Positions 1-35,271 of a stretch of 35,271 nucleotides of DNA are shown here, in pieces (position 1 is the first letter of the stretch; each line of letters begins with the position of its first letter). This DNA comes from Chloroflexota bacterium (lineage in GTDB: Bacteria > Chloroflexota > Anaerolineae > J102). The notes under the pieces were generated by a model, which made no database searches, was not told the origin of the DNA, and was given only the letters and a program-made list of their open reading frames with translations. A program made the position numbers and the translations under genes. The stretch covers positions 1 to 35,271 of the forward strand of contig JAADII010000076.1 of the NCBI GenBank assembly GCA_013151415.1, given 5' to 3'.

Positions 1-13
1 TCATCGCGCTGTC

Positions 14-3000
14 ATGCGCTTTGGCGTTTTGTTGCTCGTCGTTCTGCTTCTGGCGGGCGGCTTACTGTTCTGGTCGCGGCCGACGTATTCGAATCCTCTT
101 TTTCCGGTGGCGGAAGTTTGGGGTGGGGAGGTCGAGGGGGGCGGAGTCAGGGCGAAGAGGGAGGAGCAAGAGAGAGGCGAGAGGCGGGAAAGGGGCGGCG
201 CGTGGGAAAGCTGGGAGAGGGGAAAAGATGGCATGGAATATGAGATTCAGACCATCGCTCAGGTCGGGGGAGCGACTCGCGCGGTCGTGGCGCACAGAGG
301 CTACGTTTATGCGGCCATTGGCAGGCGGTTGGTGACGCTGGATATTTCCAATCCCGCACAGCCCAAAACCGTGGGCGACCCTGTGCTTGTGGGGGAGCCT
401 GTAAAGGCGTTGAGGGCCGAAGAGCGGCGCCTTTACGCGCTTACGAATCAGAACTTATTGGTTTATGAGATCGACATGCGCGCTTCACCTCGCCTGTTGG
501 GACGGCGGTCATTCATCGCGCGCACCCTGGATATTGTGGGCCAGAGGGCGTATCTTGTCTCCGAAGAGGGCCTCTTCATCTTCGATGTATCCGACCCGAC
601 CCATATTTCGTTACTTGGCTCCTGTCAGGTGGGTTCGGCGTTCGATGTGGCGATTTCCGGGGATCACGCCTTTGTCGGTGGGGGACTTACGACGAACTGG
701 ACGGCGAGCGAGCTATGGGTGATAGACATATCCGATCCGACCGCGCCGCGTTTTGTGAACAGAATGACGTTCTCGCTGTTGAGCGACATCGAAATCGAGG
801 GAAACTACGCCTATCTCGCCACGAACGGTCTGAAAATCCTGGATATTTCCGATCCCCTGGCTTTGCAAGTGATGGGCGAGGTGGATGTGGGCGCGCCTAT
901 CGTGAGCATCGCGGTGCATCAGGGTCGGCTCTTCGCGAATGCAAGGCCGGATCAAAGCGATGTCGCGGCGCAACTATTCGCCATTGATGTTTCTCAGGCG
1001 AGCTCACCCGCGGTCGTTGGAACGTTGCCGTTGCCTAAAAGCGCCTGGTGGGAAACGCCTGCTCTGGCGTTGGTTTCGAATGAGGACGGGACCTGGGTTT
1101 TGCAGCCGTTGATGGAGCTGGGTCTGCAAGTAGTCGATGCAAGCGTTCCGACCGAGATGCAAATTGTGGGTTCGTATTCCGAATTCATCGACGCCGGAGA
1201 TGTTTTTGTGAGCCGCGATTATGCTTATGTGCTTGACTGGGCTGCAAAGCGTCTGCTCATCTATGAGATGACGGATCCGGCCCGGCCTACGGAAGTGGCG
1301 GAATATGGCATCGAAGGCGAACACATCGTGGTTCAAGGCGATTATGCTTATGTGGGCGGCGATGATTTCAGGATTCTCGATGTACGCGATCCGGCCGCGG
1401 CCGTGCAGGTGGGTTTCCTCGGTGGATCGACCGGGGATTTCGATATCAAAGGGCCGTATGCTTATTTGGGTGGGGAGAGCTTTCGCGTGGTGGACATCTC
1501 GAATCCGGCCGAGCCGCGCGTGATGGGTGATCTGGCCGGCGCCGTGCGCGTGGCGAGGGTCAGGGATGGACTTGTCTATACTCTGGAACGGATCATCGAC
1601 GTTTCTAATCCGGCCAATCCGGTCGATCTCGTAACTTACGCTTTGCCGTACCCGAGCAGTTATTTCGATGATCTAGATGTTGAGGATGGCTATTTGTACG
1701 TGGCCGGGGTTTGGGGCTATGCTCCCGCATCGGAGCCATTGGGCTCCATCCTGGATGTAAGCGATCCCAGAAATCCGATCCTGCTCAAATCTGACCGAAG
1801 GTTGGGCGGAGCGCGCGTCGATGTGGTCGAGGGGATGGCCTATATCTCCGGCGACAACGGGAATTTAAACATGGTGGATGTGACGTCACCCACATCACCC
1901 CGAGAAGTTGGAGCCGCCCACTTGCCCAATCCCTGTTGGCCCCATCAGCATTGTTACTGGAACAGCATCCCCGAAAATATTGCTCTCTTCATCGACGATG
2001 ACCTCATTTATGCGGCTCAGGGAGTTGGCGGTTTGTTCGTTCTGCGCCCCACCCGCGCGGCCGTTCCCCCGCCCACGCCCACACCCACGCCCACACCTGT
2101 TCCCACGCCCATTAAGGCCGGACTCACGCCCGTTGCTCAGTTTGGCGGCGTCATTCTGGATATGGACGCTCGGAACAATCTGCTCTATGTGGGTGAGGGT
2201 CGCCGTCTGCTCATTCTGGATGCCGCCAATTCCGAAGTTCTCGAGCCGTTGGGTCGGTCTGCAATGTTTGCGGCCGCCATCGAGGGCGTGGCCGTGGAGC
2301 GCGACTTCGCGTATGTGGTCGCGGAGGGCTTGCATGTGGTGGATGTCTCGAACCCTGCCGAACCGGTTCTGCGCGGACATCTGCCGGGCGTCCGGGGTCG
2401 AGTGCAACTGAGCGGGAATCATCTCTACGCGGTGGAAAGCGAAACAATGCCCGATCTGAGTCGCATCCAGGTTGTCGATGCGTCTAATCCTGATGCGCCG
2501 AGTTTGTTGGGTGCATTTACCGTTCCCGGTCGCGAGGTGGTTGTGCTCGAGCCGTATGTTTACACTCTTGACGAGGATGTATTGCGCATTTTCCAATTGA
2601 GCGAATCGTTGACTCCCTCAGAAGTCGGCTATTACGAGTTGCAAGACCCGTGGTCTCTTGGCGGTCGGTTCGTGGATATGGCCGTGCAAGATGGCGTCGC
2701 TTATCTGACGGTCGATCTCTATGGGTATTGGCCCTCGATTTATCGCATTGTCACCGTCGATGTCTCTGTTCCGGCTCAACCCACCCTGCTGAGCAAGCTC
2801 GAATGGCCGCAATATCATGATCGCGTAGGTGAGATCGAAGTGAAAGGCGATTATGTTTATATGGCCTATTGGCGCAACGAGATTGGCTTTGTGAAAGTTT
2901 ACGATGTTTCGGATCCGTCGGTCATTCGCATCTCGGATTCGATTCGCGTGGCCGACGGCTGTCAGGATCTGCTCATGTTTTTCGATGGAAATCGACTTGT

Positions 3001-4108
3001 CGCGGCCTGCACGCGCTTGTTTTTCATTGTGAATCGCGCTTTTATCGAAGAAATCGATTTCCTCGACATATCCGATCCCGCACATCCTGTCCCTCTCAGC
3101 GATCATAAGCGTTTGGGCCGATATTACACTCTGGTGGAGAAAAACCGCGACGCGCTCTATCTTGCTCGCGAGCTTGGCTCTTGGGATACGAACTGGATGG
3201 AAGCCGTAGTCATTGCCGATCCCGCCAATCCTCGATTTGAAACGGGCGTTGGGTATGTGACAACGATGACCATCCGGGATGCTCGCCTGTATAGTTATGC
3301 CGATATTTGGTCGCCTCTGGATCCAAACCAGTGGTATGGAGATTATCTCACCATTTACGATGCTTCGGATCCCCGGTCTCCTCGGGAACTGGCGCAGGTG
3401 GACATGGCCGATTTCCCCTATTCCTTTTATCGTCCTATTCTGAGCGCCGGTGCAAAGACTCTGTTCGTCAACTCGGTCGATGCCGTCGTCGCCTTTGATG
3501 TGCAAGACCCGGACCATGTGACCGCGTCAGCGGCATACGAGATCGAAGAAGGCGCAATCAAAGACATGGTCGCGGTGGATGATCGCCTTTATGTGCTCAC
3601 ATCGGGCCGCGGGGACGCTCAAATCATCATTTTCGATGTATCGGATCCAACCCGGTTTCGTGAACTTGGACGTTATGCGGTGAAGAACCGCGACGCGAAA
3701 CGACTCGCTATGGAGGGTGGACTGGGATATTTCATCTCCGAAGCGCCTTGCTGCGCCAACGCCGTGCAACGCGAGTTGCACATTGTCGATCTCGGTGATC
3801 CCAGGCAACCGATTTCGGTCGCGAAGATCGATTTGCCCATCACAACCCTGCGCGATTTACATGTCGATGGCGATTTCATCTATATACTGGATGAACGGCG
3901 ATTGTGGGTTGTGGATGCGTCTGAACGTTCACAACCTCGAATCGTGGGAGCATATTCAATCGATGATGGCGCGAGGGCCGTTGAGACGCGAGGGCCGTTC
4001 GCGTTCGTGGTCGATGGCGTGGGAGGATTGCTGGTTTTACGCAACGAACTCATTCCTCCGCCACCCGCGAGTTCTCTTTATCTGCCGCTATTATCAAATC
4101 GCGATTGA
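14..4108 (+). CDS. Large secreted LVIVD-repeat beta-propeller surface protein
   Basis: This 1364-residue protein is built from roughly twenty or more repeats of the type DISNPAQPKTVG / DVSDPTHISLLG, the LVIVD signature of surface beta-propellers. A hydrophobic N-terminus (residues 3-20) should act as signal peptide or anchor. Residues about 35-73 are an odd Gly/Glu/Arg-rich stretch encoded by almost pure purines. A Pro-Thr linker (about 684-702) splits the repeats into two halves, suggesting two propeller assemblies. The protein ends in LYLPLLSNRD, an L-P-L-L tail also seen on the FG-GAP protein at 31733. The function is probably structural or adhesive outside the cell; no catalytic motif was seen. 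ATG at 14 is the first start in the window, but the frame has no stop upstream of it within the window, so the true start could lie outside. The next gene is convergent. Confidence 0.8.
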   Translation: MRFGVLLLVVLLLAGGLLFWSRPTYSNPLFPVAEVWGGEVEGGGVRAKREEQERGERRERGGAWESWERGKDGMEYEIQTIAQVGGATRAVVAHRGYVYAAIGRRLVTLDISNPAQPKTVGDPVLVGEPVKALRAEERRLYALTNQNLLVYEIDMRASPRLLGRRSFIARTLDIVGQRAYLVSEEGLFIFDVSDPTHISLLGSCQVGSAFDVAISGDHAFVGGGLTTNWTASELWVIDISDPTAPRFVNRMTFSLLSDIEIEGNYAYLATNGLKILDISDPLALQVMGEVDVGAPIVSIAVHQGRLFANARPDQSDVAAQLFAIDVSQASSPAVVGTLPLPKSAWWETPALALVSNEDGTWVLQPLMELGLQVVDASVPTEMQIVGSYSEFIDAGDVFVSRDYAYVLDWAAKRLLIYEMTDPARPTEVAEYGIEGEHIVVQGDYAYVGGDDFRILDVRDPAAAVQVGFLGGSTGDFDIKGPYAYLGGESFRVVDISNPAEPRVMGDLAGAVRVARVRDGLVYTLERIIDVSNPANPVDLVTYALPYPSSYFDDLDVEDGYLYVAGVWGYAPASEPLGSILDVSDPRNPILLKSDRRLGGARVDVVEGMAYISGDNGNLNMVDVTSPTSPREVGAAHLPNPCWPHQHCYWNSIPENIALFIDDDLIYAAQGVGGLFVLRPTRAAVPPPTPTPTPTPVPTPIKAGLTPVAQFGGVILDMDARNNLLYVGEGRRLLILDAANSEVLEPLGRSAMFAAAIEGVAVERDFAYVVAEGLHVVDVSNPAEPVLRGHLPGVRGRVQLSGNHLYAVESETMPDLSRIQVVDASNPDAPSLLGAFTVPGREVVVLEPYVYTLDEDVLRIFQLSESLTPSEVGYYELQDPWSLGGRFVDMAVQDGVAYLTVDLYGYWPSIYRIVTVDVSVPAQPTLLSKLEWPQYHDRVGEIEVKGDYVYMAYWRNEIGFVKVYDVSDPSVIRISDSIRVADGCQDLLMFFDGNRLVAACTRLFFIVNRAFIEEIDFLDISDPAHPVPLSDHKRLGRYYTLVEKNRDALYLARELGSWDTNWMEAVVIADPANPRFETGVGYVTTMTIRDARLYSYADIWSPLDPNQWYGDYLTIYDASDPRSPRELAQVDMADFPYSFYRPILSAGAKTLFVNSVDAVVAFDVQDPDHVTASAAYEIEEGAIKDMVAVDDRLYVLTSGRGDAQIIIFDVSDPTRFRELGRYAVKNRDAKRLAMEGGLGYFISEAPCCANAVQRELHIVDLGDPRQPISVAKIDLPITTLRDLHVDGDFIYILDERRLWVVDASERSQPRIVGAYSIDDGARAVETRGPFAFVVDGVGGLLVLRNELIPPPPASSLYLPLLSNRD

Positions 4109-4202
4109 AGAAACACTATCTGAGCGCCCAACAGACCCCAAGCGACTAAGCGACCTCGTCTTGTTGTTCATGGTCTATCGTCCACCGGCCAACCAACCAA
4201 CC

Positions 4203-4231
4203 TTGGACTTCGGACTTTGGACGTTATTCTC
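4203..4231 (+). repeat. Left imperfect inverted repeat flanking rluE (heptamer block)
   Basis: Three heptamers of the form TTGGACT / TCGGACT / TTGGACG are followed by TTATTCTC, directly abutting the rluE stop codon. The same arrangement, inverted, is at 4811-4840 beyond the start of the gene. A further shared block, TGGTCTAT, lies outside it at 4171-4178. Confidence 0.6.
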
Positions 4232-4799
4232 AGGACAACGAGAGGGCCTTGAACAGGGCGCGTCGCTCTTGCTCCGTCAGCTCGCGCCATTGGCCGGGCG
4301 CGAGATCGTCCAGTTTCAGAGGGCCGATGGCCACGCGCACCAGGCGCAGCGTGGGATGGCCCACGGCAGCGGTCATGCGCCGCACCTGGCGTTTGCGCCC
4401 TTCGCGTATGGTGATGCGCAACCAGGGCGTGGGGTGGTAATCGCGTACGGGTCGCGGGGGAAGGTCGGGCGGTTCGGTCAAAAGCTCGACCTGGGCCGGC
4501 GCGGTGCGCCTGCCCTTGAGCACGACCCCGCGACGCAACCGTTCCAGCGCGGCTTCGTCGGGAACACCCTCCACCTGCACCAGGTAGGTCTTGGGCAATT
4601 TCCAGCGCGGGTGCGTGACGCGATGGGCCAATCGGCCATCGTCGGTGAGCAAAAGCAGGCCCTCGCTGTTCTTGTCCAGCCGGCCGGCCGCGTACACGCC
4701 CCTGACGGGAATAAAATCGGCCAATGTGGGCCGACCCTCTGCATCGGTGAACTGCGTGAGCACGCCGTAAGGTTTGTGGAATAGGAGGTAGCGTGGCAT
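4230..4799 (-). CDS. rluE: 23S rRNA pseudouridine synthase, RluE type (RsuA/RluB/E/F family)
   Basis: The product isomerises a uridine to pseudouridine in 23S rRNA; in E. coli RluE the target is U2457. The N-terminus [15 protein letters not shown], the block [19 protein letters not shown] (with the catalytic Asp in GRLD) and the C-terminal [19 protein letters not shown] all fit the family and resemble RluE most closely. It lacks the N-terminal S4 domain of RsuA/RluB, as RluE does, and its length of 189 residues is close to the family size. I chose ATG at 4799 because GGAG lies about eight bases upstream. A longer frame starting at 4826 would add nine residues without a ribosome site. The gene is alone on its strand, convergent with the LVIVD gene, and bounded by matching inverted repeats. 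Confidence 0.88.
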
Positions 4800-4810
4800 A
4801 ATGCTGCTCC

Positions 4811-4840
4811 GAAAATAAGCGTCCAATGTCCAATGTCCGA
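4811..4840 (-). repeat. Right imperfect inverted repeat flanking rluE (heptamer block)
   Basis: Read on the minus strand this is TCGGACA / TTGGACA / TTGGACG followed by CTTATTTTC. It matches the left copy at 4203-4231 with about six differences over 30 bases. It is followed outward by TGGTCTAT (complement of 4879-4886), as on the left side. Confidence 0.6.
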
Positions 4841-5128
4841 TGTCGGTCGCACAGGCCTTGATGAGCGCTCAGACCAACATAGACCATAGGACCAACATAG
4901 AAAAGGCCCATCGTCTATCTTGGTCTACGTTGGCCGGCGCAAGCGATTTTCATCCGTTTCGGAGCGGGCAAGCCCGCTGTCAGACTGCCATGAAATGGCC
5001 GCTGAAATAAGGCATGGAGATAGGGGAAAACACGAATGGATTCGTTCGACAGGGCCTGATTTTTTCCCATTTGTGTTCCTCCTCATCTGTGTTTCAATCG
5101 GTTTCATTCATAATTTTAGCACACCCCC
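4841..5128. other. Non-coding interval with short inverted and direct repeats
   Basis: No convincing gene is present. GACCAACATAGA occurs twice (4872-4883, 4890-4901). CCAACATAGACCA at 4874 pairs with TGGTCTACGTTGG at 4921-4933, one mismatch. AACACGAATGG (5029-5039) pairs with CCATTTGTGTT (5067-5077), one mismatch. A CATAAT -10-like hexamer at 5109-5114 lies about fifteen bases before the NUDIX start codon. Confidence 0.5.
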
Positions 5129-5656
5129 ATGTCCATCTCTGCACCATTGACGCCTGCATATGGCGCCGATGCAAATCGGTATCAATTGATTCCGCGCGTG
5201 TTGGTGATTGTGACGCACGAGGGTAGGGTGCTGCTTTTACGGCGAGCCGCGCACAAAAAACTGTGGCCGGGCAAGGTGAACGCGCCCGGAGGGCATGTGG
5301 AGCGGGGCGAGGACCCCTACGCGGCCGCGCTGCGCGAATTGAACGAGGAAACGGGCGCCAAGGTGGGGCCGCTGACTCTGCGCGGATTGCTGGTGGCCGA
5401 AACCGGACTGCCCGGCTCCGGCATACTCGTCTTTGTCTACCAGGCTGAGGCCGTAGACCCTTCATTGCAATCCGGGCCTGAGGGCGAGCCGTTTTGGGCC
5501 GACCGCTCGGCCCTTTCTGACCTGGATTTACTACCCGACTTGCCCCAGCTCCTCGAGTTGACGCTTGATCAGCCTGATTTCTTCTATCTTTATAAGACGC
5601 CCACTTCTGAGGGCGAGGATATTCGGATTCGGGTCGTTTCTCATTTTGTGTCATGA
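5129..5656 (+). CDS. NUDIX hydrolase (MutT-like)
   Basis: This 175-residue protein hydrolyses nucleoside diphosphate-X type substrates; the exact substrate cannot be read from sequence. The Nudix box is complete: G-x5-E-x7-RE-x2-EE-x-G within GGHVERGEDPYAAALRELNE followed by ETGA, with the metal-binding RELNEE core. The preceding strand, RVLVIVTHEGRVLLLRRA, is typical of MutT/8-oxo-dGTP-type members. The ATG at 5129 has no ribosome-binding site; CATAAT at 5109-5114 would place a transcript start at or within a few bases of the start codon, so the mRNA may be leaderless. The gene stands alone; a decayed gene and a terminator follow. Confidence 0.85.
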   Translation: MSISAPLTPAYGADANRYQLIPRVLVIVTHEGRVLLLRRAAHKKLWPGKVNAPGGHVERGEDPYAAALRELNEETGAKVGPLTLRGLLVAETGLPGSGILVFVYQAEAVDPSLQSGPEGEPFWADRSALSDLDLLPDLPQLLELTLDQPDFFYLYKTPTSEGEDIRIRVVSHFVS

Positions 5657-5663
5657 CGTCTAA

Positions 5664-5893
5664 GTTCAGCGCTCCCAACATTCCATCACGGAATATCTGT
5701 ACATTTCAGCATGGCCTCGACAACGTCACGCCGAGGAGCTCATCGAGCGCAATATTCGCCTGATTCTTTCCATGCATCGGCGCAGGTCCGGTAAGGCGTT
5801 GCGCAAGCCTCCGCTGCGCGTGCTTTGGCTTCCGACGTAGGACTCGCCTTTCACCCCCATTCCTGTTTGGGTGTTGCGCAAAGCGGATGTCAT
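5664..5893 (+). pseudogene. Remnant of a tyrosine/dual-specificity phosphatase-like gene
   Basis: The frame starting at 5664 has no start codon but reads as real protein: YLYISAWPRQRHAEELI, then NIRLILSMHRRRSGKALRK and LRVLWLPT. A TAG at 5838-5840 interrupts it, and the same frame continues DSPFTPIPVWVLRKA before it fades into a terminator. This resembles, from memory, the N-terminal part of small dual-specificity-phosphatase-like proteins. The part that would carry the catalytic HCxxGxxR loop is absent. I infer a decayed and truncated gene. The family call is a recollection; the protein-like reading frame on both sides of one stop is what the sequence shows. Confidence 0.45.
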
Positions 5894-5924
5894 TTCAACT
5901 CAACGCTCATTTGCAAACGTTCTC

Positions 5925-5959
5925 AACCGTCCGGCGGCTTGCCCGCCGGACGGTTTTTT
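5925..5959 (+). terminator. Strong intrinsic terminator
   Basis: AACCGTCCGGCGG (5925-5937) pairs with CCGCCGGACGGTT (5943-5955) around a five-base loop, and the stem runs into six T residues (5954-5959). It separates the NUDIX gene and the gene remnant from the kinase promoter. Confidence 0.9.
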
Positions 5960-6011
5960 GTCAGGGATAGGCGACGCCACTCTTGATTTGCTGGCTGATC
6001 GGGCTGAATTG

Positions 6012-6020
6012 TGTTATAAT
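6012..6020 (+). promoter_or_regulatory. Extended -10 promoter for the two-component operon
   Basis: TGT followed directly by TATAAT (6015-6020) is a perfect extended -10 element. Transcription would start near 6027, giving a leader of about 115 bases before the kinase start. No clear -35 was seen, as is usual with extended -10 promoters. Confidence 0.6.
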
Positions 6021-6141
6021 CGAGATGGCTGTGTAAGGTGTATTCCATTCCCCCGTCCCGCCGCTGAGGAAGCCCGCCTTAAATCAATCTTCAGCCATTG
6101 CAGGCTTCACTGCATTTTTCTTCTTCGGAGGAATGGTTAGC

Positions 6142-7968
6142 GTGCCTATTTCCACTCTCAGGAATCTGAGTTCGCCGGTCAAACAGTTCATTACCATACT
6201 GGTCGCGTGTTTGTTGTTGTTTGCTTTTCTTGCGCCCCTCGGTCTCATGGTGATGCGCCATGTACAGGGTTCCCTGGATCGCGAACTGTATCATCAGATG
6301 CTCACCATGCGCCGATGGTTTGTCGACACAGGTTATTACCTGCGAGATGAAGCGCGCTTGTTGGCGGAGTTTGACGCGTTCGAGGATACACTAAATTCGC
6401 ATGACGAGATGCAATTGCGCCGTTTGATGGCTCTTTACCAAAGAACGCATGGTTCGGATGGGATTTATTTGATCACTGATGCGGCCGAGGTGCTCACGGC
6501 GTCTGCATCGCCGCGACTGGACGAGGCCACTGTCATTGGTCTGGATATTGTGCGTAAGGGGTTTAATGGCCAGACCCTGGCCGAAATGATAACCGCTGAT
6601 GGAAAGATTTGGCTGATGGCCGTGGCGCCGCACGCCAAGCCGGATGGCGTGATCGACGCGGTCTTTCTCATCACTCGGGAGGTCGATCCCGCATTTTTAC
6701 AGACATTTTCCCATGGTTTGAATGGAACGATTGCTTTAACAGACGGCGTTGTGCAGGTTCGTTCGAGTTCGGTGGAGATGCCCGAGGAAATCTCCGCTTC
6801 ACTTCATCAGGCGGTGGAAAGCCAAACGGGAGAAATGCTTCAGCCCTATACAGTTCGCTCCGATGGCGTCTCGTATCGCGTGCTTGCGGCCCCGCTCATG
6901 GTGACGCATTCGGGATCATACGCCATCGCTCTGATCAAAAATGCAGAAAGCGTCAATGCCGCGCTTTGGCGCAGTGTGCAATGGGGCGCGGTGTTGGGCG
7001 TCATCTCCATTGTATTGGCGCTTGCGTTGGTTCAATTCCATATTGTCAATATCTTTCGTCCACTTCGTTCTCTCACCAAATCCACGAAACGGATAGCAGC
7101 CGGGCATCTTGATGAGCCGCTCGAAGTTTCTGGAGTGGCCGAGGTTTATGATTTGGCCGTCAACTTTGATCGCATGCGAGCGCGTTTGAAGGCGTTGCTG
7201 GAACGGGAGCGCATGTTGGCTGAAAGTTTGGAGCTTCAGGTTGAGAAAAAGTCGCAGGCGTTGGCCGAAGTGTGCCGCGTGCGCGAACATCTGTTGGCGC
7301 AGCTTATTTCCTCGCAAGAGGAGGAGCGACGGCGCGTCTCGCGTGAATTGCACGACGCTACAAGTCAGGAATTGGCGAATCTCATTGTTCGGTTGGGCGC
7401 GCTTTCCCGCATGGTCGAGGATGAGGAGGTCTTGAAGCAGATCAATGTGTTGCGAACGCAAGCCGTTCAGACCCTTGAAGGCGTGAACCGAATCGTATTG
7501 GATTTGCGGCCGGGTCTATTGGATGAATACGGTTTGGTGCCGGCTGTGCATTGGTACGCGGATGCGCGGTTGGAATCGACCGGGATATCTGCTAGAATGG
7601 ATGTGAAAGGTTCTCCTCATGAGATTTCCTCTTACGCTCAGGCCAGCATTTACCGAATGGTTCAAGAAGCTATCAACAATGTTGCACAGCATTCACAGGC
7701 AAGCGAGGTGGTTATTCGCATTGACTGGCGGGCGGAGGAATTGCAGATCGAGGTGGAGGATGACGGGATCGGTTTTGATACAGAAACAGCCTTTGACGTC
7801 GCCAATGGTCATTATGGTTTGTTAGGGATAAGAGAGCGCGTGGCGTTGTTGAGCGGTGCGCTTGATATTCAATCATCTCCGGGCGCTGGCACGCGCATCA
7901 TTATTCGCGTGCCCTATGCCCTGAACACCGCGAGGAAAAATGGCAAAGATCAAAGTTCTGCTGGTTGA
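6142..7968 (+). CDS. Membrane sensor histidine kinase, NarX/HisKA_3 type
   Basis: This kinase autophosphorylates and should pass phosphate to the regulator encoded next. A first membrane helix (about residues 14-37) and a second (about 276-298) enclose a roughly 235-residue extracellular sensor region of Cache-like size. A HAMP segment (FRPLRSLTKSTKRIAAGHL), a coiled coil, and the HisKA_3 box EEERRRVSRELHDATSQEL follow, with His404 as acceptor. The ATPase domain has an N box (QEAINNVAQHS) and a G1 box (EDDGIGFD). I start at GTG 6142, because GGAGG at 6127-6131 lies ten bases upstream; the ATG at 6133 is one base from that site and too close. The 3' end overlaps the response regulator by 29 bases, so the two are co-expressed. 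The signal sensed is unknown. Confidence 0.9.
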   Translation: MPISTLRNLSSPVKQFITILVACLLLFAFLAPLGLMVMRHVQGSLDRELYHQMLTMRRWFVDTGYYLRDEARLLAEFDAFEDTLNSHDEMQLRRLMALYQRTHGSDGIYLITDAAEVLTASASPRLDEATVIGLDIVRKGFNGQTLAEMITADGKIWLMAVAPHAKPDGVIDAVFLITREVDPAFLQTFSHGLNGTIALTDGVVQVRSSSVEMPEEISASLHQAVESQTGEMLQPYTVRSDGVSYRVLAAPLMVTHSGSYAIALIKNAESVNAALWRSVQWGAVLGVISIVLALALVQFHIVNIFRPLRSLTKSTKRIAAGHLDEPLEVSGVAEVYDLAVNFDRMRARLKALLERERMLAESLELQVEKKSQALAEVCRVREHLLAQLISSQEEERRRVSRELHDATSQELANLIVRLGALSRMVEDEEVLKQINVLRTQAVQTLEGVNRIVLDLRPGLLDEYGLVPAVHWYADARLESTGISARMDVKGSPHEISSYAQASIYRMVQEAINNVAQHSQASEVVIRIDWRAEELQIEVEDDGIGFDTETAFDVANGHYGLLGIRERVALLSGALDIQSSPGAGTRIIIRVPYALNTARKNGKDQSSAG

Positions 7969-8593
7969 CGATCATGCTATCTTGCGAGCAGGGCTTCGCT
8001 CTTTACTGGCCACCTACGATGATATTGAAGTGGTGGGCGAGGCCTCTAGCGGTGAAGAGGCGATTCGCAAAGTGCCCGAGCTCAAACCCGATGTTATCGT
8101 CATGGATGTGCTCATGCCTGGGATGAATGGGCTCGTGGCCACTCGTTACATTCTGGAGAAATATCCGGACGCGCGTATTCTCATGCTCACCCAATATGGA
8201 AACAAAGAATATGTGTTGCCATTATTAGAAGCCGGCGCGGCTGGCTATGTTCTCAAGCAAGCCGCCGATACCGATTTTGTCAAAGGCATTCGAGCGGTTT
8301 ATGAAGGAAATTCCTATCTATATCCACCCATCGCCAAACTTGTGCTCGAGGCGTTGATGGCTGGCGAAGATGCGTCTGATCCTGAGCGAATGCTTACTCC
8401 TCGCGAACGCGAAGTGCTTGTCTTGGTGGCGCAGGGCTACACCAATAATGAGATTGCTGACATCCTTTACATTAGCCCCAAGACGGTGGACGTGCATCGC
8501 ACTCGCATGATGAACAAACTGGATCTGCATAATGTTGCGGAAATCGTTCGTTATGCGGTGCGAAGACACTTGATTGATCCGTATGAGGAATAA
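7940..8593 (+). CDS. NarL/FixJ-family response regulator
   Basis: This 217-residue transcription factor is phosphorylated by the kinase just upstream. The receiver has the acidic pair Asp10-Asp11, phosphoacceptor Asp56 ([13 protein letters not shown]), Thr84 and Lys106 (GYVLK). A LuxR-type helix-turn-helix occupies about 150-210 ([20 protein letters not shown], then [15 protein letters not shown]). ATG at 7940 follows GAGGA at 7932-7936 and lies inside the kinase reading frame. Likely targets are unknown. The nearest candidate site is the palindrome at 8781-8798, upstream of the receiver-like gene that precedes the cytochrome operon. Confidence 0.93.
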
Positions 8594-8780
8594 AGGAGAC
8601 GAAGGCGCGGAAGCAAACCATTTCCATCTACATCGACATGAGCAATCCTCACAATTTGTCTGTTTTTTCATGAAAACGTTTAAGTTGACGTCGCGTTTTG
8701 GATGACATAATAATGTAGGTGAGCTGGTGAACGACATGGTGGGTGAAGTCGGGGTTGAATAGGGGGGTTATCCTACGCCG

Positions 8781-8798
8781 ATAAGGTGATCACCTTAT
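8781..8798. promoter_or_regulatory. Perfect 18-bp palindrome, candidate operator
   Basis: ATAAGGTGATCACCTTAT is its own reverse complement. Its centre lies about 43 bases upstream of the start expected from the extended -10 at 8818-8826, the usual position of a class II activator site. A dimeric LuxR-type regulator such as the one encoded at 7940 could bind here; that link is inference. Confidence 0.55.
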
Positions 8799-8817
8799 TC
8801 TCGCGGGCATATTATAG

Positions 8818-8826
8818 TGTTACAAT
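8818..8826 (+). promoter_or_regulatory. Extended -10 promoter for the receiver-like gene
   Basis: TGT followed by TACAAT (8821-8826) forms an extended -10. Transcription from about 8833 would begin just before a short hairpin (8837-8857) and leave a leader near 100 bases. Confidence 0.5.
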
Positions 8827-8931
8827 ATTCACAAATGGGCTCCTCTAGTAGGAGTCCATTTATGAAATGAGGTTTCGCATTTTTGCACCTTCATATTTGT
8901 AACCCGTAAGCCCCATGCAGCTCCTTGGGCC

Positions 8932-9387
8932 ATGACGGATATCAAGGTATTGATCCTTTGCCACTCACCCACTGTTCGCTCCAAGATCGAAGAACTGCTC
9001 TTGGCATGCGCCGATGTACGCATCGTTGGATCCACTGGAGCGCACGAAGATATCCTCAGGGTGGCGAGACGCACTCAGCCGGATGTGCTTGTTATTCATG
9101 CCGCTGGCTCTGAAGGTTTTCAGGCTGATCTGTTGTTTCGGTTGAAACAAGTGCAGCCGAACTTGAAGACCTTGATGTTGGGCTGCCCACCCGATCAGGC
9201 TCGTATTCATTTTGCTGAATTAGCGCCCTGGGGCCTGAGAGGCTGGATCTGCAATTGGGAAGGATCGAGTGAGTTGGTCGATGCTCTCTATGCACTCAGA
9301 AACGATGATTTCTACCTTTGTCCTGTTGCAAGCCACGTCTTAGTTGACGCTTATCGAGATATGCACCATCAGCTTGTCCGCAGATAA
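8932..9387 (+). CDS. Stand-alone degenerate receiver-domain protein (pseudo-receiver)
   Basis: These 151 residues align along their whole length with the receiver half of the regulator at 7940: KVLILCHSPTVRSKIEELL against [19 protein letters not shown], and FYLCPVASHVLVDAY against [15 protein letters not shown]. Every phosphorylation residue is changed: Asp10-Asp11 to Cys-His, Asp56 to His56, Thr84 to Gly84, and the conserved Lys to Asn. There is no DNA-binding domain. It may work by phosphate-independent protein contacts, for example by pairing with the intact regulator, but this is inference. ATG at 8932 is the first start in its open frame; no good ribosome-binding site precedes it. It lies between the two-component pair and the cytochrome operon. 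Confidence 0.7.
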   Translation: MTDIKVLILCHSPTVRSKIEELLLACADVRIVGSTGAHEDILRVARRTQPDVLVIHAAGSEGFQADLLFRLKQVQPNLKTLMLGCPPDQARIHFAELAPWGLRGWICNWEGSSELVDALYALRNDDFYLCPVASHVLVDAYRDMHHQLVRR

Positions 9388-9528
9388 GTATAAGCGAGAT
9401 AGAAGTTTCTAAAGGCCGGACTTTCAAGAGCGCCAACCCGAGTCCTTAACATGGCCCTTTCGTAATCAGACGCCACCCCATAGCGAAGACGTCTCGATCC
9501 CTACTTTCACCGACGCCCCCGACGAACA

Positions 9529-11118
9529 ATGAGTCGATTTTCGTTTCGCAGAAAGCGCATTGCAGAGGAGAATGTCCCCGAGAAAGCCATAGAAGCTCCC
9601 AAGCGACGGCGCCTTCCGGTTGTGCAGATTGATTTCAACCAGCCTTCACATCGTCGCATACTCACCTTTGGTTTTTTGGGTTTGCTTCTGTCGGGCGTCA
9701 TTATCCTCGTGGGTGGCATCAAGACATACGAATATACCGAAAGCGCTGAATTTTGCGGGCAAACTTGTCATGTGATGACGCCCGAATTCGTTCGCTTCGA
9801 AGAATCGCCCCATGCTAACGTCGATTGCGCCATGTGTCATATTGGGCCTGGGGCCTCCTTCTTTATCAAGTCCAAAATCGATGGCCTCAAGCAAGTCTAT
9901 GCAGTGATGACGGACTCGTACAGTCGGCCTATTCGGAGTCCGGTGCATGATCTTCGCCCCGCTCGCGAGACGTGTGAAGAATGCCATGCACCCACCATGT
10001 TCAAGGATAATATTATCAAGATAATCAAGCATTACGATAACGACGAGGCCAATACGCCGGTGCAATCCACCTTTATTTTGAAGATGGGTGGTTGGCAAGA
10101 GGAGGGTGGAGTTAGGGAGGGCATTCATTGGCACATTTCCAATCCTGTTTACTATATTCCCGCCGATGATCAACGACAGGTGATCCTCTGGGTGGGAATG
10201 GAACAGGAGGATGGAACGCTAAAAGAATTTTACTCGCGCGACATGCTCAATATGGCGTGGGGCTCTTTTGTAGAAGAGGCTCGCGCCGCGGGCAAAGTGC
10301 GGCAGATGGATTGCATCGACTGCCACAATCGCACGGCTCATTTCATCCCGCCACCCGAGGTGGTTGTTGACAAGAGCATCGCAGAAGGACGTATTTCGGC
10401 TGATCTTCCTTTCATTCGGGCCAAGGCCGTGGCCTTATTGAGCAACGAGTACGCCTCGAGCGCCGAAGCTTACGCCGCTATTGATGCATTGGCCGATTAC
10501 TATATGCGCATGCAGCGACGCATCACATCCAAGGATGGCGATGACCAAGAATATCCACCCATCTTTGCGAAAACCTATGATTTCCAAGCCAAAGTGAACG
10601 CCAGCCTGGATGAAATTAAGCGCTTATATTCAGAAACGCATTTTCCTGAAATGCGCTTGAACTGGAAGACCAATCCCAACAACGCCCGACATAATCCCTT
10701 TCCGGGTTGTTTCCGATGTCATGACGGCAAGCATGTTTCTCTTGATGAAAATGGGAACGAAGTCGAGGTTATCAGCGTCAAGTGCAATCTTTGCCACACT
10801 GTGCCCATTGTAGGCCGGGGCGACGACATGCTGGTCGAAGCGCCGGTCGTGGTGGGGCAAGTCCCCCCCTCGCACTCCGACTTCAGCTGGACTATCGAGC
10901 ATCGATCTGTGCAGGACGCCCAATCAGAAGGGTGCTACGATTGTCATGGCCAGCGATTTTGTAGCAATGGCGTTTGCCACAATCTTTCTCATCCTCCCGA
11001 CATGCTCTATTCCCATGCCGAGGAATATCGCAAACGCGGAGGTCAAGTGTGCTACACCTGTCACCAGGATGTGCTCTGTAGTCGTTGTCATCCCGGCGGC
11101 ATTATCACCAACCCCTAG
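9529..11118 (+). CDS. Membrane-anchored ten-heme c-type cytochrome (NapC/NirT-like N-terminus)
   Basis: The 529-residue protein has a basic cytoplasmic tail, one membrane helix (about 45-63), then a large outer domain. Ten heme-attachment motifs are visible: CGQTCH at 76 (C-x3-CH, followed by V-M as in NapC/NrfH heme 1), CAMCH 100, CEECH 149, CIDCH 262, CFRCH 394, CNLCH 418, CYDCH 468, CSNGVCH 478 (C-x4-CH), CYTCH 508 and CSRCH 517. The N-terminal layout is that of quinol-oxidising NapC/NrfH-type cytochromes, so it probably draws electrons from menaquinol. The rest of the protein is not one I can name. No ribosome-binding site is evident before ATG 9529. It heads a run of six genes; the TPR gene starts 20 bases after it. 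Confidence 0.85.
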   Translation: MSRFSFRRKRIAEENVPEKAIEAPKRRRLPVVQIDFNQPSHRRILTFGFLGLLLSGVIILVGGIKTYEYTESAEFCGQTCHVMTPEFVRFEESPHANVDCAMCHIGPGASFFIKSKIDGLKQVYAVMTDSYSRPIRSPVHDLRPARETCEECHAPTMFKDNIIKIIKHYDNDEANTPVQSTFILKMGGWQEEGGVREGIHWHISNPVYYIPADDQRQVILWVGMEQEDGTLKEFYSRDMLNMAWGSFVEEARAAGKVRQMDCIDCHNRTAHFIPPPEVVVDKSIAEGRISADLPFIRAKAVALLSNEYASSAEAYAAIDALADYYMRMQRRITSKDGDDQEYPPIFAKTYDFQAKVNASLDEIKRLYSETHFPEMRLNWKTNPNNARHNPFPGCFRCHDGKHVSLDENGNEVEVISVKCNLCHTVPIVGRGDDMLVEAPVVVGQVPPSHSDFSWTIEHRSVQDAQSEGCYDCHGQRFCSNGVCHNLSHPPDMLYSHAEEYRKRGGQVCYTCHQDVLCSRCHPGGIITNP

Positions 11119-11138
11119 TTAGGAGGGGAGTCTTCACT

Positions 11139-12119
11139 ATGTCCACTACCAACGGTTCCTTGCCAAAAAAGGATTTGTTGAGCACACAAAACATTCGTCG
11201 CGCGATCATCATTGTGGGCGCGTTGCTGCTCGTGGTTGTGGCCGCGTTCAGCGCTTACTACTATTGGGATCGTTTTTTGCCGCGCGGCGATTTGTCTCCC
11301 ATCGAGATGGCCATCGAAGAAGCCCAGCAGGCGGTTAAGGAGAACCCGCAAGACCCTGATTTGCGTCTCGATTTGGCCCGAATTTACTACGAAAATCGCA
11401 TGTATGAAGAGGCGCTGGAGCAGGCCGGACAAGTGCTCAACGCCTTTCCAGACAACAACGACGCCCTTTTGATTGTTGGTCTGTCCAACATTCGCCTGGA
11501 CCAACCGGCCGAAGCCATCCCGCCTCTCGAAAAATTCATCGAATTGCGCAAAGATCATTCCACCGCCAGGGCTGATGTGGTGTTGGAAATGGTCTACTAT
11601 TTTGTTGGCGAGAGTTACATGAAGCTTGGCCAAAGCGCTGAAGCCGTGCCGCCTCTGGAGGCTGCGTTGGAGATCACGCCCACCGACGCGGACGCACTAT
11701 ATCAGTTGGGTCTGGCGAAGCAGTCTCTGGGTGACCCCGAGGCCGCGCTGACATATTATCACAAAGCGGTGCGCCTGGTTCCAGATTTCACCGAAGTCTA
11801 CGAGGGCATGGTGGAGTGTTATACGGCCTTGAACATGCCCGCGCATGTCGAATACGCCAAAGGGATGAAGGCGTTCGGAACCCGAGATTACGAGTTGGCC
11901 AAGAATCATCTGCTAAAGGCGGTGGAAGACCTGCCCGATTTCGCGCCTGCGCTATTGGGCCTTGGCCTTACATACGAAAAATTAGGCGAACTCGAGACCG
12001 CGGCCGAGATCATCCAAAGAGCGCTCGATTTGAATCCGCATGATTTCGCCACTCGACAAGCGCTAGGCCGAGTGCAAGCCAGTTTGGATGCTTTGAGACT
12101 ACAGGAGCAATCGCAATGA
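11139..12119 (+). CDS. Membrane-anchored TPR protein of the cytochrome operon
   Basis: An N-terminal helix (about residues 20-42, AIIIVGALLLVVVAAFSAYYY) anchors a soluble domain of about six tetratricopeptide repeats; clear units are AVPPLEAALEITPTDADALY and AALTYYHKAVRLVPDF. TPR domains are protein-contact scaffolds and occur in cytochrome c maturation factors, so assembly or docking of the neighbouring cytochromes is a reasonable guess. I chose ATG 11139, preceded by AGGAGGGGAG (11121-11130); the open frame extends to 11085 but would overlap the upstream gene. Its stop codon overlaps the next start (ATGA, 12116-12119), so translation is coupled. Confidence 0.8.
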   Translation: MSTTNGSLPKKDLLSTQNIRRAIIIVGALLLVVVAAFSAYYYWDRFLPRGDLSPIEMAIEEAQQAVKENPQDPDLRLDLARIYYENRMYEEALEQAGQVLNAFPDNNDALLIVGLSNIRLDQPAEAIPPLEKFIELRKDHSTARADVVLEMVYYFVGESYMKLGQSAEAVPPLEAALEITPTDADALYQLGLAKQSLGDPEAALTYYHKAVRLVPDFTEVYEGMVECYTALNMPAHVEYAKGMKAFGTRDYELAKNHLLKAVEDLPDFAPALLGLGLTYEKLGELETAAEIIQRALDLNPHDFATRQALGRVQASLDALRLQEQSQ

Positions 12120-13306
12120 GCGCCACATTGAACCCTCCTCCACAATCTGATCTCAATGCCGAAGATAAACGCAAGCGAAAGTTCTATCTATTCGCTTTAG
12201 GCGGCTTGCTGACGTTGCTTTTTTTCGTCAGTTACATGTTTGCCAGCTATTTGCGTCAGCCCGAACCATTGCCCGAACTGCTTCCTGTGAACGTTGAGGT
12301 CGATTATCCGCCTCATTATCTATTCTCCATCTATGAGGTGGAAGGCCCCGTTGGCGTGGCCTTGTCACCCGAAGGCGATCGCCTCTATGTGACCGAAATA
12401 CGCGGGGAGCGGTTGATCAAGATGTTTGATATCGACGGCAATCTTCTGGGCTCGTTTTCCACGCCTGGCGCAGGTCCGGGTGAACGCGCTCCGGTGTACA
12501 TAGCCACCGACTCGCTCGGTCGCGTGTATGTGACGGATCGATTGCAACACGCCATCGTGGTGTTCGATCGAGACGGCAATTACCTCGACTCTATTCTCAA
12601 CCCCACTCTGACCCTGAGCGAGTATGTTTTCAAACATACGGAAGCGGAGCCGACGCCCGGCTCGTTTAGCTACAATGTTTTCGAGACGGAGGTCTATTAT
12701 GAGGATGCTGCGGGTGAACAACAGACGTTGCCGCGTCCTGATCGCTCTCCGTGGGCCCCGTTGGGCGTTCGTTTCGATTCCAATGATCGGATGTTGTTGA
12801 CCGATGTGATCGAAACGCGACACTCGGTGTGGCTCGCTCCCAGCAGCGTCATCAGGGCTTCTGATTGGCTGGATTTTGATCTGTCTGCATTGCAGTTCGG
12901 CATTTCTGGCCAAGGAAATGGGCAGCTCCAATTCCCTAACACGGCGGTGGTCGATTCTCAGGGCAGGATCATTATTTCTGATGGCAACAACGGGCGTCTC
13001 TCGGTCTGGAATGACCAGGGCGGCTTTCTCTTCCATTTTGGCTCCGGTAGTGGCGATGGCGCGTTGAGTCTGCCGCGCGGCATTGCCATCGATGACCGAG
13101 ATCGCCTACATGTTGTGGATGCGGTGGGCCAGAACGTGAAGGTCTATGATTTTTCTGGTCCTGAACCCAGTTTTCTCTATACATTTGGCGATATGGGCGT
13201 TCAAAATGGGCAATTCAATTATCCTAACGACATTGCCCTGGATGCCAGCGGGCGTCTGTACATCGCCGACCGAGAAAACAACCGCATCCAGGTTTGGTCC
13301 TATTGA
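12116..13306 (+). CDS. Membrane-anchored NHL-repeat beta-propeller protein
   Basis: The 396-residue protein has one N-terminal membrane helix (about 24-45) and an outer domain with NHL-type repeats such as YPNDIALDASGRLYIADREN and LPRGIAIDDRDRLHVVDAVG. About six blades would close a propeller. NHL proteins often sit beside multiheme cytochrome genes and may organise complexes or bind ligands; no enzymatic residues were recognised. The start overlaps the TPR stop by four bases. A 192-base gap with its own ribosome-binding sites separates it from the first secreted hexaheme cytochrome. Confidence 0.85.
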   Translation: MSATLNPPPQSDLNAEDKRKRKFYLFALGGLLTLLFFVSYMFASYLRQPEPLPELLPVNVEVDYPPHYLFSIYEVEGPVGVALSPEGDRLYVTEIRGERLIKMFDIDGNLLGSFSTPGAGPGERAPVYIATDSLGRVYVTDRLQHAIVVFDRDGNYLDSILNPTLTLSEYVFKHTEAEPTPGSFSYNVFETEVYYEDAAGEQQTLPRPDRSPWAPLGVRFDSNDRMLLTDVIETRHSVWLAPSSVIRASDWLDFDLSALQFGISGQGNGQLQFPNTAVVDSQGRIIISDGNNGRLSVWNDQGGFLFHFGSGSGDGALSLPRGIAIDDRDRLHVVDAVGQNVKVYDFSGPEPSFLYTFGDMGVQNGQFNYPNDIALDASGRLYIADRENNRIQVWSY

Positions 13307-13372
13307 TGCATCCCGCAGGATGACCGGAGGGCGGCAACGCTCGAGGCCCCTGACGGATGTCCTATACGCAAA

Positions 13373-13391
13373 AAGGAGGTGGTCGATGTAA
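13373..13391 (+). promoter_or_regulatory. Perfect Shine-Dalgarno followed by an AUG-UAA start-stop
   Basis: AAGGAGGT (13373-13380) is followed five bases later by ATG (13386-13388) and immediately TAA (13389-13391). It lies 108 bases before the hexaheme cytochrome start, in the leader or inter-cistronic mRNA. Such minimal frames can hold or recycle ribosomes; a regulatory role here is inference. Confidence 0.4.
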
Positions 13392-13498
13392 AAAAGATCA
13401 TTGTTCACCGTTTACGACACGAATATGCAGACATGTCGTTACACTTGTCTCAACATGGGTAATCACCCAGAAACAGGAAAGGAAAGGAGAGAAATACC

Positions 13499-14404
13499 AT
13501 GAAAAAACTACTCATCGCATCCCTGTTGGTTGTAGTGTTGTTGCTTCTTGCAGTCAACGTCGCTTCAGCCAACGGCGGGCCTCACGGCGACTATGCCGCC
13601 GCCACTGATGCCTGTGCTGGCTGCCACCGCGCTCACACCGCAAAAGCAGACAAACTGCTTAAGGAAGCCGGAAAGACATACGATTTGTGCATCTCCTGCC
13701 ACGGCGCGGCGGGAACCGGCGCCAACACCAACGTTGAAGATGGCGTCTATCTCTCTTCGCGCGATGACGCCGCCGGAGACGGCAACCATGGCGCTGGCAA
13801 CACCCCGGACAACAGCCCGCTTCTTGGTGGAGGCTTCGTCAATTATAAAGGCGTAGCCGTCACTTCCACCCACGATCCCACGGGCGTTGTTTCGGGCGCT
13901 TGGGGCGCTGGCGATGTACGCGGGCAGATGGGCACCATTGACCGAGCGCTTGACTGCGCCTCCTGCCACGATCCCCATGGGTCGCCCAACTATCGTATTC
14001 TCAAAGAGACGATCAACGGCGCCACCGTTTCGGTCGCCCAGGTTGATGAAGGCGCGAGCAAAGACTACGATACGGCGAATTGGAACACCGATCAGAGCAA
14101 TGTCTGTGGCGCGTGCCACAACCCGTATCAGCATGCAGGCGCCGACACCACCAGCGGCACCTACACCCACCCGGTGGATCGAAACAACAAGGCCGAGTAC
14201 ATGCCGCCTGAATATACGGTCGGCGGCGTCACGGTGAGCGTGCCTCTGGCTGCCAACAACTACATCGTTTGCCAGACTTGCCACCTGCCCCACGGCACCT
14301 CGGCCCAGATGGCCGGCTTTGCGGATGGCGCTGGCCCCGCTGGCGACAGCGCTTTGCTGCGCGAAGATAATCGCGGCGTGTGCCAGGCCTGCCACAAGAA
14401 GTAG
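13499..14404 (+). CDS. Secreted hexaheme c-type cytochrome
   Basis: A clear signal peptide (residues 1-24, cleavage after VASA) precedes a 277-residue mature protein with six CxxCH motifs: CAGCH 39, CISCH 64, CASCH about 153, CGACH about 203, CQTCH about 258 and CQACH about 294. Pairs such as CASCHDPHG fit the doubled-CxxCH type of multiheme protein. The N-terminal module HGDYAAATDACAGCHRAHTA is nearly repeated in the next two genes, so the three arose by duplication. No catalytic site was recognised, so electron transfer is the likely role. AAGGAG at 13484-13489 sits nine bases before ATG. The protein has no membrane anchor after cleavage and would be free in the wall or bound to partners. 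Confidence 0.88.
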   Translation: MKKLLIASLLVVVLLLLAVNVASANGGPHGDYAAATDACAGCHRAHTAKADKLLKEAGKTYDLCISCHGAAGTGANTNVEDGVYLSSRDDAAGDGNHGAGNTPDNSPLLGGGFVNYKGVAVTSTHDPTGVVSGAWGAGDVRGQMGTIDRALDCASCHDPHGSPNYRILKETINGATVSVAQVDEGASKDYDTANWNTDQSNVCGACHNPYQHAGADTTSGTYTHPVDRNNKAEYMPPEYTVGGVTVSVPLAANNYIVCQTCHLPHGTSAQMAGFADGAGPAGDSALLREDNRGVCQACHKK

Positions 14405-14450
14405 CCTTCAGCGCGATTCCCCCTCGCGACTGTTGCGCACCACCACAAAT

Positions 14451-14492
14451 GGCTCCTTCCCCGAGTCTATCTTGGGGAAGGAGCCAAGGAGG
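14451..14492 (+). promoter_or_regulatory. Inter-cistronic hairpin abutting the ribosome-binding site
   Basis: GGCTCCTTCCCC (14451-14462) pairs perfectly with GGGGAAGGAGCC (14474-14485) around an 11-base loop. The next bases are the AAGGAGG ribosome site (14486-14492). There is no T-run, so this is not an intrinsic terminator. The CTCCTT of the left arm could pair with either the AAGGAG of the right arm or that of the ribosome site. Confidence 0.6.
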
Positions 14493-14499
14493 CGGGATC

Positions 14500-15504
14500 A
14501 TGAAAAGGCGTTTTCTTGCCGTTATTGCCGCCATCCTTCTTTTGATGGTCATTACGCCTGCGCATGCAGACAATGGGCCTCATGGCGGTTATGCCGCGGC
14601 CACCGATGCTTGTGCGGGCTGTCATCGCGCACATACGGCGCAGGGCGAACCCTTGTTAATGGCTGGCGCGGCCTATGATCTGTGCATGACCTGCCACGGC
14701 GCCACTGGCAGCGGCGCCGACACCAACGTCGTTGACGGCGTATATTTGCAGAGGGACAACCAGACCGAGCCATCTGACGAAGGGGTTGTCAACCGTGGCT
14801 TGAAAGGAGGAGGTTTTTCATACGCTCGCATGGACTCGAGCTGGACCGGAACAGCCACGGTCGCCCCTGTCACTTCTGCGCACATCTGGAACGATGGGGC
14901 CGGCGTGGTGTGGGGCGGCGGCGCCATCGGCTCTGGCGCGGGCGATAGCATCAATCTCTCCTGCATCTCTTGCCATGACCCACATGGAAACGCGGGAGAC
15001 AACAATGGCCCCACTTATCGCATCCTCCGCTCCACTCCCATTGGTTCGGGCTCTGGCGCCACGAGCGTGCCCGACGAAAACCAAAAGAATTACACCATCG
15101 ACGACAGCTCGGGCAAGTATTTTGGTCAGTCTTACAACAGCGACATATTCAGCCAACTTGCATATTGGTGCGCCGAATGTCATGATCGCTATTTAGCTCC
15201 TTCGGGCAGCGGCGGTTCAGACTCTGGCGACCCGATCTTCGCTTATCGGCACATCTCTGTGGGAAGCGGCTGCGGTTGCCATAATATTCATGGTGGTCCG
15301 CCGCCCACAGGCAACCCTGAATATGCTCATAAACCCGTTTCTTGCCTGACTTGCCACGTTGCTCACGGCAGTTCGGCCGTTATGACGGGCAATGCGGGTC
15401 AGGCGCCCTGGCCCGATGGCGCCACTTCTCCCAGCGGAGACGCGCGAAGCGCTCTCTTGCGAGTGGATAATCGAGGGACATGCCAGTTGTGTCACGATAA
15501 ATGA
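14500..15504 (+). CDS. Second secreted hexaheme c-type cytochrome
   Basis: The 334-residue paralogue of the preceding cytochrome has a signal peptide (1-23, AHA then D), and CxxCH motifs at CAGCH 38, CMTCH 62, CISCH about 154, CAECH about 224, CLTCH about 282 and CQLCH about 328. An extra Cys-Gly-Cys-His near 257 (GSGCGCHNIHG) resembles a heme site but is one residue short. The first 70 residues of the mature protein match the preceding gene closely. ATG 14500 follows AAGGAGG at 14486-14492; an open frame continues upstream to 14380 but has no ribosome site and would lack a signal peptide at its start. Its stop overlaps the start of the DUF11 fusion gene. Confidence 0.87.
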   Translation: MKRRFLAVIAAILLLMVITPAHADNGPHGGYAAATDACAGCHRAHTAQGEPLLMAGAAYDLCMTCHGATGSGADTNVVDGVYLQRDNQTEPSDEGVVNRGLKGGGFSYARMDSSWTGTATVAPVTSAHIWNDGAGVVWGGGAIGSGAGDSINLSCISCHDPHGNAGDNNGPTYRILRSTPIGSGSGATSVPDENQKNYTIDDSSGKYFGQSYNSDIFSQLAYWCAECHDRYLAPSGSGGSDSGDPIFAYRHISVGSGCGCHNIHGGPPPTGNPEYAHKPVSCLTCHVAHGSSAVMTGNAGQAPWPDGATSPSGDARSALLRVDNRGTCQLCHDK

Positions 15505-18500
15505 TGACGCATCGTTGCAAGCCCATTATCGCACTCAAATCGTTGCAGGTCTCCGTTGCCATCAAAATAGCGCTGGCCATTTTGATGGGTTGCTTGGGGG
15601 TGGTCCTGGTGTTTGCGCCGGACATCTGGGCCGCCCCATTGGGGCAGGGCGGGGGAGGGTCTCATCATGGAAATTACACGGCAACCACCGCGGCTTGTGC
15701 AAAGTGCCATCGCGCGCACACAGCGAATCGAGATAATCTGTTGATAAAGGGTGGCGGTGGGGGAGGCGCCTTGATCGCGCAAAACAACGATGCAGACTAT
15801 CGTATTGCTGAGGACAATCGATTTTGCAATACATGCCACAATGGCACTGGGGCGTCTACAGCCATGCCCGTATCCGCGCACGGCAACGGCGATTTCGCTG
15901 CGCGTTCCGGCGACGCGTTTTTGTTGAAATGCGTCGATTGTCATGATCCTCATGGCTCAGGAAATTTGTTCGATATCAAAGAATACGTGTTCTCCAGCAC
16001 AGGCGAGCCAGTCGGCCCAGTGATATTGACCTCTCGCACAGGTCTCAATTCCTTTGACGATGGCGTAAGTCCGCCCAGCGCTCGTCTTTGCGTGACTTGC
16101 CACGAAGGCAGAGCGGGCATGAACCATGTGGGCGGGGCCGGCCATGAAGGCAATTTCGATTTTAGTGGTGAAGACTGCCTGGTTTGCCATCCACATAGTG
16201 CGGATAGACGGCAGGAGACCAACGACGGCTTCATGCTTGCCCCCAATGTGCGTGAATTGCTGATCGCCAGAGCGCGAGTCGATTTAGGGGTGAGTCAATC
16301 GCTCTCGTCCGATCTTCTTGTCTCCGGAACGCCCTACACCTACACTTTTGTGGTGACAAATTTTGGCCCTCAGGATGCTTGGGGCGTTGTATTCACCGAC
16401 ACCTTGCCCGCGGGCGTTGAGTTGCTCAGTGTGGACAATGCCATCGGCGCCAATTGTTTCGCCTTTGAGCGCGAGGTGCAATGCGCTTTAGGCGATATGC
16501 GCGCAGGCGAAAGCGTCTCTTTGTCTCTGCATGTTTTACCTGCATCCCATCTTTATGGTCTCATTCCCAATCAAGCCGAGGTGCGCGCGGTGCAGGCCGA
16601 CCCCGCCCCTCAGAACAATGTCTCGATATCCGAAGATTCCATTGTGCGTCATGCTGATCTCAGCCTCGATCAAACGGTGACTCCGTTTAGCGTTCTGGCC
16701 GGAGAGAAGTTGACATATACATTGACGATTGCCAATCTCGGGCCCTCTGTCGCTACGGATGTCATTGTGGAAAACACGTTGCCAGAGGGCGTCGAATTCA
16801 TTGCGGCCACGGCTTCGCAAGGGGCGTGCGCGTATGCAAATGGCGTTGTCAGCTGTGATTTGGCGGTTCTTCCGGCGGGAAAAGGCGCAACGGTGGTCAT
16901 CGAGGCCCTGGCTAGTGATATGAACGCGATCTTGGCGAACCTCGCGCGTGTATCTGGCCAAGATTATGATCCCAATCCCGCCAACAATTCGGCCAGAGCG
17001 AGTAGCGAAGTCGTTTGGCAGGCCGATCTCTCCGTTACTCAGAATGCCAACCCATCGCCGGTTGAGGCAGGAACGCTTCTCACATACACCATCGTTGCAA
17101 GCAATGCGGGGCCCTTGACCGCCACCAACACGCGGCTTCGCGACGCCTTGCCAGCCAGCGTTGAGTTGCTGAGCGCATCCCCAAGCCAGGGGCTTTGCAC
17201 CGCCAACGACAACAACGCGGTCACTTGTCGTTTGGGTGATCTGGCCCAAGGCGCTCAAGCCGTCGTTTCATTGGTCGTGCAAGCGCCAAAATCGTCAGAT
17301 GTGCTCACGAATGTGGTTCACATCGCGGCCGAGCCTGAGGACCCCAACCCGGTCAACGATTCATCCACTCTTGAAATCTCTGTTTACGACGGCCCCGATT
17401 TGGCCGTGGTCGCTGCAACCGATCCCGCTGTTGCAACCCCTGGGCGAAGCCTAAAGTACGTCATCGATGTCATCAATATGGGATATACGCCGGCCAACCG
17501 CGTCACCCTGGTCAATGCCATGCCCGCGGACGTGACGCTTGTTTCGGCCACCTCGACCAAAGGCCCTTGTTACGTCAATGCAGATAAGATCACATGCGAA
17601 ATTGGCGCGATGGCGGGAAAGCAAAAAGAAACGGTCACTATTTTGGTTGATGTCTCCGAAGAAGCTGTGGGGGTTTTGGTCGATTCCGCGACGGTTGATG
17701 TTGATGGCGTTGATCCCGATTTGGAGAACAACGTGGCCACCATCGAAACCGAGATTGTCCCGGAAGCTGATCTATCTATCACCAAAGAAGTTTCATCCAA
17801 TGTCGCATCAATCGGCGATGTGCTGAGCTACACCTTTGTCGTGACCAATGCCGGACCCAGCCTGGCCACCAACGTCATGCTGCATGACACATTGCCCCTG
17901 GCGCTTTTGGTCGAGTCGGTGACCACAAGTCAGGGCGAGTGTGAATTAATCGATGATGATCTTTACTGCAATTTGGGTTCATTGGCAAAGGGCGCTGAGG
18001 CCATCGTGATATTGCGAGCAAAGGTGCTGATCGAAACCTCCTTTCTAACCAATACTGTGTTCGTCGTCTCAGATGTGCGCGATCCCGATGAAAGCAACAA
18101 CTCGGCTAATGTGGTTGTTTCCACTGCGCCTCAAACGCCCACATTGACGCCCTTGCCCAGCCCCACCAGGGTTATCACGACAACCCCGACAGCGACTTCC
18201 ACCTCGACGCCCACCTCCACGCCCGTCGTGATGCAAACCCCAACCGCCACCCCAACCGCTGTTTTCACGGCCACCCCAACTCCAACGCCGTCGCTCACGC
18301 CCACGGTGGGTGGGACCCCGACCGTAGGCCCCACCAAGGCGCTCACGCCCACACCAGCCATCGATCCAACTCCCACCCCCACGATTGGCCCCACCTCTTC
18401 ACCCAGCCCAACGGCAACGCCAACTTCCGCCAACGCGCTGGAGCCGACGCCAACTCCGACGCCCGCGGCGTCGCCTCAATTGGCTGTTGATTTGTGGCTC

Positions 18501-18542
18501 TTCTTTGCGCGGTTATCGGTTTTCTTTCTCCGCATCGCATGA
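15501..18542 (+). CDS. Secreted pentaheme cytochrome fused to five DUF11 repeats and a Thr-Pro stalk
   Basis: This 1013-residue protein starts with a long signal peptide, then a heme module homologous to the two upstream cytochromes, with CAKCH 66, CNTCH 109, CVDCH 144, CVTCH 197 and CLVCH 226. Five DUF11 domains follow at about 258, 383, 506, 630 and 754, each with an ADLSxTxxxxP opening, a YTxxxxNxGP core and a Cys-containing tail. Residues about 876-990 are a Thr-Pro-rich stalk, and the last 20 residues are hydrophobic (LWLFFARLSVFFLRIA). I infer that the stalk crosses the cell wall and the C-terminus holds the membrane, displaying the hemes outside; the end helix contains Arg and is not a strong anchor. 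The start overlaps the previous stop (ATGA); ATG 15504 is an alternative. Confidence 0.82.
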   Translation: MMTHRCKPIIALKSLQVSVAIKIALAILMGCLGVVLVFAPDIWAAPLGQGGGGSHHGNYTATTAACAKCHRAHTANRDNLLIKGGGGGGALIAQNNDADYRIAEDNRFCNTCHNGTGASTAMPVSAHGNGDFAARSGDAFLLKCVDCHDPHGSGNLFDIKEYVFSSTGEPVGPVILTSRTGLNSFDDGVSPPSARLCVTCHEGRAGMNHVGGAGHEGNFDFSGEDCLVCHPHSADRRQETNDGFMLAPNVRELLIARARVDLGVSQSLSSDLLVSGTPYTYTFVVTNFGPQDAWGVVFTDTLPAGVELLSVDNAIGANCFAFEREVQCALGDMRAGESVSLSLHVLPASHLYGLIPNQAEVRAVQADPAPQNNVSISEDSIVRHADLSLDQTVTPFSVLAGEKLTYTLTIANLGPSVATDVIVENTLPEGVEFIAATASQGACAYANGVVSCDLAVLPAGKGATVVIEALASDMNAILANLARVSGQDYDPNPANNSARASSEVVWQADLSVTQNANPSPVEAGTLLTYTIVASNAGPLTATNTRLRDALPASVELLSASPSQGLCTANDNNAVTCRLGDLAQGAQAVVSLVVQAPKSSDVLTNVVHIAAEPEDPNPVNDSSTLEISVYDGPDLAVVAATDPAVATPGRSLKYVIDVINMGYTPANRVTLVNAMPADVTLVSATSTKGPCYVNADKITCEIGAMAGKQKETVTILVDVSEEAVGVLVDSATVDVDGVDPDLENNVATIETEIVPEADLSITKEVSSNVASIGDVLSYTFVVTNAGPSLATNVMLHDTLPLALLVESVTTSQGECELIDDDLYCNLGSLAKGAEAIVILRAKVLIETSFLTNTVFVVSDVRDPDESNNSANVVVSTAPQTPTLTPLPSPTRVITTTPTATSTSTPTSTPVVMQTPTATPTAVFTATPTPTPSLTPTVGGTPTVGPTKALTPTPAIDPTPTPTIGPTSSPSPTATPTSANALEPTPTPTPAASPQLAVDLWLFFARLSVFFLRIA
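18127..18470 (+). repeat. Thr-Pro codon repeat (stalk-coding, low complexity)
   Basis: Irregular repeats of ACN-CCN codons encode the proline/threonine stalk of the DUF11 fusion protein. Similar shorter tracts occur in the genes at 14 (near 2070-2115) and 20409 (near 20505-20625). They are coding, not a separate element. Confidence 0.7.
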
Positions 18543-18764
18543 TGCGGATCGATGCTGAGGCCTTTGCGGCCGTTTTCAACAACATCTATACTGCACTTGG
18601 CGGTTTTCAGTGGTGAAAAAGCGAAGAGGATGAGCTCGTTCAGCTCTGCGCGACTTATCTCGTCCGTCGCGTGTTGATCGAGCCAATAGCGAGTCGGCTC
18701 CATCACTTTTCCCGGTTGCGGCGTGCACAGCTTGCGCGGAGATGGCGTGAATCGCGGGGTGATC

Positions 18765-18773
18765 TGGTATAAT
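18765..18773 (+). promoter_or_regulatory. Extended -10 promoter giving a leaderless mRNA
   Basis: TGG followed by TATAAT (18768-18773) is a consensus extended -10. The expected start, seven bases on, is at 18780-18781, the A of the metalloprotease ATG. There is no ribosome-binding site. Confidence 0.65.
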
Positions 18774-18780
18774 ATTTTTC

Positions 18781-20058
18781 ATGGTTCGCGCACATCGACG
18801 CATATACTTGCTTTTCATTGTTTTTGCTCTACTGTTGTTTCTGTGCGTGGCGACGGGGGCCGAGGTGGCGCAGCGTTTCAAGCGCAGCTCGCCCACGCAG
18901 ACCGCAGCGGAACGCTTGGTGGAAGCGTATCGTTTCGATCTGCTTCGCTATGAGATTTCGGCCATCGCGGAAAAAGGGGTTGACCTCACGCGCAGATTGG
19001 GAAGTCGGCTCACGCCAGCAGAGCAACAGCGACTGGTCACCGAATACAACCGCCGCGCCAACGAGCTCTCGCAACTGGAACGCGAGATCACCCGCATCTA
19101 CGCAGACCCCAACATCGCGGATCCCGCTGCGGCGAGCGCGGAATTGCGCCGCAAACAGACGAACATGCGCGCGCTTCAGCGAGATGTGCAGTCTCTGGTC
19201 GAGGCTATTCTGGAAAAGCAAGTGACCGACGCGTTGGCCCAATTGAATTTGACCACCGCGGGGATGGTCTGGCCGCCGGTTCGCTTCACCTTTGATGATC
19301 TGCCCGACTTTTTAATCGTCTCTCCTCGAGAACGCATCGAGTTGGAGGCGGGGGTGCATTTGCGCGGAGATTTGGATATGGCCCAGATCGAATCCATCGA
19401 AGACGCGGTGGCGCAAGCGCTGAATCGCTCTACGCTTGTCGAGAGCTTGGGCGGCCTGGGCGTTTGGCCAACATTGGTCAGTGACGAGGCCAGCCTGGCG
19501 TGGATTCTCAGCACCATCGCCCATGAGTGGGTTCACACCTATCTCGTTTTCTTCCCCCTGGGCCAAAATATGTTTGATAGCGCGGAAATGAACACCATTA
19601 ACGAAACCGTGGCCGACATTGTGGGAGATGAGGTGGGATGGCGTGTGGCCACAGAAATATATGGATTGGATGTCCCGCCGCCTGAACCGCCCCCTCCTCC
19701 AGACCTGACCCCGCCTCCGCCTGATCCTGACGTCTTTGATTTTCGCACCGAGATGCGACGCACGCGGTTGCGCGTGGACGATCTGCTGGCCGAAGGGCGA
19801 GTGGAGGAAGCCGAACAGTATATGGAAATGCGACGTCGCGAGTTTGTGGCCAATGGTTATCCCATTCGTAAGCTCAATCAGGCCTATTTCGCTTTTCATG
19901 GCAGCTACGCCACGACCGCGGCTTCGTCCGATCCCATCGGTCCCAAACTGTGGGAGCTACGCGAGCGAACGCCCGACCTGGCCACCTTTCTTCGAGACGC
20001 GCGCAGCATTCGCGAGCCGGCCGATTTGGACGCGCTATTGGAAGAGCGAGCACAGTAA
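18781..20058 (+). CDS. Membrane-anchored HExxH zinc metalloprotease, family not recognised
   Basis: An N-terminal membrane helix (about residues 8-25) leads into a charged, helical, coiled-coil-like region (40-145), then a domain with the zinc motif HEWVH (His248, Glu249, His252) and, 22 residues later, NETVADIVGDE, whose Glu275 is a plausible third ligand. This layout is that of gluzincin-type metallopeptidases. A Pro-rich linker (PPPEPPPPPDLTPPPPDPD, about 301-319) separates a C-terminal helical tail. Substrate and family name are unknown to me. The gene is predicted to be leaderless, starting at 18781 directly after an extended -10. It follows the cytochrome run but has its own promoter. 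Confidence 0.75.
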   Translation: MVRAHRRIYLLFIVFALLLFLCVATGAEVAQRFKRSSPTQTAAERLVEAYRFDLLRYEISAIAEKGVDLTRRLGSRLTPAEQQRLVTEYNRRANELSQLEREITRIYADPNIADPAAASAELRRKQTNMRALQRDVQSLVEAILEKQVTDALAQLNLTTAGMVWPPVRFTFDDLPDFLIVSPRERIELEAGVHLRGDLDMAQIESIEDAVAQALNRSTLVESLGGLGVWPTLVSDEASLAWILSTIAHEWVHTYLVFFPLGQNMFDSAEMNTINETVADIVGDEVGWRVATEIYGLDVPPPEPPPPPDLTPPPPDPDVFDFRTEMRRTRLRVDDLLAEGRVEEAEQYMEMRRREFVANGYPIRKLNQAYFAFHGSYATTAASSDPIGPKLWELRERTPDLATFLRDARSIREPADLDALLEERAQ

Positions 20059-20253
20059 ACGGGGGATTTCGGCATCATTTATTTTCAGGCGAGGCCCCTT
20101 GACAAAGCGTTTATCGGGCAAAAAGGGGGGCTTGCGCCTCTTTGCCAGGCCGCCGAGGATGATATGGGATGCACCCCTACTTGTGCATCTCTTTGATTCC
20201 ACACTGGCGTCTGAATTCATCTCTGACAGCTTGTTTGGCCTGGCTCGCGGCAA

Positions 20254-20283
20254 TTGCCCAAAGTTCTTGACTTGTTTTATAAT
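20254..20283 (+). promoter_or_regulatory. Promoter for the propeller lipoprotein gene
   Basis: TTGCCC (20254-20259), an 18-base spacer and a perfect TATAAT (20278-20283). The start would be near 20290, leaving a leader of about 120 bases. Confidence 0.55.
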
Positions 20284-20295
20284 CCTCGCTTCTTG

Positions 20296-20332
20296 GCTCA
20301 ATGGCCTTTCAATATTGGTTTGGCCATTGAGC
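20296..20332 (+). promoter_or_regulatory. Leader inverted repeat
   Basis: GCTCAATGGCC (20296-20306) pairs perfectly with GGCCATTGAGC (20322-20332). It begins a few bases after the predicted transcript start and is followed by a T-rich stretch, so it could stabilise the 5' end or attenuate transcription. Confidence 0.5.
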
Positions 20333-20408
20333 TTCTTTGTTAAAATTTTTCTCCACAATATCTCACCACATACTTTGAGATCCATTCTAACTACAGGGAG
20401 GTGTTTCA

Positions 20409-22448
20409 ATGACACACGGATCAAGACCTGGTTTGCTCATCTTGCTTTCACTGCTCTTGGCGTTGGCGCTCGCGGCCTGCGGCGGTAAGGACGAGACGCC
20501 CGCGACCCCCACGGTTGCTCCTTCGCCTCTCGCGGCCACCGCCACGCCTGTTCCGCCTACGCCCACGCCGCTTCCAACCTCGACGCCCACTTCAGAACCC
20601 ACGCCCACGCCCACGCCCATCGTCGCGGCGGGTTGGTATACCTATGTCAACGGCAATGCTGTATTGGATATTGCTCTGCACGACGGCCTTTTGTGGGCTG
20701 CGACCGCAGGTGGAATTGTTGTTTGGGATCCGGCTTCGGGAGAAAAAGGCTCCTACACCACTGCCGATGGTTTGCCCACCAACACTGTAAGAGCCATTGG
20801 TGTTTGTCCCCTTCCCGAACCTCGCATCATCGCCGGCACAGAGTATGGTCTTTCATTCTACGAGCCGGCAACCGACGCCTGGACGCTGATGACGCCGGAC
20901 AATAGCGGCATGACGTTGTCCAAGGTGATATCCCTCGCCTGCGGTCCCGGCGAAAACACTTTGACCATTGGTTACAATAAGGGCGTAGACATCTACCACG
21001 CGGACACAGACGAGTGGGAATTCTTCGACGACAAGAACGGACTGGTCTCTTATTTTGTGGACCGGGTGAGCGTGATCGGCGACGAAGTGTGGGCTTTGTC
21101 TCCACCCTTCGGCGTCTCCGTCATTCATGCAGACCGCAGCATCACCAACTATACAGAAGAGAGCGACATTCCCAACGATAACATCTTGGCCGTGGCTGGT
21201 GACGAAAAGGGAAACGTCTGGATGGCGGCCTCCGATGGTTTGATCAAGTTCGGCGAAGGCGCATGGACAATGTACAATAAAGATAATGTCGAGACGTTCC
21301 TCTTTATCGGTTCCCTCGTTGGCGTGACCGTCGACGCGGACGGCGCGGTTTGGGCGGGCAATATATTTGGCAGCATATGCCAGTTCGACTCCGCCACAGA
21401 AACGTGTCTGGCCGTGTATGAGAATGAGCCCGGCATGCTCGGTGGTCTGATCGGACTGACGAGCGATGACTCGGGCAATGTTTACGCCTACGACAAAGAC
21501 GAGGGCGTTAGCATGTTCGATGGCGAAAGCTGGCGAGCGTTCCAACGTGATGAGTTGGCCGCGTCCAATAACTACAACGCCATCGCTCAATTGCCCGACG
21601 GAACCATCGTTGTGGGAGGGAATTTCGGCATCCAGCGGTTTTCGGCCTACGCCGCGGATGCAAATTGGGAGCAAAACGATATGGAAGTCGATGGAGCCAA
21701 CATCTTCTACGTGACTTCCGAGGGCCTTTGGGTGGGCCATTATGAGGGCGCCAGCTTCTACGACTTCGACGCCGAAACCTGGACGCATGTGGAAAGAGCG
21801 GACGAGCCGGGCCAGGGCATTTACAAAAGCGACGTCATCGCCGTTGCTGAGGATGGCTCGGGCCGAATGTGGTTTGGCACAGACGACGGACTGACGATTT
21901 GGGATGGCGAAACGTTTACATACTTTGATCTGCTGGAGGAAGCGGAGAGGGCCGAAGGCAAATGGCCGCGCATTGTTTACGCGTTGTTATTCGATGGTCG
22001 CAACATGTGGGTTGCCACAGACGGAGCCCTTTTCCGATTCGATGAGTCTGATGAAATAACGAAATGGGACCAGGAGTTGCCGGACATGGGCGTCTACCTG
22101 TTTTCGCCTCGTGCGCTGGCGCTGGACTCGGATGGCGCCTTGCTTTTAGCGATCAAACAGAAGTTGCTCAGATATGATGCAGAAGAGGACGCTTTTTCGG
22201 AAGTGACGGAGGCGAAGGACGCCATATCCTCGATCCTGACCACCGAGACGGGTGAGATATGGCTGGGACTATATCGAGGAGGCGTGGTTCACTACGATGG
22301 CGAGACATGGTCGTCGATGACCACTCTGGATGGTTATGCCCTGCCCTCCAATCGTTTTGGTCGTCAAGGCATTCTTGTGGATGACCTGGGAACCATCTGG
22401 TTCGCGGGGTATGAAGGCGGTTTGGTTCGCTTTGCGCCGGGGCCGTGA
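20409..22448 (+). CDS. Lipoprotein with two-component-regulator-type beta-propeller repeats
   Basis: The 679-residue protein has a lipoprotein signal (lipobox LAAC, lipid-bearing Cys24), a Thr-Pro linker (about 33-75), then repeats ending in W-[GA]-x-[TN]-x-x-G patterns such as GRMWFGTDDGLTIWDGE and GTIWFAGYEGGLVRF. These match the propeller found in the sensor part of large hybrid two-component proteins, here on its own without a kinase. It should sit on the outer face of the membrane and may bind a ligand or a partner. GGGAGGTG at 20396-20403 supports ATG 20409. It is a single-gene unit. Confidence 0.83.
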   Translation: MTHGSRPGLLILLSLLLALALAACGGKDETPATPTVAPSPLAATATPVPPTPTPLPTSTPTSEPTPTPTPIVAAGWYTYVNGNAVLDIALHDGLLWAATAGGIVVWDPASGEKGSYTTADGLPTNTVRAIGVCPLPEPRIIAGTEYGLSFYEPATDAWTLMTPDNSGMTLSKVISLACGPGENTLTIGYNKGVDIYHADTDEWEFFDDKNGLVSYFVDRVSVIGDEVWALSPPFGVSVIHADRSITNYTEESDIPNDNILAVAGDEKGNVWMAASDGLIKFGEGAWTMYNKDNVETFLFIGSLVGVTVDADGAVWAGNIFGSICQFDSATETCLAVYENEPGMLGGLIGLTSDDSGNVYAYDKDEGVSMFDGESWRAFQRDELAASNNYNAIAQLPDGTIVVGGNFGIQRFSAYAADANWEQNDMEVDGANIFYVTSEGLWVGHYEGASFYDFDAETWTHVERADEPGQGIYKSDVIAVAEDGSGRMWFGTDDGLTIWDGETFTYFDLLEEAERAEGKWPRIVYALLFDGRNMWVATDGALFRFDESDEITKWDQELPDMGVYLFSPRALALDSDGALLLAIKQKLLRYDAEEDAFSEVTEAKDAISSILTTETGEIWLGLYRGGVVHYDGETWSSMTTLDGYALPSNRFGRQGILVDDLGTIWFAGYEGGLVRFAPGP

Positions 22449-22585
22449 CCATCCTCCAAGCGTCTATGCATGAGCATGGCTCCCCCGCCCTTTTATCCAC
22501 GCGCGCTGGCTGTTGACCGCGACTTTTGGCCGTGTTTGGTGTTCCTTACGATGGCGCAAAGCAACGCAAAGAGTCGCCTGAAATT

Positions 22586-22613
22586 TTGTCCGATTCGCCG
22601 GTCGTGCTAGAAT
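22586..22613 (+). promoter_or_regulatory. Promoter for the acyl carrier protein gene
   Basis: TTGTCC (22586-22591), a 16-base spacer ending in TGC, then TAGAAT (22608-22613). The extended -10 makes this a good candidate, with a start near 22620. Confidence 0.55.
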
Positions 22614-22708
22614 GCCGGTGGTTTGGCGCTCTTGTGTGCGCTGTTTTCTGAGCGTCGTTTTTTCAAGGCATCAAACACATTCATCATTTTCAAGGGAGAA
22701 AGTAACCC

Positions 22709-22948
22709 ATGAGCGACATTCGAGAACGAGTCGTTGAAATCATTGTCGAGCAATTGGGCGTCGATGCCGACGAGGTCACAGATGAGGCGCGCTTCCGCGA
22801 GGACCTGGAAGCCGACAGCCTGGACCTGGTCGAACTGATGATGGCTTTCGAAGAGGAATTCGGCGGCGAAATCTCCGATGAGGAGGCGCAGAAGATTCAG
22901 ACTGTGGGCGAGGTCATCGAACTGCTCAAAGCCGCCGGAGCCGAATAA
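22709..22948 (+). CDS. acpP: Acyl carrier protein
   Basis: This 79-residue acidic protein carries growing acyl chains on a phosphopantetheine arm in fatty acid synthesis. The attachment Ser lies in the standard motif [14 protein letters not shown], and the flanking helices ([37 protein letters not shown]) are typical AcpP. AAGGGAG lies upstream of ATG 22709. It is transcribed alone: its own promoter precedes it and a strong terminator follows. Usual neighbours fabF and fabG are absent here. Confidence 0.95.
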
Positions 22949-23012
22949 ACGAAGCGAACGCCATCCGCGTTGCCATGATACTGGAAAGCGTTTCTCCAGT
23001 GACGAAGACATG

Positions 23013-23055
23013 ACAAAACACCGAGCGCGTGTGCGCCCGGTGTTTTGTTTTTCTT
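23013..23055 (+). terminator. Intrinsic terminator after acpP
   Basis: ACAAAACACCG (23013-23023) pairs with CGGTGTTTTGT (23038-23048), an inner GCGC/GCGC stem tops it, and a T-rich run follows to 23055. The next start codon is only five bases further on. Confidence 0.85.
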
Positions 23056-23059
23056 GCAC

Positions 23060-23737
23060 ATGAGCGTCGAATCTGCTGAACCCTTGCAATCCGATCGCGA
23101 GTCGGCCTGGTCCCTTCTGCGCGAGCAGACCGCGGTGGTCATTCTCGCGGGCGGGGCCAGCCGACGCATGGGCCAGGACAAGTCGTTTCTCAAGGTGGGT
23201 GAGGTCTCGCTTATCGAGCGGGTGCTCACCGCCGCGAAATCGCTTTCGGACGAGACGCTCATCATCGCCAATCGAGAAACGGCTTACGCGCATCTTGGCG
23301 TCCCCATTTTTCCCGACGAGAAGCCGGGTTGGGGTCCGTTGATGGGGCTTTATTCGGGTCTGCGAGCCGCGACCCGCGAATTGGTGGTGTTGTTGGCGTG
23401 CGACATGCCCTTCGTCACCCCGGCGCTGGTGCGTTATCTGGTGAGCCTGACGCCCGATGCGGATGTCGTCATTCCTCGCGGTCGCGCGGGCCTGCATCCT
23501 CTCCACGCCGTATATCGTCGTTCAACATGCTTGCCCGCTGTGTCCGCGGCCTTGGCTCAGGGCAAAAGACGCATGATCGATTTCTTCGATGCGGTGCGCG
23601 TGCGAGAAGCGCCCGAACGAGCTTTGCGTCGCTTTGATCCATTGGGCGTGGCTTTGATGAATGTGAACACGCCCGAGGACTTGGCCGCTGCGCGACATCT
23701 TTTACGCCGCGTATATTACGAGCAAGGCGATTATTGA
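23060..23737 (+). CDS. mobA: Molybdenum cofactor guanylyltransferase
   Basis: MobA joins GMP from GTP to molybdopterin, forming the guanine dinucleotide cofactor. The nucleotide-binding motif LAGGASRRMGQDKSFLKVG, the block KPGWGPLMGLYSGLRA and the metal-binding VVLLACDMPFVTPALV are all present. At 225 residues it is longer than E. coli MobA because of about 25 extra residues at the N-terminus. No ribosome-binding site precedes ATG 23060, which sits almost on the acpP terminator. GTG 23135, which would begin right before VILAGG, is an alternative. The alkyltransferase-like gene follows four bases after the stop. No other molybdenum gene is near. Confidence 0.87.
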   Translation: MSVESAEPLQSDRESAWSLLREQTAVVILAGGASRRMGQDKSFLKVGEVSLIERVLTAAKSLSDETLIIANRETAYAHLGVPIFPDEKPGWGPLMGLYSGLRAATRELVVLLACDMPFVTPALVRYLVSLTPDADVVIPRGRAGLHPLHAVYRRSTCLPAVSAALAQGKRRMIDFFDAVRVREAPERALRRFDPLGVALMNVNTPEDLAAARHLLRRVYYEQGDY

Positions 23738-23741
23738 AGCC

Positions 23742-24140
23742 ATGAGTTGCACACTCTCCTTTTTCGATAAGGTCTATCTCCTGGTGCAGCAGATCCCCCG
23801 CGGCAAAGTGGCTTATTATGGTCAGATTGCCGAAATGTTGGGCGAGCCGCGAGCCGCGCGTACGGTGGGCTGGGCCTTGGCCTCGCTCAGCTCCGAAAAG
23901 GCGCACATTGTGCCCTGGCATCGGGTCATCAACAAAGCGGGGCGATGCTCTATCCGGCATCTCGAACATTCAGCGGCCGAGCAACAGGCCTTGCTCGAGG
24001 CTGAAGGCGTAAAATTCGATGAGCGCGGCTATGTTGATTGGAGCATTTACGGTTGGTCGGGTCTCGCTCCTCATGAAGTTCGCGCTTTGTTCCAGCATCT
24101 TCAACCCATTTCTTCTCATCGCTCCTTGGAATCATTATGA
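23742..24140 (+). CDS. Alkyltransferase-like DNA-binding protein (ATL)
   Basis: The 132-residue protein has the fold and DNA-binding helix of O6-alkylguanine-DNA alkyltransferase (IPRGKVAYYGQIAEMLG, ARTVGWALA), but the acceptor motif PCHRV is PWHRV: the reactive Cys is Trp. This is the defining change of ATL proteins, which bind O6-alkylguanine without repairing it and are known to hand lesions to nucleotide excision repair. The N-terminal domain of full-length alkyltransferases is absent. It lies four bases after mobA, and its stop overlaps the start of the penicillin-acylase gene (ATGA, 24137-24140). Confidence 0.88.
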   Translation: MSCTLSFFDKVYLLVQQIPRGKVAYYGQIAEMLGEPRAARTVGWALASLSSEKAHIVPWHRVINKAGRCSIRHLEHSAAEQQALLEAEGVKFDERGYVDWSIYGWSGLAPHEVRALFQHLQPISSHRSLESL

Positions 24141-26563
24141 AAAAGGTTTTCATTGTTTCTCTCGCCGCGCTTGTGGCGCTGGCTCTCATCGTTGGTTTTT
24201 GGGCGCGATGGCAGGTTACACTGGCCTGGCCCCAGGTGGATGGCCAGTTGCAACTCGCCGGCCTTCAAGATGAGGTGACCGTTATTCGCGATAAGCGAGG
24301 CGTTCCTCATATCTACGCCTCAAATGCTCACGATTTGTTCATGGCTCAGGGGTTTATCCATGCACAAGACCGTTTTTGGCAGATGGAGTTTTGGCGACGC
24401 ATCGGCATGGGGCGCTTATCCGAGCTTTTCGGCCCGGCCAGCCTGGAACAAGATCGATTTCTGCGCACTCTGGGCCTTGTTCCTGTAGCGCAAATGACCT
24501 TCGACGCCCTGGATGCAGACACCAAAGCCGCCCTAGAAGCCTACGCCGGGGGCGTCAACGCCTATATCGAACAAAACTCAGACCGATTGCCCCTTGAGTT
24601 CCGCGTCCTTGGTCTGACTGGCGTGAATTTCACGCCCGAACCATGGACCCCCATCAACACCCTCACCTGGCTCACTTTGATGTCGTTCGAGCTGGGCGGC
24701 AATTATCGCGGCGAGTTGCGTCGCGCTCAGTTGATGGACCGTTTTGGCGAAACCTGGATGCGCGAGCTCATGGATATTCCGTATGATCAGGAGCGCCCGA
24801 GCATCGTTTCTCAAGACATCGACTGGCGAAAACTCAACTTGGATGCGGCGATCTCCGCCTCAGCGAGCCTGTCGCTCGCCTCAGGCGAAGGAATTGGCAG
24901 CAACAATTGGGTGGTTTCAGGCGATCTCACCGACACAGGCGCTCCCATCCTGGCCAATGATCCCCATCTTTCCATTCAAATGCCTTCGATATGGTATGAA
25001 AACGGCCTGCATTGTCAGCCGGTTGGGGCCGATTGTCCTTACAATGTGGTCGGTTTTTCCTTTGCGTCCGCGCCCGGCGTCATTATCGGACACAATGACG
25101 CCATCGCCTGGGGCGTGACCAATGTTGGCCCGGATGTGCAAGACCTTTATGTGGAAAAACTGAATCCCGAAAACCCCAATCAATATCTTGTCAATGGCGA
25201 ATGGCGAGATATCATGTGGCGGGAGGAGTTGATTTACGTGGCGGGCCAGGAGGAGCCAGAGCGCCTCATTGTGCGCGAAACGCGCCATGGCCCCATTATC
25301 AACGATCTCGCTCCCGGTTCGGCCAGCGACTGGACATATGGTTGGCAACCATTGGCTTTGCAATGGACGGCTTTGGGCGTCAATCGCGTGGCTCAGAGCG
25401 TGCTGCTCTTGAACCAGGCTCGCGACTGGGAGAGTTTTCGCCGCGCGCTCACCTATTGGGATGCGCCTTCGCAAAATTTCATTTACGCCGATCGAGAAGG
25501 CAATATTGGCTATCAGATGCCCGGCCTTATTCCCCTTCGCGTGCAGGGCGATGGCGGTTTGCCCGTTCCTGGTTGGAACGATGACTACGCCTGGACGGGT
25601 TTTATCCCCTTTGATGAATTGCCCCGCACCTTCAATCCGCCGGAGGGTTACATTGTTACGGCCAACAATCAGGTTGTAGGGCCGGATTATCCCTATCTCA
25701 TTAGCAAGGAATGGGCGCCGGGATATCGCGCACAACGTATTGTCGATCTCATCGAATCAGCCGATGTGTTGTCGGTGGAGACCATGAAACAAATTCAAGG
25801 CGACAACGCGAATTTGGTGGCCGGAGAGGTGATTCCATATTTGCGCGACGCGCCTCTTGAACGACCTGATGTGGCCGCGCAGCGCGACAAACTGCTTGCC
25901 TGGGACTTGCAGCAAGACCCGGATAGCGCCGAAGCCGCCTTTTATGAGGCGTTTTACTACCATCTCATTCCTCTCATCCTGGAAGATGAATTGGGTGATC
26001 TCACGCCAGGATACGGCTCGTCCAGTAAACGCTTTTTGGTGGATATCATCGATAAGCCCGAGTCCCATTGGTGGGACGATGTAAGCACGCCTCAACGGGA
26101 GACGCGCGACCAGATTTTGGCCAAGGCGTTGGGCGCGGCTTACGATGATTTGAGCGAGCGCTTGGGACCTGATCCCGAAAAATGGCGTTGGGGCGATTTG
26201 CATACGGCCACTTTTCGCAACCAGACGCTTGGTCAATCGGGCATTGCCCCCATCGAGGCCATATTCAATCGCGGACCTCAAGAGGTGGGCGGCGGCAATG
26301 CCATTGTCAATGCCACGGCCTGGGGAGGCAAGGAGCCCAATCCTTTTGAGGTGGTGTGGTTGCCTTCGCTGCGCATGATTGTAGACATGGCCGATCTGAG
26401 TCGCTCGTTGGCCATCAACACCACAGGACAGTCGGGCCATCCTTATCATCCTCATTACGACGATCAGATCGAAATGTGGGCTGCGGTTCAATACGCGCCT
26501 ATGCTTTGGCGTCGCGATCAGGTGGAGGCCGACGCGGAAGGAACGCTCATCCTGACCCCTTAA
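24137..26563 (+). CDS. Penicillin acylase family N-terminal nucleophile amidohydrolase
   Basis: The 808-residue precursor begins with a membrane or signal helix (about 4-24). The family N-terminal block is clear (VTVIRDKRGVPHIYA, AQGFIHAQDRFWQMEFWRR). Ser255 in GIGSNNWVVSG is the expected nucleophile: the precursor cuts itself before this residue to give alpha and beta chains. Downstream blocks also fit (ILANDPHLSIQMPSIWYE, GHNDAIAWGVTNV). Members hydrolyse acyl-amide bonds, including penicillins and acyl-homoserine lactones; the substrate here cannot be told. Length fits the family. Its start overlaps the ATL stop by four bases. Confidence 0.92.
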   Translation: MKKVFIVSLAALVALALIVGFWARWQVTLAWPQVDGQLQLAGLQDEVTVIRDKRGVPHIYASNAHDLFMAQGFIHAQDRFWQMEFWRRIGMGRLSELFGPASLEQDRFLRTLGLVPVAQMTFDALDADTKAALEAYAGGVNAYIEQNSDRLPLEFRVLGLTGVNFTPEPWTPINTLTWLTLMSFELGGNYRGELRRAQLMDRFGETWMRELMDIPYDQERPSIVSQDIDWRKLNLDAAISASASLSLASGEGIGSNNWVVSGDLTDTGAPILANDPHLSIQMPSIWYENGLHCQPVGADCPYNVVGFSFASAPGVIIGHNDAIAWGVTNVGPDVQDLYVEKLNPENPNQYLVNGEWRDIMWREELIYVAGQEEPERLIVRETRHGPIINDLAPGSASDWTYGWQPLALQWTALGVNRVAQSVLLLNQARDWESFRRALTYWDAPSQNFIYADREGNIGYQMPGLIPLRVQGDGGLPVPGWNDDYAWTGFIPFDELPRTFNPPEGYIVTANNQVVGPDYPYLISKEWAPGYRAQRIVDLIESADVLSVETMKQIQGDNANLVAGEVIPYLRDAPLERPDVAAQRDKLLAWDLQQDPDSAEAAFYEAFYYHLIPLILEDELGDLTPGYGSSSKRFLVDIIDKPESHWWDDVSTPQRETRDQILAKALGAAYDDLSERLGPDPEKWRWGDLHTATFRNQTLGQSGIAPIEAIFNRGPQEVGGGNAIVNATAWGGKEPNPFEVVWLPSLRMIVDMADLSRSLAINTTGQSGHPYHPHYDDQIEMWAAVQYAPMLWRRDQVEADAEGTLILTP

Positions 26564-26712
26564 CGCTCCTTGTATGCATTGAGTCGAGCGCGCTGTTTCT
26601 TTCTGAGCTTACTCCCCAAATGGCCAGTTGTATCGTGAGGAAATCCGCGCTAGACTTGTAATGTCTCTGCTGTTTTTCTCGATTCATTGTTTCGTTTCCA
26701 GGAGGAAGCATC

Positions 26713-27267
26713 ATGTCTCTTATCGATCGCATGATCCGCGCGGCAAAATTGGACGTCGAATTGTATGAGGAGGTGGAGGCCGATGAAAGTCTTAACGGTG
26801 AAGCCTTGATGGCCGTGGTGGTCGTATCGTTGGCGGGCGGCGTTGGCAGCCTCATTGGCGGGCTGGGCCAGGGCATTGGCTCGGCTCTGACTGGATTGGT
26901 TTTTGGCGTCATCGTCGCTCTTCTTGGTTATTTTGTTTGGGCGGCCATCACCACCTTTGTAGGAACAAGGTTGTTTGGCGGCACATCCGATTTTGGCGAG
27001 GTGAGGCGCGTGCTGGGCTATGCTTATGCGCCCAATGCGCTGGGCGTTTTCAGCTTCATTCCTATGGTCGGCGGCATTCTCGTCATGGTCGGAAGCATTT
27101 GGGCTTTGGTGGCGGGGGTGGTGGCCATCCGCCAAGCCATGGATTTCGACACGACCAAAGCCATTCTCACCGTGGTCATTGGCTGGATCGTTCTTTTCAT
27201 TTTGAGCGCTCTATTCGCGGCCGTGGGTTTAGGCGCTGCCATGTTGGGCGGCGCGATGGGCGGTTGA
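26713..27267 (+). CDS. Yip1-family integral membrane protein
   Basis: This 184-residue protein has about four to five hydrophobic helices (about 35-60, 62-85, 110-145, 155-180) and the family marker region FGEVRRVLGYAYAPNALGVF before the third. Bacterial Yip1 proteins are of unknown function. AGGAGG at 26700-26705 is seven bases from ATG 26713. A possible weak promoter is TTGTAT (26628-26633), 17 bases, TAGACT (26651-26656). A terminator follows the gene. Confidence 0.8.
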   Translation: MSLIDRMIRAAKLDVELYEEVEADESLNGEALMAVVVVSLAGGVGSLIGGLGQGIGSALTGLVFGVIVALLGYFVWAAITTFVGTRLFGGTSDFGEVRRVLGYAYAPNALGVFSFIPMVGGILVMVGSIWALVAGVVAIRQAMDFDTTKAILTVVIGWIVLFILSALFAAVGLGAAMLGGAMGG

Positions 27268-27291
27268 ATCGAATCTGTTGGACGCTCATTG

Positions 27292-27324
27292 AACGACGGG
27301 GGCGTTTTAACCCCCCGTCGTTTT
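27292..27324 (+). terminator. Intrinsic terminator between convergent genes
   Basis: AACGACGGGGG (27292-27302) pairs with CCCCCGTCGTT (27312-27322) around a nine-base loop, followed by TTTT. It serves the Yip1 gene; the minus-strand ATPase gene ends at 27342, just beyond. Confidence 0.85.
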
Positions 27325-27341
27325 CTATGTTGAGTTCGGTT

Positions 27342-30176
27342 TCAAGATGAATCAAACCAGCGCCGGATCAACTCCACCTGAAAGCGATAGCCCGTCCCAT
27401 CCTGCTCGATGAGATCGCGCAACTGCAATTGCGCCAACGTTTCGTCCAGCGCGTCGCCAACCAGCGCGGCCAAACGGCCTCTCTCGATCACCGCATTTTT
27501 CCCTTGCGCGGCCATGAAACGGAGGATAATCCGACCATTTCCCCCCACTTGATTGCGCTCGATGTCTTCGAAGAATAGGCGGCCCACATCCAACGCGCGC
27601 GCGGCCGCCTCTTCCACATCGGCCACCGTGGCCATGCGACGCTGCGATAAGGGTTGACGATTTTTCACGATCACCAGTTCATGGCAAAGCAATTGAATTA
27701 GATGAGGATGGCCGCGAGTCAGGGCCAGAATGTGCTCGACAGCGGCCGGCTCATAATGCAGCGCGAAACGGGGCGTGGGCCGTTCGATCAGCTGCCGCGC
27801 CGAAAGCTCGTCCAGATAGCCGATTTTGATGGTTTGCATATTGATGAGATAACTGGCCCAATAGGAAGGGAATTCTAAGAGCATATGCGAGCTGGTGAGC
27901 AGCACTCGAAATCGGGGTCGGTGTTGAATAATATGGCGGAAAAAGCTCAAGACATCCATCTCGTCATAACGACCGCGAGCCATGCCCTGTTGCAAAGTCT
28001 CCATCTCATCGAACGCGATCAGCGCCACGCGATGGCCAGTGACATCCATCAGCGTCTCCACGTCGTCCAGCCATTCATCCAAGGCCGAAAAAGGGCTGCT
28101 GACCAGCGTCCGCCGATCCAGCAAAGGCAACTGCAAGGCCCGATACCGTTTGGCCGAACGAGCCATCTGGCGCACCGTGCCGTAAAGAAAATCGACATAA
28201 TCGCTGGCCAAAGAGACGCCTTGCCCATCCACAAACATGGGCGCAATCTCGCTGACGAACATCCGCCCCAGGTTGCGCAAGAGCGAGGTCTTGCCCATGC
28301 GACGCTGGCCGTAGAGCAACAACGGCGGCCGACGAGCGTCCAACAAATGCTGCTCGATGCGAGCGATGATGTCTTGTCGTCCCACAAAAATGGCTTGCTC
28401 TTCGCTGATGGGCGCGCCGAAAATGTAGGGATTGTCGATTTCCCCGCTCTCTTCGAGCTCGGTCATGAGCGTTTCCAGGTGGGTTTCGGCGATATCTAGC
28501 CACCGCCGCGCGGCGGGATAGAAGCGCGATGCATGCTCTTCGCGACTGAGCGCCAAATCATGGGTGAACTGCTCCCATTGTGCAACCACCCCTTCCAAGG
28601 CCAAACGACGATGATAGCGCGTGACTTGGCGCAACGATGCGTCGATGTCGCGACTAAAGCGGGCGAAACGGTGTAGAATGGGACTGGTCGGCGCATCCAG
28701 ATCGCTCTCTCTCAGTTGCAAATTGCGCAGGTCGTCGATGCTCGCGCACGCCTCCAGGCGTCGAGCTGTCAGCTCAATGCGCGCGCAGGCCACGACCCAT
28801 CGTTGAGGGCTTTCCATGAGATAAGCGAATGCGGCTTCGGTTTCTTGGGGGCGTTGCTGATAGGCCAGCACCAAATGAGCGCATAGGCCGCTCATACGCA
28901 GGCGTTGTTGTTCATCCCAAAAAGGGGTGCAGCGATGCAGAAGCAAGGGTTCGGCTGGCGGTCGTTCCAGGTCGAATTGATAGAGAAGGTAATCCCAAAT
29001 GCGTTGAAAAGGCCATGTGAGCCAGGGCCGCCACACGGCCAGAGACGCGCCCAGCCCAATGATCAGCAGACTCGTGACTAAATTGGGCCAAAAATCGTAG
29101 AGTGTGATGAGGCTGCGGAGCGCAAGATGGACGCCTGCGGCCGCGATGACCCCGGCGGCCGCGCCAGCCCATCTTCCGGCCAGTCTATCCAACAAAGCGA
29201 AGGCCAGGGCAAATAGGCCCGCGTACAAGGCCACCATAATCACGCCGATATGGACGAAAAAAGCCGCGCCGCCGGTGATCTCCCACACACCCAAACCCAA
29301 AGGCCATTCCACCAGAATGTAGTCAATGGTGGCGGAATGCAGCACAAACACCAGGATGAGCCCATAGATCACACCCACCAGGCAACCCAACGCCACCCCA
29401 AGACGCCAACGGTTGGTGCGCCAGGTGATAACCACGGTAAAGATGATCGTCATGGCCGCAGCAATGGCCAAAGTGCTGCTCAAATAAGGATAACGACCAA
29501 AGCTCACGCTCAGCCCTTGCTGTTGTTCGCGCGCCACCACAACGGCCACGAGAATGAATAAAGCGATGACCACGATCACACTGAGCGCAGCGCTGAACAA
29601 GATTCGTCCCGTTTGTCGCAGCCATGAGGGCAATGACTCGCGTCGTCGGGGCAAATACAACAGTGCGTAAGCGGACGCGGCGCTGATGAGGCCGAAAATC
29701 ACGCCCCATCCCGGGCCTAAAACAAAATGCGGGGCCATGCCATTGGCCGCGGACGCCCAAATGGAGGCCCCCAACCCCATGCTCACGCCCCCCACCCAGC
29801 CGGTTACTATTCCCAGCAGCCAACTCACGGCCAGACTAAGCAGCCCTCCCAACACCAAACCCAGGCTCGCGCCAAACGCGGCGCCAAACGCGATCGCATT
29901 CGCAGGCGCGCCCGCCAACCAGGAAATAAGCCCCACCACAACGGCCACTCCCGCGAGCCAGATAAACATCGATTGCATCCCAAGCTGGCGAATGGCGGGA
30001 TCGCGCCATCTGCTCAGCGGCAGCTCGGCCAGCGCGAAACCTGGCGCCAGTTCGGGTGCAAGGCGACGCACATGACTGCGCCAGGCCGTAGGATGAAAAA
30101 ACAGCCAGGCGAACAATTGCGCGCTGCCCGCCAGCAACCCAGGTCGGGGTTTGGGCGCGTGGGTGTAGGTGGACAT
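27342..30176 (-). CDS. Polytopic membrane protein with AAA/STAND-type ATPase domain
   Basis: About ten membrane helices fill residues 50-410, for example LFSAALSVIVVIALFILVAV and VHIGVIMVALYAGLFALAFA. A cytoplasmic helical segment follows. The ATPase starts at GRQDIIARIEQHLLDARR, with Walker A LLLYGQRRMGKTSLL near 625 and Walker B ALIAFDEMETLQQ near 722, then the block RGHPHLIQLLCHELV and a winged-helix-like end (LAALVGDALDETLAQLQLRD). The ATPase resembles the archaeal-type AAA ATPase family and STAND signalling NTPases; the exact role is unknown. ATG 30176 is chosen; the open frame can also begin at TTG 30185, which overlaps the upstream stop. It is translated with the solute-binding lipoprotein gene, an unusual pair. 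Confidence 0.75.
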   Translation of the reverse strand: MSTYTHAPKPRPGLLAGSAQLFAWLFFHPTAWRSHVRRLAPELAPGFALAELPLSRWRDPAIRQLGMQSMFIWLAGVAVVVGLISWLAGAPANAIAFGAAFGASLGLVLGGLLSLAVSWLLGIVTGWVGGVSMGLGASIWASAANGMAPHFVLGPGWGVIFGLISAASAYALLYLPRRRESLPSWLRQTGRILFSAALSVIVVIALFILVAVVVAREQQQGLSVSFGRYPYLSSTLAIAAAMTIIFTVVITWRTNRWRLGVALGCLVGVIYGLILVFVLHSATIDYILVEWPLGLGVWEITGGAAFFVHIGVIMVALYAGLFALAFALLDRLAGRWAGAAAGVIAAAGVHLALRSLITLYDFWPNLVTSLLIIGLGASLAVWRPWLTWPFQRIWDYLLYQFDLERPPAEPLLLHRCTPFWDEQQRLRMSGLCAHLVLAYQQRPQETEAAFAYLMESPQRWVVACARIELTARRLEACASIDDLRNLQLRESDLDAPTSPILHRFARFSRDIDASLRQVTRYHRRLALEGVVAQWEQFTHDLALSREEHASRFYPAARRWLDIAETHLETLMTELEESGEIDNPYIFGAPISEEQAIFVGRQDIIARIEQHLLDARRPPLLLYGQRRMGKTSLLRNLGRMFVSEIAPMFVDGQGVSLASDYVDFLYGTVRQMARSAKRYRALQLPLLDRRTLVSSPFSALDEWLDDVETLMDVTGHRVALIAFDEMETLQQGMARGRYDEMDVLSFFRHIIQHRPRFRVLLTSSHMLLEFPSYWASYLINMQTIKIGYLDELSARQLIERPTPRFALHYEPAAVEHILALTRGHPHLIQLLCHELVIVKNRQPLSQRRMATVADVEEAAARALDVGRLFFEDIERNQVGGNGRIILRFMAAQGKNAVIERGRLAALVGDALDETLAQLQLRDLIEQDGTGYRFQVELIRRWFDSS

Positions 30177-30181
30177 AAGGA

Positions 30182-31603
30182 TCAATCGTCAATTTTCAAA
30201 GTTTGATCCAATTCCGCTTGCATTTGCTCGATGGCGGCCTCCGCAGCCTCTTGGGGAGACGATTCACCCGCTTCGACGCGCCGCATATGCGTCCACATGA
30301 TCTCTTCGTAGCGACCGAAATCCTCATGAACGGGCTTCAGGCGCACTGAAGAGGCGATGCTTTCGCCAAAGCGTAAAATGTCTTGCTCGAGATAGGCCGT
30401 GGCCTGAGCCGCCGAGTAAGCGTCGGGCGATAACACGGTTAGATAAAGATTATCGGTGACATGGGCCAGTTGAATATCGGGCGCTGTGACGCGGGCCAGG
30501 ATGCGACAAGAGACCTTTTTGGCGCTCTGCGGACGGCTGGCCGAGAGCGCATAGGAGCGCGTCTCTCCCCAGGCGAACCCGGGAACGCCTCGTTGGCCGC
30601 CGGGCAGAAGCGCGTATCCGGCCATCTCTTCCAGATATTGTTTATCTGAGCCAACCATGTAATAGCCTTGCCAGCGTTTCCAGTTCCAAAGGGGCGCATC
30701 CCAGAAGAGGGCCAGTCCGTGCGAGACCACATCGTGCCAAACGCTGGTCCCCATAGCCCGATTCCAGGACGCGTCGGCTGCTTTGGCCGGCAGAATTTTT
30801 TCTTCGCGCAGACGTTGGGCAAAAGCATAGGCTTGCACCAAGGCGGATCGGGTGAGGATCAGTTTGTTCGGACGGTTTGGATCGGTGACGACGCCGCCAA
30901 ACGCGGCGTAATGATTCAAGATGGAGACCGGTCTTGTCTCGCGCCAGTAGCCGAAGCCGGGTTTTACGACGCCCTGCTCGACAGCCTGGCCAGCAACGAT
31001 GGCTATGTCTTCCAGGCTAAATTCTCCATTTTCAATGCGTCGGGGCAACGATTCGATTTCAGCCTCGCTCCAACCCAGCTCGCGCAATGTGTGTTTGTTG
31101 AAAAAGAGCAAATGGACGCCCAATTCATGAGGAACGCCCCAGCGTTGTTCGCGGCGGGTTACAGCGGGCCACAGGCTCTGGCGCACCCCATCGAATTCAG
31201 AACGCTCTTCCAAACAGGAATCGAGGGGTTCGAGACGGCCTTTATCGACCCATTCGGGCAGGACAGCCATATCCAGCGACACGATATCGGGTGGTCGGCC
31301 GTCGGCATTGGCCACTTCCCACAACGAAGCGTAACTCCCCGCGCCAATGTGAAACATCATGGCCTGCGCGGGGATGTCGAAAGCGGCGTCCCGGGCAATA
31401 GCCGTTGTAACCGCATCCGCGCGCTGATGGTCTTGCATGTTTCCACGCGCCCACACCACCATGCCCTTTTCCTGGGCCTCCCGCGCCTCGCCAATGGCCG
31501 AACTGACGATAATGGTCTGATCCGCACAGGCGTTAAGCAAGAGTAGTAGGAGCAGGGCCGCCGGCGGAAGGAGCCGACGATAATCGGAGAATGAAGGAAA
31601 CAA
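30182..31603 (-). CDS. Extracellular solute-binding lipoprotein (ABC sugar-type), orphan
   Basis: The 473-residue protein has a lipoprotein signal (lipobox LNAC, Cys26) and the look of a family 1 extracellular solute-binding protein: VVWARGNMQDHQRADAV near the start, PPDIVSLDMAVLPEWVDKG, then ELGVHLLFFNKHTLRELGW and a late ALLPGGQRGVPGFAWG. These proteins normally feed an ABC permease, but no permease or transport ATPase gene is near; a membrane AAA/STAND protein follows within a few bases. The start codon is TTG at 31603; no ATG lies ahead of the signal sequence. AAGGGGG lies about twelve bases upstream. The start codon sits in an inverted repeat (31590-31632), suggesting translational control. 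Confidence 0.75.
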   Translation of the reverse strand: MFPSFSDYRRLLPPAALLLLLLLNACADQTIIVSSAIGEAREAQEKGMVVWARGNMQDHQRADAVTTAIARDAAFDIPAQAMMFHIGAGSYASLWEVANADGRPPDIVSLDMAVLPEWVDKGRLEPLDSCLEERSEFDGVRQSLWPAVTRREQRWGVPHELGVHLLFFNKHTLRELGWSEAEIESLPRRIENGEFSLEDIAIVAGQAVEQGVVKPGFGYWRETRPVSILNHYAAFGGVVTDPNRPNKLILTRSALVQAYAFAQRLREEKILPAKAADASWNRAMGTSVWHDVVSHGLALFWDAPLWNWKRWQGYYMVGSDKQYLEEMAGYALLPGGQRGVPGFAWGETRSYALSASRPQSAKKVSCRILARVTAPDIQLAHVTDNLYLTVLSPDAYSAAQATAYLEQDILRFGESIASSVRLKPVHEDFGRYEEIMWTHMRRVEAGESSPQEAAEAAIEQMQAELDQTLKIDD

Positions 31604-31660
31604 GATCGGATAACCCCCTTGCTTCCTTCATTATAGCGCAGGATCACGGGGTGCGCTATA
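31590..31660 (-). promoter_or_regulatory. Promoter region of the binding-protein gene with two inverted repeats
   Basis: On the minus strand TATAAT (31635-31630) is the -10. An 8-bp inverted repeat TATAGCGC/GCGCTATA (31632-31639, 31653-31660) covers it and may be an operator. A second, 15-bp repeat (31618-31632 with 31590-31604; one G-U pair) spans from the -10 edge to the TTG start codon. The predicted transcript begins near 31623, so only the inner part of that stem may form in RNA. Confidence 0.5.
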
Positions 31661-31664
31661 GGGT

Positions 31665-31727
31665 TTGAAAAGGACGATGGGGCGATAGGGCGATGAGGCC
31701 ATAGCCTGAGCCTGAACCCCATCGTCC
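31665..31727 (-). terminator. Possible terminator after the FG-GAP gene
   Basis: On the minus strand GGACGATGGGG pairs with CCCCATCGTCC (11 bp; 31717-31727 with 31672-31682) and is followed by TTTTC. The 34-base loop contains tandem octamers of the type GGGCGATA. The long loop and short T-run make it a weak candidate. Confidence 0.4.
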
Positions 31728-31732
31728 GTCGC

Positions 31733-33271
31733 CTATTTGCGAAGCAAGGGGAGAAACAGCGGGCACCCCTCTTCGCGAATGGCGTAGATGTCTTCAGGCG
31801 GCGCATAGGTCGCGTAGACGACATCATGACCGCGGTCTCCCTCCAGATCGAGAAAAGCGTAGTAAAGAGACCGAATGCCGAAATCGAACGGACGCCGTGT
31901 GAAGACGCCGTGACCATCATTGAGAAATAGCATGGGGTTGGGATCTTGCTCGCTCCATATTCGGGCGATCAAATCTCTGTCCTGATCGCGATCGATGTCC
32001 ATCCAGGCCAGTTGATAGACATAGAAAGCGTCATCGTTGTCGGACTGCGCAAGTCTCGTTGCCGTCTCATCGCGAAAAGTTCCATCTCCGTTATTGATCA
32101 GAACCTGGATATGCCATCCCACGTAATTTCCTCGCGTATATGCGATCAGGAGGTCAGGATGACCATCGTCGTTGAGATCATCGGTGAGGATGTCCAGAGC
32201 AATGGCCGAGGGAGCGAACGGCTTCGAGGGCATGGCTCCCGACAATTGCGAAAAGCGCCCCGATCCGTCATTGAGCAGCACCACCGAATCCGGACCGCCC
32301 GCCAAATCGTCGCCCGCGTCGCCCAGAACCAAATCCACGGCGCCGTCGTTGTTCACATCCACGAACTCGCTGGCCGTGTAACCGTTTAGGCTGAGATTTG
32401 TTTGGGCGGCGGGAAGACGGCCCTCCGCGATGGTAAAGGTTCCATCGCCCGCGTTTAGCCAGATCTGCGGCGGAATCATATTCTGACCCCAGATGTTGTT
32501 CACATAGAGGTCCAGATCGCCGTCATTGTCGATGTCTCCGGCCGCGGCGCCATGCGGATTGTCGTATTGCTGAGGCAAACCGGCCGTGGCGTCCACCAGT
32601 TTGCCGCCGGGAGCAGACAAAATAAGCGTGTTCTGATAGCCGGGGAAGGGATCGGCGTCCTTGCCGCCGTCGGGCAAGAAAATGTCATCTCGACCATCGC
32701 CGTTGAAATCCGCGATGACGGGGATGTAAGGACCCTGTGTGAGCGGGATTTCGCCGCCGAAGAGCTCGTCCGCGGCCGGCGCGAGCCCGCCGCTTCCATC
32801 ATTCAGGAGAATCTCGATGGGGAACGTCTTGGTGGTGGCGAACCGCATCCGCCTGATGAAGATGTCGTCGAGGCCGTCTCCGTTGAAATCGCCGGATGCC
32901 GGCTCAGGTTCATATCCCTGTTCGTCGGCCGCGGGAACACGAACCACGAATCGGGGCCGGCCGTAGCGAGGCAAACACGTGGGCCGCGATTGCGGCTGGC
33001 CGCCCTCGCCAGGTTGGAAGCCGCCGACCAGCGCGTATGGCCCACCCGCGAGCGCATCGACCTCGCTCTGACCCGCGACTCCGCTCAGCGCGTAGCTCCC
33101 TCCCGCGACCAAGCCATAACCGCCGCCAATGGCCTGGCCGTCGAGCCGATAGTCACCACCGGATTGCGAAGAGGTTGGGGTGGAGATGGCCAAAAGCAAC
33201 AGAAAAACGAAAAGGAGAAGGCCAAACCCGTAGTTCCTAAGGGCTTTTTTCGAGCAAACAAATGAGGTCAT
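31733..33271 (-). CDS. Secreted FG-GAP/VCBS-repeat protein
   Basis: This 512-residue protein has a signal peptide (about 1-36) and Gly/Tyr/Leu-rich repeats (YRLDGQAIGGGYGLVAGGSY) of a kind common in secreted Chloroflexota proteins. At least six calcium-binding loops of the FG-GAP/VCBS propeller follow, such as GDFNGDGLDDIF (about 125), ADFNGDGRDDIF, GDIDNDGDLDLY, VDVNNDGAVDLV, DDLNDDGHPDLL and MDIDRDQDRDLI. It ends in FLPLLRK, matching the tail of the LVIVD protein. GGGGAGG lies upstream of ATG 33271. The start overlaps the stop of the crystallin-domain gene by four bases, so the two are co-translated surface proteins. Confidence 0.85.
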   Translation of the reverse strand: MTSFVCSKKALRNYGFGLLLFVFLLLLAISTPTSSQSGGDYRLDGQAIGGGYGLVAGGSYALSGVAGQSEVDALAGGPYALVGGFQPGEGGQPQSRPTCLPRYGRPRFVVRVPAADEQGYEPEPASGDFNGDGLDDIFIRRMRFATTKTFPIEILLNDGSGGLAPAADELFGGEIPLTQGPYIPVIADFNGDGRDDIFLPDGGKDADPFPGYQNTLILSAPGGKLVDATAGLPQQYDNPHGAAAGDIDNDGDLDLYVNNIWGQNMIPPQIWLNAGDGTFTIAEGRLPAAQTNLSLNGYTASEFVDVNNDGAVDLVLGDAGDDLAGGPDSVVLLNDGSGRFSQLSGAMPSKPFAPSAIALDILTDDLNDDGHPDLLIAYTRGNYVGWHIQVLINNGDGTFRDETATRLAQSDNDDAFYVYQLAWMDIDRDQDRDLIARIWSEQDPNPMLFLNDGHGVFTRRPFDFGIRSLYYAFLDLEGDRGHDVVYATYAPPEDIYAIREEGCPLFLPLLRK

Positions 33272-35238
33272 TTTATGATAACCTCCCCTTCGAGGCGCTG
33301 CGTCTCATTGGAAAGCTCAACCCACATAGAGGAAGAAATCAAATCATTGAAGTCGAAGTCGCCCAGGTTCATATCTGGAAGCTCTCCGTATCCGCCGTTA
33401 TGGGTTGAAACCGTCAACATCACGCCGCCATAGTTCGAATGCTCAAACATCCGATAACCCCAGCCTTCTGGAATGCACCAACGCGCAGAGGACGCCTGAT
33501 CGCCGAAGTATTCCAGCCCGATTTGATGATACTCGGCATAGTTTTCGAGATGTCGATCTCGATAGTCGATCATCCGACCCTGCCCGCGGAAATTGTCGTG
33601 CTCGAACAACTCGATCCAGGCGTCATCGATGGTTTCACATGAGCCGTGCGGCGTCTCTCGAAACTCCATCATTTTGACGCTCCCCTCGCTCTCGCCGGAC
33701 GCGATGGGGCCGTCGTTGTCATGCTCGGACGCATAGAGTATCAATCGACCGGTCGGATCCACATAGACGCCCGCGGCCGCGTCGAAATTGCACTGATGCA
33801 CATTGGCAAGACATAGCGCCGGATTGCTCTCACACTTTGGTAACTGTCCCCAGGTCTCAAAGGTGCAATAGGCGTGAAACTCGGCCACCTTCGTCAAACG
33901 AACGTTGCTCGCGTCCGCCATATCGATCTCGTAAAGACTGGCCCAGTCCTCGCCATCAGGATAACAAGGCTTGCCAAACAGACAGCCGCCGATCAGGTCG
34001 CTCCACGTGCTCGAAGTCTTGTCGAGATTGCCGGTGGCGATGAGATACAGCTTGCCCGTTCCGCACTCTGTAACCAGATTTAAAGCCTGGAACGTGTCCC
34101 AGCCATACTTCTGGTCGGGCATGTCCACCAGCTCGCCCGGATGCCAACGGTCGAAGTTGGAATAATGCAACAAGTCGCCGGCCGCGTGGGAGATGTAGAA
34201 ATCCAGCGGCCTGGCGTCGCTGCTGGCCGCCACAATCAGATAACGACCATCGGCCAGTTTGGCCATGGCCACAGAGCTGGCGGAGCGATTGGGCCGAACC
34301 AGGATAGGGCCAACACCGCCCACAGCCTGGGGATCGGGCGGCCCCAGGCGTTGTGGATGCGCCGGATCGGCCATGTCGTACAAATAGATCTCATGACCCG
34401 CGCCGATGAGCATCAACTCGCCCAGCGCTTGCGGACTCCCGGGATGTTCGTTCTCGGGATGGAGCAAAACAGTCTTGTAAGCAATGTCGCTCGCTGGCGG
34501 CGGGGTCCATTCAAACGGCAACTCTGGGTTGAGTCGGTTCGAGCGATAGCGCAAGCCGGTGGGATCGCGGGAGCCAAAATTGACCACGGTGAACACACTC
34601 CATCCCGCACCATCGATGACTGCATCGTCCTGGGCAATGACGAACGTTCGCCCATCGCCCGCGGCGATGCGAGTCAGACCTTGCCAATGCTTGGCGAACA
34701 GCGATCCGGGCCCCCATCGAGGGGGCGGCTCGTCTCCCATCCGAAAACCGAGGATGTCGCCATGGCTGCGCAAGCGGTTGAACGCGGCGACCACGTCCGG
34801 CACGCAACGATTGCAATCTCGGCTTCCCCAGGGACATGCGGCGTCCCCGCGCAGCGCGGGAAAACCCTCCAACACCACATTGCCGGAGGGCGCGGTGATG
34901 GTGGTGGGATAGGTGTAAACGCCGGTCGCGGCGTAGTGACCGGGCATGACAATGACCTCTCCCACCGAATTTCTCCGCAAGCCCCATTCACGCGCCAACG
35001 CCATGCCATTGATGAACTTGCGAAAAGGATGAACGACCGTGCCATCGGCCTCATCTGCGTCATTGGATTGATCCACATAACACGTAGATGGAAACACGCA
35101 GGAAGGCGGCAACGGCGGTAGATCGTCGGAAGTCGGTTGCGCATTGACCGAAACACAGGCGATGAAAATCAGCGACAAGCCTGTGATGATGGCCAAAGCG
35201 AGCCGATGTCTCCTGGCGGCAAAGGCGATTCGTTCCAT
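33268..35238 (-). CDS. Secreted multidomain protein with C-terminal beta/gamma-crystallin domain
   Basis: The 656-residue protein begins with a signal peptide (about 1-34). CYVDQSNDADEADGTVVHPF at about 52-71 is the opening of a parallel beta-helix (DUF1565-like). The middle (about 170-530) looks like a propeller, with DMADPAHPQRLG and DGRYLIVAASSDARP. The C-terminus (about 537-645) has two crystallin Greek-key motifs (WIELFEHDNFRGQGR, YRMFEHSNYGGVMLTVS) and calcium sites GDQASS and NDLISS; the second fits the (N/D)(N/D)xx(S/T)S consensus exactly. I chose ATG 35238 because AGGTGG precedes it; GTG 35250 is open but lacks support. The role is probably surface attachment or matrix; no catalytic residues were recognised. 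Its stop overlaps the FG-GAP start. Confidence 0.78.
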   Translation of the reverse strand: MERIAFAARRHRLALAIITGLSLIFIACVSVNAQPTSDDLPPLPPSCVFPSTCYVDQSNDADEADGTVVHPFRKFINGMALAREWGLRRNSVGEVIVMPGHYAATGVYTYPTTITAPSGNVVLEGFPALRGDAACPWGSRDCNRCVPDVVAAFNRLRSHGDILGFRMGDEPPPRWGPGSLFAKHWQGLTRIAAGDGRTFVIAQDDAVIDGAGWSVFTVVNFGSRDPTGLRYRSNRLNPELPFEWTPPPASDIAYKTVLLHPENEHPGSPQALGELMLIGAGHEIYLYDMADPAHPQRLGPPDPQAVGGVGPILVRPNRSASSVAMAKLADGRYLIVAASSDARPLDFYISHAAGDLLHYSNFDRWHPGELVDMPDQKYGWDTFQALNLVTECGTGKLYLIATGNLDKTSSTWSDLIGGCLFGKPCYPDGEDWASLYEIDMADASNVRLTKVAEFHAYCTFETWGQLPKCESNPALCLANVHQCNFDAAAGVYVDPTGRLILYASEHDNDGPIASGESEGSVKMMEFRETPHGSCETIDDAWIELFEHDNFRGQGRMIDYRDRHLENYAEYHQIGLEYFGDQASSARWCIPEGWGYRMFEHSNYGGVMLTVSTHNGGYGELPDMNLGDFDFNDLISSSMWVELSNETQRLEGEVIIK

Positions 35239-35271
35239 GATCCACCTCACTGCAAACTCACCAGCACGAGG

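Follow-up and report, generated by a model that had tools for sequence, protein, structure and literature searches.

The window, by which we mean the whole stretch of 35,271 nucleotides analysed here (contig JAADII010000076.1 of a Chloroflexota bacterium), carries six co-directional genes, referred to as A to F, which are preceded on the same strand by a pair of regulatory genes. The features on which the discussion draws are located as follows:

5925..5955, + strand: terminator-like hairpin (13 pairs, 10 of them GC, then TTTT), a consensus match only
6133..7968, + strand: HK, membrane histidine kinase with HAMP, HisKA_3 and HATPase_c domains (Pfam)
7940..8593, + strand: RR, NarL-type response regulator with receiver and LuxR HTH (Pfam)
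8932..9387, + strand: receiver-like protein between RR and A, about 50% conserved in L029, L032 and L033
9529..11118, + strand: A, predicted one-TM decaheme, ImcH family, with NapC/NirT N-terminal domain
11139..12119, + strand: B, membrane-anchored TPR protein, TM 22-40 (Pfam; 21 of 21 loci)
12116..13306, + strand: C, membrane-anchored NHL beta-propeller, TM 25-43 (Pfam; 21 of 21 loci)
13499..14404, + strand: D, predicted secreted hexaheme, OmcS-like (hhalign; 12 co-aligned His)
14500..15504, + strand: E, predicted secreted hexaheme, OmcS-like (hhalign; 12 co-aligned His)
15501..18542, + strand: F, OmcS-like pentaheme without heme 6, followed by five DUF11 and a Pro/Thr-rich tail
15618..16235, + strand: F heme domain (residues about 40-245), with 11 of 12 OmcS-type His positions
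16263..18215, + strand: F DUF11 repeats, approximate limits (PF01345, five stretches, E 1e-111)

The operon contains 27 heme motifs (25 CXXCH, one CX3CH and one CX4CH), ten of which are found in A, six in each of D and E and five in F. Four-base overlaps join B to C and E to F, the other junctions being gaps of 20 (A-B), 192 (C-D) and 95 bases (D-E). The start of B is likely at 11139 rather than at the longest-ORF start of 11085, and that of E is probably at 14500, the longest ORF beginning at 14380. A simple hydropathy scan predicted a single N-terminal helix in each of A, B and C and, in D and E, segments resembling signal peptides; Pfam recognised NapC/NirT in A, TPR in B, NHL in C and doubled CXXCH domains in D, E and F. 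Recounting returned the same motif total and the same two overlaps as the initial annotation, and its six co-directional genes stood at their coordinates, although it had overlooked the upstream HK/RR pair and the receiver-like frame at 8932-9387, which lie on the same strand. The terminator-like hairpin separates HK, RR and A to F from an upstream NUDIX gene. Secreted propeller proteins (Reg_prop; LVIVD repeats) flank the operon at 20409-22448 and 14-4108 of the window, with no evidence of belonging to it.

Conservation of the gene set was assessed by scanning 20 genomes of the same family and 298 of the same class for A, which yielded 15 proteins at 52-82% identity, the next group lying at or below 43%; together with six loci from named organisms (Chloroflexota, Anaerolineales) these give 21 distinct loci, spread over several Anaerolineae families. 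At all 21, B, C and at least one D/E-type hexaheme adjoin A on the same strand (tblastn with the window's proteins), the order A-B-C-D/E being kept in 18, with B, C and E preceding A in the other three. The A proteins form a single clade among 109 homologues (SH-aLRT 100%), and the distances of B, C, HK and RR are correlated with those of A (Mantel r 0.60-0.77, 0 of 2000 permutations). When 400 genomes of the phylum were searched by alignment, A-type matches (E <= 1e-150) were confined to the same class, and the relatives of the operon are Chloroflexota, the type of host envisaged earlier. Since gene order is kept in relatives, the cluster is more than chance, and on this comparative evidence A-B-C-D/E is a conserved unit. 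The scattering of the genes in relatives that the initial annotation had named as evidence against its own reading was not seen, and the conserved order it anticipated holds for A-B-C-D/E but not for the strict set with F: a DUF11-stalked F was found at five loci, all of the window's own family, and at the other loci its position is taken by other large multihemes, the heme domain being F-like in four of these.

Directly before A, 13 of the 21 loci carry a ten-heme protein with a C-terminal membrane segment together with a b561 cytochrome, and the distances of this b561 module likewise follow those of A. The ancestral set would usually have included this pair, which is lost or absent in the window's operon. 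In L032 the two genes (10779-12077 and 9869-10792) lie between the regulators and A. Two reading frames of the set are interrupted, the A gene of G249 (L063) by an internal TAA and the b561 gene of G188 (L055 6798-7670) by a split into two frames; either sequencing error or decay may be responsible.

An HK/RR pair stands ahead of the operon at most loci; HK is found upstream in 14 of the 21 and covaries with A (Mantel r 0.77), and RR is 88-89% identical in those same-family loci that reach it; the pair is the probable regulator of the operon. The receiver-like frame at 8932-9387 occurs in the same place in L029, L032 and L033 at 49-52% identity and matched no convincing Pfam family; it evolves far faster than RR (about 50% vs 88%).

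A contains eight CXXCH motifs, one CX3CH (CGQTCH, residue 76) and one CX4CH (CSNGVCH, residue 478), and its NapC/NirT domain is recognised by PF03264 with an E-value of 3.2e-11. It is 35-43% identical over about 400 aa to homologues in Geothrix, Geobacteraceae, Acidobacteria and others; in those from outside Chloroflexota the predicted helices number two or three and the motifs six or seven as a rule, and in those of Chloroflexota there is a single helix, with nine or ten motifs in most cases and more in some. Where the ImcH type has three N-terminal transmembrane helices A has one, but the family includes one-helix exceptions from Anaerolinea thermophila and Intrasporangium (PMC6295460), so that three helices are not universal in it and A was filed as belonging to a one-helix subgroup. 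Judged by these features, A belongs to the ImcH quinol oxidases as a member with one helix, which is in keeping with the earlier proposal of a NapC/NrfH-like ten-heme protein as the point of quinol entry, the function being that expected from the family. Among solved structures its relatives by sequence are NrfH and, weakly, cytochrome c3; an AlphaFold2 model of A (pLDDT 45.6) was too low in confidence for a fold search. The A proteins of L061 and L069 have CGLCH (CXXCH) as first heme motif, in place of the CX3CH of the family.

When 17 D/E proteins were aligned, six CXXCH motifs and six further invariant His were found (in E, the latter are H28, H45, H128, H162, H251 and H289), so that every D/E heme can be bis-His ligated. 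OmcS was not among the PDB matches up to E 1 when D or E alone was used (phmmer), and the D/E profile reached it at 1.5e-5 with the best stretch out of register, for which reason profiles were then compared over their full length, with a ranking as control. Three Geobacteraceae hexahemes had been found with the D/E profile, one of them matching OmcS (6ef8) end to end (E 8.5e-125), and a profile of these three OmcS-like proteins was compared (hhalign) with 361 multihemes. Beyond the Geobacteraceae proteins themselves, the best matches were the operon hexahemes, aligned over the whole profile, E scoring 118.3 and D 68.8 at full length. End to end, the 41 operon D/E hexahemes, including six outside the N-terminal-motif split that were assigned by locus, scored 59.5-121. 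The best non-operon scores were 47.5 among proteins with 5-8 hemes and 250-560 aa and 63.6 among longer multihemes; as E-values of single hhalign pairs are uncalibrated the control is the ranking, in which the weakest D/E (59.5) stands below the best longer multiheme (63.6).

In the joint alignment exactly 12 columns hold His in at least 13 of the 14 OmcS/D/E rows, six of them belonging to the CXXCH motifs and six lying elsewhere; all 38 D/E proteins that were compared contain CXXCHxxH. At about 300-334 aa, D and E are shorter than mature OmcS (407 aa), whose long inter-heme segments they are missing, and in most loci two unlike hexahemes stand side by side. By profile alignment, D and E are full-length OmcS relatives of low identity; the two secreted hexahemes named in the initial annotation are, by this ranking, of the OmcS kind rather than generic. 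The AlphaFold2 model of E (pLDDT 35.5) was too low for a fold search. A bioanode survey that used BLASTP for OmcS homologues kept only Geobacter and one Coriobacteriales sequence, its Anaerolineales genomes contributing none (PMC7399161). The 12 heme ligands of OmcS are His without exception; 11 belong to the subunit itself, and the remaining one, at heme 5, is supplied by a neighbour (PMC6584659). The CHxxH after heme 1 is kept in D, E and F. We take the His of this motif to be the neighbour-donated ligand of OmcS. Whether OmcS filaments are needed physiologically is itself disputed (PMC11077965), and homology alone is therefore limited in what it allows to be claimed.

F has five CXXCH motifs and six distal His, as against the six and six of a full OmcS-type hexaheme. 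In three F proteins 11 of the 12 His columns of the OmcS type are retained; only the sixth CXXCH is missing, and it is there that the DUF11 stalk begins. The heme domain was accordingly filed as that of a derived OmcS relative, and not as a member. Its count, with five hemes, five distal His of their own and one putative donor His, is what a chain-ending subunit might be expected to have. The earlier picture of F reaching through the wall by means of its stalk was not supported, since the hydrophobic stretch at its C-terminus is weak and is not kept in L029, and the hydropathy scan gave no clear conserved membrane or wall anchor. ARMA_0580 of Ardenticatena (430 aa, 7 hemes) was considered as a possible homologue of F.

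The association of B and C with hexahemes extends beyond the operon. Trios of B, C and an OmcS-like gene were found in G030, G133 and G168 (L188-L191; hhalign scores 95.7-116.3), with a small tetraheme protein (169-187 aa), a 13-16-heme protein and a surface-type protein of 7+1 hemes as neighbours; an A-type gene is near only one of these four loci, and belongs to the distant group. In a Geobacteraceae genome an NHL gene follows an omcS-like gene, and NHL genes have been described alongside outer-surface cytochromes in Geoalkalibacter and Desulfovibrio ferrophilus (PMC12016550, PMC9769857). Judged from this gene neighbourhood, B and C belong with the hexaheme and not with the quinol oxidase, and because they accompany OmcS-like genes even at loci where A is missing or far away, a role in assembly may be inferred for them.

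With regard to the cell envelope, no Omp85 family member was found in the genome, which is 97.7% complete, and the absence of Omp85 has likewise been reported for Ardenticatena (PMC5808234). There is no barrel gene in the operon, and as far as the operon and the genome-wide Omp85 search reach, no outer-membrane partner of the porin-cytochrome (Mtr/Pcc) kind is seen; both the earlier observation that no porin-cytochrome complex is present and the presumed lack of an outer membrane are in keeping with this. The adjacent reductase that would have favoured a conventional role was not recognised within the window either (Pfam), molybdopterin oxidoreductases being present elsewhere in the genome and none on this contig. 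CXXCK occurs neither in A, D, E and F nor in the 38 D/E relatives, and a distal His is available for every D/E heme, leaving no open or Lys-ligated catalytic site. Cytochrome c assembly genes are present. The same genome holds a second cytochrome cluster (L026, G000:C12:8000-27999, genes at 2505-19232), in which HdrA/HdrB/HdrC-like genes occupy one strand and genes for 18-, 22-, 34- and 9-heme proteins and a b561 the opposite one, the cytochrome-side strand also carrying a distant ImcH-type paralogue of A.

On the whole we find it rather probable, from the gene content, that the operon encodes an extracellular electron transfer system for a cell without an outer membrane. A, as an ImcH-type decaheme with one N-terminal helix, would oxidise menaquinol, and D and E would receive the electrons and form a continuous heme chain through the wall, which, if the conserved ligands are a guide, would most likely be stacked head to tail as in OmcS with the His of a neighbour completing a heme. 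F may be a surface or terminal subunit handing electrons to minerals, electrodes or partner cells, the linkage of B (TPR) and C (NHL) suggests assembly or docking factors of the hexaheme chain, and HK-RR would control expression of the operon. In most relatives the ten-heme and b561 proteins, as a split CbcL-like module, could provide a second quinol entry. Electrons would flow outward. A more specific version, in which Chloroflexota build OmcS-type filaments across the wall, F is their terminal (tip or base) subunit with DUF11 replacing heme 6, and TPR-NHL is a general assembly machine of OmcS wires, is possible but doubtful.

The same extracellular route could also be served by D, E and F acting singly, as monomers packed into the wall that carry electrons without forming an OmcS-type polymer. 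Proteins shorter than OmcS, lacking its long inter-heme segments and kept as two unlike hexahemes in most loci, might be expected of such carriers, which we nevertheless regard as somewhat unlikely, since a monomer would have no obvious need for the OmcS set and yet all 12 ligand positions and CXXCHxxH (38/38) are kept. The direction of flow raises a separate issue: heme chains conduct both ways and the cultured Chloroflexota isolate Ardenticatena gives anodic as well as cathodic currents (PMC5808234), so that the conduit might run inward or sideways, for uptake from Fe(II), cathodes or partner cells or for interspecies transfer, with A as a quinone reductase; this we consider unlikely, as ImcH homologues were implicated only in quinol oxidation in a 2018 survey (PMC6295460). 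That the operon instead serves conventional respiration of nitrite, tetrathionate or sulfite, with D, E and F as the reductase or its partners, is very improbable, because the local matches of the D/E profile to octaheme nitrite reductases (E about 1e-6) are partial, CXXCK is lacking, each D/E heme has its distal His and no reductase gene was recognised in the window, even though A does match NrfH (TIGR03153, E 6e-15, below cut-off). A reductase role for the operon was rejected, there being no CXXCK and no adjacent enzyme.

The reading that we prefer, an outward route in a cell without an outer membrane, bears on the open question of how electrons pass across a wall without a porin-cytochrome complex, in a phylum that is common in anode and sediment communities. 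Profile comparison here points to OmcS relatives inside a regulated operon with a putative quinol oxidase, and the gene set names candidates for the wire, a possible end subunit and assembly factors, the last two of which were not found described in the literature for Geobacter filaments.

The initial annotation knew of no described system of this kind, a claim that has to be withdrawn in view of two precedents. The ImdcA-PdcA-CwcA-OcwA system of Thermincola shares the single membrane, a membrane decaheme as proposed quinol oxidase and the lack of a porin (PMC7911101, PMC6703420), as well as a hexaheme OmcS homologue, CwcA, for which a stacked wall chain has been proposed and which was modelled on OmcS (PMC7911101), plus a separate surface cytochrome. 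It differs in that here all the parts are gathered in one operon, which also includes TPR and NHL proteins, a two-component system and two hexahemes, and in that the place of the nonaheme OcwA at the surface would be filled by a DUF11-stalked, OmcS-like pentaheme, the two systems being likened by description. The extracellular electron transfer clusters of Dethiobacter alkaliphilus, whose cytochromes are upregulated under Fe(III) or thiosulfate reduction, bring multihemes, CymA-like ones among them, together with NHL- and TPR-repeat proteins (PMC10376724); their cytochrome set and order are different and no pentaheme-DUF11 protein is described, the NHL/TPR likeness again being one of description.

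Taken singly, the components have relatives of their own. With OmcS of Geobacter (6ef8/6nef; PMC6584659), D and E have in common six hemes in order, 12 co-aligned His, a C-terminal heme and the motifs GG(D/G)F, CHDPHG and YR-L; in contrast with it they are shorter, of low identity and from a cell without an outer membrane, in which the operon holds two paralogues and, on a stalk, a relative with five hemes. A shares with the ImcH family the NapC/NirT N-terminal domain and the CX3CH first heme (PMC6295460), differing by one transmembrane helix against three and ten heme motifs against about seven. The ten-heme and b561 pair of the relatives is, likened by layout, in effect a split CbcL (nonaheme plus b-type quinol oxidase); it is absent from the window's operon, a nine-heme/b561 pair being found in the C12 cluster of the same genome. 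As far as the literature showed, what appears to be new in comparison with these systems is the single regulated operon and its distribution among Anaerolineae, together with the kinship of Chloroflexota proteins (D and E) with OmcS and a five-heme relative that bears a stalk.

Follow-up and report, generated by a model that had tools for sequence, protein, structure and literature searches.

Among the closest described counterparts of the protein reported here are the ANME cytochromes MHC-A and MHC-B, in which a multiheme cytochrome and a structural surface domain share one chain, and for which electron carriage through the proteinaceous envelope has been proposed; the partner domains of ANME multihemes vary, and include S-layer, peptidase M6-like and pectin-lyase-like domains (PLoS Biol 2022, PMC9012536). 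In monoderm bacteria, secreted surface multihemes have been linked to extracellular electron transfer in Ardenticatena maritima (ARMA_0580; PMC5808234) and in Carboxydothermus ferrireducens (OmhA; PMC7829351). For Methanobacterium formicicum, too, a surface role has been proposed, in this case for an OmcB-like DUF11 protein rich in cysteine (PMC11224092).

We analyzed a window of 35,271 nucleotides (contig JAADII010000076.1) from a Chloroflexota bacterium, in which a gene for a multiheme cytochrome continues in frame into DUF11 domains (Table 1). The initial annotation placed DUF11 repeats in long surface stalks and regarded them as not known from redox proteins. Our search of the open-access literature, Methanoperedens plasmids included, turned up only mentions of DUF11 domains and multihemes, and none of the papers described a fusion of the two.

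Table 1. Features of the cytochrome cluster and of the fusion protein, in window coordinates.
Feature	Position	Strand	Remarks
Membrane sensor histidine kinase (HisKA_3)	6133..7968	+	
NarL/LuxR-type response regulator	7940..8593	+	
Receiver-like small regulator	8932..9387	+	Position conserved
Octaheme NapC/NirT-type membrane cytochrome	9529..11118	+	Candidate quinol dehydrogenase
TPR protein with hydrophobic segment	11085..12119	+	TTG of listed ORF an unlikely start; ATG at 11139 fits better
NHL beta-propeller protein	12116..13306	+	N-terminal hydrophobic segment
Hexaheme cytochrome A, secreted	13499..14404	+	Terminates two residues past sixth CxxCH
Intercistronic RNA hairpin after hexaheme A	14450..14486	+	16-bp stem, no U-tract
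Hexaheme cytochrome B	14500..15504	+	Listed ORF from 14380; likely start is ATG 14500 after AGGAGG
Pentaheme-DUF11(5)-Thr/Pro stalk fusion protein	15501..18542	+	1013 aa, frame open throughout
Sec-type signal peptide, residues 1-45 (...FAPDIWAA)	15501..15635	+	By eye and hydropathy
Pentaheme module	15651..16235	+	CxxCH at 15696, 15825, 15930, 16089, 16176
Conserved linker, heme module to DUF11 rod	16236..16280	+	PNVRELLIARAxVDLxVSQ begins here; intact in five genomes
Five DUF11 (PF01345) domains	16281..18116	+	One conserved Cys pair per domain
DUF11 domains 1-5 individually	16281-16625, 16656-17003, 17025-17375, 17397-17744, 17769-18116	+	Pfam
Thr/Pro-rich stalk	18123..18473	+	117 residues, 68 T or P (39 T, 29 P)
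Short hydrophobic C-terminal end	18474..18539	+	Not conserved in relatives

A pentaheme cytochrome joined in frame to five DUF11 domains

The reading of this gene as a one-frame fusion stands. PF01345 matches the protein in five stretches with an E-value of 1.3e-111 (367 bits, against a gathering cut-off of 24.6), and Paired_CXXCH_1 is also matched (E = 2.8e-10). By sequence it is a c-type multiheme protein, with CxxCH motifs at residues 66, 109, 144, 197 and 226, a signal peptide whose hydropathy reaches 2.66 at residue 19 (19-residue window), and further histidines that are invariant across copies (127, 151, 209, 215 and 232). When residues 1-250 were shuffled 20,000 times, the mean number of CxxCH motifs was 0.03 and none of the shuffles reached five. 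Cytochrome c assembly proteins are encoded in the same genome. AlphaFold2 modeled the heme module with low confidence (pLDDT mostly 26-54), and no solved structure gave a useful sequence match to the pentaheme or to hexaheme B.

The fusion recurs, at 49-55% identity, in four more genomes of this family (G008, G009, G017 and G018), and each of them has an unbroken, in-frame junction between the heme module and the DUF11 rod. Codon differences at residues 238-266 are most frequent at third positions (13-18; first positions have 5-10 and second positions 6-7), a pattern which indicates that the junction is under purifying selection. Because four independent genomes share the in-frame junction and show this bias, we reject the misjoin or frameshift that had been considered at positions 16230-16280. 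It is thus extremely improbable that assembly or gene calling joined a cytochrome gene artificially to a DUF11 gene; on the reading-frame and codon evidence such an artefact is refuted at the heme/DUF11 junction, and farther downstream, in the stalk, the longest exact repeat is no more than 13 bases. The one observation in its favor is a contig of a further relative, G139, that appears chimeric within the Thr/Pro stalk, where the frame jumps into a multicopper-oxidase-like C-terminus. We also discarded G139 as a sign of wider distribution: over the first 3975 bases it shares 99.3% identity with G018, yet the genome belongs to another family.

The rod, the stalk and the C-terminal end

The DUF11 part is confidently predicted by AlphaFold2 (pLDDT about 74-94) to form beta-sandwich domains in succession, and its cysteine pairs lie at residues 319/328, 443/452, 566/576, 690/699 and 814/823. 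When the modeled rod was compared with known folds, its best matches included ectodomains of integrin alpha and, from the bacterial adhesin PrgB, an Ig-like rod. Rod and stalk together span about 780 residues with zero hemes and are therefore unable to conduct, so electrons of the pentaheme must come from other cytochromes of the cluster.

The PrgB match would fit a protein that is mainly an adhesin, whose rod attaches to minerals, to partner cells or to matrix and whose hemes give electrical contact there. In aggregates, DUF11 proteins are among the reported adhesin candidates (PMC11224092), and in other families the terminal protein bears a subtilase domain or a weak lectin-like one (Laminin_G_3). 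However, we identified no ligand-binding feature in the fusion, and the arrangement of an N-terminal heme head beyond the rod, with the Thr/Pro stalk at the opposite end, suits a spacer at least equally well. We regard this explanation as unlikely.

Beyond the rod, the stalk does exceed 100 residues, as first noted, and a short hydrophobic segment does follow it. The segment (LAVDLWLFFARLSVFFLRIA) is weak, however, with a Kyte-Doolittle value of only 1.7 (19-residue window), it contains Asp and two Arg, and the C-termini of the other copies all differ or stop where the contig ends. A C-terminal membrane anchor is therefore unsupported. The C-terminus also lacks an LPxTG-type motif of the kind that precedes a C-terminal helix in sortase-anchored proteins, although the genome has one sortase gene. 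No S-layer domain of the ANME MHC-A/B kind was found in the fusion by Pfam. The hemes may plausibly be held far from the membrane, as proposed, although the putative anchor at the C-terminus is weak and varies among the copies. The initial annotation was thus right about the domain order, the relationship to the upstream cytochromes and the extended stalk, but overlooked that rod and stalk are heme-free and that the gene is the one that varies, at the end of a conserved cluster.

The fusion closes a conserved cluster of secreted cytochromes

Gene order is kept in several families: histidine kinase, response regulator, small regulator, in some cases decaheme protein and cytochrome b561, octaheme NapC/NirT-type protein, TPR protein, NHL protein, hexahemes and a terminal gene. 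One to three hexahemes directly precede the last gene, which in the window is the fusion. Among 396 genomes of the class, NHL genes occur in 28 and hexaheme genes in 31, almost the same genomes. The TGA of hexaheme B overlaps the ATG of the fusion (ATGA), as it does in G008, which suggests coupled translation of the two genes. Plasmids gave no match, and in genome contigs the sole match, in Streptomyces melanogenes, was to DUF11.

The last gene differs among families, encoding a DUF11 rod, sixteen hemes with a Thr/Pro tail, or a subtilase with fifteen hemes. Subtilase-multiheme or 16-heme/Thr-Pro proteins follow the hexaheme in G564, G028, G708, G732 and G672; compared with the fusion, they occupy the same position without DUF11 and have more hemes or an N-terminal protease. 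A related pentaheme module is present in all of these except the G028 protein, which has seven hemes and no match to the module. Different large extensions on a related pentaheme in the same position suggest a variable surface end.

We propose, with a probability of about 60%, that a secreted cytochrome conduit has the fusion as its last member, displayed on the cell surface. Electrons of the quinone pool would pass to the membrane octaheme, which in relatives would be joined at this entry step by cytochrome b561 and the decaheme protein, then through the secreted hexahemes, and would enter or leave the pentaheme at the surface of the cell. A rigid rod that does not conduct would be made up of the five DUF11 domains, with the Thr/Pro segment as a flexible spacer crossing the wall, so that the fusion would tether and position its redox head, probably through its C-terminal part, with no conduction along its own length.

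Counting for a surface conduit are the signal peptide, five CxxCH motifs and five DUF11 domains that share a single conserved frame, the conserved gene order, the co-occurrence of NHL and hexaheme genes, the ATGA overlap, the variable extensions and the cytochrome c assembly proteins; the weak, unconserved C-terminal anchor and the low-confidence model of the heme module count against it. In Desulfovibrio ferrophilus, clusters with multiheme and NHL genes could be deleted with Fe(III) oxide reduction kept (PMC9769857), so such clusters do not prove extracellular respiration.

Hexahemes, OmcS and the intercistronic hairpin

The pentaheme is homologous to the two upstream cytochromes, as originally noted (99.5% probability and E = 5.8e-23 by hhalign). 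Its match to these hexahemes extends over hemes 1-4, and it has no counterpart of their C-terminal sixth heme. A profile built from 33 hexahemes matches the Geobacter nanowire subunit OmcS (6ef8/6nef) with an E-value of 4.5e-6, with hemes 2-5 in order and the CSSCHDPHG motif included, but this score carries a composition bias of 25.7 bits. The same profile matches NrfA (E about 3e-6) and 6r2q, a record whose database label is wrong and whose matched chain we take to be MtrA (E = 5e-10). OmcS is not singled out by sequence, given the bias in its score and the equal or better matches of NrfA and MtrA. OmcS and the cluster hexahemes are both secreted hexahemes with collinear hemes 2-5, CHDPHG at heme 3 and the last heme at the extreme C-terminus, so that the six hemes stand in the OmcS order, but the score is unspecific; a filament made of the cluster hexahemes is putative. 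The fusion has no sixth CxxCH and continues into the DUF11 rod instead.

In 21 of 22 loci, hexaheme A is followed by a strong hairpin, taken as a best 50-nt structure of at most -18 kcal/mol. The median after hexaheme A is -27.2, compared with -13.7 to -18.2 after unrelated genes and after the other cluster genes that do not encode hexahemes (p from 2e-4 to 2e-7). The position 3' of hexaheme A is kept in relatives and the sequences differ between genomes, which fits the first cistron being more abundant.

Together with the OmcS match, the C-terminal last CxxCH and the pentaheme that lacks heme 6, the hairpin allows a different scheme, in which hexaheme A, made in excess, would build an OmcS-like filament, the pentaheme would sit at one end of it, and this end would be attached to the cell envelope by the rod and stalk. 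We consider this possible but on the unlikely side: besides the rival profile matches and the composition bias, Foldseek found nothing that matched the model of the hexaheme (pLDDT 61), and in most other families the pentaheme runs on into more hemes and is not an end. The full version, a monoderm cell with OmcS-like hexaheme filaments whose end is capped and fixed to the envelope by a dedicated DUF11-rod subunit without heme 6, and with the hairpin after the major subunit gene setting the ratio, is doubtful.

Short multiheme proteins often act in nitrite or metal reduction. An envelope electron store, or detoxification of nitrite, peroxide or metals at the wall with no contact with solids, would agree with this and with the NrfA match of the hexahemes. 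Every cysteine of the fusion's heme region lies in a CxxCH motif, though, so it has no NrfA-type CxxCK catalytic heme, and the cluster holds multihemes with no recognized soluble reductase. This role seems quite improbable.

Comparison with known systems

A conserved operon of secreted electron carriers closed by the fusion suggests an electron path that is anchored, or ends, outside a cell without an outer membrane. The cluster bears on how such cells keep cytochromes outside the wall and on how cytochrome filaments start, stop or attach, and it supplies candidates for each part: a non-conducting rod that bears a heme head, a hexaheme homologous to that head as the would-be conductor and a hairpin as the would-be ratio setter.

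No outer-membrane porin of the MtrCAB/PCC conduit type was found among the window's genes scanned. ARMA_0580 and OmhA are likewise surface multihemes of cells without an outer membrane, but have other heme numbers, and no DUF11 fusion has been described for them. The M. formicicum protein resembles the fusion in being secreted, cysteine-containing and built on DUF11, whereas c-type heme motifs are undescribed in it. The ANME proteins MHC-A and MHC-B are archaeal and have far more hemes, a DUF1608-type S-layer domain with an internal heme and a C-terminal transmembrane helix; the fusion has five hemes, a heme-free DUF11 rod, a Thr/Pro stalk and no clear helix. Within the open-access literature searched, the pairing of heme and DUF11 is itself new, and the protein is a further form of a known kind of fusion between cytochromes and surface domains, such as the cytochrome/S-layer proteins of ANME.

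Domain structure of the fusion protein

The gene downstream of the two hexahemes is one uninterrupted reading frame of 1013 residues. Its N-terminus is basic, then strongly hydrophobic with IWAA at its end, and we judged it by eye to be a signal peptide. Five CxxCH motifs lie between residues 66 and 230 (mean in shuffled sequences, 0.03), and Pfam searches found DUF11 (E = 1.3e-111) and doubled-CXXCH (E = 2.8e-10) domains. A conserved cysteine pair is present in every DUF11 domain. These results bear out the initial annotation of a heme module, five DUF11 domains and a Thr-Pro stalk of more than 100 residues in one frame. The hydrophobic end that it also described stands only in part: about 20 hydrophobic residues follow the stalk, but they include one Asp and two Arg, and since the C-termini of the copies in other genomes differ or stop at contig ends, we place no weight on anchoring in the membrane. 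Some large secreted proteins, two in the window and two in locus L130, end in a YLPLLxxR/K- or YLPVILK-like motif, possibly a lineage-specific C-terminal signal, which is absent from the fusion.

Features of the window and of loci (L) in genomes (G), those of relatives unless stated
Feature	Sequence	Position	Strand	Remarks
Hexaheme A	window	13499-14404	+	
Hairpin	window	14450-14486		16-bp stem; z = -5.5
Hexaheme B	window	14500-15504	+	
Fusion	window	15501-18542	+	
Five DUF11 domains	window	16281-18116	+	domain mapping
Stalk	window			117 residues, 58% Thr or Pro; C-terminal to DUF11
Secreted 425-aa protein	window	18781-20058		HEWVHT, zinc-protease-like motif
YLPLLxxR/K-type endings	window	14-4108; 31733-33271		
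Subtilase (PF00082) + 15 hemes	L082 (G564)	6993-12197		one frame, at cluster end
Subtilase (PF00082) + 7 hemes	L120 (G028)	4516-7974		one frame, close to cluster
47-CxxCH protein	L130 (G635)	8877-16328		one 2483-aa frame; weak lectin-like domain at C-terminus
Frame set aside	L035 (G139:C335)	1127-4534		
Second cytochrome cluster	L038 (G000:C12)	11000-30000		window's own genome

In the predicted structure the DUF11 region is a rod of successive beta-sandwich domains (pLDDT about 74-94), with fold matches that include integrin alpha chains and the Ig-like domains of PrgB; the heme module gave no confident prediction. Taking about 4 nm as the length of one Ig-like domain, we estimate the rod at about 20 nm, and the stalk could add up to about 35 nm if stretched. 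Since it contains no hemes, the rod itself cannot carry electrons.

The joined frame and its distribution

A frameshift or misjoin near 16230-16280 had been considered, but the frame is genuine: the fusion occurs in four further genomes of the same family (G008, G009, G017, where it is divided between two contigs, and G018). The copies are 49-55% identical overall and 57-62% identical in alignments over the heme-junction region, with almost no variation in the linker PNVRELLIARAxVDLxVSQ. Near the junction most differences fall in third codon positions, which argues that the joined frame is translated and under selection. The fusion was found in 5 of the 20 family genomes searched, and none was seen outside the family among 400 genomes of the phylum (E-value limit 1e-15). 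A further copy, in G139, was set aside: its contig is 99.3% identical to G018 across 3975 bases, past which the frame passes from the Thr/Pro stalk into a multicopper-oxidase-like C-terminus, and it is probably a chimera formed at a low-complexity stretch, or contamination.

A conserved cluster with a variable last gene

Upstream on the same strand are genes for a histidine kinase, a response regulator, a small receiver-like protein, an octaheme NapC/NirT-type protein, a TPR protein, an NHL propeller and the two hexahemes. This order is kept across several families of the class, many of which have genes for a decaheme membrane protein and a cytochrome b561 ahead of the octaheme gene. NHL and hexaheme genes occur in nearly identical sets of genomes (28 and 31 of 396, respectively). 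The TGA of hexaheme B overlaps the ATG of the fusion, as it does in G008. Directly 3' of the fusion lies the gene for the 425-aa protein, which has no Pfam family at E = 0.001.

As the initial annotation proposed, the pentaheme module is homologous to the upstream cytochromes, with hemes 1-4 aligning to the hexaheme profile (hhalign, 99.5%, E = 5.8e-23). In nearly every hexaheme the last CxxCH is two residues before the C-terminus, and this heme has no counterpart in the fusion. The last gene of the cluster differs between families. In place of the heme-DUF11-stalk protein, one family (f35) has a sixteen-heme protein, which in three of four genomes carries a Thr/Pro tail, two genomes have heme-subtilase proteins at the end of the cluster or close to it, and G635 has terminal proteins with twelve and forty-seven hemes. 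Where other families have a clear pentaheme module, it is mostly followed by one more heme and the motif PQDNGDG; the DUF11 chain begins at this same boundary, which suggests an exchange of partner at the module border. The second cytochrome cluster of the window's own genome encodes proteins with 18, 22, 32, 9, 2 and 8 CxxCH motifs, and the 32-heme protein contains two pentaheme-like modules.

A hairpin after hexaheme A

The hairpin between the hexahemes occurs once in the genome, and the window copy has no U-tract. Relatives have strong hairpins 3' of hexaheme A, with sequences unlike each other: in 21 of 22 cases the hexaheme A gene is followed by a 50-nt hairpin at or below -18 kcal/mol (median -27.2). 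Medians were -13.7 to -18.2 after non-hexaheme cluster genes and unrelated genes (P = 2e-4 to 2e-7 against hexaheme A) and -21.3 after hexaheme B (P = 0.003), P-values that overstate the evidence because the loci share descent. The hairpin may stabilise the mRNA or mark a site of processing, and so raise hexaheme A above the downstream products.

Possible role and known systems

The hexaheme profile matches OmcS, the Geobacter hexaheme nanowire subunit (E = 4.5e-6), with hemes 2-5 collinear, CHDPHG at heme 3 and the last heme C-terminal. Because 6r2q chain A (which we take to be MtrA) and NrfA match it as well or better, with a large bias correction, we treat a relationship to OmcS as a lead and not as proof of membership; a fold search with a hexaheme AlphaFold2 model (pLDDT only 61) gave no match. 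A more daring reading of this lead, which we consider unlikely, is that the fusion caps or anchors an OmcS-like filament. The most likely reading, to which we give a probability of about 0.6, is that the fusion is a redox head tethered where a secreted cytochrome conduit ends at the cell surface. Confidence in the two overlaps because adhesion, capping and conduction are mutually compatible.

Gene content and protein style point to a host in the Chloroflexota, which would therefore be monoderm, and surface multihemes are known from the monoderms Ardenticatena (PMC5808234) and Carboxydothermus (PMC7829351). Searches of the open-access literature for DUF11 with multiheme or CxxCH found no fusion of the two. 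Its closest analogues in concept are the multihemes of ANME archaea that are fused to S-layer, protease-like or pectin-lyase-like domains (PMC9012536).
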